From: Byssothecium circinans | Lineage: Eukaryota; Ascomycota; Dothideomycetes; Pleosporales; Massarinaceae | Direction: 5' to 3' | DNA length: 64,000 nucleotides | NCBI GenBank assembly: GCA_010015675.1 | Contig: ML976983.1 | Coordinates: forward strand, 503,604 to 567,603 | Part shown: positions 1 to 64,000 of the stretch, piece by piece | Layout of the letters: every line of letters starts with the position of its first letter | Numbering within the stretch: position 1 is the stretch's first letter | The notes under the pieces: model-generated | The model's input: the letters and a program-made list of their open reading frames with translations, nothing else | Told to the model about the DNA's origin: nothing | The model's database searches: none | Translations under genes and position numbers: made by a program

Positions 1-674
1 GACGGGATGGGTGGAAGGAGATAATTGGTATAGCCGCCGAAAAATGTGTCCCCTTCCTTCCTTCCTTTTCTTGGGTTTCCTTCCTTGCGAAGTACGAGTT
101 CGCAGAATCGACAAAGGAGATTTAGAACTTAAACATCAGACAACACGTCGTAAGTAGGGCGATAAAACAAAGGAAACAGAGGAAAGGAAACCATGGCTGA
201 AGAGCCGTGCTCACGACGCTGCTGCAAAAAATATGCAACCCCACAGATTTTTCCCCACACCAACGCCGTGGAACCCCCTCCCACCGATCATGTTGCCCAC
301 AACCCCCGCGAGAGGAATTTCGCTCCGCTCTGGAACAGAAACAGAACCATAGTGCCTCTACAAATCCGTTGACAAGAGATAAGAAAAAGAATCAATCAAC
401 AAAGGGAATTCGTGATAAGGAGCGTGTGCAATGCGCGTTCAATTCGTGGCTCGAATGAAAACGCGGGAATACATGTCATACAGGTCGTACCTCGTGATGG
501 CTGTCTCGTCGTTCCATCCATAGATGGAGCGGATACAGGAGGGGGGTATTGTTACAAACAAGAATTGGTGGATACAGGAAGGAAAACGCACAAGTGCGCG
601 CTTAATCGCACAAATTATTGACAGGGAAAAGTATCGGTTTTGGTGTCATGGGCGATAGCGCGGATATAGCATCA
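1..674. other. Left-edge intergenic stretch, no supported gene
   Basis: Downstream (3') flank of the minus-strand orphan gene that ends at 675. It contains an isolated 59-codon frame at 193-372 with a good ATG context (ACCATGG) but no recognisable domain. I see no tRNA, repeat or longer coding frame. Confidence 0.5.
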
Positions 675-2282
675 TCATGAGTAGGCCCCGCGCACACCCG
701 TTGTCGTTGCCGTCGACGCCGACGAGGACGAGCGGTTGAGGAACGAACCAGGGAACTTGAGGTCGGCGAGAAATTTGAAGAAAGCGCGTTTGCGTGGCGT
801 AAGGGGATGAATGATCTTAGGTGCTGCTTGAACCATGGGACCGACAATGTCCTCATCCCCGAGCTGGGGGAACTTGCCCTCGCTCTTTGGGTCGCTCAAG
901 GTCGGCCACACGGTGGACACAGGTACAGGTTCCACGGGCGAACTCGGTTCGGAAGGCTCAGAGGGCACGAGGAATTTGGCTAGATGGTGGTTCTGTCTCC
1001 ATTCTGCGTCGATCTCCGCCCACTTTTGCTCACAGAGCAGGTAGATTTTCGACGTCGGGCCGTAGTGCTCGGCCATCCGTACTTGGTGCTTGGTGAAGTT
1101 GCCGCGCGCTTGCTGCCAATCGGAAAACAGCTCGTCGCGCGTCGTCGCAGTGCAAACTTCGGGCATGTAGGGTTCCGGGTGGATAGTAAAATTGTCGTGG
1201 CCTAGCGTTAGGGCCCATTTGTCGCTGGGATCCGCAAGCATAATTGGTGGTATGTCGGTCGAAGCCACCAAAGGGCTGGCTCGCTTGAAGGATGCGATGG
1301 AGGCTTTGGTTGACAATGGCGGAGTTGTGTACGCGCGCGCTGGAGGTGAGCCAACGGGTGTCGTTGCCAGTGACGACGACATGGGGTCGGCAACGGCGAC
1401 GGTGGGCGACTGCAACGGCGACTCAGTGGGAACATCGCCATGACGGGAGTTGGACAGCATTGGCGGCAGCAAGGGCGTGGTCGCAAAACGCTCAGATTCA
1501 ATCTCAGCGGTGTCGATGTCATGTGCATTGGCCTTAGTGATGTCGATGGGTAGCGAGACAATGGAGTCATTGAGTTTCTCTCTGCTGCTGCGTGCTGTGA
1601 TGGGCAACGATGCAGGGAACTTCTCCGTAATGTCGTAGCCTTGGATCTGGTGAATAGAGCTGGTGATGGACGACGACCGGGTGGACGGCTGTCGGGAGGG
1701 AGTGGTGCTGCGCGACGATCTGCCGAACGTCGATGCCCTCTTGCGGTCGCGCACTTTGCGCGACAGCGAGGGAAAGCCGCGCTCCAACCTGTGCGAGACG
1801 CCATGCTCGACTGACCGCCTCCTCTTTGACACGACGCCATAGTCAGAAAACTCGTAGGCCTGCGCGATCGAAGGGTCTTCGGACGCGTTGAATTCGGCTA
1901 TAGGCAAGGTTAATATGCGCTCACGGCTTGGAACTATATGTTGAGACGTACCTGAACTGCGACACGGGCTGATACTGACGTAGTCGTCCTCTTGCTCGAC
2001 ATCCTCGGTGAGTTTGGGCAGCTTGCCAGAAGAATTGGGCCCCTCGATTGGGTCGTGGGTTGGAGGACTTGACGACAGCGAAGAGGTTGAGCTGGGGAAC
2101 CTGAGGTGGCCGCGGTAGAAGCTGGGCGTGGGAGGTGTCGAGCATTCAGAGGCCGAGTAAAAACCAGAATCGGTATTCGAGTAAACAGACGAGGCAGGAT
2201 CGGCGGACATGTCGAGCGAGCTTTTTGAGGACTTGCGCTGGGCAACAAGTTTGGGGAGCATCAGAGGTTTCATTTCGCGCAT
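675..2282 (-). CDS. Conserved-looking, largely disordered protein of unknown function
   Basis: A 535-codon open frame runs on the minus strand without interruption. The protein is rich in Ser, Pro, Thr and Arg. It opens with a basic stretch and has many low-complexity Ser runs and SP/TP sites, as in signalling-regulated disordered proteins. The only segment that looks folded is near residues 375-435 (acidic and aromatic, with a Trp-rich helix-like run). A probable intron lies at 1898-1951: 54 nt, GTACGT donor, TATAG acceptor, TTAAC branch-like site. Its length is a multiple of three, so the frame stays open whether or not it is spliced; the spliced product would be 517 aa. I recognise no domain and offer no function. 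The start is the first Met of the frame. Confidence 0.7.
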   Translation of the reverse strand: MREMKPLMLPKLVAQRKSSKSSLDMSADPASSVYSNTDSGFYSASECSTPPTPSFYRGHLRFPSSTSSLSSSPPTHDPIEGPNSSGKLPKLTEDVEQEDDYVSISPCRSSGTSQHIVPSRERILTLPIAEFNASEDPSIAQAYEFSDYGVVSKRRRSVEHGVSHRLERGFPSLSRKVRDRKRASTFGRSSRSTTPSRQPSTRSSSITSSIHQIQGYDITEKFPASLPITARSSREKLNDSIVSLPIDITKANAHDIDTAEIESERFATTPLLPPMLSNSRHGDVPTESPLQSPTVAVADPMSSSLATTPVGSPPARAYTTPPLSTKASIASFKRASPLVASTDIPPIMLADPSDKWALTLGHDNFTIHPEPYMPEVCTATTRDELFSDWQQARGNFTKHQVRMAEHYGPTSKIYLLCEQKWAEIDAEWRQNHHLAKFLVPSEPSEPSSPVEPVPVSTVWPTLSDPKSEGKFPQLGDEDIVGPMVQAAPKIIHPLTPRKRAFFKFLADLKFPGSFLNRSSSSASTATTTGVRGAYS

Positions 2283-5200
2283 AGTTGTGGTGAAGTTTGC
2301 AGACGCGGCGAATGTGCTACCCCATCAATGCTTAAGAAGACGAGTGGGCGAGCGCAGAGGGAGAGCAGGGCTTGAAGGCGTGTCACGGTATGAGCAAGTC
2401 CACGTTGGCTGTCTGTCTGCGCGTAAAAGTCAGGCGTCGGCAGTGTCCCGATTAGGGAGGGCACGTGAGGCGTGCGGTGGAGTGGCCGGTCTGGTGGTGG
2501 AGGCGGTGGATTGGGTGGACTGGACGAAACTGGAGTTGCGGTCCAAGCGAAAGACAGTCGAAGAGAATGCAGAAGTCGGACTGGACGATCTGGACGAGTG
2601 TGGGCACTGGGCAATGAGCGACGGCAGCGTGGACAAGACAAGAGAGCGAGTGCTGGCTGGCTTTGGATTCTTTCGGGGAGCGCACGGTTATGTGTTGGCT
2701 ACCGACGTCTGCGTCCGCCTCTGCAGCAGACAGGGCTACCTCTGATAGCTTGGCAATTCACCTCCCGAGTGCCCGTCCCCAGCGCGCACGACGCCAGAAC
2801 TCGACTTTTTCGCGCTAGCCGCATTCGACTCAGCCTGGCCTGGGCTCGCCGACGGGCTCTCTTCCCCGTAAGCGTTTCAAGGCAGCGACTCATTCGGCAC
2901 TGACTTAAGCGGCCCGCTGTGCGACGACTTGAACCACAACCTTTGCGCCGCCGTCTGAGCAGAATTCGCAGCAAGGTTCTGTACAAATTGCACTGCTGCT
3001 CAACTACCCTTACACTACTGTGCAGCAGGCTCGCGGACCGTTTTACTACGCTGCGGCACGGGAGCCAAGTGAGACGAGCAGCTCTTATTGCGCCTCTTGC
3101 ATAGGTGGTGCATATACTGCTTTCTTCTAATGGGTGCTCCACTGCTCACTGGTCCACGGGCGGCATTGAAAAGAACAGGCTGCGTAAGCCATGCAGGAAC
3201 AGCAGAATCTGCAGGCCCATCGTGGGCCGGTATTGATACGCGGCGCGCAGCCCGATTTGGAGCTGCGATAGTAATACCGCCGTGAAGGATGATGGATGAT
3301 GCCCTAGCATACTGATTGTACCGCACCGACGACTCCGTGCTGAGAAGAGTGGGACAAGCAGCGAGCACAGTTTGGCCGCGATGTCATGTCTACCGCTGCT
3401 TGATACTCCCCTGCAACACTACTGCCACCCTGCCACGATATTGGCTGCGGCAGAACGGAGCCAGCCATAAATCGGTCAACACAAACAAAAACGAACAGCC
3501 GTTTCAAAACAAAACAACATTTACACACGCTTTTTCAAACTTCCAGCGCCGCCAGTGGCTAGTCGACATCGACGTTAGTGTCGCGTCGCAGGTCACAGAA
3601 AAGAAATGGCTGGCAGAACGTTTGGCGGATGCGCACTTTCCAGCCGGCCGTCCAATCAGCGACGAGACGGATTAAAGCGCAGGTCAGGCCAAGCTGATTG
3701 GCTGATGCACTTCACTCACGCAGGCCTTGCTGTCAACACTCAGCCTGTCCAGCCCTGCCCCGCGACTTCCCCCTCCCTGTTGTGGTGCAGCTCGCGGCTT
3801 CCTCAATCAAAAAACCTTCACCATGCGAAATCGTTCCGGTCATCCCATGAATCATCGCTCCTTCCCTAAAATCGTCCGCCTATCGCTCCTTCTTCCGACA
3901 GACCCCGCTGCTCGGATTGGATCGCCATGCCGCCGCTCGTTTCGTATCCCAGCCGCCCGTTAGCGAGCCCAAAGCCAAATTTCTACCTGCCGGGAACAGG
4001 GGTTGAAAGGCCATGGATACAGGAGCTGGATAGATACCCAAGGAGAAAGAAAGTCGCGTTCTGGAACCCACGACTTCTCAAATCAACCCACCATGACGAC
4101 AGCCTGCTGTTGGGTCCTCCGTGCCGTTTTTGAGCTCCCTGTCCGCCTGTCCGCCTGTCCGCCTTGGACGTGACGGTTCGGCACAGCTCTGCGTTTTTTT
4201 TCGCCGTCGTCGCCGCCGCCGTTTGCTACCCACACCGTGCACGCTATCGCAGACTTGGGTGCTGCCAACACGCACCATGCATAAGCACTTTCAAAAAAGA
4301 GAAACCAACAGCAATTGCGTACGTAGCGAAACAATAATCAGCAGCCTTGACCGCTCGTTATTCGTTTCCAAACTCCCATTCCGGGTGCGGAGAGCTGCAC
4401 GTCCATGTCAGGTACCGCGGTCCGCACCGCTCTGCTGCTCGTTTTGGGGAAGACACCACGTTGTGCCTCTTCTGTGGGCAGCCTTTCTTTCGGTGAGCCG
4501 GGTTGAGGCCATCCATCCATCCACTGGACCACTGTCTGTCTGTCTGTCTGACGTCCACTCATCAGCAGCAATTCCACCCCAATCGCGTAAAATGCGAACA
4601 ACGTGGTCTTCACCCACGGGTCTCGCTTCCAAGATCCTTCATCCATCCTATACCGCTTTATCCAGACAACGGCAGTGGTCACTCGCTCGCCATACATCCT
4701 ATTTTCTGCAGGGCCAGTGCAAACCCCCCCCCCCCCCCCCCCCCAAAAAAAATAAAATAAAAATAAAAAAAATATCATCCATACGCAACTAAATCATGGC
4801 TCAGCCACTCAGCACGTGGAAATTACTTTCCTCTCCACTGTGTAATTGCTAAAGGCGAACTTCGGCATCACTAATCTAATCCGTCGCTTTTTCTCTCTAG
4901 CAAGTAGACTAAGCAACGTTTCGGTCCCAGAGTTTGTTCTTCGCCCTCAGCCCCTCGTCATGGCCCTGCGTGCGGTCTGTCCGCCACCACTGCTACTGCT
5001 CCCCGAGAAAACGTGGTTTGAACTTTCGAAGCCACGAGCCGGATTTCTCGATTAGGTAGCTTGCTCCCATCGTCGCGTTGCGTCGCGTGGATCTCTCGGA
5101 GCCTCGGGTTTTCTTCACGTGTGGTCTATACATGTGAACCACGTTTCGTAGGACGCCCATGTGAGCGCCCTGCGTAAAGGCGACATCTCTCCGTACAGCG

Positions 5201-5863
5201 GGTAGGAAGAAGTAAGGGTGAGAGTAAGAATTACGCTGAGATGCATGCAAATGTAAATCAGCCTGATCAGCCTGAACGCTCATCATTGGTGTGCATATTC
5301 CTAGGCCTCGCTGCAAGGTACACTTTTATCTATAACGTTATCTTAATTTTACCATGACCACATCGATGATGCTGCGCTTACTACAGCGGGAAATGCCGAC
5401 CTACACAACACAGACAGAGTAGGGAAGGGAAATTCCCTCTACACACAGCACACGCGACATTTCATTTCAATTCAATCCACATATAGTAACTGAAAGCAAT
5501 GGATCGCCATCGCGATTCATACATAGTAAACCTACAAATCGCGTGAGTGGAGAACTCCGCGATTCCTGCCCTACCAGTCAGTGCCTGCTCCTCGGGACGA
5601 CGGAAGACGGAGGACCGCTATCCTCACCTCGCCTCGCCTCACTACCTCACGAAATGAATTTTCCCATCCACTTCCATCCAGGGTCTTCCCCGTCGCCTCT
5701 CCCCCAACTAGTACACAACGAACCCTTCTCCGCGCCTGTCCCTTTCCCATGTTATTACGCAGAACAAGACGCAATCGCCGTTCATGCATTGCCCAGCGAC
5801 CGGATGCGCCCGGGTGTGAAAACTAGAAAGTACAAGCGCGAAAAGAGTCGGAGGGACTAATTC
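2283..5863. other. 3.6-kb gene-poor interval
   Basis: No frame here has coding character on either strand; the open stretches are short and low-complexity. Its left part is the promoter side of the minus-strand gene starting at 2282. It contains a CTGT microsatellite near 4535-4550 and a run of 21 C followed by an A-rich run (about 4724-4775). It could host a non-coding transcript, but nothing in the sequence shows this. Confidence 0.5.
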
Positions 5864-8255
5864 TCATAGCCAGAACTGGGTCCATAGTTTCTTGGTTGCT
5901 TCGGTGCCGTCGAACTGCGGATTGCTGGTAAGCGAAGGTGTGCGTTTTGGCAAATAAACAGTGAGGCACGGACGGGATGGGAAGGGAAGGGCTGGAGAGG
6001 CGATGGTGTAGGTGTAAAATGTGCAGGAGACTATCCATTGTCATCTGCAGCGGCACGGCAATTGAAGCCATCGAATGGTGAAAACGACTGCGACCGCGCA
6101 GCCAAACAGGTAAGGCTAGGGGAAATACAACATGTACTGTACGTACCTCAAAGTTTACCTTGACGACATCCTGGAACCCCTCCGATACGTCAGGTTCGCT
6201 GTATCTTTTCGCAAAGCCGAGGAATGCTGTCTTGGGGAGGAGCAGCCGGTGTTCAGGATTCGTCTGTTTAGGTACCGTGAGAGTTAGCATAGTTCTCTTC
6301 GTCCCGTTTCTCGGCAAGAACTCGGTCCCAACCACTGCAAACCGTCGGCAATGGGCATTTGTACATTGACCGGTGGAGGATGCAGAGGTACATGCGAGAG
6401 ATTTGTTGGGAGTCACATGTACCTAGCCGGTAGTCGTCACTTGGTTGGTTCCTGTCAATGCCCGCACAGTAGGGCAAAAAAGATATATCTGCAAGACGAA
6501 AAGGAACGAAATGAAGGCACCTTTGTTGGCTTTTCTTATGATGACTTTGCCCATTGTAGCGGATATGCTTTTCTTTCGGAGACGTGCGCAGTTCATGCAG
6601 CTCCAAGGAAGAAAAATCCAGCGAATAGAAACAATATTAGAAGGTTGGGAAAGTCAAACTTACGTCTTCGCCTATATTCAACGCTCGGACAATGTCGTTG
6701 TGCTCGCAGAGTTTTGCCGGTGCTGTGAAGAGTATGCAGCGAACGGGGACGTTCATCTTCTTTGCTAAGGCGGTCCAATCTGCTCGTGTCGCTTCGTCGG
6801 CATTCGTGTTGTCTGGATCTAATCAGCATATGCGCACTTAAATGAATGATGTAGTAGCCGTGCGTCCATGGAGGCAGCATCGGAGGGGCCGATGGAGGAG
6901 TATCCATGGGGTGTTGTTCAGGCTCCTGGTAGTGCAGGTAGACTTACCGACGACTACGCTCGTCTTCTCCTCTAGCAACGTGGCCGCGGCTTTCAGACAT
7001 TTGTCTCGCTGCGCAGTTGTCAGTAAACGAGCTTTTGCCCCCATCTCTATCATATCAAACGTGGCTCTGGGCTCTTGAAGACCACCTATAGTTGCCACGG
7101 ACTGCATTTGACTCACTGATTTCAAGATATCCTGATTAACGCGCCCATAGCCCAACGGCTGTAGATGTCTTCGGTAGAACGACGATTTCCCCGCGCCTGG
7201 ACTACCGACGAATAGGACAATTTCGAGCGGATTGTTCTTCGTATACCTAGGCCCTTCAGAGGGTGGCGGTAGCTCTTTAAGAAAGGCAGCTGGGTCGAAC
7301 GATCGGATGAACGGTCGAGGAGCTTCCTGTAGGAAATATTCTTCTGGCGTATGAAAAGATATACCTATATTGGCAGCGAAGTCCCTGTACAACTGAGTAT
7401 ACTCCAGCGAACCGAAAGCGTCGTAAATACATACCTATCACCACACGAAAAATCCTTTGGCGACTTTCCCACAGCTTCTCTACCCGCAGCATCGCCCACA
7501 AATAAACTCCCCGCCAAATCAACCATACCCTCCCCTTCCAAATCGTAGTCCTCAAGCAGCTCCCTCCACATACCCATCCTCGGCTTCCGATACACGTCAT
7601 GGGCCGTAGCAGCATAGATCGATAGCCCCGGTATATCAAGGTGCTTAAGCACAGCAGACACCTTACTCTTGAAATCCGCAAGCCGCTTCTGGTCCGATTT
7701 GATCTTCTTCGGATCCGGGGTCAACGTGATGCCGGCTTGGTTGCTAACGACCGCGACGAGGTAACCATCACCGTGGAGCTTTCTCAGCACCTTGGGTACA
7801 CTGTGGTCCCACCACTTCCAATCCGCCGCATCTTTTGCAAACTTCCTGTCAGATGCCGGTCGGATGAGCGTGGAATCGAAGTCAAAGGCCGCGATCTTTC
7901 TCTTCCCTTTTGCTACACCTATTTGCTTGTTCATGGCGGCGGCACCATATCGTCCAATCAGCAGCGTGTCGTGAATTATACGCCATGACATCTGCTCAAC
8001 CTCTTTCTCTTTCTTGGATGCCGGGGTGAAGAAATTCGCTACCGCTTTGCCTGTGCTTTACATTAGCCTCAACCTCATCTCGTCAACCTTTCCCTCTTCC
8101 AAGTCAAAGACCAAGGCCAGAGTATCATCCTTGCTTAGTCAGGAAAATACAAACTCACTCGTAGTAGTCGACGTCTGCTTCCGTTTCGCAGGTGGCGGCG
8201 AGACGTTGCGATCGTTTGAGCTTGGACGTTTCCCCAAACCCGGTCGGTCAGGCAT
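5864..8255 (-). CDS. Bifunctional polynucleotide kinase/3'-phosphatase (PNKP type)
   Basis: This enzyme repairs DNA strand-break ends in the nucleus by removing 3'-phosphates and phosphorylating 5'-hydroxyls. Six exons were joined by eye: 8255-8159, 8050-7435, 7384-6948, 6812-6664, 6263-6147 and 5914-5864. All phases agree and give 488 aa. The N-terminus is short, basic and Pro-rich. The HAD phosphatase domain shows the DxDxT motif (DFDSTLI). The kinase domain follows, with Walker A GSPGAGKSSF, and the C-terminus ends in FWL. The junction DFSCGDR/DFAANIGI matches the family across a 50-nt intron. There is no FHA domain, as in the fission-yeast enzyme and unlike the animal one. The start at 8255 is chosen because the 97-nt first exon splices cleanly to the NFFTPASKK segment that fungal homologues carry before the phosphatase. 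Confidence 0.9.
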
Positions 8256-9232
8256 CTTCAGTCCGCGTAGTGATTATAAGGCTAGCATTCCGAGAAACCT
8301 TGTGTAGGAAGATGCTACGGGTGGCAATGAAATGGATTGGTGGCGTCCGAATAGGTCGCTGTTTCGGATGTCAATGTTTCGTGTTGTCGCGCCGGAGGAA
8401 GCGCGAAACACGGTCTCGCGGACACACGTGCCCTTGCTCTTTCCCGTCAACTTTTTTTTAAGGCTGACCAATCGCTTCTTTTCAGGGGGGTCGTGGCAAT
8501 TGAGTTTGGCTACTTGTCACAAACTTTTACTTTAGTTTTCTGCTCGCTCACTATTGCCACGATTTCTTGGGAGGTGACATAGTGGAAAGCCCGTTTCACC
8601 GTGTTTGTGTAGACGTGTTTGTTTGTACAAGCAATTGGACCGAGATGAAAAGCTTCAACAAATATCTCTGTGCATAGTCAAACACAAGGATAAGGCACCC
8701 TGCCGTATAATTTTATCACTTTGGGACAACCTCATGTGGTAAGTGCGATCTATAGTTGGTTTATTCCAATTGTCTTGCGCTGCCATTGAAGCTTATTCTT
8801 GGTTGTCAGCCAGATTTATGCGCGCACATTGAAGCGAGGAATATGTGGACGCTGCACGTTCTCGTTTTCTCATGACCAGGCAGAACTGTAAATATATCTT
8901 GATTAATGCAGCCCTGCATCTCAGCTCAGCTGAGTGGGCCGAAACGTTGTGTGCCTTCCAGATTCTATCAATTGCGAAAGGGGCGCATTTGGGATTTGAC
9001 GCCCAAATTACGATCCAATGATGCGAATTCATGGTTGATAGAACGTACCGGAAAGAGAGGACTGCTCGCCTCGAAGAGTCATCATGAAGGGATCGGCTCC
9101 CCACAAGGCTGCCTGGGTTGTGCTCACTAAACCGCCGTGTGCATGGCTCACGTTATGCATTGCCTTGTTCAAAGCTTGGGTAAGCTTCCCAAAGCAAGAA
9201 TTCAAAACTCTCCACCTGTGGTGCGAGGTGTC
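8256..9232. other. Intergenic region upstream of PNKP, downstream of MED18
   Basis: Holds the promoter side of the PNKP gene and the 3' flank of MED18, both on the minus strand. A CA/CG-rich stretch follows the PNKP start. No coding frame or structured RNA is recognisable. Confidence 0.5.
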
Positions 9233-10094
9233 TCATCGAAGTGCCCTCGTCGGCGGTGGAGGCGGAGGCTTCCACTTCACCCGTGGATCCAGTGAAAGTC
9301 TATCCGGTAAAGCCAACTCTACACATCCCTTCATCTGTTCTTGGAAGCCGAGCAGCTCCCTCACACCGCCATCTAGAACGACCGTGTTGTTGAATTCTTG
9401 AACGCGCACCTTAGCCTCGAGTATATATGCGCCACTGGGATCCAGAGGCTGGAGAGCGGTGAAAGCGGGGAGCTCGACCTTCGGTGCGGTTTCAAGGGAT
9501 CGGACGCCCGGCTCGTGCAAGATGCGGTGGAGGAAGACGATGACATTGCCGTGGACGAAGCGGTGGCCCTCGATGTAGTACTCGGAGACGAATCTGCGTA
9601 GCACTGTCAGCTTATAAGCTGTCAGATGGGTCAAGGAAGGCTTACTGGTGCGGGCCTGATGCTACCATCCAGGCATGCGGGTCGCCAGACACAAGATGGG
9701 TTGAGTTCGTCTGTCGTATAGACACGCCTCGGTCCCCCGTGTCCGGTAGGTCCTGGAACTCGAGCGACCACTTGGGCTCTTCTCCAGGTTGCACCTCTGC
9801 TGACAACGTTTGCCCATTCTGTTGTCCAAAGTCCTCGTTTGACAGCTTCTGGATAAGCTGCTGGTAGAACAGATCTTTCGCCCCAGTCTGCTTTTGAGAC
9901 TTTGCCGCCACATTCTGCGTCCCGCCTCTCCTACTCAGGTGTGCGCCAGGCTCCTCGGGTTCGCGCGTAGGTCTGTAGATTATGTGACGCTCGAGGATGT
10001 GGCGGGGCTGCGTGCCCGCAACACCTGCGAGGATCTTCAGCACCTGCTCATGTCGGGGTGCAGGCACTTGGCCATAGAGCAGGAGCTCGTGCAT
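9233..10094 (-). CDS. MED18: Mediator of RNA polymerase II transcription subunit 18
   Basis: Med18 (Srb5 in budding yeast) is a head-module subunit of Mediator and works in the nucleus in transcription initiation and elongation. Two exons (10094-9646 and 9593-9233) flank a 52-nt intron and give 269 aa. The N-terminus MHELLLYGQVPAPRHEQVL is the typical start of fungal Med18. After the intron comes the conserved segment FVSEYYIEGHRFVHGNVIV, part of the beta-barrel core. The acceptor CGCAG at 9594 was chosen over nearby AGs because it alone restores this family segment in frame. The C-terminus ends in a short poly-Pro tail. The next gene, KGD4, is divergent, with about 580 bp between starts. Confidence 0.88.
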
Positions 10095-10677
10095 GTGGGA
10101 GGAGGAGTTGAGCGAAGTCGCAACAATCTTCTTGGTGCAGTCAATAACTCGTCAAGGATTGATGGGCGTCGATGTGTGGGGTATGTAAGGCCGAGCGCCG
10201 AGCGAGCGTGGGGAGCTCTAGGAGTCCGGGTGAAAGAATGCAATTCCCGGGCCAGCATTGGCACCGAGCGACGAAGACGGTGAGGGAAACTGGGCATAAT
10301 GCAGGCTGGCATGATAGCGAATTACAAAGGTACTGGAGAAACACAACTGTTCGTGTGCAAGCTTTGGGGCGCAAGCGCTCGCGAGATGATCAGGTCATTA
10401 TCAGTACCAAGAAGCTGGCGTTGCGCGGATCGGCGGTAGCTCCGGTAGCTCGTGAATTTATTATCTTGCTGTCTCGGTCATAGCATCTACGGCTCCGCTC
10501 TCCATCACTCCTCCCCACCACTTCCGCTTACTGCTTCCCTCCATTCACCTTGCGACCTCGTGCATCTTATTAAACTCTTTCTTCTTCTACTCGCGACCTC
10601 TTCACTTCGTACATTACAAACCAGCCCCCGATTTCCGGCGCCCACACCTCGTCACTCTCAACGCTCACGCCTCCAAA
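10095..10677. promoter_or_regulatory. Divergent intergenic region MED18/KGD4
   Basis: The two genes are transcribed away from each other from this 583-bp spacer. The KGD4-proximal 200 bp are CT-rich (CTCCCC, CTTCTTCTAC), a common fungal promoter/5'-UTR feature. No specific operator was identified. Confidence 0.4.
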
Positions 10678-11088
10678 ATGAATGCGACCAAGATCCTCCA
10701 CCAGGGCCGCCAGCCCATGATCCGCTTCCTAGGCAAGCGCTCGACGCCTAGCAGTACGTCACGTTCTCTTCATCCCTCAATGGCACCTATCTCTAACACA
10801 TAGTCTACAGAGATTGACCACGCTCCGCAAGCCCACCCAGCATCCCCCACCCACAGCCTGCCCGAATCCTTCGCATCCTACCGCCAAAAGGCCCAACAAC
10901 ATGGCCCTCTGAACCAGACGAACAATGCCGGCATAGGCTCCTCGTCCGGAAGCTCTCTCGGCCCCGTCGAGGCGGGCAAGGGCAACTTTTTCGATCGCTC
11001 TGAGCTGCCGCAGCGCTTCCAACGGCTGTCATGGACACAGGCGGAGATTGAGGCTGTCGAGTCGGGCGGCGCCAGTCTCTTCGCTTGA
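10678..11088 (+). CDS. KGD4: 2-oxoglutarate dehydrogenase subunit 4 (Kgd4/Ymr31, MRPS36-like), mitochondrial
   Basis: Kgd4 was first listed as mitoribosomal protein Ymr31. It tethers the E3 subunit to the 2-oxoglutarate dehydrogenase core in the mitochondrial matrix. Two exons (10678-10753 and 10811-11088) give 117 aa. The start MNATKILHQGRQPMIRFLGK resembles the yeast N-terminus (PMIKFVG), and the C-terminal motif ELPQRF...IEAVESGGA matches the family's LPxRF...E-IxSGG ending. The first exon has only 25 codons, so the gene is easy to miss. The acceptor at 10810 is used because the earlier AG at 10803 leads into a stop. The function comes from family knowledge; the motif match is clear at both ends. 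Confidence 0.85.
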
Positions 11089-12440
11089 AGGATGACCTGA
11101 CGAAGTTCTGCTGCGCCGGAACGTAGTGGATGAGTTACAATTTGGACTTTTGTGTATAGTCGATGGCAGGCATCACGGTTCTGGGGATGAGCTTTAATGA
11201 AAAGCCAAGCAGGCTGTGGTCGCTGTGTCTGTACAGCACGGGTAATGGGCATTGCATCGTCGTATGTTTGGAGAGACGGGGCATCAGGTCGATACCGGCC
11301 AAGACAGGATTCATGGAACCGGCTTTTAGGGGGAGGGGTTAGACGGGATCATTCGGAGGGTGATTGACGATTGCACTTAATTATACTACTTAGAGGGGAT
11401 ACGATTACACTGGATTCAACTCCCAATTCATATTCACAACGATACCTACCAACGTACATCTTCGTGCTGCTCACCACCACTGATTTTGGAAACACCCGAT
11501 ATCGCACCCAAAAGCATGAGATCGTACGCTTCCAACAAGCGCCCACAAAAGCAAATTTCGCATCACTCATCACGCCATTCACACATCCCACATTCGTTGG
11601 GTCTGAAATCCCCACCCCCAAAAACGCTATTGCGTTCTCAACGACCCACCCCCACGTTGTAACTTTCTAGACCTTCCGATCCTCCAAATCCCCTCGGATA
11701 TTTCTCGGAGAGTGCATAAACATATTATCAATCACGTTTACGGTTTCCCGCTCCAGGTATCTCGTTTTGCAAGTCGGCATGTTGTTGCACCGTCTCTTGC
11801 TTATTTTTTCTTTTTAGCGCTTTCACTTGTGAATTGCGACATTTCTCCACTCGGAATTTCTAGATTGTATGGTGGTGGAGACTAGAGGATGATCGTACAT
11901 ACTAAGGTGAATCTTCTGGTACTTTGAGCGGAGATATGCGGAGAAACTGGTTCTGGTAAAATAATGCGCAGAGGCTGGGTTGTTCTGCGTTCTCTCTCGT
12001 CGACGATTCCACATTCAAACGCTGGATACGCTGGAGTGGCCGGCTTGCTCCGCTGTCTGGGTCGCTGTCGGATGTAGCCGCTTGCCGACGGAATAATGTT
12101 GGAGACGGACAACTTGTTTCCGGTCCAGAAACGACATTGCAGCAAAGGTACACACTTTCGAAAATGTAGGACATAGAGTGCAACTTATAGCAAAGCAAGC
12201 ACTTCGCGACTTTAGGGAGGTGCCGACGACAAAGTGACATGGTCGTTGTTTGCGACACCCAGAATCATCACACGCAGTACTCGGCGAAGAGATTCGATCC
12301 CAAAAACATGTTATAGATAGAGAGTAGCCAACCTTCGCATATCGGATTCAAACGCTCGCTCAAGCAAAAATGTGCGTTCCTCTCCAACGGTCACCCCCGT
12401 AGGAGCCGTTTTGACAAAGGAACAGTATACAACGGGCGAC
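11089..12440. other. Intergenic, no supported gene
   Basis: 3' flank of KGD4 and promoter of the GH43 gene. Short open frames on both strands overlap and have no domain-like content. A GTG-initiated in-frame extension upstream of the GH43 ATG (from 12372) is not used. Confidence 0.5.
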
Positions 12441-14180
12441 ATGGACGCATACGAGAACCCCATCGTACCTGGCTTCGCGCCCGATCCCTCCGTAGTATTC
12501 GCAGACGGAATCTTCTACCTCACAACGTCTTCCTTCCACGTCTTCCCCGGTCTTCCCCTCTACGCCTCAGATGACCTGAAGAGCTGGAAACTCATCGGTA
12601 AGCTCTCCGCAACCACCATCCCAAACGATACATTCACTTAATGCGATATCGTATCCTCCTCCGTAGGCCACGCCCTCAACCGCCTAAACCAACTCCCGCT
12701 CGAAAACGCCACAACCACCCATGTAACCCTGGACACCGGCCACGCCATGGCCGGAACAAGCGGCCTCTACGCGCCTACGATCCGTCACCACAACGGCAGG
12801 TTCTACATCGTGTGTACGAACATCATCGCGTACCCGGATGGGAAGCGTAAGTCAGACAACTTTGTCATAAGCACAAGGGACATCTGGGCTGGGGACTGGA
12901 GCGATCCCGTTTACTTCCCGTTCAAAGGCATCGATCCCGATTTATTCTTCGACGACGACGACGACGGTGGGAGGGCGTATGTGCAGGGTTCGTGGCGTCT
13001 GGACCGCGTGAAGCAGCCACGATGCACGATCATGCAGTATGAGATTGACATCGCGACTGGCACGCCGCTGGAAGAGCCGCGCGTGATATGGGGAGGTGTT
13101 GCGAAATACGACACCGAGGCTCCGCATATATATAAGAAGGATGGGTGGTATTATCTGCTTGTTGCCGAGGGGGGTACTTTCGAACACCATATGCTGTCGA
13201 TGGCGCGGTCGAGGTCTGTTCGTGGTCCGTATGAAGCTGCGCCTGTTAACCCGGTGTTGACGGCAGATGGAAAGGACGAGTATGTGCAGAATGTAGGGCA
13301 TGGGGATTTGTTTACAGATGAGGGTGGAAGGTGGTGGGCGGTGGTGCTGGGTGTGAGGAATGTGCCTGGGTGGCCGTTGGGGCGGGAGAGCTTTTTGACG
13401 AAGGTGGAGTGGGGGGAGGGCGGGTGGCCGCGTTTTGAACAGGTGAGGATGAAGTTTGAGAGGGTGAAGGGGTTGGGTTTGTCGACTGCTGAGGCTGGTC
13501 ATGGTAAGAGTGCATCACTCGCAAATCGGGTGTCCAAATCAGCCACTACGCTCCCCGGCGTATCTGCAGACAAAACAACCACTTCTCCCACCACGGATCC
13601 TCGGACCTTAGAATTCATATACATCCGCAACGCTAACCTCGACAAATACCGCTTCAACCCCTCCGAACCGAGCACTGTATGGCTGTACCCCACAGCGAGC
13701 GGACTCTCCTCTCCAAGAGGGTCAATGACCTTCATAGGCATGCGCCAGCGCTCTCTATCCTGCACTGCAAAGGCTACTTTCGATCTCGCAGACCTCGAGT
13801 CAACGAAATCAGATATCAGTATCGGCTTCGCTCTATATAAAGACCATCTACGCCATGCCTCCATCAGCTTTGCTGTGAAAACTGGCGATTTGACTTTTGG
13901 TGCGGTGAACGCTACGCAGACTTTCTCACGCCGTACTTCGGTTTCTATCGGGGCGGTGGTCGGTAAGCTGAGGTTCTTGATCCATGCGTCGGCGGAAAGT
14001 TACGTTTTCAAGTACCAGTGCGGGAATGATGAGGGCGAGTTCGTGGAAGTTGGGACGGTGGCGGTTACGGAGTTGTTTGCGAGGGATTTTAAGGGGCCGA
14101 TATTTGGGGTGTTTGCAACGAGTGAGGGGGGTGAGGGGGAGTGGGTTGGGGTTAGGGAGTTTGGGGTTGAGGGGTTGTAG
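12441..14180 (+). CDS. Glycoside hydrolase family 43 (beta-xylosidase/alpha-arabinofuranosidase type)
   Basis: GH43 enzymes cleave xylose or arabinose from plant hemicellulose. Two exons (12441-12597 and 12667-14180) flank a 69-nt intron and give 556 aa. The five-blade propeller signatures are visible: the catalytic-base Asp in GFAPDPSVVF, the pKa-tuning Asp in GIDPDLFFD and the catalytic-acid Glu in DTEAPHIYKK. A C-terminal beta-sandwich (roughly residues 360-556) is typical of the long xylosidase-type GH43 enzymes. There is no signal peptide at the chosen ATG, so the protein is predicted intracellular, acting on imported oligosaccharides. The ATG at 12441 was chosen because an in-frame stretch upstream has no ATG start. 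The exact substrate is not decidable from sequence. Confidence 0.85.
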
Positions 14181-15539
14181 GGTGAGTGATGGTTATGAGG
14201 GAGAAGTGGTTTGGGTTTCGTGGAGGGTGGGAGTATTGGGACCTTGGCTTCGGATTTTTGCCTTCTTTTTCAGTCTTTCATTCTTTCCGTTACTTCCATT
14301 ATTTTCTTTCTACTTCTTCTTTTCATGCTGAAGTGTTTGTCTGGCATGATGGGCGTAGGAAACGATCTCCCTCACCTCTGTTCATTCACATGCATTGTCG
14401 CCTTTACCTCTATGCCCCTTCACCTAGATGCTCATTGCTACTCTTATGGCCTTCAAAAACTTATGCATCAACCAAAATCTTTGCACCGTTTACTTCAGAC
14501 TAACTACATCCCCTCTACGAAACCCATCCCCATCAAAGCCCACCAAAACCCCGCCACTCAACCCGAAACAGCAGCATGTGGTACTAAACCACCAACTCTT
14601 CAAGCGACGCAAGGCAAGATCTGATCCTACGAACAGAGTGGCCCACATGATACACGTTCCCTCTCCCAATCCCAATCCACGCGAGACGAGACGAGACGAA
14701 ATGAAAGGATAGGACGAGATGAACTGCTTGCTAGGCCACACTGGTGAAACGGCCTTAGTGTGGGGAGGGAAATAGTTTATTTTGACGGCCTAATTCAGCA
14801 TTCCATGGCTGTATCTTTGTGTGTTTGGACGTTGAGGAAGTGATGAGAGGCCAGGGGCGCCTATGGAGTGGTAAGCCGGGTAGGTAAATAAATAGACCTC
14901 GGGGGGCTGCGCAAAGACGCCAAAGGGGCGTACGGGGGCGCAAATGCCAACACAATTTCAGCCATGTGGGCCTTCCAGTCCACCGCCTTCTCAAATGTTT
15001 CTTACCAGGAATTTTCCCCTCACAAACGTCGCGCGAAATTATTTAATCGTCTTCACGCGCATCAGACGGAACACTAAATCATGCAGAACGCGCGAGGCAC
15101 GTGGTATATCATTTTTCGACCCTAGGTACTAAGGGGCAGGTATGGGAATATGATAGCACCTGCTCCCATTCCTCTACCCAACGAACCAACCGGCAACATC
15201 AACCCAAAGATTTCCCTAAAGTGGTATACAAAGAAAGGCAAGAGCGCAAGCAAGCAAGCAACGACAAGAAAAATAGCGACCAAGTACAGAGGTGTTGATT
15301 CTTCAAGGTGAGAAAGTTATGTATCAAGATATGATATCCGATTGAGGACTCCGAGGGTATTTTCCGCTTTTCGTCAATTCATGCAAAGCGCTGATCCTGC
15401 CGGCGCTAGCGAGCTGTGATAGCTCTGTCGAAAGAGTAGGTATAACGATTGCAAGCTGCGCGATTCTAGATGAAGGAAGAGGAGGCAGGATTGGAGTCGT
15501 ATGGGTCTTCCCATGGTTGAAGAAGGTGGGAGAGGGTAC
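14181..15539. other. Intergenic, no supported gene
   Basis: Convergent 3' flanks of the GH43 gene (+) and the expansin-like gene (-). Contains a T/C-rich run near 14260-14330 and short GAGAC repeats near 14682-14700. No gene is recognised. Confidence 0.5.
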
Positions 15540-16352
15540 TTAGACGGCGGTCCAGGTCATTCCAGTGATGCGGTCACCGGTAGAGGTGCCGGTGACGGCT
15601 TCCCAGAGGGACGGGGACATGTCGAAGCCGCCATTGGTGCAACCGTCGCACCTATCCAAGATGGTGGCGGTGGTCGTCTTGCCCTTGTATGTGATAGCGA
15701 CCTTTTGTCCGCACCACTTGTTGGTTGGGTTGCCGGTAGCGACGTCGTAGGTAGACGGGCCATAGAGGTCAGAGGCGAGGGCTACGGCCATGTCGGTGTT
15801 GGCAATAGGCTTGCCGCAGGAGCCAACAGCGCCTCCGAAGGGGTGGAGAGTCATAGAGCCACCGGAGTGGACTTGACCGGAGCCAGTAGAAGGGGCAGAA
15901 GAAGCGGCGGGAGCTGCAGGAGCTGCGGGAGCCACAGAAGTGGGCTTCGCGGGCGCAGCGCTGGTCGTGGGCTGAACAGGGGCAGCGGGAGCGGTGGGCT
16001 TAGCAGGAGCCGCTGTGGTGGTGGGTTGAACGGCTGGAACGCTGGGCTGGACTAGGGTGGGAACAGGAGCAGCCGAAGAGGGCTTCACAGACGAAGGCTT
16101 GACTGCCGAGGGGACGGCGATGGCAGAGCTCTTAGCAGTAGTAGGAGCGGCGGCCTGGACGGATGATTTTTCGAAGAAAGCCGCAGGGGATGAGGTACCC
16201 TTGGGGACGTCGCCGGCGTAGACAGTGGTGTAAACAACTTCGGTCTGAACGACAGTTGAGGTGAAGGTGACCAAGGCGCGCTTGTGGTTCACGGGAGCAG
16301 CAGCGGCGAGGGAGCCGAAGAGCACAGATGCGAGAACGTTGGAGGTCTTCAT
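15540..16352 (-). CDS. Secreted expansin/RlpA-like double-psi beta-barrel protein
   Basis: Single exon, 270 aa, starting at the second Met of the frame, which begins a clear signal peptide (MKTSNVLASVLFGSLAAAAP). A segment of about 130 residues rich in Ala, Pro, Thr and Ser follows; it is imperfectly repetitive (PTTSAAPAKPT-like units) and is probably an O-glycosylated linker. The C-terminal 110 residues form a DPBB domain with paired Cys, the DRCDGC segment and a DMSPSLWEA motif, as in barwin/expansin-like fungal cell-wall proteins. Such proteins are secreted and often bind or loosen polysaccharide. No catalytic activity can be asserted. The upstream in-frame Met at 16400 would precede the signal peptide and is not preferred. 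Confidence 0.85.
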   Translation of the reverse strand: MKTSNVLASVLFGSLAAAAPVNHKRALVTFTSTVVQTEVVYTTVYAGDVPKGTSSPAAFFEKSSVQAAAPTTAKSSAIAVPSAVKPSSVKPSSAAPVPTLVQPSVPAVQPTTTAAPAKPTAPAAPVQPTTSAAPAKPTSVAPAAPAAPAASSAPSTGSGQVHSGGSMTLHPFGGAVGSCGKPIANTDMAVALASDLYGPSTYDVATGNPTNKWCGQKVAITYKGKTTTATILDRCDGCTNGGFDMSPSLWEAVTGTSTGDRITGMTWTAV

Positions 16353-19300
16353 TTTGAAGTTTGGGGGTTGTTTTGCTGAGAAGCAGTGTTGATGTGGCAA
16401 ATTTAAATGTCCGTGAGTGTTGAATTGGCTGGCAATTCAAAGGGCGAAATGGGTATGAATCTGTCCTGGGTGTGCAATAGATGTGCGGTGTTTGGTGACT
16501 GAGATGGTCGGTGACTGTAAATGACTGTGAGAGATGCTAGATCTCGAGAAGTGGGCAATGAATGTGGGTAAAGAATGAAATGGACAACGTTAGACCTCAA
16601 GCCTGTAAAGAGCGGACAGGAGGAGGGCAGCCGGTGGGTTATAAAGAGGGACGGAGGTGAGATGGAGTGGAAAACGGAGATGGGGATGGGTGTAGGCGGC
16701 CGGGATCGATTCAAGTTAGCGCCATGCGCGGTGCGATGTCGACGCCACGTTCAGCCGGCCCTTCACCGTCCAATCACCGTTGATGGCACAGTTGCCAGCT
16801 TCGCACACAAGCCTGATCCATGTCCGTTCTAGCTCCAAGTTTCTTCACGGCTCAGTTTGTGCAGGCACAGCACCGATGGATGGTGATCTCATCGCGCCAG
16901 CGTCACTGTTCGTTGAGGTCCAGTCTGCCTCAACAAGCAGCACTATGGCTTCGACTCTTCGAGACCTTATTCACTCGTTCCGACGCCTGGTCGGGCGCTG
17001 CTATGTGCGCTCGCTCGGGTTGTGTCGCTAAGAATATCGTAGTGGATGGCTAAACAGGCCTCCTTGTGTTTCACCGGCCGCATGGAGCCTAGCGCCGTGC
17101 CTGTCCGTTTTAAACCCAGCAAATGATGATCCTCCTGCGCCGGGATCTTCAGGCACAGTCTCGCCCGGGAATGGGGCGTCAGGGGAAATTTGAAAACGCT
17201 CGTCGGCCATGTGCGGCTGGGGAAACACGGGCAGTGGCGTCTCAGCTCATCACATCGTCAGCTCCGGACGATGCCAGCGATGCCTCCTTGGATGCCCTGA
17301 CACGTAGATGCCGCTGGGGTGCGCGAGCGACATGTGGCGACGAAACATGTTTGTTTGCCCGTGCCTCGACTCTGACTCTGCCACGACTGGCGGCACCCCT
17401 CCAACCTTTGGCCGCCGTCTCACACGCCGACGGTGTACCACCACTCGGATGCTTTCTTCTTGTTCTCGTCTTTTTCTTTTGTTGTCTACGCCGTCAGCAT
17501 GCACAGGAGATGAATTGTGGAACATCTACCGCCCGCCGTCGTTGCGCCTGGGCGCCAACGTACAATAAGGTTGCAACCCGCACACGCGCGCCTGCGTCAC
17601 TGCAAGAGCCTTTCTTATCCACTTATCGATAGCGATACAACCTGCTACCCACATATCGCCTCTGGACTCTGCTAAAGTATGCAGAAGAGTTTTCTGCCGC
17701 GTACAGTCCACTTGGTTCCGAGTCCTCAGCCATTGACCGCGCCGCTTGCGCTCCCACCGCACTCGGCATCCCTCGACGCGCGCAACTAACGTAGAGAAAT
17801 GTGGGAGCAAAAGGTGGACTCTCCGGCGGGGTAGATTTGTCCCACTGTTACATTCTCCGTCAGATCCTCGTTGTTGGGCAACGCCGTCGGTGGATCTGCT
17901 TGTGTTCGTCGCCGGCATATGAAATCTTTGCTGCCCGGCAGTCTGCAGCGCGCAAGCCATGCGTTCGTCACATCGCATCGCATCGTCCCGTGGCCCGCGG
18001 AATAATGAAGAACAGTCTCGAAGCCGTCCTGAGATAGTTGAGACGCGCGGCGTACAGTAGAACTTCGATGGCGTCGACATCGCAATCGTGATGTCAAGTA
18101 GAGCAACCAGCGCATGCAGCACGGGTCGACTGTGTGGGCGCACTTGGCTGTCTCAGGGCCGGAAGGTGAAGTACCTAATCGATAGAGTTCGAGGCATAGT
18201 AACACGTCATACAGAGATCGACATCATTGATGCTTGAGAGGACAGAGAGCACTGGAGAAACGACGTGGGCATCTGGAAATGGCGCAGGAAGCCACATGAT
18301 ACGACGGGTTGCGCCTTCCATCTTTTCAGATCCACATCCTACCTCCTTGTTTGGACTTGTTTAAGCAACACAACAGCTCCGTCTAATTGTACGCAGCACA
18401 TGCTGAATGGCTGGCTGGCTTTGCCTGTGCAAACAACTATATGTTGTGTGTCTCATGAGCCTCGAGGAATGCGGACATGTGAAAAAACAAACACAGAACA
18501 GCATGACAGTCACACTTTTCCTTCACATGTCTCAACTTTTGTTGTGATTCAGTCGTGTTCATCCAGATGTCCTGTCTCACTGCCACTTCCTCCCATAACT
18601 TTGCCCACCGCCCTAACATTCTTTTCACGATCAATTCTACCCTAAAATAAAGTTCCTTAGACCATGCCTACACATCTCTACTTCGCGTAGTGTCTCCCAA
18701 ACATTCTCGTCCTGCATGTCGTCGCCTCTTCACCTCACCGATCACCCAGCCCAACATCATCACATTAAGCATCCTCAACAAACGCACGCACTCTGTCTCT
18801 CAATCTCGCACATTGATTCACAATATGGCGTGAGTCGGACGCGAATGCTCTCCCCTATTGAGGCGCAGCAACAGTCGCGCCGTTCAGACCCCCATCCAAC
18901 TCCGTCGGGCCTGCGCGTCATCCGTACAAGTCCGTAGGAAACAAAACACGTTCAGGCACGAATGCACGTGCCGTTCCGTTAAGGCGAGAAATTGCTGCGG
19001 TCCCTGTTTGGTTCTCTGCAAGGTTTGTTTTGAGGACGCGGGCATGTAGGTGAGGTCCCTAAGTGGCGTGCTGGGTTCAACGGAGATGGAGCGAAAGACG
19101 CTAGGACTGGACTTCTCCTTGGGTAATTCTGTACTTATTTGGGTATGATGGATTTCGTTGCGCTCCTTTTTGGGTACAATGAAGCTGTTACGACTCTGTC
19201 CTGTCGGAAGCGTCTTTCTCTGTCCAGGTTCCACTCTACAAGGCGCATCTCCTGCGCTGCTTACACCCTTATTCTCAATGCCGGTCCACATGCATCCTAC

Positions 19301-19563
19301 GATGATAGGAACCCTCGATTTCATCTTGGGTATTCTGCGACACTACCGCTTCAGGCGCAGAGAAACCCGCGTTCTAGAGTTTTCTAATACTGCTAATATG
19401 GTGGGTTTAGGACAAGAGTACGGACTGTCACAGTGAACGCCGATGTCAGCTCTACGAGTTTGCCTCTAGAAAGATCCGAAGGTAATGAAATGCGGTAAGT
19501 TAGAGTGGACAGCATCAGAGGACTTCACTAAATTGAGAAGTTTATTCACATCCCCTACTCAAG
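16353..19563. other. 3.2-kb gene-poor interval
   Basis: I find no frame with domain-like content or plausible exon chain on either strand. The left end is the promoter of the expansin-like gene, with CT/GA-rich tracts. The mid-part (17000-18200) has GC-rich frames open on both strands, which reflects composition rather than coding. Confidence 0.45.
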
Positions 19564-20679
19564 CTATTTGAATGTCTTATCCGGTATCGCCTTCTCCTCT
19601 TCCTCTAACACTCCCATTACATCGAGAGTCCATTGCTGCATCTTCTCGCCAGGCGGCAAGTACGGCCTCCTCGGCCAAAATGCCTCTGGCTGCACACCTA
19701 GCTGCTTCCCTACAAAGTGGCCTGCCGCAAACTTTGTCAGCGCAAGAGACTTCTTACACGCCCACTCGGCATTAGCGACGACGTCTTGCAGCTTCCTAGC
19801 CTCGTCCTTTTTGCCTTCCATCCAGAGATCATAGACGCGGGCTGTGGCGCGCGGAAACACATTGCCCATGCCTGTGACGCATCCGACACCTCCGCCCTCA
19901 AGAGTAGGGAAGAGGAAATCAGAAGAGCCACCATAAACTAGAACTTCTCGTCAGCAAACACGAATCCTCAAAGTGTGAAAACCAGGAGCTTACCGCTGAA
20001 CTGCTTCGGCGAGAACCGACTAGTCAACCGTATCGCCTTCCCCACATTCGCGCATGTCAGCTTCACACCCACGATGTTGGGATGATCAGCTAGTTTGGTC
20101 AAATCATCCGAGTTCAAATCAATCCCTGACGTGACCCCAGGGAAATTGTAAATCACCACGGGAAGTGGTGACTCGTCGGCAACATCTCGATAAAACCCAA
20201 GAAGAGCCTCTTCCGACACGGCCTTTGCCCAGAAACTCGGGGGTAGGAGAAGCGCAAAACTGGCTCCGGCGTCGTATGCGTCTTTGGCAAGTTCTATCGA
20301 CTCGTTGGTGCTCTGCCCGCTGACACCGGCGACGATGGGGTAGTTTGGCACGCCGAGGTCTGCGTGGGGTTAATTCGACCGTTGCTCTCTGGATGAAAAG
20401 CTAGGGCACTTGGGGTACTGGCATACCTGTCACGGCTTTTCGCACTGTTCGCAATACGTCTTTCTTTTCCTCCCGACTCAGCAACACAGCTTCGCCATTT
20501 GTTCCTTGATACACTAGTCCGTGTTGACCGGCCCGGACAAGGTACTGGCAGTGCTTGTACATGGCATCCAAATCGATTTCCTGCTGTTTTGTTGCCTTGT
20601 ACAAAGATATCACGGGTGTATACACCCCGGGCGGCAACATCGTCTTCTTTGGAGGTATTGTGGATTTCGTGACGGGCAT
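19564..20679 (-). CDS. DapA-family lyase/aldolase (DHDPS/2-keto-3-deoxy acid aldolase-like)
   Basis: Members of this class I aldolase family form a Schiff base with pyruvate-type substrates. Three exons (20679-20427, 20359-19994 and 19937-19564) with consistent phases give 330 aa. The N-terminal barrel shows LPPGVYTPVISL and the GTNGEAVLLSREE loop. The middle contains the Tyr of VVIYNFPG and the Schiff-base Lys in IVGVKLT. The C-terminal helices follow GGGVGCVTGMGNVFP. Fungal relatives include the L-threo-3-deoxyhexulosonate aldolase of galacturonate breakdown and 4-hydroxy-2-oxoglutarate aldolase-like enzymes; I cannot separate these. It stands 450 bp from the DUF1537 kinase gene on the same strand, which fits a role in acid-sugar catabolism. 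Confidence 0.85.
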
Positions 20680-21126
20680 TGCTACGATTTTGCTAATGGA
20701 GCTTGTTGACGATATATGAGGATATATTAGGACTGTGGTAATAAGAGGAGGAATACGACTGCAGTGTTGGAAAGACGTTCGCGGACTGCAGTAGAAGAGA
20801 CGATGAAAGGAGGGTTTTGCCCGCGGCGGCTACATTCCGAACATTTCGAGCGCATTTCCGAAGCTCGGAAACTTGTCCTTTGGGTCACGCATGACATTTG
20901 CGGGGTTTCCTGTCGGAGAAGGAGGAGAGCTGGATAGAGAGGGTTATCGGAGAGAAGGCCGAATGGAGAGTGAGTCATGACGTTGTACTAGCGTACAATA
21001 GCTGAATCGCGCAATAACGAAGGTTGTGAATCTCAGTCACCAGAAGTAGGGGAGTAATGTGTTTGCAAAGTTTGTGTAGAGCATACGGAGTGATTCACTA
21101 CCTTATGGTAAAATCATTCGCCGTTT
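20680..21126. promoter_or_regulatory. Spacer between aldolase and DUF1537 kinase genes
   Basis: 447 bp holding the aldolase promoter and the kinase 3' flank, both genes on the minus strand. No gene or clear motif is seen. Confidence 0.35.
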
Positions 21127-22623
21127 CTAAGCCCTCCATCGCGCAACAACCTCGTACAAAGTCTCATCGCTACCAACATTACCCGGAAACACCACATAGG
21201 GTAATCCCGGATGCTTGCAAGTCTCCTCATCGCATCGCCAAAGCGGCACACCGGCAGCAGCCTGCCCTACAATCATCGCCCGCTTCATTCCCAGGCCCTT
21301 GGTTGCCATATCACTGCTCGTAATCCCCCCTTTCGCGATGACATATCTCGGCTTCGTTTGGAGTCGCTTGAGGAAGGAGACGAGGGCTGCGGCAACTGTG
21401 GCACCGATATCGAGTGACGAGCGCTCATCTGCGCCCACAACGAGCTTACGCGATGTCATGATGAGGACGTCTTGTGGCCTTTGGAGTTCGGATTCCGCCG
21501 TGTTGAGGGCATGCTGTAGTTTAGCTTCTGCGCTGTCGGCCGATTTGAGCAGCTTATTGACATTAAGCTCGACTGTTGTGAGGCGGTCTCCAGACTTGTC
21601 GCGCAGAGCTTTGAGTTGAGAGGTCGTCTTAGGAACATAGGATCCCGCTATTATAAGACCACCCCTCGAAGGATCGAGCGTAAGTTGTTTTGCAGAGATG
21701 AGAGGAATCGGTGAAATGCCCAGCCGTGTAGAGACAAACGCAGCCCCAGAGCGGAACAGAAACTTCTTTCCTTGAGCTGAGGCTTTAAGAATGCCTAATA
21801 TGACGACGTCCATATCCTCCTCTGCAGCCGAATTCACAATGAAAACAGTACCCTTCTGTGCACTCAGCAGGATCTCGCCAACCTTTTGCGAGCCACCCAA
21901 ACGAATGTCTTCCAGTCCAATACCCTGCGCTCTTTCCCTAGCGATAGCTCCTTTGGACTTCTCCACCACCCAGTCTCGCAAATCACTACTCTTGTACCCG
22001 AACATCGCATCTTTGGCAAACGGCGTCTCGCCAGCAGGAACCAGCGTATCCCCTTCAGCCACATAGTGCACATTGTCAATGGTGTACCTCCCCCCTTGGA
22101 GGAAAAAGGGCGCCAGTATCCACGCATTGCTCTGGCCCAGAACTTCCTCTACGACCTCGGGCTCCAGTGGGAAGTGGCCGCGCAGTGTTGAGTCGCCTCT
22201 CAGGACGACCTCGAAACTCTTACCAGCTTTCAGAGCTGCTTCTTTCAGGTTCGTGCATATTTCAACCATTAGTGCGCGGGCCTCAGGTGGATGTAGAGCT
22301 CGCGAATTGGTGAGGATGAAGAATCCGCTTCCGGCACGTGTTTGCTTGAATTCGTCGATGAGGACGGGTATGCTCCATGTGGTGAGCACGACGATGTCGT
22401 TGCATGTTTGGGTGCCTGTTGGATCATCGTCGAGGGCGACTAGGATGGGTATGTTTGGGTTTGTTTGGATTTCTTGACGTGTGAGCGAGCGGAGTTGTTC
22501 TGATGACGCCTCAAGATGTGGGAGGGATGCGAGTGTTGCTTGGAGAGGCAGTGGTGACGGCGACATTTTCGATACTGGGGTTCTTTGTGCTGGCAAAAGC
22601 TCAAGAAGCTTCTGCTGGGTCAT
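21127..22623 (-). CDS. Four-carbon acid sugar kinase family protein (DUF1537, OtnK/DtnK-like)
   Basis: In bacteria this family phosphorylates 3-oxo-tetronate, D-threonate and related acid sugars with ATP. Single exon, 498 aa. The N-terminal domain carries the diagnostic LDDDPTGTQT loop and VLRGDSTLRGHFPLEP, which fit the acid-sugar-binding domain. The C-terminal nucleotide-binding domain shows GGLIIAGSYVPKTTSQL, YVIAKGGITSSDMATKGL and VVFPGNVGSDETL near the end. Length is a little above bacterial homologues because of about 50 extra N-terminal residues. An internal Met at 22566 is an alternative start and gives an N-terminus more like other fungal copies. Neighbours (DenD-like dehydrogenase, aldolase, reductase) support a tetronate-type substrate. 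The precise substrate is unknown. Confidence 0.88.
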   Translation of the reverse strand: MTQQKLLELLPAQRTPVSKMSPSPLPLQATLASLPHLEASSEQLRSLTRQEIQTNPNIPILVALDDDPTGTQTCNDIVVLTTWSIPVLIDEFKQTRAGSGFFILTNSRALHPPEARALMVEICTNLKEAALKAGKSFEVVLRGDSTLRGHFPLEPEVVEEVLGQSNAWILAPFFLQGGRYTIDNVHYVAEGDTLVPAGETPFAKDAMFGYKSSDLRDWVVEKSKGAIARERAQGIGLEDIRLGGSQKVGEILLSAQKGTVFIVNSAAEEDMDVVILGILKASAQGKKFLFRSGAAFVSTRLGISPIPLISAKQLTLDPSRGGLIIAGSYVPKTTSQLKALRDKSGDRLTTVELNVNKLLKSADSAEAKLQHALNTAESELQRPQDVLIMTSRKLVVGADERSSLDIGATVAAALVSFLKRLQTKPRYVIAKGGITSSDMATKGLGMKRAMIVGQAAAGVPLWRCDEETCKHPGLPYVVFPGNVGSDETLYEVVARWRA

Positions 22624-22796
22624 CGGAATACTTAAACTCTGATCAACATACTATTGGCTACGAGTCTACCGAAGTCCAACTAGAGCTCTTCGCGGGGTTG
22701 TAGTGGGACTCGGTCAGAAGACCGAGAACCCCTCCCTTCACAAGTTTACGTGCAATTCCGTTGAAATTTGAGTGCAACTGATAATCAATTATTATT

Positions 22797-23819
22797 CTAC
22801 ATAGCTTGTAAACTTCTAGGCTTGTACACCTCTTCGAGATATCTACACTCCTCGTCCGTCAACTCCACACCCAAAGCCTCCATTATCTGCTCTACGCGCT
22901 GAACACTCGTCAGCCCAACGATCGGCGAACACCCCTTCCTTAAAACCCAAGCTGTAGCAATAGAAGCCATGCTACATCCCTTCTTCTTGCTCAATTCCTC
23001 AACCCTCTGTATAATCTCAGGGTTTGCATCGCCAAACCACTTCTTCGTCTTTGCGTCCGCCTCGTTCCTACTGCTTGTAGCCCCGGCAGGTTTCCCCAGC
23101 ATGCCTCTTGCTAGGGGACTCCACGGTATGATACCAATGCCCTCAGATTCACAGAATGGAATCATTTCGCGCTCTTCCTCGCGGTATAGGAGGTTGTAAA
23201 ATGGTTGCATTGATACGAACGACGTCCATCCGTTCAGTTTGGCGGTATATTGCAAACGTGCGAATTCCCAAGTGTACATGGACGAAGCACCAAGATACCG
23301 TACTTTGCCCATGCACACGAGGTCGTGGAGCGCACGCATAATCTCCGCCGGTTGAGTGTCACGGTCTAGACGATGCAGCTGCAAGACGTCGATGTACGAC
23401 GTCCCAAGTCGGTCTAGAGATGCGTCTACAGCGTCGAAGATATGTTTTCGTGAGAGCCCCATTTGGTTCACCAGCTCGCGGGAATAGGGATCGGGCGGTT
23501 GTGGTCGACTATCGTCGTCCATCACTGGGTAGTATAGCTTGGTCATGATCACCACGCGCGATCTGGGCATGCTGAATTTCCTCATGGCGCGTCCGAGGAT
23601 CCTTTCGCTTTCGCCGTTGGAATATGTGTTGGCTGTATCCCAGGTGTTGATTCCGCGATCCCAAGCTCTTTTGATGACTGCCATGCTGTCCTCTTCCGCG
23701 AGTGTCCATGGTGAGCCTTCCCATTGGGGCGATCCAAATGCCATACATCCCAGAATGATGCGCGAAACTTTTAGGCCAGAATTGCCCAGTCGTGCGTATT
23801 GCATTGAGCGGTTCGCCAT
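22797..23819 (-). CDS. Aldo/keto reductase (YakC/versiconal-reductase-like group)
   Basis: NAD(P)H-dependent aldehyde/ketone reductase or alcohol oxidase with a TIM-barrel fold. Single exon; 340 aa from the preferred Met at 23819 (YARLGNSGLKVSRIILG), 354 aa if the upstream Met at 23861 is used. The catalytic tetrad is visible: Asp in WDTANTYSNGESE with its Tyr four residues on, Lys in VVIMTKLYYP and His in DVLQLHRLD. The cofactor-binding end shows GCSPIVGLTSVQRVEQI. It is transcribed away from the DenD-like gene across about 360 bp and lies 173 bp upstream of the kinase gene on the same strand, so co-regulation is plausible. The substrate is unknown. Confidence 0.87.
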   Translation of the reverse strand: MANRSMQYARLGNSGLKVSRIILGCMAFGSPQWEGSPWTLAEEDSMAVIKRAWDRGINTWDTANTYSNGESERILGRAMRKFSMPRSRVVIMTKLYYPVMDDDSRPQPPDPYSRELVNQMGLSRKHIFDAVDASLDRLGTSYIDVLQLHRLDRDTQPAEIMRALHDLVCMGKVRYLGASSMYTWEFARLQYTAKLNGWTSFVSMQPFYNLLYREEEREMIPFCESEGIGIIPWSPLARGMLGKPAGATSSRNEADAKTKKWFGDANPEIIQRVEELSKKKGCSMASIATAWVLRKGCSPIVGLTSVQRVEQIMEALGVELTDEECRYLEEVYKPRSLQAM

Positions 23820-24180
23820 AGGATGGGATGTTGAGTCAACTGAAGACAGGATTAAACGCACTCAAATGTCGCTGCGCTGACTCTGTTTGACATCTCTTCG
23901 TAATCTTGTTTTACTACGTACAAACAAAGCCCTCGGTTGGACATGCGCCGCTGTTGGTGTCAGGTCCAGCTACGGCTTTCTCGCCGTAGGCTCGGAACTT
24001 GGAACATCCCTAGGAATATTCCCCAAAAGCCGAACGCGGCGAGAACGCTATTGGAACGATGACATACCATGGTATGCAATCGCTATGGAACTTTTCCGAG
24101 ATCAAAGACCTCAGAAAACTGTATTTTCCATTACCTTAACGAGACAAGCTTGACACGTCCTCGACCAAAAAGGCCATACA
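23820..24180. promoter_or_regulatory. Divergent promoter, AKR / DenD-like dehydrogenase
   Basis: A 361-bp spacer serves two divergent genes. It contains a perfect 9-bp inverted repeat, TTCTCGCCG at 23978-23986 and CGGCGAGAA at 24037-24045, with a 50-nt spacer, and an internal palindrome GGAATATTCC at 24013-24022. CGG half-sites are typical of fungal Zn2Cys6 regulators. The regulatory role is inference. Confidence 0.35.
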
Positions 24181-25152
24181 ATGTCTTCAAAACACATCCT
24201 CATCACCGGTGCCGGCGGTTTCATTGGGCAAGAGCTTGCATCCGCACTACTCAAAGCGGAACCAGACACTCATCTAGTCCTCGCCGATGTCTTCTCACCA
24301 CCGTCACCAGACCAAACCCGCACTTCCTCAGTGAAATCCGATTTAACACAATATACTGCCGTCTCGTCCCTCCTCGGAAGCCAAAAATGGAGCGCCTGCT
24401 ACCTACTCCACGGTATAATGTCTGGCGGTGCCGAAGCCAACCTTGATCTCAGACTCGCCGTAAACCTCGACTCCTACCGTCTTGTGCTGGACTACCTACG
24501 AAAAAACCAACCAGGTGTCATAGTCGTGTTTCCCTCTTCACTGGCAATCTATGGACCACCCGATTCTCCCGACGACATTATCTCTGAGAAAACAATTCCT
24601 ATACCGCAGTCCTCATACGGCGCCGAGAAACTCATCATCGAGACTTTGGTGAACGACTTTTCCTGCCGAGGCCTTATCGATGGCCGTGTCGTTCGACTTC
24701 CCACCGTAATTGTACGGCCCCGCGCCCCGTCTGCCGCGGCATCTAGCTTCGCCTCAGGAATCGTGCGGGAGCCGCTTAAAGGTGAAAAGAGCGTGCTTCC
24801 TGTCAGCCAGGACCTTGCCATGTGGGTGTGTTCCCCGAAGACGGTTGTTCGGAACTTGATGGCTATCAAGGACGTGCCTGCAGAAAAGTTACCGAAGAAT
24901 CGGGGTAGGGTGGTGAATTTGCCGGGGCAGACGGTTAAGGTTGGGGAGATTTTGGAGGCGCTTGAGAAGGTGGGTGGGAAGGGGGCTTTGGGGTTGACTG
25001 AGGAGAAGATCGATTCCAAGGTGGAGGCAATTGTTGCTTCTTGGCTGGCGAGGTTTGATATCACGGTTGCGAAGGGGTTGGGGATGGGAGAGGATATTAG
25101 TTTGATGGAGGAGGTGGAGAGGTTTGCGAGTAGCTTGAATAAGCCAGTCTAG
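24181..25152 (+). CDS. NAD-dependent epimerase/dehydratase family protein, D-erythronate dehydrogenase (DenD)-like
   Basis: Extended SDR enzyme, single exon, 323 aa. The Rossmann motif GAGGFIGQ is at residues 10-17. The catalytic Ser and YxxxK (SSYGAEK) are present. The long core matching bacterial DenD is striking: LHGIMSGGAEANLDL, a RGLIDGRVVRLPT run, and PSAAASSFASGIVREPL. DenD oxidises D-erythronate to 2-oxo-tetronate with NAD+ in bacterial tetronate catabolism, and bacterial loci pair it with DUF1537 kinases, as this one does about 1.6 kb away. Some fungal GAL10-like SDRs share the fold, but the segments listed are specific to the DenD branch as I know it. Probably cytosolic; no targeting signal is seen. 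Confidence 0.87.
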   Translation: MSSKHILITGAGGFIGQELASALLKAEPDTHLVLADVFSPPSPDQTRTSSVKSDLTQYTAVSSLLGSQKWSACYLLHGIMSGGAEANLDLRLAVNLDSYRLVLDYLRKNQPGVIVVFPSSLAIYGPPDSPDDIISEKTIPIPQSSYGAEKLIIETLVNDFSCRGLIDGRVVRLPTVIVRPRAPSAAASSFASGIVREPLKGEKSVLPVSQDLAMWVCSPKTVVRNLMAIKDVPAEKLPKNRGRVVNLPGQTVKVGEILEALEKVGGKGALGLTEEKIDSKVEAIVASWLARFDITVAKGLGMGEDISLMEEVERFASSLNKPV

Positions 25153-25604
25153 CTGTGATCTTCAACAGCCGCGAGAGCTCTCTGTCACTGCGAGTTACCA
25201 TTGAAGATGTAGCGTGATATTTGCCTTACCTTGCTACCAACTTTGGAGTCGTTACTGTCAAGGTCAATTCGGTCTATAACAATCTTATTGAATGGACATA
25301 AAGAAGGATCAATGCAAGAAGATCATTGCGAATTTTGATTCAATAATCCGTACAGGTGACTTTAATGATTGCTGGGGTAATCAAAGAAGGAGCAATCATC
25401 GCCACTAGTACTGAATACAGTAGGGTATCAACACAAGGAAAAAACACGATAAGGATAAGGCGCACTGGCCTCGGAACTCGAACGACTTAGGATGAACGAT
25501 TACGTAAGCGGAGCGGATTAACCTGCGTCCGAATGATTGCTGGGGTTTATGTGAATCGATGTTTGAATGAACTGCTTCTGAAATTTTGCTCACAAACACC
25601 CTAC
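25153..25604. other. Convergent spacer, no gene
   Basis: 3' flanks of the DenD-like gene (+) and the AKR pseudogene (-), 452 bp, AT-richer than its surroundings. No coding frame is recognised. Confidence 0.4.
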
Positions 25605-26730
25605 TCATGCCACACTCTCATCATCATCGTGGAAAACAACCGTCCCCCAATTCGGCCGGTTGAACCTTCTCCCCTCCTTCTTCGAGAGTTCATTCAATCT
25701 ATCCATTTCACCATCATCCAGTTCAAACACTCCCAAATTCGCCTTTATCCGCTCCTCAGTCACACTCTTTGGGATAACACTCCACCCACGACTAACCCCC
25801 CATGACAGCATAATCTGCGCCGGTGCCGCCTTCCTCTTATCCGCGATATCCAGCACCACTGGGTGCGAATGCAAAGTCGAGCCCTTCCCGCCCAGCGGTC
25901 CGAACACTGTTTGATGGATACTATGGCTCTTACAAAACGAGTTGAGTTTTTCCTGAGGCAGCAGGGGATGCAATTCTGTCTGATTGACAGCAGGCGTAAC
26001 CTTAGCCGTGGCAAGAAGTTTTTCCAGATTAACCGTCGAAAAATTAGCAACACCAATGGCTTTGACGAGGCCGGTGTCAAGGAGCTTCTCCATCTCTTTC
26101 CAGGTGTTGGTGAAGTCCCAGTTCTGCGCATGCTTTGTGCGGTCATCTTTTCCGAAGTTGGACGCACTTGGGTCATTCGGAGGTAACGCAATAGGCCAGT
26201 GCACGAGGTATAAGTCTACGTAGTCAACCTGAAGATCTGCGAGGGATTTCCGCAACGCGGATTCGACTTGTGAGTGTTGCGATGACCAGAGTTTTGTTGT
26301 GATAAAGAGATCGGAGCGTGGAATATTCGTCTCTTAGAGGACTTCTGTCAAGGCCTTTCCAATCTCTGCCTCATTCCAGTCTGGGCTGTGTAAGCTCAAG
26401 TAACCGTCTTTATCAATATGAACTCACACAAAGGAGCGCAGTCCTAACAGCAAATTAGAGACCGTGCTCTCGTTAAGTAGGAAAACTCACTAGATGGCGA
26501 TAGCCCGCTTTGATGGCAATTTTAACTGCTTTCCCTGCCTCTGCAATTTTTAGAAGTGGTTGATGCGTTACTTGATTCCATAGACCTACTACCTGGTGCT
26601 GCCTGCCATGCGCCGATCCCTTGATAGTGTTAGCTTACCTCTGATGAGTACTGCGTTGAATACAACTCACCACTGCGGGGATTTTGGCTCCAGTGTTCAA
26701 AGTAAATTTCTTTTCACTAGAGGACGGCAT
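25605..26730 (-). pseudogene. Aldo/keto reductase (GCY1/xylose-reductase-like), disrupted
   Basis: The exon chain starting at 26730 reads as a normal AKR: KKFTLNTGAKIPAV, GIGAWQAAP, EAGKAVKIAIKAGYRHL, DCAPLY and NEAEIGKAL, with introns in between. The long final part (26255-25605) has DLYLVHWPIALPP, the His catalytic region, and IPKSVTEERIKANL. Two lesions appear. First, an in-frame TAA at 26334-26336 lies between ALTEVL and ETNIPRSDLF, where relatives read through; it is one C-to-T change from CAA. Second, the first intron joins out of frame by one base: the donor reads GTGGTGAGT, as if one G were lost. The rest of the frame is well preserved, so the damage is recent. A sequencing error could explain one lesion but less easily both. 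If expressed, only a downstream fragment would be made. Confidence 0.75.
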
Positions 26731-27156
26731 TTTGTTAATTTGATGAAACAACTAAACAGCAGCGCACTTTACCTTTGTTTTCATATACAGATATATTTGG
26801 CAAAGCCTAGGCTCATTGGCTTGAGTAGTGGCAGGCTTCTCCGCGAATTCGGCGAGAACACCGCTACATTCCACATGGGGAAAGTATCTCGGCGGAAAAG
26901 TAGGCCGAACCTTATATCATACGTAGTCATTTCATCGGCTGGATGGCCGAATTTCCCTAGCTCACGCATCAAGGCAAAGTTACTCAGTGAAGAATTGGAA
27001 AGGGTTGTCACACGATCGCCAAAAATCCAATGATCGGGCATAAAGCATAACGATAGATGGATGCATGATTGATTACACGAGTGTCGTAGTAAAGAGGAAA
27101 TTCCATCTTTCGAGTCGCTGGATGTAACCCTTATCTCGCCACAAGTCATAGTGACC
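26731..27156. other. Spacer between AKR pseudogene and MFS transporter
   Basis: 426 bp with the promoter of the AKR pseudogene and the 3' flank of the transporter gene. Overlapping short frames have no domain content. Confidence 0.4.
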
Positions 27157-28945
27157 TTAAACTCGCTCGACGTGTACCCGATCATTTCCCTTATTATCAC
27201 CATCAAACTTCCTATCCCGCGCATGGAAAATTTCCCCAACATCATGTCGTACCTTTTCCTCCTCAGTCGGATATGCGCGCTTCCACATAGTCCAGATTGA
27301 ATGCTGGAACAGGTCGTCCATGGATTCGATGGAACGACCCTTCATCTCAGGCATGCAGAAGTAGATGAAAATGACACCGATGTAGGTCAAGATCGCGTAA
27401 ATCAAGACTGGTTGAACTTAGCAATTGCAACGCAAGGCGAGGCGGTTTGTGGTAACTTACAGGTTCCCCATCCCAGATGAGTAAACATGGGGGGTGTAGC
27501 CTTAGTAATTCCGAAATCGACAATCCAATTGGTGAAGAAGCACCACGCCATGCAGAAACTACGGATACGCGAGGGGAAAATCTCAGCGGCGACGACATAG
27601 GGAGCCTGTAATACTATTAGTATTTGTTTTTATAAGCTTCGCCACTGACATGCATACCACTGAGTGTCCAAAGGACCAGCCAAAAGCATAAATATAGATC
27701 CAAACAATGCCAAATATGCCGCCCACTTCTGTCCCTCCACCTACGTCCGGGTTGGCGAAACGCACGTACAAGGCAATGTACAGCATCGCCGTCGCCTGGA
27801 GAGTGGCACCGATCATCAAAGGAATGCGGCGACCCACACGATCGACAATGAAAACAACGTAGATGATGGTTGCAGCGAGTTTCACAACGCCGTACACACC
27901 CGTCGTCAACAGCGCCTGTGAGCCGCCTTGAACGCCGATCATGGTGAAAATCTCTGGGGCGAAGTAGTTGAGGCTGTCGGTGCCGGTAAGCTTGTGGAAA
28001 AGAAAGAGCATGATGGCGAGGAAAAAGCGACGACGGTTGCTTGCGTTGAAGGCAATGTCCTTGAGCACAATCCCGTAGTTGCGTCCCACCGAGGTCTCTT
28101 GCTCCGCATCGACTTGGGCACATGTCTCCATGTACTCCTGTTGAAGATATGCATGATCTTCAGGTAGCTTGCGCAACTTCATTAAGTTCTCCATGGCCTT
28201 TGTGCGGTTGCCTTTGGCAATTAGTGCTCGGGGAGTTTCTTGCACAAAGAACAACATGACGACCATGAATGCGCCAGGGATGAGTTGGATGCCGAGCGCG
28301 AGTTGCCATTGCAGGTTGTCTGTCTTGTCCACGTTCTTCCATCTGCTGACGCCGTAGTTGGTCCAGAAGGCGAGAGAGAGGGCCGTGATAATCATGAGGT
28401 TGTAGAGACAGGTCATTGAGCCACGGATGGATTTTGGCGAATTTTCGGACAGGAACTGAGGTGCACCTGCAGACATGGAGCCAATGGCTACACCTGCCAG
28501 AAACCGGCCAGCGTAGAAAATCCCAAGGTGGGGTATCTCCTGGAAGGCACAACCAACAAGGTAGAGAATGCCATAGAGCATCATCGACCACTTTCGACCC
28601 AGGAAATCGGCAAAGGGCGCTGAGAGCAAGGCGCCTGCTGCACCACCGGCTGCCATGAGGGCGGCAATGTTGCCCGCTCGATGATCGGCTGCATCCTCAC
28701 TGAGCTGATCGAGACCGAAGGCATGTTTGAACGTCGGAAGGGTCAAGACGCCGCCAATATTGCCTTGGTCAAATCCGTAGGCGCAGCCGGCAAAGGCAAT
28801 GGTGGCTGCCAGATAAGCCAGGCGGCCGTTGAATATTTCGCGAGGGTCGCTTCGTGCCTCGGGAGAGACCCTGAGTTGTAGTGTTAGGCGACAAATGTAT
28901 CAGAAGCAATGTTATGACATACCAGATACTTGTTCCGCCACCCAT
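27157..28945 (-). CDS. MFS sugar transporter (sugar porter family)
   Basis: Plasma-membrane sugar or acid-sugar:proton symporter by family. Four exons (28945-28923, 28870-27658, 27605-27461 and 27407-27157) give 543 aa with consistent phases. Twelve membrane segments are expected. Signatures are GFDQGNIGGV in helix 1, the loop DFLGRKWS, the GRFLAGVAIGSMSAGAPQFL sugar-porter motif in helix 4, ETPRALIAKGN at the end of helix 6, DRVGRR in the second half and PEMKGRSIESMDDLF at the end of helix 12. A short hydrophilic tail follows. The first exon is 23 nt (MGGGTSIW) and would be missed by ORF scanning. It is divergent from the BNR gene. The substrate cannot be read from sequence. Confidence 0.88.
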
Positions 28946-29264
28946 GTTTGCTGTTTTGTAAGGACTAGGAATGTCTGTGAGGACCCATCTCTTCAACACG
29001 GTCAAGGCCCTCTTTATACCGCGAGCCTGCAATCAGACAGGGCGGCAATTCACCGCCGACCCCAGATACAGCACGATTTCCCCAGTCTTTTCCCCGCGAT
29101 GAGGAGTTCGGAGACTTGTCCGTAGTGCGGGGTTTCCATTGGGCTAACACGGGCCGATAGGAGCACAACGGGGAATCTTATCCGAGTCAAGATTGTCGCT
29201 TATTAGCTTATTTAATGTTAAAGCGAGGTGATCTCAAGTAACTATTATGCACTGAATCTTTGGC
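28946..29264. promoter_or_regulatory. Divergent promoter, MFS transporter / BNR protein
   Basis: A 319-bp spacer between divergent genes. It contains a perfect palindrome GGCGG-N7-CCGCC at 29041-29057, which includes CGG-N7-CCG, a form recognised by fungal Zn2Cys6 regulators. That a cluster regulator binds here is inference. Confidence 0.4.
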
Positions 29265-30416
29265 ATGGCCAACTTCAATACCGAACTCGATGTACGCTCA
29301 GAGGAGCCGTACTTTGCATCGAATTATATACCCGCTTCTACGGTCCAGGTCCACGCCTCGAATCTCTTGCAGCTCGCAAATGGCGACCTACTCTGTGCAT
29401 GGTTCGGTGGATCACAGGAAGGGCTTTCAGACATCTGCGTTCATCTATCACGTCTTCGAAAAGGATCCCGAACATGGTCCGCGCCGGTCAAGGTTTCCGA
29501 TGATCCCAATCGCAGCGAACAAAACCCAGTACTGTTCCTGAATCCTGAAACGAAAGAATTGTGGCTCCTATATACGGCCCAGCCCGCAGGCAACCAGGAC
29601 AAGGCTGTTGTGCGATTTCGCGTCTCAAAGGATGAAGGCCAAACTTGGGGTCCTGTGAAGAATCTACTCGACGACGAAGGCTTGTTCATCAGGCAACCGA
29701 TTACAGTCCTAAAAGACGGTACTTGGGTCTTACCCGCATGGTATTGTCGCACTCCCCCGGAATACCGATGGATCGGTAACGATGACATCTCGGTTATCAA
29801 ATACACCCAGGACGCTGGGAAGACATGGCACGAGAAAGAGGTCCCCAACTCGACTGGAAGCGTCCACATGAATATAAAGCCTCTACCCGACGGAACATTT
29901 ATTGCATTCTACCGCTCGAGATGGGCAGATCACATTTACACTTCCACATCCGCGAATGGATTGGACTGGACTGCACCCACGCCGACATCACTTCCCAACC
30001 CCAACTCGGGCATCTGCTTTGACACACTTCCCGACGGCCGCATCATCATCGTATACAACGACTCAAAGTTTCAACCTGGACAGGCCAAGCGCGAGGGACT
30101 TTATGATGATATCACTCCTGAAGATGATAAACGCGAAAATCAACCCAAGGAAACAAAAGAAGCCATCTGGGGGGTACCGAGGAAAACGCTCACTGTCGGT
30201 GTGAGCGCTGATCTTGGAAAGACGTGGACGACCAAGGTGTTTCAGGAAGGCGATGGATTTTGTATGACGAATAATTCACGGTCAAGGGAGAATAGAGAGC
30301 TGAGCTACCCGAGTATATGGATCGATGGTAACACTGTCAATGTTGCTTTTACTTTCTGGAGACAGATGATTAAGTTTTGCCGATTTGATCTGGGCTGGAT
30401 TGAGAATCAGGCGTAG
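29265..30416 (+). CDS. BNR/Asp-box sialidase-fold protein (predicted neuraminidase-like family)
   Basis: Single exon, 383 aa, a six-blade propeller by family (BNR_2 type). Asp-box motifs (SxDxGxTW-like) are visible in VSKDEGQTWG, YTQDAGKTWH and VSADLGKTWT, with a divergent SANGLDWT between them. The N-terminal CAWFGGSQEG and central RQPITVLKDGTWVLPAWY match bacterial predicted-neuraminidase proteins. The FRIP arginine motif of true sialidases is not seen near the N-terminus, and there is no signal peptide. A cytosolic glycan- or glycoside-active enzyme with a different substrate is therefore more likely than a sialidase. Its position beside a sugar transporter in an acid-sugar block supports a carbohydrate role. 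Confidence 0.8.
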   Translation: MANFNTELDVRSEEPYFASNYIPASTVQVHASNLLQLANGDLLCAWFGGSQEGLSDICVHLSRLRKGSRTWSAPVKVSDDPNRSEQNPVLFLNPETKELWLLYTAQPAGNQDKAVVRFRVSKDEGQTWGPVKNLLDDEGLFIRQPITVLKDGTWVLPAWYCRTPPEYRWIGNDDISVIKYTQDAGKTWHEKEVPNSTGSVHMNIKPLPDGTFIAFYRSRWADHIYTSTSANGLDWTAPTPTSLPNPNSGICFDTLPDGRIIIVYNDSKFQPGQAKREGLYDDITPEDDKRENQPKETKEAIWGVPRKTLTVGVSADLGKTWTTKVFQEGDGFCMTNNSRSRENRELSYPSIWIDGNTVNVAFTFWRQMIKFCRFDLGWIENQA

Positions 30417-30972
30417 ATTTTAGAGGATGCCGATGGATCAACGAAAGAACTCCAGCTGACCGTTTTGCACATTGAGTTCATGTGAACTATCACTCCCATG
30501 TATCATAGTCCCGTGTCATGAATATCCCGTTGTAAATATTTGGCTTCGCCATAGCCATTGTCATCGAAAGGGGTTGCATCACTACGAAAACCAAAACTGA
30601 TCATCCTACATCAACCTTCTGCGATGTTGTCAACTTGATTTTTCTCATGGTCATGGGACTTCAAAAAACAGGACTGCCGAACGTTAGCTCACGCCTTATC
30701 CCACTTCGGTACTTTAGTGTGGTGTTCGTCTGAGTATCGAGACGAGGCAACCGATGAGAACACTGGTCGGTGAATAGTCCGGACGGGACCTGCGCCGAAG
30801 CCGTGTGAGCACCGAACGGCGCCGTATCCATTTTAAAGGAAAACCTTTAGCGAAGAACGATGCGAGCTCGGTAAACCAAGGCGGTGTCGAGGACCTGGTT
30901 GTATTTCTCCTGGGCCTGGAGTATCTCTGCTTTAGTGTCTTGGTTGCAGAGCTGTTCCCTTCTGTTTTCGAG
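30417..30972. other. Spacer, promoter of the FMN dehydrogenase gene
   Basis: 556 bp between two plus-strand genes. An in-frame open stretch precedes the chosen ATG of the next gene but has no family similarity. No other feature is seen. Confidence 0.4.
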
Positions 30973-32637
30973 ATGGCGACTAAAGCCTTTCCCTTGACAG
31001 AGATCCAATCGCACAACTCTGAAACAGACTGCTGGATAGCAATCAGCAACCGAGTTTGGGATGTAACTGAGTTTTTGAGCATGCATCCCGGGGGTCCTGA
31101 AGGTATGTCTTGTGGCCTCCATCTATCATGTGACTGTTGGAAAGCTAATGGCCTTCAGTGATACTCAAATATGCCGGACAAGATGCGACAAGAGCTTACG
31201 AAGAAGTGCATGCACCCAGCATGCTCGAAGAAACCCTAGCAGCAGATAGGTTAATCGGTGACTTACTACCATCAAACGACGCTTCTCAGGAATAGACGAA
31301 TGTCAAAGACTTCGAAACGCAGTCGGCACTTGTTCCACAGCCAACAACTGTATTCCAACCCGTAACGCAAGCATCGATCACATTCCAGAAGCCGCATTTA
31401 CATTCGCTCATTTCAGCCGCCGATTTCCAAGAAGTGGCTCGACACACTCTCACGCCGAAAGCATGGGCGTTCTACTCCAGCGCAGCCACAGACCTCGTTA
31501 CACACGGCATGAACAAGTCGATCACGCGGCGTATCATGCTGCGGCCACAAGTCCTTCGCAATGTCAAGACTGTCTCTATGAAGCGCAAGATTCTAGGCTG
31601 CGAATCCTCGGCACCATTCTTCATCTCTCCAGCAGCAATGGGTCGCCTAGCACATCCAGACGGCGAATGTGCTCTAGCTCGTAGCTGCGCCAACGAAGAC
31701 CTCATCCAATGCATATCATCCAATGCCTCATACCCCCTCTCCTCCATCGTGAATGCCGGTCGCGAAAATCAGCCCTTCTTCCTCCAGCTATATGTTAACA
31801 GCGATCGATCCAAGACTTCCGAGCTCCTTAAAAAAGCCGCATCGTATGGCATCAAAGCCATTATGGTCACTGTCGATGCTCCGGTACCCGGTAAGCGCGA
31901 AGCTGACGAGAGAATTGCGGCGGAGGATGTCGCGAGTGCAATTTCTGGTGCGGTTGCGAGCAATGATAAGAAGGGTGGTGGGATGGGAAGGCTCATGGCG
32001 CAATATGTCGACAAGACTCTAGTATGGGATGACATCCAATGGATTCGAGAAGTTTCTGGGTTGTCGGTCGTTCTGAAGGGTGTCCAAAGTGCGGCGGATG
32101 CCGTGAAGGCTCTGGAATATAAAGCGGATGGAATCATGTTGAGCAATCATGGAGGCAGATCATTAGATGGGTGAGTGCTATTTTTGTTACTGAGAATGAC
32201 CGTCGAAACTGACCAAAGTTCAGAGCACAACCGACGCTCTTGCTCCTACTGGAGTTGCATCGTGTCTGTCCAGAAATCTTCGACAAAATGGAAGTATACA
32301 TCGACGGCGGCTTTGAGCGCGGCTCGGACATTTTGAAAGCCATCTCTCTCGGTGCCACGGCTGTTGGAATCGGTCGGCCGTATTTGTACTCGTTGAATTA
32401 CAGCGAAGAAGGTGTTGATCACTTAACACAGAGCATGTTGTGACGTTGTTTTTAGTATGCAGTAGCTAACCAAAAACAGTTCTTAAAGACGAGCTGGAGA
32501 CCTCGATGAGGCTATGCGGTCTGACGGATATTGATCAGGCGCACCCTGGACTTGTGAACACGCAGGACGTGGATCATTTAGTTTCGAAGAGTGAAGAACA
32601 CCCGTACATTCGGTGGAGGCCGCGTGCGAAGATGTGA
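30973..32637 (+). CDS. Flavocytochrome b2-like FMN-dependent 2-hydroxyacid dehydrogenase, with a disputed in-frame stop
   Basis: Relatives oxidise L-lactate or other 2-hydroxy acids. Exons 30973-31102, 31159-32170, 32224-32432 and 32480-32637 encode a cytochrome b5 domain (heme ligands in MHPGGPE and VHAPS) followed by an FMN barrel (FYSSAATD, IMVTVDAP, the catalytic His in SNHGGRSLDG, and GATAVGIGRPY). In the linker a TAG at 31293-31295 interrupts the frame. Either it is a nonsense mutation (one C-to-T step from CAG), or a 51-nt intron at 31258-31308 (GTGACT...AAAG) removes it in phase, giving 485 aa. The last intron (32433-32479) needs a GC donor, with a good CTAAC branch site and AG acceptor. 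Everything else is intact, so I list it as a CDS with caution. No mitochondrial presequence is seen. Confidence 0.7.
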
Positions 32638-32943
32638 TCTGTATTCTATGTATATAAAAGCCTTTGATTACATCAACATCGAGACTCGTGGGGTGGCTTC
32701 CTACCCCCGCTGCAGAGATAATTTACTTCCTCTTCTTGTTAAAATGAAATCACCTCAGCATTATAGATCGAAATCAAAGAGTTTATTAAAAGCGAATGAC
32801 TAGAGGGTATCATTAGAATTGTAAATACACCATAGAAACAAAGCTCGACCAGTGCTAAACTTGCAGCACACATCACCCATAGTTCCCAACCCATGCCATC
32901 CGACCATCACTCCCATAACTCTATCCCAAACCCCCTTTATCAT
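32638..32943. other. Convergent spacer
   Basis: 306 bp, 3' flanks of the FMN dehydrogenase (+) and the rhodopsin-fold protein (-). No gene is seen. Confidence 0.4.
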
Positions 32944-34369
32944 TCACTCATAAGTTTGCTCAATTTCCACCGTCTTTGTGATCGCCACATCTGATGAAAA
33001 AGTCGGTGAAGGGTATCGCGGCGGCGGTACTTCTCTCTCCCTTTCCCGCGATGCCGACGACTCGGTTCCAGATACTGTCGCCCCACTGTACGTGCCTTTG
33101 CGACCATGGTCTCTACCCTTAAGCATATCTCCAATGAGTATGTTCTCGTCGGAGCCGAAATCAGGTGTGGTCTTTTGCGTGTGCATGGTGCTTCGTTTCC
33201 CGGTTCGTCGTGAGCTCATCGCGTCGAGGCTTCGGCTTGCGGAGTAGTCGTAGCGAGAGTAGCCTGTTGATCGGTCGCGGCCGAAATGGCGTTTCCAGAG
33301 TGCTGGGAGGACTGGCATGCAGGCTGTGATGATGCCGATATAAACTTCGGCGATACTAGACAGAAATTCCGTTAGGGTCGAGATTTCAAGCAAGAGACCA
33401 AGAGAAAAGCTCACCCCCAAAGGTTCACCCTCATAAACACCAAGGTCTGATTCTCACTCATCCCATTCCTCACAATATCGACCAGCCGGACCGCACTGCA
33501 AACCACGGCAAGACCCCCTGCACTGAACACGGCGGCCACTTTTACCCGCTTTCTCGCCTTCATGTGCAGGTTGCACGTCAACGGTAGCGGCGCCACAAAT
33601 AGAATGGCATCAGACAAGACCGAGATGACTGAGTCGGCTAGGATGAGTGATCGCTGGTTAAAACACTCGCCCGATATTTCCGGTCTCCAGAACTTTGATA
33701 CCGGGCGACAGATTGCCGATTTGAGGGCGAGCACGAGTAAATAGTAGGTGAATAGGCAGGCGAGAATGATCCGCAGCATCAACACCGCACGCTTGATGGG
33801 TGCAAAGACTCGGGCAAGGAACACGAGGATTGAAGCTTTGATGGCAAAACAGCAGGGTCCGTAGAGAACGAGTGTGCAGTACACAGTCTAGAGAGGGTAA
33901 GTTTAAGGGCTAGAGCTTGTAGAAGAGACGTCTTGAGACTCACGATTCCGAAGGGTGTGATCTTCTCTTTTTCTACTTCCCACTGGTTTATACCGCCGCC
34001 GAAGTGATTCATTACTAGGGCTACGACTGAGTAGCCAACAGCTAGCGCCTGTACAAAGTTAGCATTTACACTTTGAATTGATGACCTTGAGTGACGTCTT
34101 GGTTTGATTAAACTTACAAAGCCGACAGTTATCAACCAGTCTTCAAGTTGAAAGTTGCCCAGAATGTGCACTCGTGTGTATATCCGCAGGCACAGTATCG
34201 CACCAACAAGAGTGATGCAAAGTACCTGTGTGACCACACTCGCCAGGTACACCGTCTTTTCTGGGTTCTCATGGTTTGGAATCACGCCCGGAGGCGGCTC
34301 CATCCCGTACTCGACCATGGCCGACACGTTGGTGGGAACTTGAAGTTTGATCTCAGTGAGCGTATACAA
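32944..34369 (-). CDS. Fungal rhodopsin-domain integral membrane protein (Pth11-like group)
   Basis: A seven-helix fungal membrane protein of the rhodopsin/Pth11-like superfamily; some members act in surface or host sensing, but most have no known ligand. Four exons (34369-34118, 34048-33944, 33887-33415 and 33355-32944) give 413 aa. Hydrophobic helices occur near residues 35-60, 80-105, 120-150, 155-185, 205-230, 245-265 and 285-305. Family marks are the LRIYTRVHILGNFQLEDWLI run after helix 1, KASILVFLARVFAP and ADSVISVLSDAILFVAPLP. The extracellular C-rich CFEM domain of Pth11 itself is absent. The C-terminal 100 residues are Ser/Arg-rich and cytoplasmic. Its position between two catabolic genes may be incidental. 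Confidence 0.83.
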
Positions 34370-34864
34370 CCAAGCCGCGTGTCATCCAGCACAAAAAGCC
34401 GAATGTTAAAAAAGAATGCAAGAAAGACTGGAGACAAGATGCCCGCTCAAGGTGCACAAGTCCAACGACGACTAAAGAACCTACATCAAAAGATCCAAAG
34501 ATTGGGGGTGTTGCTCAGGTACCTGCTACCGATACGCCCTTAGTTCTACCTCCCCGCCTGAAATCTTCCCCTTACCCGTAAGCCTTGGGATTTGCATGCC
34601 CGATTCAAAGCACCAAAACCACTCCCTTCCCGTTCCATTCGAACGGACAAACCGTTGCCATGCCTGCTGTCACGTTTCGCGCCTCACGCTATACCTAAAC
34701 GTTCCAGCAGCTTGTATTGGGATCGTCAATGTGACAGATACCCATGGGCTCCGGGGAAATGGATCGGCAGCTCCGCGGCGGTCCTTTTCGCGCAGTAATA
34801 ACGGGGTGAGGGGCATTTTTGGGAGAAGAGGCCGATAATGTGACGAACAAATTGCGGGAACTTG

Positions 34865-35329
34865 TTAACTGGGAGGGTCATAAGCAACCCTAACCAAATT
34901 ATGTGTTCCAAATCCTAAACCTATCCGCCCTAATCCTAAATCCTTCACCCTATCATTCCCCTGCTGGATAACGCTGAGGACTCTGCTGGTTAATAAGTCC
35001 CGAATACGGCGTGCAACGTAAGGAATGCAGGCGAAGGCTGAGCATATCAAAAAAGCAAATGTGATGTACAGAATAAGAGACCAAGACCCCGAGAATAGCG
35101 AGGAGAGAACGCGAAGGAGTCGCTGATCCTCAAAAATGGAACAGATCCACTGTTCGTCAGTGTTGGCGATTACGTGTTGATTATTATTGCAACATGGTAT
35201 TTGCAAAAGACACGGTTCAACACTCCCCATATTTCCCCAAACACCATGTCGTTTTGAGAAGAGCCTTCTGGCCTCAGCGTCCCTCAAGATGATTTGACAT
35301 TCACGGCTACCTTGAGTATCCCAGCCCAT
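34865..35329 (-). CDS. Doubtful hypothetical protein with one membrane segment
   Basis: A 154-codon frame with one hydrophobic stretch (LILYITFAFLICSAFACIPYVA, about residues 89-108) and no recognisable family. It lies just outside the inverted-repeat element. It could be chance; there is no splice or promoter support. Listed only because it is the longest frame in this interval. Confidence 0.2.
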   Translation of the reverse strand: MGWDTQGSRECQIILRDAEARRLFSKRHGVWGNMGSVEPCLLQIPCCNNNQHVIANTDEQWICSIFEDQRLLRVLSSLFSGSWSLILYITFAFLICSAFACIPYVARRIRDLLTSRVLSVIQQGNDRVKDLGLGRIGLGFGTHNLVRVAYDPPS

Positions 35330-35351
35330 CAGACCATAAATGTCCCATACC

Positions 35352-35739
35352 GCGCCTTGTCAACTCCGACGGGACAAACCGGGTTACTAGCTAGGATTAT
35401 GAGCCGTACTTTATGCAGCTTCTTTATTAGCGCACTACAGTAGTAAACCTCATAACCTGCCACCCCCCACTAGTAAAAAATGTGACACTTTTTGTTCCGT
35501 CAGCTCCCGCGCCATACTAATTTCGGTGAGGAATTGGATGACTACTCAAAAGTGTCCCATTTTCCCCCAGTAGGGGTTGCTACTATTTTAGTTAGTTCGA
35601 GCTTGAAAATCTAAGACGATATTAAGGCATCCCTCGAGGTTTTAAGAGGAATTGTTGCTTGATCCTAGCAGTCGCCTTACTTGCTGGCAAGTTGCTGCTG
35701 CCGGTAACCCTGTTTGTCCCGTCGGAGTTGACAAGGCGC
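35352..35739. mobile_element. MITE-like element with 36-bp terminal inverted repeats
   Basis: The ends 35352-35387 and 35704-35739 are inverted copies matching at 35 of 36 positions (core CCTTGTCAACTCCGACGGG). The 388-bp unit has no coding capacity. A second, looser inverted repeat is nested inside (about 35459-35494 against 35547-35580, both with a TGxGACACTTTT core). Such structure fits a non-autonomous DNA transposon remnant. A target-site duplication is not clear; flanking TA/TACC is possible but offset. No transposase is in the window. Confidence 0.6.
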
Positions 35740-35960
35740 ACCCCTACCGCAGCGGTTTAAGCGAGACAATTGCCGAAGCAGCAGATTGATACAGCCCACT
35801 AACGGTAAGAGGACATGTGGAAACGATCGGCACTCATATCTTACCACATGGGAATAACAGCGGGTCGGAATCGACGCTCCCGCCTGAGACACGGGCATCG
35901 GAAGAAGAAGCCGAAGGCGCTCGAGTGACAATAATGACGGCAGGCAATGTCTAGGATCTA

Positions 35961-35986
35961 GGACGGGACGGGACGGGACGGGACGT
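35961..35986. repeat. GGGAC pentanucleotide microsatellite
   Basis: Five consecutive GGAC/GGGAC units. Simple repeat without further significance visible. Confidence 0.7.
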
Positions 35987-36139
35987 TGGAGAGGAGGAAG
36001 AAAGTGGGAAAAGCAATAATATGCGAAGGAGAAAGTTGGACAAATGCAGGTACAGAAAGCATGAATGCGCAACCACAACGAAACGCAACAGAGTAAAAAC
36101 CTCATCCTCAATATAACCTCTCCCTTCCATCCCAACTCT

Positions 36140-37126
36140 TTAGAATATAGCCATACAATTCGGCGGACTGCTCACTCCACCCGGCATATTCAGCGGACAA
36201 CTCGCAACGAAAAACGTCCACCTATTCTCCTCTCTACAAATCCTACTCAGCTCCTCCAGATTAAACATCTCCCCAATCGGCATCCCCCACCCCGCAAGTA
36301 GATACCTGTGCAAGAACATACTCAGGTCCTTTGGCGGATACACCTCCCACGAAATCGCATCGCCCGCTACCGCCGAGAACTTGTTATCCCAAATGAACCT
36401 CAGCACGTCTTCTGTGGCTTCCACACCGGCATGTTCAGGCGATTTCGAAGCGGCATAGTCTGACTTTTGCTGAGACGTCATACGAGTCTCCCATTCGCGC
36501 GTCATACCTATGCGAATGAAGAGAATGTCGCCGCGTTGGAAAGCGATGTTGCACTCCTTTGCAATCTCGTGAATATCGGAGAGTTTGACTTCGTGGCGTG
36601 AGAAAGTAGAGTACTCGAGACCCTTCTTATCTGCCCAACTCACATAATCGATGAGCACGCCCCGACCTGCAATGCCTTCCTTCGCCCAGTGCTGGAGACC
36701 GATACGATCACCACTTCGATCCAGAATCTCCGCTACTGTGGTCCCGCCATAGAAAATACGATCTTCTACCTTGGACCCATCGGTCCCGGGCGCTGGTTGC
36801 GAGAAGTGTCGGAGACCGTCCCATTGACTACTCTGCTGCGGGTTGAAGGTGTAGACGTCGTCGAAAGCTACACCTCCAAGAAGTGGCACGATCTTGTGCT
36901 CGCATTGCTGGCGTCCGAGGCCGGCATTTTCAAGTTTTCGTAGGTCCCAGTTCAAGGTTATGCGTTTCCCTGTTTTGATCTCCTTGGAGGCGTTGGCGAC
37001 GACGTCGGGAGTGAGAATGGCAAGTTTTCCTAGGCCTTCTTCGCGGCTATTGGGTTCGCCTATCCAGACGCGCTTTTGATCGGGCAGTGAGTCGTAGGGA
37101 GTGTCGAAGATGGCGGCTGTGGTCAT
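36140..37126 (-). CDS. Putative cyclase family protein (kynurenine-formamidase-like fold)
   Basis: Cyclase superfamily (PF04199) members are metal hydrolases such as bacterial kynurenine formamidase and isatin hydrolase; fungal ones are largely uncharacterised. Single exon, about 328 aa from the Met at 37126 (MTTAAIFDTPYDSLPDQKRVW); an in-frame Met at 37159 would add 11 residues. Visible marks are TLNWDLRKLENAGLGRQ, the signature region QSSQWDGLRHFSQ (where the bacterial HxGTHxD motif would lie; the fungal type has QWDG), GRGVLIDYVSW, and GDILFIRIGM with WE soon after. The C-terminus ends in a CPLNMPGGVSSPPN stretch typical of the fungal subgroup. It may open a lactone or amide within the neighbouring acid-sugar block, but this is inference. 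Confidence 0.82.
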   Translation of the reverse strand: MTTAAIFDTPYDSLPDQKRVWIGEPNSREEGLGKLAILTPDVVANASKEIKTGKRITLNWDLRKLENAGLGRQQCEHKIVPLLGGVAFDDVYTFNPQQSSQWDGLRHFSQPAPGTDGSKVEDRIFYGGTTVAEILDRSGDRIGLQHWAKEGIAGRGVLIDYVSWADKKGLEYSTFSRHEVKLSDIHEIAKECNIAFQRGDILFIRIGMTREWETRMTSQQKSDYAASKSPEHAGVEATEDVLRFIWDNKFSAVAGDAISWEVYPPKDLSMFLHRYLLAGWGMPIGEMFNLEELSRICREENRWTFFVASCPLNMPGGVSSPPNCMAIF

Positions 37127-38064
37127 GTTGGAGGCGAAAAATAGACCGGAAAAGCCCATGAACTGTGTAAAGTGGATGCTAGTATGCTGTACAGGTACAC
37201 TGTCACATCAATAAAACAGCTAAATAAAAGTATACAGGGACGACGATATGCTGGAAAGAGGGGACTAGAATGTGCCTCGGCCGAGATTGGCCTTTGGTTT
37301 GAGTTCGTAGGACTTCGATCGATGATGAAGTTTGTACTATTTTGCGCATGTCGCTCGTTTAGTAAAATGATGGCGCGTTATTATTGTGTGGTGGACTTGA
37401 AGCGTACGAGAAAATTAGGGATACGATGATCGTAACGAAGTTGGGGATTGTGGAGAACGTGACAGTTGCAGGGATCGGGCGTCAATTGACAGGGCGCGGG
37501 GGATGCCGCTCGAAAGGAGCTCTGAAGGATCCCGAAGATCTTCCCACGGAAAGGAAATAATCCTTCGATGCTGCAGCGCGTTCGGAGCTGGATGAACCCA
37601 TGTGTATGAGACGAGGGATCCTGTTCGTGAGAGCAAGGCGACGTCCAACTTGTCATGGTGACACGCTACTGAATAGTAAACTTGTGATAAAGTCAACTCA
37701 ACTCGAAATATGCAAAGGAAAGGCATGTGTAGGACACGCAGAAATCTTCACCAACTCCAATAATAACGAACATGTCGAGGCGAGCAAGTCCCAATGCATA
37801 TAAGATCAACACCCCCACTTCATCAAATGCAAGCTCCCCTGCCACCTGCTCGAGCTCCTAGCCGATGCGACATTCAAAAGACGACGTCCCAGTGTACCCC
37901 TTTTTTCCCGCATCAGCAATTGAGTTCGTCAAGCTGAATCTCCGTCCATCCTTGTCACGTTTTGATACGTGTCATGCATGACAGACCGTCTGGCGTGTGT
38001 ATCACTGTCGGCGACACCACAGTGATCGTTTCCGCATAGATTTGCACTCTCTGTCGTAGCAACC
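37127..38064. promoter_or_regulatory. Divergent spacer, cyclase / MFS transporter
   Basis: A 938-bp spacer between divergent starts. Short frames on both strands have no domain content. An in-frame overlap of about 30 bp contains the alternative cyclase start at 37159. No specific motif is asserted. Confidence 0.4.
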
Positions 38065-39946
38065 ATGGATACTGTGAAGTCGGGGTCCCAGACCAGTCGG
38101 TATAATCGACTGGTGACCATCTTCGTTGCCCTAGGTTCTTTTGTAAGTGGAATACATGCCTCCGCTGCCCAACCTCGTCATTTGCTAACCCCTACACATG
38201 ATTGCAAACACTAACATCTTCCCAAGACATATGGGTACTGCGCCAGTATCATCAGTTCGACCATCGGCCAACCCGGCTGGTACACGTATTTCAACCTTCC
38301 GCAGCAAGGTGAGCCAGGCTACGAGGGCGAGACGACACATCAAATCGCTACCGCCAATGGACTCTTCAGTGCAGGCGGAGCTGTCGGTGCTCTGCTAATG
38401 ATGTGGGCGGCCGAAAAGTTTGGCCGAAAGAGAACTATCCAATTTGGATGCTTCTTGTCTGTACTCGGCGGTGTTTTGCAAGGAGGAGCTGCGACGATCT
38501 CGTATGTTTGCTTGTATGCGGAGCAAAGAATAAGCTGACAAACAGCAGAATGTTCCAGGCTGGTCGTTTCTTTTCGGGCTTTGGTATTGGTGTGCTGGTG
38601 ACCATTTGTCCCATGTATCTGTCCGAAATGTCTTCACCGTTCAAGCGAGGATGGCTCGTCGGTCATCATGCCATCTTCCTCGTCTTCGGTTACATGTTCA
38701 GTGCATGGATTGGATACGGGTGTTACTTTGCAACCGAGGTGAATGCATCTTTCGCGTGGCGCTTTCCGCTGTGCTTCCAGGTGCTTTGCCCAACGATCTT
38801 GCTTATTGGATCGCCGTGGCTGCCTCGGTCGCCTCGATGGTTGATTAGCAAAGGCTTGGAAGGGGAAGCATACGAAGTGATCCAGAAAATGCGTATGAGC
38901 TCCGCTGATCCACAAGACCTTGTTGCGAAAGAGGAATTCTATCAAACGAAGGAACAGCTGAAGCTTGATGCTGCAAAGCTGGCAGCCACTGGGCACAGTG
39001 TCTGGGTTGCGGCTTGGACAAAGAAGAGTTATCGAAAGAGAATGATCATCGGTTTCCTCACCCAGTGGTAAGTATATCGAGAGCGTTTGGAGAAATATGA
39101 CTGACGCATTACAGGGGTGCCGAGTTCGCCGGCCCGCTCATCATCAATAACTACGCCGTCATTCTGTACACCAATCTTGGCCAAACAGGCCATATGCCCC
39201 TCCTCCTTTCCGCACTATGGCTCACAACCGCCGGTCTCATCTACAACCCGCTCGGTGCGTGGTTGCATGACAAAGTTAACTCTCGTCGTGGGATGTACAT
39301 TTTCGGTCTTTTTGGATGTTTAATAACCACGTCGTTGCTCGCTGCCATGACTGCAGAATACTCGGGTACCACGAACCGCGCTGGCAATGGCATGGGGATC
39401 TTCTTCATCTTCTTGTACCTCGCTTTCCAGGGTACTTGCTGCGATACGACCATGTACCTCTACGTGTCGGAGATCTTTCCGACGGAGCTACGCCCCATGG
39501 GTATGGGCTTCAGTCTGTTCGGCCAGTTCGCTGCGAGTCTAATCTTATTGCAAACTGCGCCTATTGGGTTTGCTGAGGTTGGGTGGAAGTACTACCTCGT
39601 TATCATTGTTTGGTGTATCGTGTATATTCCAAGTAAGTTCAGCCCGTCAATTCCCATTCTCTCGAGCTGGGATCATCTCTAACCATTCCTAGTGGTTTAC
39701 TTCTACTGGCCTGAAACCGCGCGTCTCAGTCTTGAAGAAGTAGCTAAGAACTTTGGCGATGAGGTTGCGGTTCATATCACTGATGCGACGGACGAAGAGA
39801 AGCACAAGCTCGATCAGCAGCTGGTTGGAGGCTTGGTGGGGAACGGGTCAGTCCGTGAGAGCCAGGAGGCTGATTCGACAGGACATAAAGGGAGCGATGT
39901 CGTTGAGGTGGAGCCTAAGGCTGGCGGAAAGACAGTGCGATCGTAG
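38065..39946 (+). CDS. MFS sugar transporter (sugar porter family), second copy
   Basis: Five exons (38065-38142, 38227-38501, 38549-39067, 39115-39632 and 39693-39946) with matching phases give 547 aa. Sugar-porter signatures are YGYCASIISSTIGQPGW in helix 1, EKFGRKRTIQFG in the first loop, GRFFSGFGIGVLVTICPMYLSEM in helix 4, LPRSPRWLISKG, the PLGAWLHDKVNSRRGMYIFG loop, the VSEIFPTELRPMGMG motif and YWPETARLSLEEVAKNF at the end of helix 12. A hydrophilic acidic tail follows. It differs clearly from the other transporter in the window. Plasma-membrane uptake of a hexose, pentose or sugar acid is expected; the substrate is not decidable. Confidence 0.88.
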
Positions 39947-40313
39947 AATTGAGCGTATAGATGCTTCAGATATATGTAATAGGATGGAGAGAAAGTTGGG
40001 CTGGAGATAGACGCTGTAAAGAGGGAAAGAGACGCGAGAAGATCAGTTTCGCGTTACACCCCCAAGACATGGAATTTTTCTTATATTGTTGATAGATAGC
40101 AGGGGATATAGCCGTCATTTTAGTCCGCACGTTATTTCATGAGCTAAAAGAACGTGAGACGTCGGGGCCGAAGTGAGGGTCCAAGCTCCCACTTGCACGT
40201 CATCGCCGTGGCGCGCGTCGCGCAGAGGAAATATTGCAGCCTGCACTTCACAGAAAGCCAGTTTGTATCCTTAAAAGCCCTCCGCTTTCGCATCACTCAA
40301 AGACCCATCAGAA
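39947..40313. other. Intergenic spacer
   Basis: 367 bp, terminator region of the transporter and promoter of the small membrane protein gene. Nothing further is recognised. Confidence 0.4.
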
Positions 40314-41073
40314 ATGGCTGCAACACGCCTCCGCCACACCTTCCACTACCCCACCGAATCCTCCGACGAAGACGCCGTAGAAGAAGGCATGGACGAACGA
40401 GGTATCTGCACACCCACCCCATCTTTTCAAAGCCCCCCCCCCCCCCCCCAATATTCTCTCTACGTATTACCACTAACACCTCCCAGACCAAGAAACACTC
40501 ATCTCCACGCTCTCCTCACACGACACATCCTCCACCCGCATCTACACACTCCTCCTCCTCGTGCTCCCGCTCGCTCCCGCAGCCCTCTATGTCTTCCGAC
40601 TGTTCGCTTCCTCCCTCTTCACAATACCCGCAAGCCTCGCAGCACTAGCAAGCCTCGTCACAAGCGCATACACACTCTACTTCCTGCCCCTCCCACCCGT
40701 GCGCATAAACATACTCAACAGCTCTGCTCTCAGCCCCTCATCATCATCATCGAGGAAGGGGAAATCTATATCGCGAAATGCATATGGAATGAAGTCTTCG
40801 GATCCGCCGGCAGAACGTATCCCGGTGCCGTATGTGTCGCAGGAGGTGGCGGAGGTGCTGGCGAGGTATGCGGTGCCGGTGAATGCGGCGTTGTGTGTGG
40901 TTCTTGCGGTTGTGGAGTTGGCGCAGGGCAGGTCGTGGGGCGAGGGGATGACGATAGGAGGTGGGTATGTACCTGGGTTCGTGATGGCTGTTGTTATGTT
41001 TGCGCGGAGGGAGTTGAGGGTTATGGATTTAGGGGAGCTGGAGAAATTGAGGTACAGGACGAAGGGAGGGTAG
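40314..41073 (+). CDS. Small membrane protein of unknown function
   Basis: Two exons (40314-40401 and 40487-41073) give 224 aa. The N-terminus is acidic (ESSDEDAVEEGMDER). Hydrophobic segments lie near residues 45-70 (LLLLVLPLAPAALYVFRLF), 75-105 and again around 160-205. A Ser-rich loop separates them. The pattern resembles small conserved fungal ER or vacuolar membrane proteins, but I recognise no named family. The 85-nt intron contains a run of 17 C before its acceptor (40433-40449). Splice phases agree and the C-terminus ends at KGG. Function unknown. Confidence 0.72.
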
Positions 41074-41678
41074 GTAAAGGAATAGGGTGATAATTGGAGA
41101 GTATTTTTTGAATGATATTTTGGAAGTTTGATTCTGTTTGAACGATCGGTTTTTGTCCACGGGGCTGAATTGCTGATGTTTGACGAACTAAAGTCCTTCC
41201 CGACTACTCAACTCTGAATACAACGTTTCAGGGGATAGGGCATCAAAACTCTTTGGGCTGTTTACTCCACGCTACTCCGCACCCTCGCTCCATTATTCGT
41301 AATAGTAATTCACAGCACAACATATCATACTCGTAATAATACCCTCTCATTCATTCAACCCAAGCACCTCAATAATCCCTCCATCCAAACTGACTCGTGC
41401 AGAGGTATCATAAACAAGCAAGAACGCCATCGCTACGAACCTCGTTCCCTAATCTCCAAGAGGAAACCCAACTTGCGTCGCCAAATCATCAAGACCGTCA
41501 TCACCATCTTCAAGTTCTCATTCCGACTTTCGCGGGAGGATCATCCCACGTTATTCCAAGTCTTTTCAGAGCTCAAGTCGAGAGACCTTCAAAAGGCTTT
41601 GTATACTCCTTGGATGAGTTACAGGTACAGTTGATCGAATGTCGCTTCCATTCGCTACCGCGTGAAACTGTCCATTGC
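41074..41678. other. Convergent spacer
   Basis: 605 bp between the membrane protein gene (+) and shugoshin (-). Short frames only; no gene is recognised. Confidence 0.4.
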
Positions 41679-44062
41679 TCAGATCATCATGCTCTTCCGT
41701 CGACTAGCCGCCCTCTCTGCTCTTCCCTCACCTTCGACTTTGGAGGATAATCTCTCCTTCTCACGGGTTTCCCTCTCTCTACCCAACGCACGGGCGCTCA
41801 CCGGGTTCTTTGCGACACTCGTGGTGCTCCTGACCGTCCCACTATTTGTTCTCTTCTGCACAGACGGGAGGGCGCCGTCTGTTTTCTCAGCCTTCACACT
41901 CGACTCGACCTTGCGTTCCTCTATGTCGGCGGAGGCAGGGACAGATGAGTGACGGCGTGCTTGACGTGCTGCTTTTGCAAGCTCATTGCGTGGCCGTGCG
42001 TATGTACTTGCGGAGGCAGCATCGTCGGTGGTAGCGGGGGAAGATTCGTTGAAGTCGAAGATAGCTAGGTCATCCTGTCTTTTCGCAGGCTGTTCGGGCA
42101 TCAGTTGCTTCTGAGGCTCTGTTGCGGTCTTCCACGGCTGCACTGGTGCGGAAATTTGCGTTCTCCGTTTGGCAGTGCTTGTTTCATTGATCAGTGCTGA
42201 GATTGCATTCGCCGCTGCTGCCGAGTTCAACTTTATCGCTTCGGGTTTCGTATCTTGACCGCCTTCCTTTCTGTCCATCTTTTGTCGCAACGGGCTTCCA
42301 ACCTCAGCGCCATCTTCACCCATCCGTTCAACTACAGAGCCAGCACCTTTAGGCTTCCATGCGGAATCATCAGGTTCTTGTTTGATGGATGTTCGACCAA
42401 CAGTTGAAGGGGCTGCTTGAGAATCCATGCTCGTTCGGTGGTGTTGATCCGAGATAACCGCATCAATCAGTTCCTTCCCCGGTCGTCGCATCTTCGTGTT
42501 CAAGCTCGGCTCCTTGTAGCTTACCTGCGGACGAACTCTTCGGGATGGCCGCGCACTCATACCAACTTGGTTACCGACACTTAAGTCTCCAGGAGGCGGC
42601 GTATCCTTGGACTCTGGTCGCGAAGTTGACGGTTCGGTGTTAGGCGGGGAAAAGATGAGGTCTGCTGCGGGTGTTTTGGGCGGGAGAGAATCGACATTGA
42701 TTTCGGCAACTGAGACTGGCGGCGGCATTTCTAGTGTTGGCAATTCATGTTTTGCTTCCCGTGTAATGGTCAGACGACTGCGCCCAGTTTTAGGTAATGA
42801 CTTCTTCTCCAGCTTCTCGGGTTTGTTGGCGACAGACGAGCGCTGCTTCTTCGGAGAGAGAACTGGGTCAGTATTGACGGGTTCTGGGAAGACTTAGTAA
42901 ACTCCTGACTATTTTCGATGCTACACTTACTGGTGCCAAGCACTATCCGCTCAGGTGATTGTGTCCTAGGTTGTTCATTCAAGGTAGGGTTCTCCAGCGA
43001 CCCTGGTGCATTTCGGCGGCTATATCTGAAGGTCTCTGTTGGCGGGCGCGCTTTCTCTTCGTCTTCCTGCACGCTGAACTTCCGTTTTGCGCCCGCTCGC
43101 ACTGGCTTCGTAGCATTCTCTTCAACCCCTTCTGGCGAGGACTCAAACATGGATACGCGACGGATGTTGAGTTTAGGCCCGCTCTCTCTTCGCTTCCTCC
43201 TTGTCTCAAGATTCGAGGGTAGCGCAGGCTCTTGGTCTTCTGTTGGCTCTGCGACAGGTTCTTCAGGGGTTGGGCTGGGATTGAAAGCGATGGGATCTTG
43301 AGTCTCGAAGCGTGAGACGGGTGGCGGTCCGATATCTGGGCTCTGGCTGTCTGGATCGTCTAATATGTTCTGCAGCTCATCCGCACTGCGACTTGTTAGC
43401 AAGCATGGTCCTGAGACATTCGTGTAGTATTAGTGTGGACATACTTCATAGTGCGTCGTGGATAGAACTTGTCTTCCGCAATGGTCGGAAGCATAGCATT
43501 TTCGACTTCCTGCAGGCACAGTCCACTCCTCCATTGCCTTTCACCTGGGCTCCGTCGCGTCGCTGCAAGCTGACTCTTACATCGTGGCAATCCAGCGTCT
43601 TTCTTTTTCCATTCGCCTAGGCCCGCGACCAATGCGCCGAACTCTTGCAGCTTTGCTTCCAGTTGCTCTTTGACCGAATCAATATTCTCGAGTGAGGGGC
43701 TGTTGGACTGTGATCCGAGTGCATTTTGCAAGTGCAACACTTGTTCACGAAGGGAGAGGTTCTCGGATAGGAGGCGGGAGGCGTCGTTTTCGAGTGTACG
43801 GATGCGAATCGATTGTTGCGAGTTTATCCTGTTTATTGTGTGAGCTTTGCGCCATGTCAATGTTGATGCGAAATGCGGAATTACATACTTTGCAAGCTCG
43901 CGATTCTGCCTCAGAAACCTGCGCTTGACTGTTGCATTGAGGGTTAGCAAACGTACTACCCATCACCTTCCGGATGGAAGGAGTCGCAACAGGGAGCTCA
44001 CCAGCGTCAATAGTCTCCGCGGACGGCGCAGGCGCAATAGGCGGCTCATTCAAGCGCGCCAT
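41679..44062 (-). CDS. SGO1: Shugoshin, centromeric cohesion protector
   Basis: Shugoshin recruits PP2A to protect centromeric cohesin and supports bi-orientation. Five exons (44062-44002, 43928-43889, 43828-43445, 43385-42931 and 42883-41679) give 714 aa. The N-terminal coiled coil is split over exons 2 and 3 (LKRRFLRQNRELAKINS-like start, then IRTLENDASRLLSENLSLREQVLHL), as in the family. A long disordered middle is followed by the conserved basic C-terminal motif SRRVRPQVSYKEPSLNTKMRRP, which binds phosphorylated H2A. For the last intron, the acceptor after TTACTAAGT (42884) was preferred; a later AG is also in frame. It is head to head with Dad2. Confidence 0.88.
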
Positions 44063-44349
44063 AAGCGGCGTATAGGTATGCGTGTAATAAGTAATGTGTT
44101 GCAGGTCTTGTATCGCTTTCGTTGTGGCAGAAGCTGTTAGGTGGTTCGTGGCTGCCGAGTTGTAGCGTCATGAGGAAAGTTTGTTTACCTTAGCAACAGC
44201 TTAGCTCGCCCAAACGACACATCCCTGCACGTCGGCACGTGGGCGGGGAACGCGATGAGATGTCCGCGTCAATATCATTCACACGAAGGACATCGCAAAA
44301 GGAACATTGTCGATTGTCGCATATCGCCGCTCCAGCTATAGCTGTCATC
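44063..44349. promoter_or_regulatory. Bidirectional promoter, shugoshin / DAD2
   Basis: Only 287 bp separate the start codons of two divergent chromosome-segregation genes. This could allow cell-cycle co-expression; an ACGCGTC-type MCB or other defined site was not confirmed. Confidence 0.45.
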
Positions 44350-44908
44350 ATGTCATATCCAACGCGCCAGCTCCCGTCCCACCTCCGCAGCCAGTCCAGC
44401 TCATTCGGCGGCTCGCAGTCGACCGGCCAATCCCCCGTCCTGCTCGCCCGCATCGCAGAGAAAAAAGCAGAGCTTGCCAGCCTCAAGGACCTGCAGACGC
44501 TGAGTGCAGGTCTTGCCGACCAGATGCAAATGCTGGCTGAAAAGCTGACAACGCTGTCGGACGGCACTGAAGGTACGTCTAAGGCTGCAATGTGGTGGAT
44601 TGCGCTCGTGGAGGGGCAGGAGGTTCCCAAGTGGCATGCGTTGACTTGTTGCGCGTAGCGGTCGCTGCTGTACTCTCGAATTGGCATAATGTGCTTCGAG
44701 CCATCAACATGGCCTCGAGTGAGTATATTGATCCGATGGCGTTGGACGCGTATCTGATTTGCGCTCAGCCAAACTACCGAAACCCAAGGAGGATGCAGAT
44801 GCCGAAAAGGACCCAGAACCGCCGCTGCCCCAGACTCTTGTTCGCATACCCACGCAGCACGCTCCCGCAATCATACCGCCCACAACATCAGAAGTTCCGA
44901 CGGAGTGA
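44350..44908 (+). CDS. DAD2: DASH/Dam1 complex subunit Dad2
   Basis: A subunit of the ring-forming DASH complex that couples kinetochores to microtubules. Three exons (44350-44572, 44659-44718 and 44769-44908) give 140 aa. The conserved core LLARIAEKKAELASLKDL followed by SAGLADQMQMLAEKLTTL and, after the first intron, VAAVLSNWHNVLRAINMAS is the family signature. The C-terminal tail is Pro-rich and variable. The two introns (86 and 50 nt) have good donors and consistent phases. The start is the first Met of a short Ser-rich leader (MSYPTRQLPS). It shares a promoter with shugoshin. Confidence 0.9.
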
Positions 44909-45761
44909 AAAGTGACTGTCATGCATGCAGCCCCAGATATACCATGGTATTTGTCCAAGGAAAGGATAAACATGTGTTAGGAAAGTCAGCGTAGTGAAGA
45001 GCTGTGTATGTCCTTAGCTTGGCATAATATCACGGTGGTAGGAGAGATTCGCAATTCGCCTATGGGTGGTCGAGGTGAAGAGCTATCCCACGTCACGAGT
45101 TGGGCATGGGGGGACATCTGGAGATGAAGCACTAGCAACCGATCGCAGACATAGCATCTGAGCCCTCAAGCGGGAGAAGACGTAGATAATCTTCTTCGGA
45201 AAGAGTGTGTAGTCTGCCGTCAGATCACATGAAGAGCCTGGCGTACAATCATTCTGCTCGACGAGCTGGGTACGAAGACGGTGGGAAGATAAAGATTACT
45301 GCACCTCGAGCACGCTATCACCGATTGACTTCATGGAAGAAATCGTGACCGCAGTACTTATCAAGCTTCACACATGTTCGCATGCAACCTAGAAGACACA
45401 ATCGCCTAGCACCCCGTTTATTGGGCTGTCCGTTGTTCCTTGCGCCAGTGTCCGTGCGCTCTCCGCTAGCGCGAGCGTTCATGAACTTCATCGTCATTTA
45501 CTTCTTCTGACCCACACCTCCTTCACCACCCACCAATTCTCTCCTTTGTCGGGACTCCTTTTGACTCCATATCCCCAGTGACTCACTGTTTCATCCTGGA
45601 AGACGAGTTCGCACTCTGCTCTCTTTTTGACGCAGCCTGCTTGGTAGCAAGTTCCATTCCTAAATCCCTACCGCAGCATCCAGCCTCGTACGTCGCATAC
45701 AGTCCAAGCTATCTACCCCAACTGACAGAAGATATAGGAACTCGCGACTTCAATCTAAGAG
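44909..45761. other. Intergenic region upstream of the Pab2-like gene
   Basis: 853 bp, no coding frame or structured RNA recognised. The last 250 bp are CT-rich, as expected for a promoter and 5' UTR of a highly expressed gene. Confidence 0.45.
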
Positions 45762-46835
45762 ATGGCCGACGTAGAGAATGATCAGCGTCGCGAGGAGGAT
45801 GAGCGTGTCGATAGCGCGCCCGCGTCCGATGAGGTACAGCGCCCCCGTTGCGGCCATACAGGATCGCAGAGGCTATCGCAACAGACTGCGCATGCTACTA
45901 CGTCCCTCGGCAACTTAGCGCATGAGTTAACATTGGGATAGGCAGACAAGAGGGAGATCGACGAGATGAAGGAGCGCGTGCGCCAAATGGAAGACGAGGC
46001 CAACCAGCTGCGCCAAATGCAACAGTCACTCGACAGCGAGCGCGGCGACCTGCGCGAAAATCGAGAAGATGTCGACGCGCGCAGCATCTTCGTGGGCAAC
46101 GTCGACTACAGCGCCTCGCCCGAAGAAATACAAGCCCACTTCCAGAGCTGCGGCTCCATCAACCGCGTCACAATCCTGTTGGACAAGTTCACAGGACACC
46201 CCAAAGGGTTAGTTTGAGAGTCCATACAATTCCCGTTATGCCAAGAGGAGGGGCGGCTTTTCCTCGATGATATCCAGATGGCGGCTTGGTACAGTCAGTC
46301 AGTCACGCATGCACGCATGTCGGGCAAAGAGCAGATTCAGAGGGTGTATTTGTGTGACTGTGACTGTGAAAGTCACACAGATGTAGCGCACGTGCGTAAC
46401 AAAAGCTCTGACTCCGTCATGCCTCTGCGACGGCCCCGTCATCTGAGAATCTCTGGAAACGCCTTCGCTACCTGGCAAGAGTCTGGCAGAAAAATTTCGG
46501 AAACGCTAATGAGCGTATGCAGGTACGCGTATGTTGAGTTTACAGAACCCAATCTCGTGAGCAAGGCCTTGGTGCTGGACGAGAGCGAGTTCCGTGGCCG
46601 AAACCTCAAGGTAAGTGTTCAGCTGTTTGATGCCAAGCACTGTGCTGATTTTAATCAGGTCGTACCGAAACGCACCAACCTGCCGGGCATGACTGGTCGA
46701 GGACGTGGTCGTGGTGGACGCGGCGGTTTTGGAGGTCGCGGAGGATACGGCGGGCGCGGTGGGTATGGACCCCCTCGTGGAGGGGGATACCGAGGCGGTT
46801 ATCGACCGCGTGCCCAAGGCTATCGTCCGTATTAG
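45762..46835 (+). CDS. Nuclear poly(A)-binding protein, Pab2/PABPN1-like
   Basis: Binds poly(A) tails in the nucleus and links polyadenylation with RNA export and exosome decay. Four exons (45762-45833, 45942-46207, 46523-46610 and 46659-46835) give 200 aa. Order: acidic N-terminus; coiled coil ([19 protein letters not shown]); a single RRM with RNP2 ([10 protein letters not shown]) and RNP1 (KGYAYVEF), the latter rebuilt across the second intron; an Arg/Gly-rich tail with RGG repeats, likely methylated. That intron is 315 nt, far longer than its neighbours, with a GTTAGT donor and an internal hairpin (46351-46379). In relatives, Pab2/PABPN1 levels are controlled through introns, so this may matter. 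Confidence 0.88.
46351..46379 (+). promoter_or_regulatory. Hairpin inside the long intron of the Pab2-like gene
   Basis: A perfect 9-bp stem, TGTGTGACT and AGTCACACA, with an 11-nt loop that repeats the TGACTGTG motif. It sits in the 315-nt intron. A role in splicing control is speculative. Confidence 0.3.
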
Positions 46836-47580
46836 ATGGGTGTGCGTGCAACAGCGGAGGAATCCATAGGTTGGAGCAGGATGGCCGATGTCTGTGGCCA
46901 AAGACTTCGGTCGATTGAACAGTTGCGAGATGCGAAGATACTATGGATTAAGTGAGGTCTCAATGGAGACATTTCGACCACGCTTCATTCGTTGGACATG
47001 TATTATAGTAGTGCCCGCATAAGCCTCGCGGCTGCGGCGTTTTTGTTTTTGTTTGGAAAGGCACAGTAATTGAAGAACGGGTATCGTGTATGCGAATATC
47101 ATACGAGGAACGGATTAGGGCACATCACCCGGGTTATAGAATGCATATACCGATTCCGTCACAATCAGCAAGAGCTCTAGGGCAATGGAGATTGAAGTTC
47201 GTGATTGATTATTTATTTATTTGTGGACTGCAGCTTTGCTTGCCATAGCAATCAAGCCCACGCCCCAACTGGTATCAAAACTGTGACCGGGAAACGCCCG
47301 ATTCTGAGGACCGTGACGCGCTGATAGAGAAAACCGAGTCTACCCCAGGAGACAGACCTGTTTTGCCTTGCAAACGCCGATACCCATGAGAGTCACGCCA
47401 AAACCACATGGAAGAACAAGCAGCAAAGATTCTTAGGGGAATGTCTTACCATTGCGGAAAAATCCGATCCTTGTCGCATTCGCCTCTTTTCCATTTACAT
47501 TCCCGCCCACCCACGTTCAAGGAGGAGAAAAACATCCGATTCACATGCTGCGCGTGTGCGACAGTAGCCGATCCGCTCCT
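46836..47580. other. Convergent spacer between Pab2-like gene and UBC9
   Basis: 745 bp, 3' UTR-like AT-rich runs near 47040-47230 and no supported gene. Confidence 0.4.
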
Positions 47581-48242
47581 CTACGGTGCGGGATTATCCT
47601 TGACGATACTCCGTATCTTCTTCTCGTAGGCGGCCTTGTCTTTCTTGAAGAGGTTGAAGGCGTCGGCCTGGGCAGGTGAATCCGGGTTCGGCTCGTCGAG
47701 GAGGGACTGAATACCGAGGAGGATCTCCTTGATTGTGATGGCGGGTTTCCAGCCCTCTTCTTCGTTGAGGATCGAGAGGCAGACGGTGCCTGAGGGGTAG
47801 ACATTGGGGTGGAATAGCGGGGGTGTGAATTTGCCTGTGCTCATGTGAGGGTTGCGCTCTTGAGTTTGGGTGGTTTTGAGGTGGGAGGGCTTACATTTCG
47901 GCGGCTTGGTCGGGTACTCTGCGATCGCGAAAGTCAGCTGTGGGACCCCGGAGACGGAGAATATAGAGAGGATAAGAACTCACCATCCGGGAAGGCTACC
48001 TCGAGCTTGAACAGACCGCCCTCCCACATGGTCTTCTCCTTGCCTGGCACGCCGCAATCCCATTTCTTGAGGTCCATCATGCCCTGCGAATTGCGCATGG
48101 GCTTTGCGAAGAAGCCGAACGGGTGATCGCGTCGCCATTGCTTCCTACATCCCAAATTTAGCACCCTTCTCAACCAATACAGAAGTTTCGCGTTAGGCGC
48201 TTACCTCTCCTCCGAGAGCCGGTTCATACAAAGCGTAGACAT
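47581..48242 (-). CDS. UBC9: SUMO-conjugating enzyme Ubc9
   Basis: E2 enzyme that transfers SUMO to substrates in the nucleus; essential or nearly so in fungi. Four exons (48242-48205, 48144-47984, 47918-47895 and 47834-47581) give 158 aa, the normal Ubc9 length. The N-terminus [21 protein letters not shown] binds SUMO and E1 in the family. The third exon is a 24-nt micro-exon (YPTKPPK). The active-site Cys lies in [19 protein letters not shown]. The C-terminus [18 protein letters not shown] is typical. All phases agree. A frame starting with MSTGKF at 47844 is an artefact of intron read-through. It is divergent from PEX19, with 480 bp between starts. Confidence 0.93.
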
Positions 48243-48722
48243 TGTTCGCGAGGCTGGCTCTATCTTTGGCGCAAAATATTTGGTGTGGCAGAGTTACGCT
48301 TTGGGTGAAAGAGTAATCCGAGATAGGAATCGCGGGGGGCGAGGCGGTAGAGTATTTATATGCGAGTGAGACGGCGTTGCGTCCCGTAGCGTTGGGAATC
48401 GCAGGTGAAGGTGAGAGTGAAAGCTGAGGCTGCTGTGAGACCTTGAGGTGAAGTCGGCGTCACATAACGTTGAGACATGGGTCTTCCGCGGTGCACGTGA
48501 TGATTTTCTGGAAGAAAAAGTGGCGCCCTTTTTTTTCGGGACTAGAGCGTCCCGGACGCGACTGCCCTGCCCCGCCAAATCGGTGCCCCGCCTTGTCTTG
48601 CACATGCGCGCGGGCAACCCCGAGGCTGCTGCTGTTTGTGACTTGCATGCGACCTGCGCCCTTGTGCACTCTGAGCTCTTGCACTTCACCACGCACAGGC
48701 TGGAAGGATACGCCATTCACAC
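48243..48722. promoter_or_regulatory. Bidirectional promoter, UBC9 / PEX19
   Basis: 480 bp between divergent starts. Open frames here overlap on both strands because of GC composition and are not genes. Confidence 0.45.
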
Positions 48723-49765
48723 ATGATGGCGGATGCGGAGAAGAAGAAAGATGAGGTTCCTCCGAAACCTGCCGCTGACGTAGCTTCTGATCCTGAAGAA
48801 GACGACCTCTCAGATCTCGACGGTTCGTCGCGTTCCCGCCATCTTCCGGCCAATTCTCCGCCCTCTAACACTTTGCATAGACGTCCTAGACGAATTCTCA
48901 AATGTAAAACTCGACCCCAAACCCGCTGCAACAACGGCCCCTCCAGCCACCGCAGAACCAATTTCATCCAAACCCGACAGGCCAGCCCCAGATGAACTGC
49001 TCGCCGAAGATCCAGATGAATTCGCGAAGCAGATGCAGAAAGAGATGGAGCAGCTGCTCGGCCAAGGAGACATTCAGAAACAGTTCGAAGATATCATGAA
49101 AGAGATGAGTAAATCTGTAGGCGAGGAAGCTCCTAGCGCACCGGCAGCATCAGCATCATCATCCAGTAAACCCGAGACTGCTGCCTCTAAAGGCGAGCAG
49201 ACGTTCCAAGAATCAATACGCAAGACCATGGAGCGCATGCAAGAATCTGGCGATGCGGCATCTGCTGCTGCGGCGACGTCCGCGCCAGATGATATCCTTG
49301 CACAGATGCTGAAGGAGATGGAGTCTGGAGGCTTTGGTGCTGAAGGCAGTGATGAAGATTTCTCCAAGGTATTGATGGGGATGATGGAGCAGTTGACGAA
49401 TAAAGATATCTTGTATGAGCCGATGAAGGAGCTACATGACAAGTTCCCTAAGTGGATGGAAGATAATAAAGGGAAGGTGGAGGAGAAGGATTGGAAGCGG
49501 TATGGCGAGCAGCAGCTGTTGGTTAAAGAGATCACGGAGAGGTTTGAGCGAACGGGGTACTCTGATGATAATGCGCAAGATAGAGAGTACATTGTGGAGC
49601 GGATGCAGAAGGTGAGTTTAAGATTTGAGTGGATCCTGAAGATAGTACTGGTGCTAATTCTGGTAGATGCAAGCTGCTGGCTCACCGCCGCCCGATCTAG
49701 TCGGCGAAATGAATGCTGCTCAGGAAGCGTTACAAGATATAGACCAAGGCTGTCCCACACAGTAG
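48723..49765 (+). CDS. PEX19: Peroxin-19, peroxisomal membrane protein chaperone/receptor
   Basis: Cytosolic, partly peroxisomal receptor that delivers membrane proteins and docks on Pex3. Three exons (48723-48822, 48881-49611 and 49667-49765) give 309 aa. The acidic N-terminus with DDLSDLDDVLDEF is the Pex3-binding region. The helical C-terminal cargo-binding domain contains MMEQLTNKDILYEPMKEL and the FPKWMEDNKGK and YGEQQLLVKEITERFE segments. It ends in CPTQ, a CaaX farnesylation box that is typical of Pex19 and supports the third exon. A second ATG three bases downstream (48726) could also start translation. The first intron uses a less common GTTCGT donor. Confidence 0.92.
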
Positions 49766-50001
49766 AATTTTGTGCGCTAAGCCTTGGACTCTGCCAGATA
49801 CCCAAACAATGTACATGTGTAATCTTACACTTTATCCGTCCTGTCGCGAGCTCATTGCGTTGATATCCAGTAGTATGTACAGTGCCCTCTCAAACCGCTC
49901 ACCACTCGCCTCAAGCTCGACTTAGCATGAACGCCACCTCAGTATCAACCTTGTAAATGCAGTAACCGCAGCAACTTATGCCGTCTTCGTTCCATCCCAT
50001 C

Positions 50002-50619
50002 TCAACTCATATCCATCTCATCCACATCGTCCATACCAATATCCGCCTGCGAAGCCTGCGACAAACCCTGCACATCCTCTGAAGCGCACTCCATGAAGAT
50101 CGAATTGTAGTCCTCGTCATCGCTTCCATAGTGCTGCGACACGTTATCCCGCTCCTGCTCCTCCATCGATGCGATGAGTTGCTGCAATTCCCACTCCTCC
50201 TGCTCAATCATGTACTCCGCTTCAGCGACCTCCTGTTCAGGCTGCTGTTGCGGCGCGCTGCTCCCCATAAACGACGACGCAGCGATTGGCAACCCTTCCT
50301 CATCATCCACAATCTCCTCCCCAACCTCTGGAGCTTGTCGCGCTTTCTCGGCTTCCCAGCGCTTGTGTTCGGAAATATAGTCCAGGCGTTGAATCTAGCA
50401 CATAATTAGCAGTGCATCGCGTGTTTCCGGGGAAAGTATGGAAAGTACCTGTTCACCACGCGCATCCCACTTCTTATCATCCCGACCCTTCTGCACCTTT
50501 CTAAAGAACATGTCGCGGCGCTTCTGCGCCGCCGCGTCACGCGATTGTACCAGCGGATTCGGCTTGTACGCGCGCTGCGATACCGGCACTGCTCTCTTTT
50601 CGTTCGATGACGACGCCAT
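50002..50619 (-). CDS. Conserved-looking protein of unknown function
   Basis: Two exons (50619-50449 and 50394-50002) give 187 aa. The first exon is strongly basic (AAAQKRRDMFFRKVQKGRDDKKWDARGEQ), the second starts with IQRLDYISEHKRWEAEKARQAPE and becomes very acidic, with coiled-coil character (EAEYMIEQEEWELQQLIASMEEQE) and an acidic YxS/F-type end. The basic-to-acidic layout suggests a nuclear partner protein, but I recognise no family. A longer start at 50742 is in frame; the Met at 50619 is preferred because the intervening residues look non-conserved. It lies 236 bp downstream of PEX19, convergent. Confidence 0.7.
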
Positions 50620-52208
50620 GGTGAATGTGAAGGGCCGTGGGGCCGCATTCGCGTGGCGTTCGGAAAGCGGGGAGGGCCGCGAGGGCATGAAGGCGAGATG
50701 GGGAAATAATGGTGCGGCGAGCATGTTTGTGGCAAGCAACACAATAAATGTGTTGGGTGGGGATGTTTGTAGCGGTGGTGGTGGTGGAAGGGGAAGGAGG
50801 TGCAGTGATCTGGAGAGGTTGAGGTTGAGACGAATGATGATGGAACGAACGCGGTCAGAACGCGCTTTCCACCACGGTGGTCTGTGCGTTTATCGATAAG
50901 CGATCTCCTTCACGTGACTCCCCCCGCCCCGCAATGTGGCACTGGGGAAATAATGAATAGTTATCATTTGCAAACTTCATCCGATATATAAAGCATCTGG
51001 TACCTTGAGAAAAGGGTGCGCTTCCCAAATCGTGTCTTGTCCTGAGCCTCGTTTCCCATAGAGCTTCCTCTCTTCTTTCTAATTCATCATCAACTGCTCC
51101 ATCCCCATTCCAACCTGCAAACATTTCTTTTCATTTAATTACTGCGGGTTCGAGCAACCTAACCACTACGATTACTGCTTCTGTGAAGCTGTGCTCATTC
51201 TATCCTTTGCAAGTCGAATTGTACTCGTCTATCTTTCTTTTTCTAACACACATGTACGATCATTCATCGATAAGTATCAAGGATCTTAAAGCATCTATAT
51301 CCCGAGAGAACATCTTTCCTTATCCTATACAAACATCATTAAAACCTTCTCTACGACTTTATGTGCACAGTCTTTTGACACAGTTCAAATATACTTCTAT
51401 CCTAGGTCTACTCCGAATATAACGAATCCCTAGATGTATCGCCAGCGTCGCTGCTAGGTCAGGATCTAGCAAAGGCGAGGAAGCTGTATGATGATTTATC
51501 GAGGACGTTAGTGACGCCCACTCTAAATGCTGATGTGAAGAGAGTAGCGAGGTTGAGGTGGGATGCTGGGGAGATGAGTGTACCTTAGATTTGCGGTGAT
51601 CTCTGAAAAGGGATGGGAGGTATTGGACGCCGTTCGTTGTTGGAGTTTGTGCGGGTTGTAAACAGTAACCGGTGGTTTGATGAGGAGAGGACGGGTTGGA
51701 GGGTGGGTGTATGGCGATGTTCTGGAGAGGGTTGTGGGTGAATCTCGCAGAAGAGTTGACATCAGTGTCCTGACAGGAGCGAAAAAGCTTGCTCAAGCTT
51801 CAGTTGGAACTTGGAACCAAGTCCACCCCATACAAAAGTGGCTCCAGGGCTTGATACATAGCACACCGTTTGCCATAATTCAGCGTCCGTTAGAGCAAAG
51901 AGGACCAAAAAATGGTGGAATTAATTTTATTTTTTATTTTACTTTTCTCCATACAATGAGATGAAACAGAGAAAAGAGAAACAAACGATAACGCCTCAGC
52001 ATGATCAAAATATGCACTACAAGCTCTGTCTATACAAACGCATATGAATAGGTCTCTAATATAAACAAGTACCTAGCGCTATGAACTCCCCTCCTTCTAA
52101 TCCCAACAACTCAAATGGTGGAGAACTTTAGAAAGGATACAGAGGATGCCCATGCCATACTCTATCAGATTCGAAAGAATAAGGGTTGGGGACGAAAAGC
52201 CTCACAGC
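50620..52208. other. 1.6-kb interval without supported gene
   Basis: Promoter of the preceding minus-strand gene, then AT-rich sequence to the 3' end of GUT2. Frames near 51359-51796 are open on both strands but lack domain content. An AT-rich run lies at 51920-51960. Confidence 0.45.
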
Positions 52209-54587
52209 TTATTTATTCGCCTTTGAATCGTCGCCCATCACCGGATTATGCCCCTTCGGATACTTGGCATCCGACTCAAGCGTCTCTTCCGGTTTATCTG
52301 CGTCCTCAGTCAGCATCTCAGTTTCAAACCCCAACACTCTCCCACCATGATAGGATTCAAACTCACCATGACGAGCATAAAGGTGATACTCCTCATCCTT
52401 ATACATCCCCACCCGGCCACTCTCAACCTCCTTCCTCGTCAAACTCAATTTATTCTTCGGCAGACCCATACTGCCCAGATACCCAACGGCTTCCTTCCAC
52501 TCCCTCTCTTTCCTCTTGGCGTCCCAATGGAGCTCCTCGCTCATCAAATCGATGACAACAGGCAGTGCTTCAAGAGCGGCCTGCGCGTTCAAGAAGGCAA
52601 GACGCATACGGCGAGCAATGACGTCGGTAGCTGTCTGTGCATACTCATGGCGCACGCAATAGCGGACTTCACCGTCGATGAACGGGTACAGAGGGGAAAT
52701 GCGTTTTCCGCGGACGGGGAATCGCTGTTCGGTAGGTGATGAGAGAGCGGCGACAGTCCATGCGCGGTCGCCATAGGCAGTGCAGAGGTACTTGGCAACT
52801 TCGGTCTCGACGCCAAAGTGTTGGATCAGGTTGATGAAGAGCGTCTTGGAGTATCCGTGGGCGCCAATCAAGCGGACACGATGTGTTTGGCATGTTCCAT
52901 CCAGCGGTGCCTCGTCTTCGACCCATGTGCCGCTAACACGGGGTGGATCTGCGAGAGCTTTCGTCTGGAGTCCGAATTCCTTGATCGCTTCGTCGACGGT
53001 TTCTTCAGCCATTTCACGGTACGTGGTCCATTTCCCACCGGCACAGGTCAGGAGACCGGAAGCGCTGGTCGTAACAAGATGGTTCCGTACGAGACCTTCT
53101 GTTTTGCCGGCTTTGGGGTCGCGTACCAAGGGGCGGATACCCGACCACGCGGCGAGCACGTCACCTCGACGAACGGCAATGTCTGGTTGTAGGTAGCGAC
53201 GGATTTCCTTCAAGATCCATTCGATTTCGTCTTCGCCTGCGACGGGGTTCTTCGTGACCGATGTAGCTGTGTCCGTGGTACCTGCGATAGTGTTACCCTG
53301 CCATGGTAGGAAGAAGATGACTCTACCGTCCGATGTGCTTGGATCGATCAGTCCCATGTCTGCGGGACTGTAGTAACCAGGTAGGATGACATGAACACCG
53401 GAGCTGGGTGCCACAATTTCCTGTGTATCCGGGTCGTCAAGTTTACGGATTGAGTCTGTGAAGGGGCCAGTTGCGTTGATGATGCCTTTCGCTTTTATGG
53501 TAAACTCTTCGGATTGTTTGCCGTTGAGCTCGGTAATACAGTCCTTTACACGGGCGCCATTGAGACGACCCGAGGCGTCCTTTTCGAGACCAGTGACTTC
53601 CATGTGCGAGACTACCGTCGCACCGTACAACGCAGCAGTCATAGCGAGGGACACGTTCATACGAGCATCATTATGTGCACCGTCTGCCCAAGTTAGCCAG
53701 AAGTGTCGCCGAGTGACAAGCAAACCTACCATAGTATACAAGCGCACCGAAAAGCCCTTCCTTCTTCAGCATAGGAAACGCATCGAGTGCTTTACTCTTC
53801 GTCAAGAAATAAGAGCTTTCAATATTCTCTGCACCTGCCAAGAAGTCGTAGAACTTTGTTCCAGCCCAAAAGTAGGGCGCCTTCCACCACTTGTCGATCG
53901 GAATCATAATGGGTAGCCAAGAGGAGAGATGCGGTGCCGTGTCCAAAAAGTATCGGCGTTCGCGAAGGGCTTCGACGACGAGTTTATACCTGCAAATGCC
54001 GTCAGCTACCCTTCTACACACATTTCCACTCAATAAAAAAGGGTTCCCTACTGGTTGTAATCCAAGTTCCAAACCGCCTTCTCCAGGTACCGCACACCAC
54101 CATGCACCAACTTCGTACTCTTACTACTTGTCCCACTACTGAAATCATCCCTCTCGACAAGGGCAACCTTCAATCCCCTAGTAACAGCATCAAGCGCGAT
54201 ACCGGTTCCCGTGGCACCACCCCCAATAACCAAAAGATCATACGGGTCGTCTTCACCCGCTTTCTTATCTTCAGCCGCCTTCTCTTCCTCGCTTCCACCA
54301 AGCCATCCTCCTATCCCCTTGACCTTCGATTTCGCACTGCTGATATAGCTCCCCGCGCTCCTTTTCAGCGCCTCAATTTGTTCGTCCCGGCTCTTGATAA
54401 GCGGGAACTTTGGTGGCCTGAACACACCTCCTTCGCCGTACGTTGGGGGAGGAACAGCAGCAGCTTCGGTGCCAGGGATCTCGCGAGGACGATATATGGC
54501 GTAGAGGGCCGCACCACCTAGAGCACCAGCTCCCGTAGTGTAGAGGAGAGGTCTGAGGATGCGACTTGTGCGAGATCGTGTCGCCAT
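52209..54587 (-). CDS. GUT2: FAD-dependent glycerol-3-phosphate dehydrogenase, mitochondrial
   Basis: Oxidises glycerol-3-phosphate to DHAP on the inner mitochondrial membrane and feeds electrons to ubiquinone. Three exons (54587-54052, 53989-53730 and 53683-52209) give 756 aa. The basic N-terminus ([16 protein letters not shown]) with a hydrophobic stretch at about residues 17-32 fits mitochondrial targeting and anchoring. The FAD fold begins at [19 protein letters not shown], followed by [20 protein letters not shown]. Substrate-site segments are WLPIMIP and GAHNDARMN after the second intron, and [24 protein letters not shown] is the C-terminal FAD contact. The last 120 residues form the GlpA-type cap domain. 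Exon 1 ends at an unusual GTAGGG donor. Confidence 0.92.
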
Positions 54588-56025
54588 TGTCGATGGAGAT
54601 GTGAAGTAGAGAAGAGGGAAAGTCGAAGGGGACTTTTCACTTCCAATCTGTTTCGCGCGTCCGCTCGCAACTCCGCGGCCGCTCTCCCGTCGCGTCTACG
54701 CTCCGTCCGAGACTCTTCGTAGTCGTAAGATAGTCGAAGAAATGTTGCTTCCTGTACAATGTATAGGCGTCAAGCCTTCACATACGCGTTAGCTTCGTCT
54801 TCTTTTCCCAAAACCCATCCAATTCGCTCTAATCATCTCAACCATCGTTCCCATCTCACCACCCACGGAACAACCTCTGCAACACGCAACTCACCTCAGA
54901 AACCCATTAATACAACATTACGCACACTTGCGATGCCAAAGGCAATTTTTCCGGGAACAAAAGAAGGTGACTTGGGCGTCGGAAGTATGGCAGAAAAGGT
55001 GGAGCTGGAGCGGATCTCTGAAAGACAGATGACGTTTTTGGCGGTTTGGACTGATTCGCGCCAGGTTGCCGCTCCTGCGCGCTTTCTTCGGCAGAATGGA
55101 CGACCGAGAATTTCTAGTCTGTGAAGCACGCCGAGAGTGCTCATGCAATTAAACTTATAAATGTGTAATTCCTTGGGCTCCTTCTAAGGACAATTCTGTT
55201 ACTTCTGCCCGTCAAAGGGCTCTGATAGAGCGTTTGAGGGCTATTTCATAATGACACGACACCTGTATCGATTGAGGCTCTTCCCAAGCTATCCAGGAAC
55301 AGTAACCCGAACCCACAGAAGATCGTCATGTGCCCCCACGCCGAAGAATTAAGCCAGGCCTACAGTGTTTTACTGCGCAGCGCGCTAGTTAAGCGCCCAT
55401 CTAATATGGTTTAGAATGGGCGGCACAGGCTAATTGTAGATATTTATATTAGGGCTGGTACTAAATGGACGTTAACTATCCTATTTCTTGTTATGCGTTA
55501 GATGGCCGTCACGTGCTTTGTCCTCACAACACCGATTTCGCATCCACATAAACCACCTTGGCACCTACCAACACCTTGCACCTGCCCTTTTTTGCGCTTA
55601 ATTGGCTTCGATTTATACAGCATTCTGAGGGTGCCCAATGGCCCCAGGCTGGTGAATTCGGCCGTTGCGGTGTGAGTCCGTGACAGGTCCTCACAGTTGT
55701 GGCGCAGCAGGGCCGACCAATTACGATCTTGAGAAAAGGTAGAGTAAAAGGCCCCCTCATCCCCAATATTGATAATTGTGACCCAGCAACGAGACCATGA
55801 TATGTCAGCAGGGCGTCGCACAACAGCTATGGGTGTTGTGTAAGGCATCATAATTGGTGGGTAGCTTCGCTTTAGGCTTGGGGCCAGGCATCCATCAAAG
55901 TGGCATGCGGGGTTGAGCATGATTCACTGGGCCCGATATTTTCACCATCCTACCTTTACAAAATTTGACATTTCTGCCTTGACTTCCAACCTGGTCAATC
56001 ATACACCCCTAGAGAAAGGCTTAGA
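54588..56025. other. 1.4-kb interval, two doubtful frames only
   Basis: Between GUT2 and the HET gene. It contains a 121-codon plus-strand frame (54759-55124) that is basic at its N-terminus and a 140-codon minus-strand frame (55498-55920). Neither shows a known domain, and the TA-rich stretch at 55420-55500 suggests decayed repeat sequence. Neither is called as a gene. Confidence 0.4.
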
Positions 56026-58333
56026 ATGGCCTCGACCGCATGCAAATTTTGTGAACACCTCTCGATCGAGCGTATCCTGAGGGTTCCTCATGAGCCCCCC
56101 ATACCCAACATTTACCATCTTCATTACAAGTCTTATCCACATCAGCCTTCCCTTGCGGCTCTCAAGCAGTCTGCTGAGCGTGGATGTGGCTTTTGCCAGT
56201 TCATAATCAACTGTCTTGACCGAACTCAACCAAACTGGACTCCAGACGCTCGAATTGGTGAACCCGCCAACCCTTCGATCCACCTTGGTCTCGAAGCCGA
56301 CGCCGTGTGGGAGAATAGAGAGATTCGTGACGACATCTGTGTTGTCAAAGACTTGCACATTCGATTAGCACCGCAACATTACATGACTAGGTTGACATTC
56401 CATCTTTTCACGGCGTCCGGTATGTCACTGCGTTGATCAAGCTCGCTTCAAATAGAGACGTGCAAGCTGACGCGGCCATCAAAATGCAGCCCAAATCATC
56501 AGTATTGACGACACTTTGAAAGCTTTCCGTATTGGAACACCCAAACATGATCCCAACGTTGCATCGACTGCCACCTTCAACATCGCTAGAAGGTGGTTAA
56601 ATGAGTGTCGGCACAATCATTCGAACTGCTTGCGCGACTCTCTGCCGACGTTGCCGACGCGCGTCATCGATGTTGGGACGGCCGAGTCTCCGGAAGAACC
56701 CCATCTCATCATCACCAACGGATTAAGGGGTGACTATGTTGCTCTAAGCCACTGCTGGGGAGGGAAAATTGCGACATCTCTTGAGACCCATAAGATGAGT
56801 AAATATCGCCGCTCACTACCATATGCCGACCTGCCCCGAAATTTTTGCGACGCCATAACCATTACGAGAAATCTGGGAGTTCGTTACCTCTGGATTGATT
56901 CACTTTGCATTATACAAGACTCCAAGCAGGACTGGACAATAGAGGCGGCCAAAATGGGGTCAGTGTATCGGGATGCCACCGTCACAGTATCCGCGATGGT
57001 CGCGGCAAACAGTAGCTCAGGCATTTTGAACACATACCAACCTCCTCAAAAGCTCGGTCATAGATTACGAGTATACGAGGCAAACGATCGGTCGGAAGAA
57101 GTCACAGCTGAACTAGTCGAGCGGACACACGACAAGAGGGAGAACATGTTGTTTGACTTGTGGGAACACAGCCCGCTGACATCAAGGGGATGGACACTGC
57201 AAGAGTTTGTCCTGTCGCCAAGGCACATATTCTACGGAAGACGTCAGATCTTCTGGCAATGTCCCGAGGGATTCAAGCCAGCGGATGGCGAGATATACGA
57301 CAGTATGCCGGTTGAGCATACTGAGCTCTCACGCATCCTTCACAGCGAGAAGTTACTGAACATGCCCTCAGAAAAGCCAGACCGTGAGAAGGTGCTAAAG
57401 ACCTACTACGGGCTTGTGCAAGAGTATTGCAAAAGGCAGCTCACCCACACCTCGGACAAGCTACCAGCCTTCTCCGGCATAGCGACCAATCTGCACCCGG
57501 TGCTTGGAGGGGAGTATCTGGCCGGCCTTTGGACCTCCGATCTCACACGCGGGCTTCTCTGGAGACAAGGTTATAGTGTAAAACAGTCTGATGCAGCGGG
57601 TTCTAGTGTGCGGGAGTTTAATGGTCCCCCGGAATTCCGGAAAGATTCTACTGCGCCGTCATGGTCGTGGGCTGCAGCCCCTGGAATCGTAGGGTATGAT
57701 CATCTCGACCTTCCTCCAAGCCCGTGGCAGATACGGTACCTCCACCACAAGGTCGTCCCAATACACAGAGCAAATCCATTTGGACAGGTCAAGTCCGCTC
57801 GAATCGTTGTAGAGGGTTTCAGCATACCCGTCATCCCAACTTCTGCTGATATCGACATGGGCCAATTGATGCAGGCCGCAAACGTGGAACTAAGCCAACA
57901 TGCCAGCCAAGATAGAACTAGCATCACCCTCTTCCATCCGCTCGTCACCACTAAGCGCCCCAAAGGTCACCCTTCCTCAACCACCATGCCAACTAAGAGC
58001 AAGGAGAAATCCACAGAAGGCGACGAGCTGTGGCACATAATCGAGGGGTATTGGAATAAGAACAAACCACTCCCACCCGAAATCGAGGAGAGGTTGAGCG
58101 ATCAGCTCATGGTTGATTCGCGGGACTTCAGAGAAGACGGAATGCAGGTTCTACTTCTTTACGCCAATAAGGAAAGTAGTTACTGGGCGGAGGGTACAGC
58201 GGTCGGCCTCATGGTTCGGGCCATTCCTGGTAAGGATGGTGAGGTTTATGAGCGAGTTGGCTACGTGCAATTATTCCGTGTGCGTATGAAATGGTTAGGT
58301 ACTTTGAAAACTCGGGCTATGACTTTACTATGA
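56026..58333 (+). CDS. HET-domain (heterokaryon incompatibility) protein
   Basis: HET proteins control non-self recognition and cell death in filamentous fungi. Two exons (56026-56419 and 56490-58333) give 745 aa. An N-terminal region with two CxxC pairs (CKFCEHL and CGFCQF) may bind zinc. The HET domain follows: YVALSHCWGG, then LPRNFCDAITITRNLGVRYLWIDSLCIIQD, then MGSVYRDATVTVSAM and SRGWTLQEFVLSPRHIFYG. These are the three classical blocks in order. The C-terminal 300 residues are unclassified. The gene is intact and lies directly beside the RIP-damaged block, a common setting for rapidly evolving het genes. The partner allele or effector cannot be inferred. Confidence 0.92.
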
Positions 58334-59645
58334 ATGCGTGTTGTACACACATGCATTCTGAAGAAGTCCAGAATTCATGGTAAATAAATTCCTTAACAGA
58401 TGATGGGGCGGAGTACGGCAGCCGATAACGCAGGTTTCCGACAGAATGAGTTTTGGTAAGCAAGAATACCAAAACCTTTTATCTAATAGTACCCTATACT
58501 TCTTTTTCTCTTTATTCTACTTTACTCTATATTAATATGCATACGTATAAATATATTTAATATTTAAAATAATAACTAACGTATTCCACTATTAAACCGC
58601 CTATACTATTAAACTACTTATAATTCCTTAGCAACACTAACTCTATCTTTAACATAAAAATGCCTTAACAATAAAGGTCTAAATAACTGCAATATAAAGG
58701 CAGACTATAGCTTACCCTTAATATATATAATAGAGGCTAATTTAAAAGCTATTAAAGCGCTACTATAGTGTTACAAGACAATATATAAGCGCAGCCACGC
58801 AAGAACGATACGCTCAGGGAGAGTATCGGATGGTGGGGCGACAGGCAGGGTTAGGACAGTAGTTACGTAATTATGATCCTGCTAAGACCTAAGGATCCCT
58901 AGGATCCTAGGATTAGGAAGAGATCCTAGGAACTAAGGGAGCAGCGGCTCTAGAAGGGATTAAGGACTTATTAGAGGAATAGAATAAGTAGTATAAAGAC
59001 TAGATAGATTTCCTTTATCTTTCTAATTCTAATTCTTCGTAGTTAACTCTCTATAGTTTATTATAAAATTAGTTGCTTTTGCATATTTACCTCTTAAACT
59101 ACTAAAGTATACTACCTAATATATATACTTTATACTAACTAACCTCCTCTCACCTGGATTAGGCTAGGCTAGTATACCCTTTAGTAACACTTTAACTACC
59201 TACAGGTTTAAGAACCTAAACGTACGATATAGTAGCTTCCGCTACTCTATATACTACTAGTAGTAGTGTTAGAATACCTACTTTAAGCCTAGTATTAGTA
59301 ATAGCTAACTAGGCTAACTAGATATAGCAATAAGCTAAATAGATTAATAGATTGATGTAGGCAATTACTTAACTCTAGGCTAAGGAAACTATACCCTATA
59401 GAAAGATTGCAGCGCTAGAGAAGTACAACAGAGGATAAGATAGCTTAAAGCTATTCCTTACTAATATAGATTTGTACTGTTAGTTTAACTCTATAATAGG
59501 GGAACAAGATAAAATCCTCGTGGCTAGTATGCACCTAAAGGATAGGGTAGCTACTTAGATACAACCCTTTATAGACGACTATCTTATAAATAAGATAAAG
59601 TATTATAAAGATAATACGAAGGCTATCTTTAAGAGCTGGACAGCA

Positions 59646-60180
59646 TTTAAGGAAAAGATTTAGAAGGTATTTAGCAAGCTTAACAAAGAAACTTAGGTAG
59701 AATAGAAGATATCTTAGATCTAGCAGGAGAAGTTAGTTGCTAAGTATATAATAGAGTTTAAGCAGCTATAGTTAAAGATTAATTAGGATAACGCGCTGTT
59801 ACGCACAGCCTTCTATCATAGGCTGAAAGAATTAGTTAAGGATAGGATAATCTATTATAATAAGCTAGACAACCTATAAGATATAACTAACCTAGCCACC
59901 TAAATCAATAACAGGCTCTATAAATAAGCGCTATAGAAGAAGTAAAGGGATATAATAATTATTCCTAACTCTAGAAGATATAGAAAGCTAAAAACACTAT
60001 ATTATAACTATAATAGCAATATAGTGATAACAGACAAAGTCTAATAAAAGAAGTAGTTTAATAAGGGTAAGAGAAGATAGCTAGATAGCCTAACCTATAA
60101 ATAATACTAAGAACGCTTTAAGAAGAAGGTATGTCTCTAATATAGTAAAGTAGGATACTTCTATAGAGACTACCTAAAGA
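59646..60180 (+). pseudogene. gag-like remnant with degraded CCHC zinc knuckle
   Basis: In the frame of 59646 one reads a retrotransposon gag core (FKEKI...KVFSKLNKE, then AKYIIEFKQL and TAFYHRLKELVKDRI) broken by many TAG codons. At 60132-60173 a zinc knuckle is visible, but two of its Cys positions read as Tyr. Not translatable. Confidence 0.75.
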
Positions 60181-61599
60181 ACTAAGAATAAGCTAGTAAG
60201 CTTAAGGTAATTAAGATAGGGATAGTCAAGTTTAAGGTAATAAGACCTAAGGAGGATAAATTAGAGGAGCTATAATAGCAGCCTACTCCTTGCCTACCTC
60301 TAGAATAAGATTAGATAACAGAATTATCTAATTATGATAACACGGAATCTATCTTAGCCTAGACAACAAGCTCTAATGTTAAGTATAAAATAATTTATCC
60401 CCTAAACTAGATAGATAACTATAAGGTCGTTTAATAACTTAAAGACAGCCTATGCTAGATATGTAGAGATAACGTATATAAGGGAGAAATATACATCCTA
60501 GACATATTAGTACACAGGGGTTATGCTAACAAAATAGTAACGGCAGCAATAAAGGCGCAAGGCCTGCAGACGAAAGTATAACAAATTAAGGTTAATAATA
60601 AATACGACGAGGTTAATTAGTATAACTGCACGAGGGAACACTACGTAAGTTACCTGCAGGAAAGAAGGAGCGTGTAATACACGCCTAGAAGAGCCTCTTA
60701 CGCCCTTCTCCTAGAGAAGGATTACTTAAAGGACAACTACTATATATACTACTTTAAATACTAGTAAAACTAATATAAGCGCCTAGGATAGAGTAAGTGC
60801 TATGATACGTACTACTAGATACACTAGCTAAGTAAGCACGTTGCAGGATACTAGCTAGCTAGTTGGATAGATAGGAAGGTATTAAAGTGTAAAAGCAATA
60901 CATGCTTACACTGCTACCCTATAGGACACCCCTTAGATAAGGGATATAAGGAGCTTGACTAGAACTAATACAACGTGCTACTAGAATGCTTGTTCTACCT
61001 CCTCTTAAAGGAAGAAGCAGCATAGGCTAGGCATAGAGTTAGCTATAAGCTATTACTTCCTTCTAAGTACTTTGTAGATGTATGCAAACGCTACAAATTC
61101 CTACTACTTCCTAACAAAACTAAGGAAGATGCTTTTAAACAAAAGACAGCACTCACACGGCAAATATAGCGAACGTTGCTAGAGACGCAACACTAGCTAC
61201 AAGGCTATCTAGAAGACAAGGCTACTAGAGATAATATCTTGTATACTTAGACTATAAGACGCCCGCCTAGAGCTATTATAAGGGAAGAAAGTTATAATAA
61301 CTTACCCTATAATTAGTGCTTTAATAATATATATCAAGTATATCTTTTAAAAAAACTTAGGAAGGGTTTTCTAAAGGAAAACGAATAGCTGATAGAGCAT
61401 AATTGCTTATCATAGACAGCATGCTACGATGATAGCTACTATACATACCTATCTAATAAATAAGGATTAGGTTAGTTTCTAAAGGAACCTAAGAGGTTAA
61501 AAAACTAGGATACTACTAAGGATAGGGTTACGCTAGTAAGGGCATTCCTACAATAACTCTATACAACGTATAACACCTAGATCTACTAGTTTATTAATT

Positions 61600-61920
61600 A
61601 AAAGTAAAGGTACGTATATATAGACGCAGGCTTATAGTACTAGTAGATAGTAGAGCTATATAGACAATTATCTCCCTATAAGTAGTTAAGAAGTTTAATA
61701 TACCCTATTAAGATAGGGAACGTCTAATATAAGTAGTATTAGCTAATAATAGACTAATATCCTATAGTAATAGATTCTTAAGGTTAGAAACCTAAGAAGT
61801 GTTATTCCACGTACTTAGAATTAAGGATACAACATCCCTTAATATTATAGATCTTAGTAAAGAAGACATGTTAATTAGTTATAATTAGCTTAGGAAGCAT
61901 AATCTTACTATTAATTAGTA
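61600..61920 (+). pseudogene. Aspartic-protease-like region of the retroelement
   Basis: Ahead of the reverse transcriptase lies a stretch with IDAGL-like and SYN-LRKHNLTIN-like segments (about 61617 and 61880-61915), which resemble the gypsy protease domain and its C-terminal end. Frame interruptions are frequent, and the catalytic Asp-Ser/Thr-Gly is not intact. Confidence 0.5.
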
Positions 61921-62380
61921 GAAAGGTATAATGTTTAGCTAAGAACTAGCGCGTAAGGTTACTAGAATACGCTATAGAAGATTAAGCCTAATAATCTAGA
62001 GCTTACCTAGTTAGACTAGATAGATTAGCAAGATATTGCCTTATAAGATTAGGAAGATCTATAAGAAGGACCCTACGCAATTAGGAGTTATTTAGATATA
62101 GAAAGTTACGCCTATAAAGGATGAACCCTAACCTATAATACTACTAGAATATAAAGAGTTTTAAGATCTATTTAAAGAAATAGAGGAAACTGTACTACTA
62201 GATTACTAGGATTAGGATCACAAGATTTACCTAGAAGAAGGCGTAAAGCTACGCCTAGGACTAATATATCCGCTTACGCTAGACTAGTAGTTAGAACTAC
62301 GGGAGTATATTAAGAAGAACTTAAAGTAAGGATATATATAAGAGAGTATAAGCCTAATAGCTTTACTAATTCTCTTTATC

Positions 62381-62870
62381 CTAAAGAAGAATAGAAAGCT
62401 ATAACTCTATATAGATTATAGACAGCTTAACCATATTATAAGGAAGAACTATTACCCTCTTCCTCTAATCTAGGAACTTATAGACCGCCTCTAGGGAGTT
62501 AAGTAGATTATAAAATTTAATATACAAGACAGTTTCTATTAAATACAGATAGCTAAGGGCTTTAAATAGCTAACTACCTTTAAAACTTATTATAGGTTAT
62601 ATAAGTATACAGTTATGTCCTTTAAACTAATAAACGCGCTAGCAATGTTTTAGGTACTTATTAACTAAGTACTTCACAAATACTTAGACGTTTTTATAAC
62701 AGCGTACCTAGACGATATACTAGTGTATACGTTAGGGACGCTTAAAGATTATATTAAACATGTTAAGAAAGTACTTAAGAAGCTTAAGGAGTATTAATTA
62801 TCCCTATAGCTAGAAAAATGCGAATTCTACGTTATAGAGATGGATTACTTAGGATTTATTATCTTTTAAG
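62381..62870 (+). pseudogene. Reverse transcriptase remnant
   Basis: In one frame: LYIDYRQLNHIIRKNYYPLPLI, later the catalytic YLDDILVYT (62705-62731) and YLGFII (62846-62863). These are clear Ty3/gypsy RT blocks. Stop codons interrupt all but the shortest runs, so no enzyme can be made. Confidence 0.88.
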
Positions 62871-63139
62871 AAGGCATTACTATAGACCTAAAGAAAGTTA
62901 AGGCTGTATAGGATATAAAAGCGCCTAAAATAGTTAAAGACATGCAATCCTTTTTAGGATTTATAAACTTCTATTAAAAGTTTATTTAGAGATACTTAAA
63001 GACTACGGCGCCTCTTACAGAGATTACTAAGAAGGAGAAGGGATTCTATTAGGGACAGGAATAGTAGAAGGCTTTTAAAAAGCTTAAGGAATTATTCTTG
63101 TTAGCCCCTATGCTATAGATGCACGACCTAGAGCAACTA

Positions 63140-63520
63140 CTGCAAGTAGAAACAGATGCATTAGATTACACCTTAGGAGTAATTCTCTTATAATAAGGTA
63201 ATAATAAGAAGTAGAGATTAGTGTTCTACTACTTCCAAAAGTTTATAAGTATAGAGCTTAATTACGACGTTTATAATAAGGAACTACTAGCGATAGTAGA
63301 CGCCTTTAAATAATAGCAAGCCTAGTTAGTTAGCGCTAAATACTAGGTAGAGGTATATTTAGATTACTAGAACGTGATAAGTTTTATAATGACTAAGAAA
63401 CTTAACTAATAATAGGTTAGATAGGCTAAATTAATAGTAGATTACGATTTTAAGGTATACTATCGCCTAGGATTACTAAATAGAGCAGCAGATACTCTTA
63501 GCCGAAGATCTAACCTTTAG
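63140..63520 (+). pseudogene. RNase H remnant of the retroelement
   Basis: Same frame as the RT: VETDALDYTLGVIL (63146-63187), corresponding to the ETDAS start of gypsy RNase H, and AADTLSRRSNL near 63490-63520, the usual end of the domain. Interrupted by stops. Confidence 0.8.
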
Positions 63521-64000
63521 GAAATAGACTGACCTATTACGTACGACGCAGTCCTATAAAAGGACAATAATAGTAGTATAAGCTATAATTAACCCTAATT
63601 AACTAAGGTAGCTAGGATCGATTACCAGGGACTAAAGATATACGACATCGCGGATTATAATTACTTGACCCTAGTATAGAGTGTAAAATAGTAAGCTTAA
63701 TAGCTTATATAATAAGCTAAGATATTTTTATGTTATAGTTTAGGCTTTTCTCTATAACATATTAAAATTTGGTATAAATTGGTTGACTAGTTATTTTACT
63801 ATAACAAGTCAAAAACAACAACCTTTTAATTTCTAGTACTTTGGTACAACTGCTTTATACTAGGTACTTAGTAATCGTAAAAATTACACTATATTCTTGA
63901 TAGTGTATTTTAGTGTATATTACACTTATTTAGAAGAATTTTTATTTTTCTATTAGTTTTTAGTTTATATAGAGGCTAAGTACCTCTACTTTATACCTAA

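Follow-up and report, generated by a model that had tools for sequence, protein, structure and literature searches.

Among the closest described systems is the three-step route for L-threonate and D-erythronate (Guo et al. 2024, as described in PMC12540250), which consists of the dehydrogenase LtnD or DenD, the kinase 2-OtnK, and the F_bP_aldolase 2-OtnC, and runs without OtnI or Aldolase_II OtnC. The plant protein LTD (AT1G18270) is described there as an LtnD1-LtnD2-OtnK-F_bP_aldolase fusion (PMC12540250). A longer, four-step otn operon (LtnD/DenD, OtnI, 3-OtnK, and aldolase-type OtnC; e.g., Aeromonas sp. BC14) has the DenD family and a DUF1537 kinase in common with the locus studied here. 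The fungal D-galacturonate pathway (GaaA/GaaC/GaaD) resembles it in combining a DapA-type aldolase with an aldo/keto reductase (AKR) but has neither a kinase nor a DenD-type SDR. No fungal tetronate cluster was found in the literature searched (titles and abstract openings, with subscription papers mostly outside, so that prior work may exist); the term "four-carbon acid sugar kinase" was absent from the papers listed for it, and no paper linking "heptulosaric" to threonate was found in the open literature searched.

We analysed a 64-kb stretch of the Byssothecium circinans genome (the window). Each of the seven cluster genes at 19564-30416 is confirmed by Pfam search and gene models at the position given by an earlier sequence-only reading (Table 1), and all are intact except the second AKR, which is broken as that reading had stated; the distance between kinase and SDR, put at about 1.6 kb, measures 1.56 kb. 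The SDR gene and the 340-aa AKR gene are divergently oriented. One neighbouring gene, a possible further member, also has an in-frame stop (TAG at 31293-31295), which splits its cytochrome b5 from its FMN_dh domain. We regard the locus, with a probability of roughly 60%, as an acid-sugar catabolic cluster that is partly conserved among ascomycetes and comprises a tetronate core and an upstream 3-deoxy-2-ulosonic acid module; a tetronate-type catabolic cluster, as proposed earlier, remains the best reading in view of the SDR clade and the recurring fungal linkage.

Table 1. Cluster genes and one neighbouring gene, with positions in the window.
Feature	Position	Strand	Evidence and state
DapA-type aldolase/lyase	20679-19564	-	PF00701; 330 aa, intact
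DapA-type gene, three exons	20679-20427, 20359-19994, 19937-19564	-	gene model
DUF1537 kinase	22623-21127	-	PF07005 2.7e-53, PF17042 4.7e-40; 498 aa in a single open frame
Aldo/keto reductase (AKR)	23819-22797	-	PF00248; 340 aa; candidate aldehyde reductase
DenD-clade SDR dehydrogenase	24181-25152	+	323 aa; NCBIfam NF043036 match below cut-off
Second AKR, DkgA-like	26730-25605	-	broken: in-frame TAA at 26336-26334
MFS sugar-porter transporter	28945-27157	-	four exons, 543 aa, intact
BNR_2 (sialidase-fold) protein	29265-30416	+	PF13088 8.1e-64; 383 aa
Cytochrome b5 + FMN_dh 2-hydroxyacid dehydrogenase-like gene	30973-32637	+	possible further member; end read by eye

The cluster kinase is the only PF07005 match in the 48.4-Mb genome. 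Because NCBIfam gave it no name (a weak OiaK match only, 4.4e-6), a tree of 47 rows was built, with sequences from 27 of 80 bacterial loci, 8 kinases from plasmids, and 12 from fungi. All 12 fungal kinases form one group (100/100), nested in a clade of 43 rows; a branch with 100/100 support splits this clade from a 3-OtnK, a PdxA-linked kinase, and two DUF1537 proteins of BNR operons. On this placement we assign the cluster kinase to a 2-OtnK-type clade, so called from its gene neighbours, the reference rows of the tree containing no assayed 2-OtnK. A recognised neighbour accompanies 15 of the 31 bacterial rows of the clade (F_bP_aldolase in 7, DenD in 6, GarR/LtnD-like in 2; none recognised in 16), and around the nearest bacterial kinases F_bP_aldolase is the commonest Pfam family (10 of 122 neighbour ORFs). 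These loci were drawn from the 80 kept of 532 kinase matches in a bacterial genome scan; 12 of the 80, having no plus-strand ORF with the kinase motif, were dropped from the neighbour scan, the alignment omitted 8 of 130 neighbour ORFs, every one of them long, and loci L111-L114 lie outside the analysis. DenD is divergently adjacent to the kinase in six bacterial loci, one of which (L056) also has a GntP permease, and two of the six DenD neighbours were scored individually, at 468.6 and 469.4 bits (cut-off 325). A PDB search with the kinase sequence alone gave no match, and one with the kinase alignment gave a single weak match (4xfr, 1.5e-4).

The SDR lies inside the DenD clade (100/100) and not outside it, the placement that the sequence-only reading had named as a refutation, but its 297.5 bits against NF043036 (D-erythronate dehydrogenase) are under the curated cut-off of 325. 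This tells against the preferred reading, as does a second SDR copy on contig C23, which scores 339.9 bits and exceeds the cut-off; yet C23 holds neither the genome's only DUF1537 kinase nor, among the matches listed, any DapA-family gene.

A six-frame, exon-by-exon search of the genome revealed no match to the OtnI isomerase (NF043033). For Aldolase_II OtnC (NF043034) the genome gave nothing over the cut-off of 250, with two weak matches at 31.4 and 30.1 bits; Aldolase_II proteins as such do occur. The lack of OtnI and OtnC, reported earlier for the window, is thereby extended to the whole genome, but it need not mean a gap: the recognised bacterial neighbours of the kinase clade are F_bP_aldolase, LtnD-like, or DenD genes, the composition of the three-step route. 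On these scores the four-step otn pathway, whose kinase also belongs to another clade, was ruled out, as was the D-threonate kinase/PdxA route, the genome having no match to a PdxA-type dehydrogenase (PF04166). A candidate F_bP_aldolase is encoded at C10:891296-892242, on a contig apart from the cluster, and is 33-39% identical to 11 F_bP_aldolases from bacterial kinase loci; beside it lies an FMN dehydrogenase that is a 52% relative of the stop-bearing FMN_dh gene of the window. The three-step pathway is resembled in the kinase clade, as judged from its gene neighbours, in an SDR placed in the DenD clade, in the lack of an OtnI match, and in a candidate F_bP_aldolase in the genome, whereas the fungal cluster is eukaryotic, has no aldolase of this kind, contains additional DapA, AKR, MFS, and BNR genes, and has an SDR below the DenD cut-off. 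Like plant LTD, the fungus combines a eukaryotic DUF1537 kinase with a putative C2 dehydrogenase and a candidate F_bP_aldolase, but as separate genes and with a DenD-type SDR instead of one fused protein of LtnD type. If this reading of the core is true, fungi have a linked DenD and 2-OtnK-type route of a kind known so far from bacteria and, fused into a single protein, from plants.

Linkage in other fungi was counted for kinase, SDR, and DapA, using the best 120 of 7982, 3030, and 908 protein matches and, for each cluster of matches, its longest contig. Among the best 120 listed per gene, kinase and SDR have 25 contigs in common (one is this genome, leaving 24 others), with about 0.1 expected by coincidence. 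In five genomes the locus tags of SDR and kinase differ by only one or two (e.g., DPSP01_009465/009467, SLS57_005107/005108), and DapA joins them in N0V89_002895/002897/002899. However, for 95 of the 120 kinase contigs listed, no SDR is listed on the same contig, and in at least five named species (Paraphoma, Macrophomina, Neoarthrinium, Xylariaceae FL0662B, and Dactylonectria) the listed kinase and SDR contigs differ in length, some perhaps coming from different assemblies. Kinase-SDR and SDR-DapA linkage recurs across fungi but not in all; a lack of conserved gene order in related fungi, which the sequence-only reading had named among its refutations, thus did not emerge. A plain tetronate pathway, in which D-erythronate or L-threonate (e.g., from plant ascorbate breakdown) would be imported and handled by the SDR, the kinase, and the distant F_bP_aldolase only, with DapA and BNR belonging elsewhere, would suit Lasiodiplodia theobromae and Diplodia corticola, where kinase and SDR are together and DapA is listed on another contig. 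It would also agree with the window DapA being unmatched at E 1e-8 in the six bacterial DenD-kinase loci, and with the need for the plant fusion in L-threonate metabolism stated in PMC12540250. We nevertheless consider it unlikely, since DapA and SDR share 19 contigs among the matches listed, 9 of them with the kinase, and BNR, DapA, and tetronate-type genes are joined in bacterial BNR loci.

The nearest solved structure to the DapA-type protein is 3qfe, named putative dihydrodipicolinate synthase family protein and presumably from Coccidioides, followed by human 4-hydroxy-2-oxoglutarate aldolase entries. The sequence-only reading had suggested aldolase cleavage as the end of the pathway. That suggestion is not supported: in most of the bacterial loci examined that have BNR and DapA in common, PdxA and a DUF1537 kinase accompany them, so the DapA-type enzyme more likely acts upstream and yields a four-carbon unit. 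DapA-family relatives such as KdgD decarboxylate, and the enzyme might instead be the terminal step, decarboxylating 2-oxo-4-phosphotetronate in place of 2-OtnC; its gene is about 450 bp from the kinase gene, the window has no F_bP_aldolase match, and its middle exon matches KdgD-type models, although far under their cut-offs (51.9 of 278 bits). This is very unlikely, given the aldolases among its solved relatives, the F_bP_aldolase candidate in the genome, and the ten SDR-DapA contigs without a kinase among the matches listed.

Bacterial sets of BNR, DapA, iron-ADH, PdxA, and DUF1537 genes, for which we found no name, occur in Rhizobium, Agrobacterium, Sinorhizobium, and Caballeronia. BNR neighbours were counted in 16 plasmid records out of 310, with Rhizobiaceae supplying 10 of the 16; DapA was present at 13 loci (14 with an annotated one), iron-ADH at 13, PdxA at 12, and a DUF1537 kinase at 11. 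As most of these loci hold all four kinds of gene, the BNR, DapA, reductase, and kinase genes are suggested to form one functional unit. The fungal cluster resembles these sets in having BNR, DapA-family, reductase, DUF1537 kinase, and transporter genes, its BNR being 36-54% identical to the bacterial BNRs aligned or best-listed; it differs in having an SDR, a 2-OtnK-type kinase, and an AKR where the bacterial sets have PdxA, a DUF1537 kinase of another subfamily, and an iron-ADH. The other subfamily of the operon kinases and the identity of 25-29% between the fungal DapA and three DapAs of BNR operons tell against the preferred reading.

BNR_2 is the only PF13088 match above cut-off in the genome (three further weak ones lie below). 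A PDB search with the single BNR sequence gave no match, while its profile matched solved sialidases over about 100 positions (best E 2e-8), pointing to a sialidase-like fold; chain 5mqr, which we take to be BT1020, the GH143 Dha hydrolase of rhamnogalacturonan II (RG-II), was matched weakly (E 0.023). The structure predicted from the single sequence (mean pLDDT 32.2) was kept out of fold searches. No hydrophobic N-terminal stretch was seen by eye, so the protein is probably cytosolic. A scan of viral contigs with the BNR alignment gave 18 pattern matches, none of them confirmed. The sialidase matches would also suit a sialic-acid, Kdn, or Kdo route served by BNR and DapA, with kinase and SDR as unrelated neighbours, as would the sodium symporter and YhcH, familiar from sialic-acid loci, in three Pantoea BNR loci. 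Such routes yield ManNAc, mannose, or arabinose and need neither a tetronate kinase nor PdxA, both of which are present at most of the 16 loci, making this explanation highly improbable. The stops in two genes and the linkage missing in part of the species would suit a decaying region where metabolic genes lie together by chance. This is extremely unlikely, as shared contigs far exceed the chance expectation and the remaining cluster genes are intact.

In the preferred reading of a tetronate core with an upstream module, the MFS protein would import a larger 3-deoxy-2-ulosonic acid or a glycoside thereof, the BNR_2 protein would free or condition it, the DapA-type lyase would cleave off pyruvate, and the AKR would reduce the leftover four-carbon aldehyde acid to a tetronate. 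C2 of the tetronate would then be oxidised by a C2 dehydrogenase, perhaps the SDR, the 2-oxo acid phosphorylated by the kinase, and the 2-oxo-4-phosphate converted to DHAP and CO2, without OtnI, by a class II F_bP_aldolase encoded elsewhere, possibly that on C10. Among the natural compounds considered, a seven-carbon 3-deoxy-ulosaric acid best fits the combination of a sialidase-fold protein and a pyruvate lyase with a tetronate kinase downstream. We tentatively propose Dha (3-deoxy-D-lyxo-2-heptulosaric acid), a rare diacid sugar of pectin RG-II, which fits best on paper, as a possible rather than probable substrate. Once freed or conditioned by BNR, Dha would give pyruvate and threuronate, the reductase would turn threuronate into D-threonate (by our own derivation, the D-lyxo centres map onto D-threo), and C2 oxidation, kinase, and F_bP_aldolase would lead to DHAP; the bacterial BNR sets may represent a prokaryotic counterpart, in which kinase and PdxA complete the breakdown of D-threonate. 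Stereochemistry is the weak point here: D-threonate is 2S and DenD substrates are 2R, so the C2 step would require either an SDR with altered preference or a member of the FMN dehydrogenase family, which is of S type. If Dha is the substrate, the genes that process it in plant-associated bacteria and fungi would be named, for a pectin sugar that is among the least understood, and every step would be open to assay. As a minor observation, the kinase gene model P0049 weakly matches, at its N-terminus, the C-terminal part of the 340-aa AKR (34% over 71 aa).

The window belongs to a contig (C7) of a 48.4-Mb genome, and its gene structure and closest relatives are fungal. Between 19.5 and 30.4 kb it contains genes for a DapA-type protein, a DUF1537 kinase, an aldo/keto reductase, an SDR, a second reductase, an MFS transporter and a BNR_2 protein. 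All of these genes, as named by the sequence-only reading, are present, and their gene models encode intact proteins except for the second reductase, whose proposed breakage is borne out by an in-frame stop codon. Profile search of the genome identified the window kinase as the sole PF07005 match and the window BNR protein as the sole PF13088 match over the cut-off, together with several DapA-family matches across the genome. We consider it probable (roughly 0.6) that these genes form an acid-sugar catabolic cluster.

The suggestion that the SDR is DenD-like (D-erythronate dehydrogenase) agrees with a 38-row tree, in which it lies inside the DenD clade with fungal relatives, a second copy on contig C23 and seven bacterial DenD proteins, this clade being split 100/100 from four other SDRs of the genome; long branches were flagged in this tree, and a divergent SDR (L082) added as an outsider also falls within the clade. 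The D-erythronate dehydrogenase model NF043036 covers nearly all of the window SDR at 297.5 bits, below the curated 325, and the C23 copy scores 339.9. The C23 contig carries neither the genome's one kinase match nor any listed DapA-family match.

Many named ascomycetes are among the best 120 protein matches to the window kinase, and the nearest bacterial kinases (80 kept) show 41-51% identity over the best segment. In a 47-row tree, 12 fungal kinases group, placed to clade level only, within a clade whose bacterial members in part adjoin F_bP_aldolase, LtnD-like or DenD genes, apart from Aeromonas 3-OtnK, a PdxA-linked Rhodococcus kinase and two kinases of BNR operons. F_bP_aldolase is the commonest Pfam family near the bacterial kinases (10 of 122 neighbor ORFs in 68 loci), and DenD was found at E 1e-30 or better in five of the 122, with a sixth in locus L086; DenD is divergent to the kinase in these six loci, all from Bacteroidota. 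Since the TIM-barrel family AP_endonuc_2 accounts for 8/122 ORFs and there is also a long tail of other families, most kinase neighbors are neither F_bP_aldolase nor DenD. On plasmids of Ligilactobacillus and Priestia, relatives of the kinase lie next to genes for a gluconate symporter and a reductase annotated as GarR; other plasmid relatives adjoin a class II fructose-bisphosphate aldolase in Rhodococcus and Deinococcus (three matches, namely a second Ligilactobacillus record and two without gene tables, were left out).

Linkage across fungi was assessed from three lists of the best 120 protein matches, a shared contig being defined by an identical base count of the longest contig; near-miss pairs 1-20 bases apart (4, 3 and 1) predict about 0.1 chance identities or fewer. 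Among the matches listed, kinase and SDR share 25 contigs (one being C7), SDR and DapA 19, kinase and DapA nine, and all three nine, where a shared multi-megabase contig indicates the same chromosome only. Seven kinase-SDR contigs measure 13-64 kb, and locus tags are adjoining or two apart in five genomes; the DapA and SDR tags of Verticillium albo-atrum (ACHAQA_008457/008459) are two apart. Among these matches, the named species in which kinase and SDR are linked number 16, presumably all Dothideomycetes. Conversely, 95 of the 120 contigs listed for the kinase are absent from the SDR list, and at least five named species have kinase and SDR listed on contigs of different size. DapA is listed on another contig in Lasiodiplodia theobromae and Diplodia corticola, Paraphoma has its kinase on a different contig from the one shared by SDR and DapA, and six Sordariomycetes contigs carry SDR and DapA without a listed kinase. 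Fungal linkage is therefore modular, and the SDR is the gene that the linked sets have in common.

The BNR protein has relatives in 310 plasmid records, reaching 54% identity in Pantoea. Because four of the 16 loci examined had no listed genes, all were searched by tblastn with reference proteins. The DapA family was found in 13/16 (14 with an annotated one in Klebsiella locus L144), iron-ADH in 13/16, PdxA in 12/16 and the DUF1537 kinase in 11/16, one apparently fused to PdxA, although the loci are not independent because 10/16 are from Rhizobiaceae. By tblastn, two Pantoea loci (L134 and L143) have none of these four gene types, Roseomonas L131 lacks PdxA and kinase, and Pantoea ananatis L123 has no kinase match; the distant Klebsiella locus has only the annotated DapA. 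The probable kinase-PdxA fusion is a 768-aa PdxA-annotated protein on a Caballeronia plasmid (L130:5025-7331), with a DUF1537-like stretch in its first part (36%/126 aa). The Klebsiella BNR relative (26%) lies between the DapA-family gene and an MFS gene (L144:7984-11445), and in P. ananatis a sodium:solute symporter gene, the BNR gene and a YhcH/YjgK/YiaL gene follow one another beside the ula ascorbate operon (L123:10506-14243). Given that the fungal DapA is 25-29% identical to three bacterial BNR-operon DapAs and that the fungal kinase belongs to another subfamily than the BNR-operon kinases, the fungal and bacterial gene sets appear to have arisen as parallel solutions rather than as one inherited operon.

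Profile search of the genome found no match to OtnI or PdxA, and none over the cut-off to OtnC. A candidate partner is a 295-aa F_bP_aldolase on contig C10, whose identity with 11 bacterial aldolases from the kinase loci is 33-39% (coverage 89-98%), and with two further matches 25%; pieces of a C8 F_bP_aldolase match it weakly, and C30 holds a third F_bP_aldolase match, which is partial. C10 also carries an LtnD-like open frame (206.8 bits vs a cut-off of 350). The closest relative of the window FMN dehydrogenase gene among ten other genomic places compared (one listed on C6 was left out) is the copy adjoining the C10 aldolase (C10:893.3-895 kb; 52%/284 aa), the others reaching at most 36% over long stretches, which only hints at a shared pathway. 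PMC12540250 describes a bacterial three-step route without OtnI, in which 2-OtnK and an F_bP_aldolase-type 2-OtnC convert 2-oxo-L-threonate to DHAP, and its reference list includes Guo et al. 2024, whose title also names D-erythronate.

By derivation, a pyruvate lyase leaving a four-carbon acid would require a seven-carbon diacid. Dha (3-deoxy-D-lyxo-2-heptulosaric acid) of pectin RG-II would fit, as C3-C4 cleavage would release pyruvate together with a four-carbon aldehyde acid of threo configuration, and D-threonate would form when the latter is reduced. In bacteria, D-threonate is finished by DtnK kinase and PdxA, and one examined BNR locus has a PdxA relative annotated as D-threonate 4-phosphate dehydrogenase. 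Because 2-oxo-D-threonate is identical to 2-oxo-D-erythronate, the next steps in the fungus could fall to a C2 dehydrogenase and a kinase of the 2-OtnK type. Stereochemistry (D-threonate is 2S, DenD substrates 2R) counts against Dha, which we propose only tentatively as the cluster's substrate; it is a possible upstream substrate, and new if so.

Features in and around the proposed cluster, with window positions
Feature	Position	Strand	Details
Glycoside hydrolase family 43 gene	12642-14177	+	PF04616 2.8e-53, GH43_C2; about 5.4 kb from DapA gene
Second reductase	25605-26730		in-frame TAA at 26336-26334
Cytochrome b5-FMN_dh gene	30973-32637	+	in-frame TAG at 31293-31295; adjoins BNR gene
PF04199 cyclase	36143-37207	-	further downstream
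Second sugar-transporter-like frame	39101-39679	+	further downstream

The GH43 gene could share a plant cell-wall theme with the cluster. The second reductase and FMN_dh genes each have one nonsense codon in otherwise good frames, perhaps reflecting strain-specific decay. PF04199 also occurs in three of the 122 bacterial kinase-neighbor ORFs.
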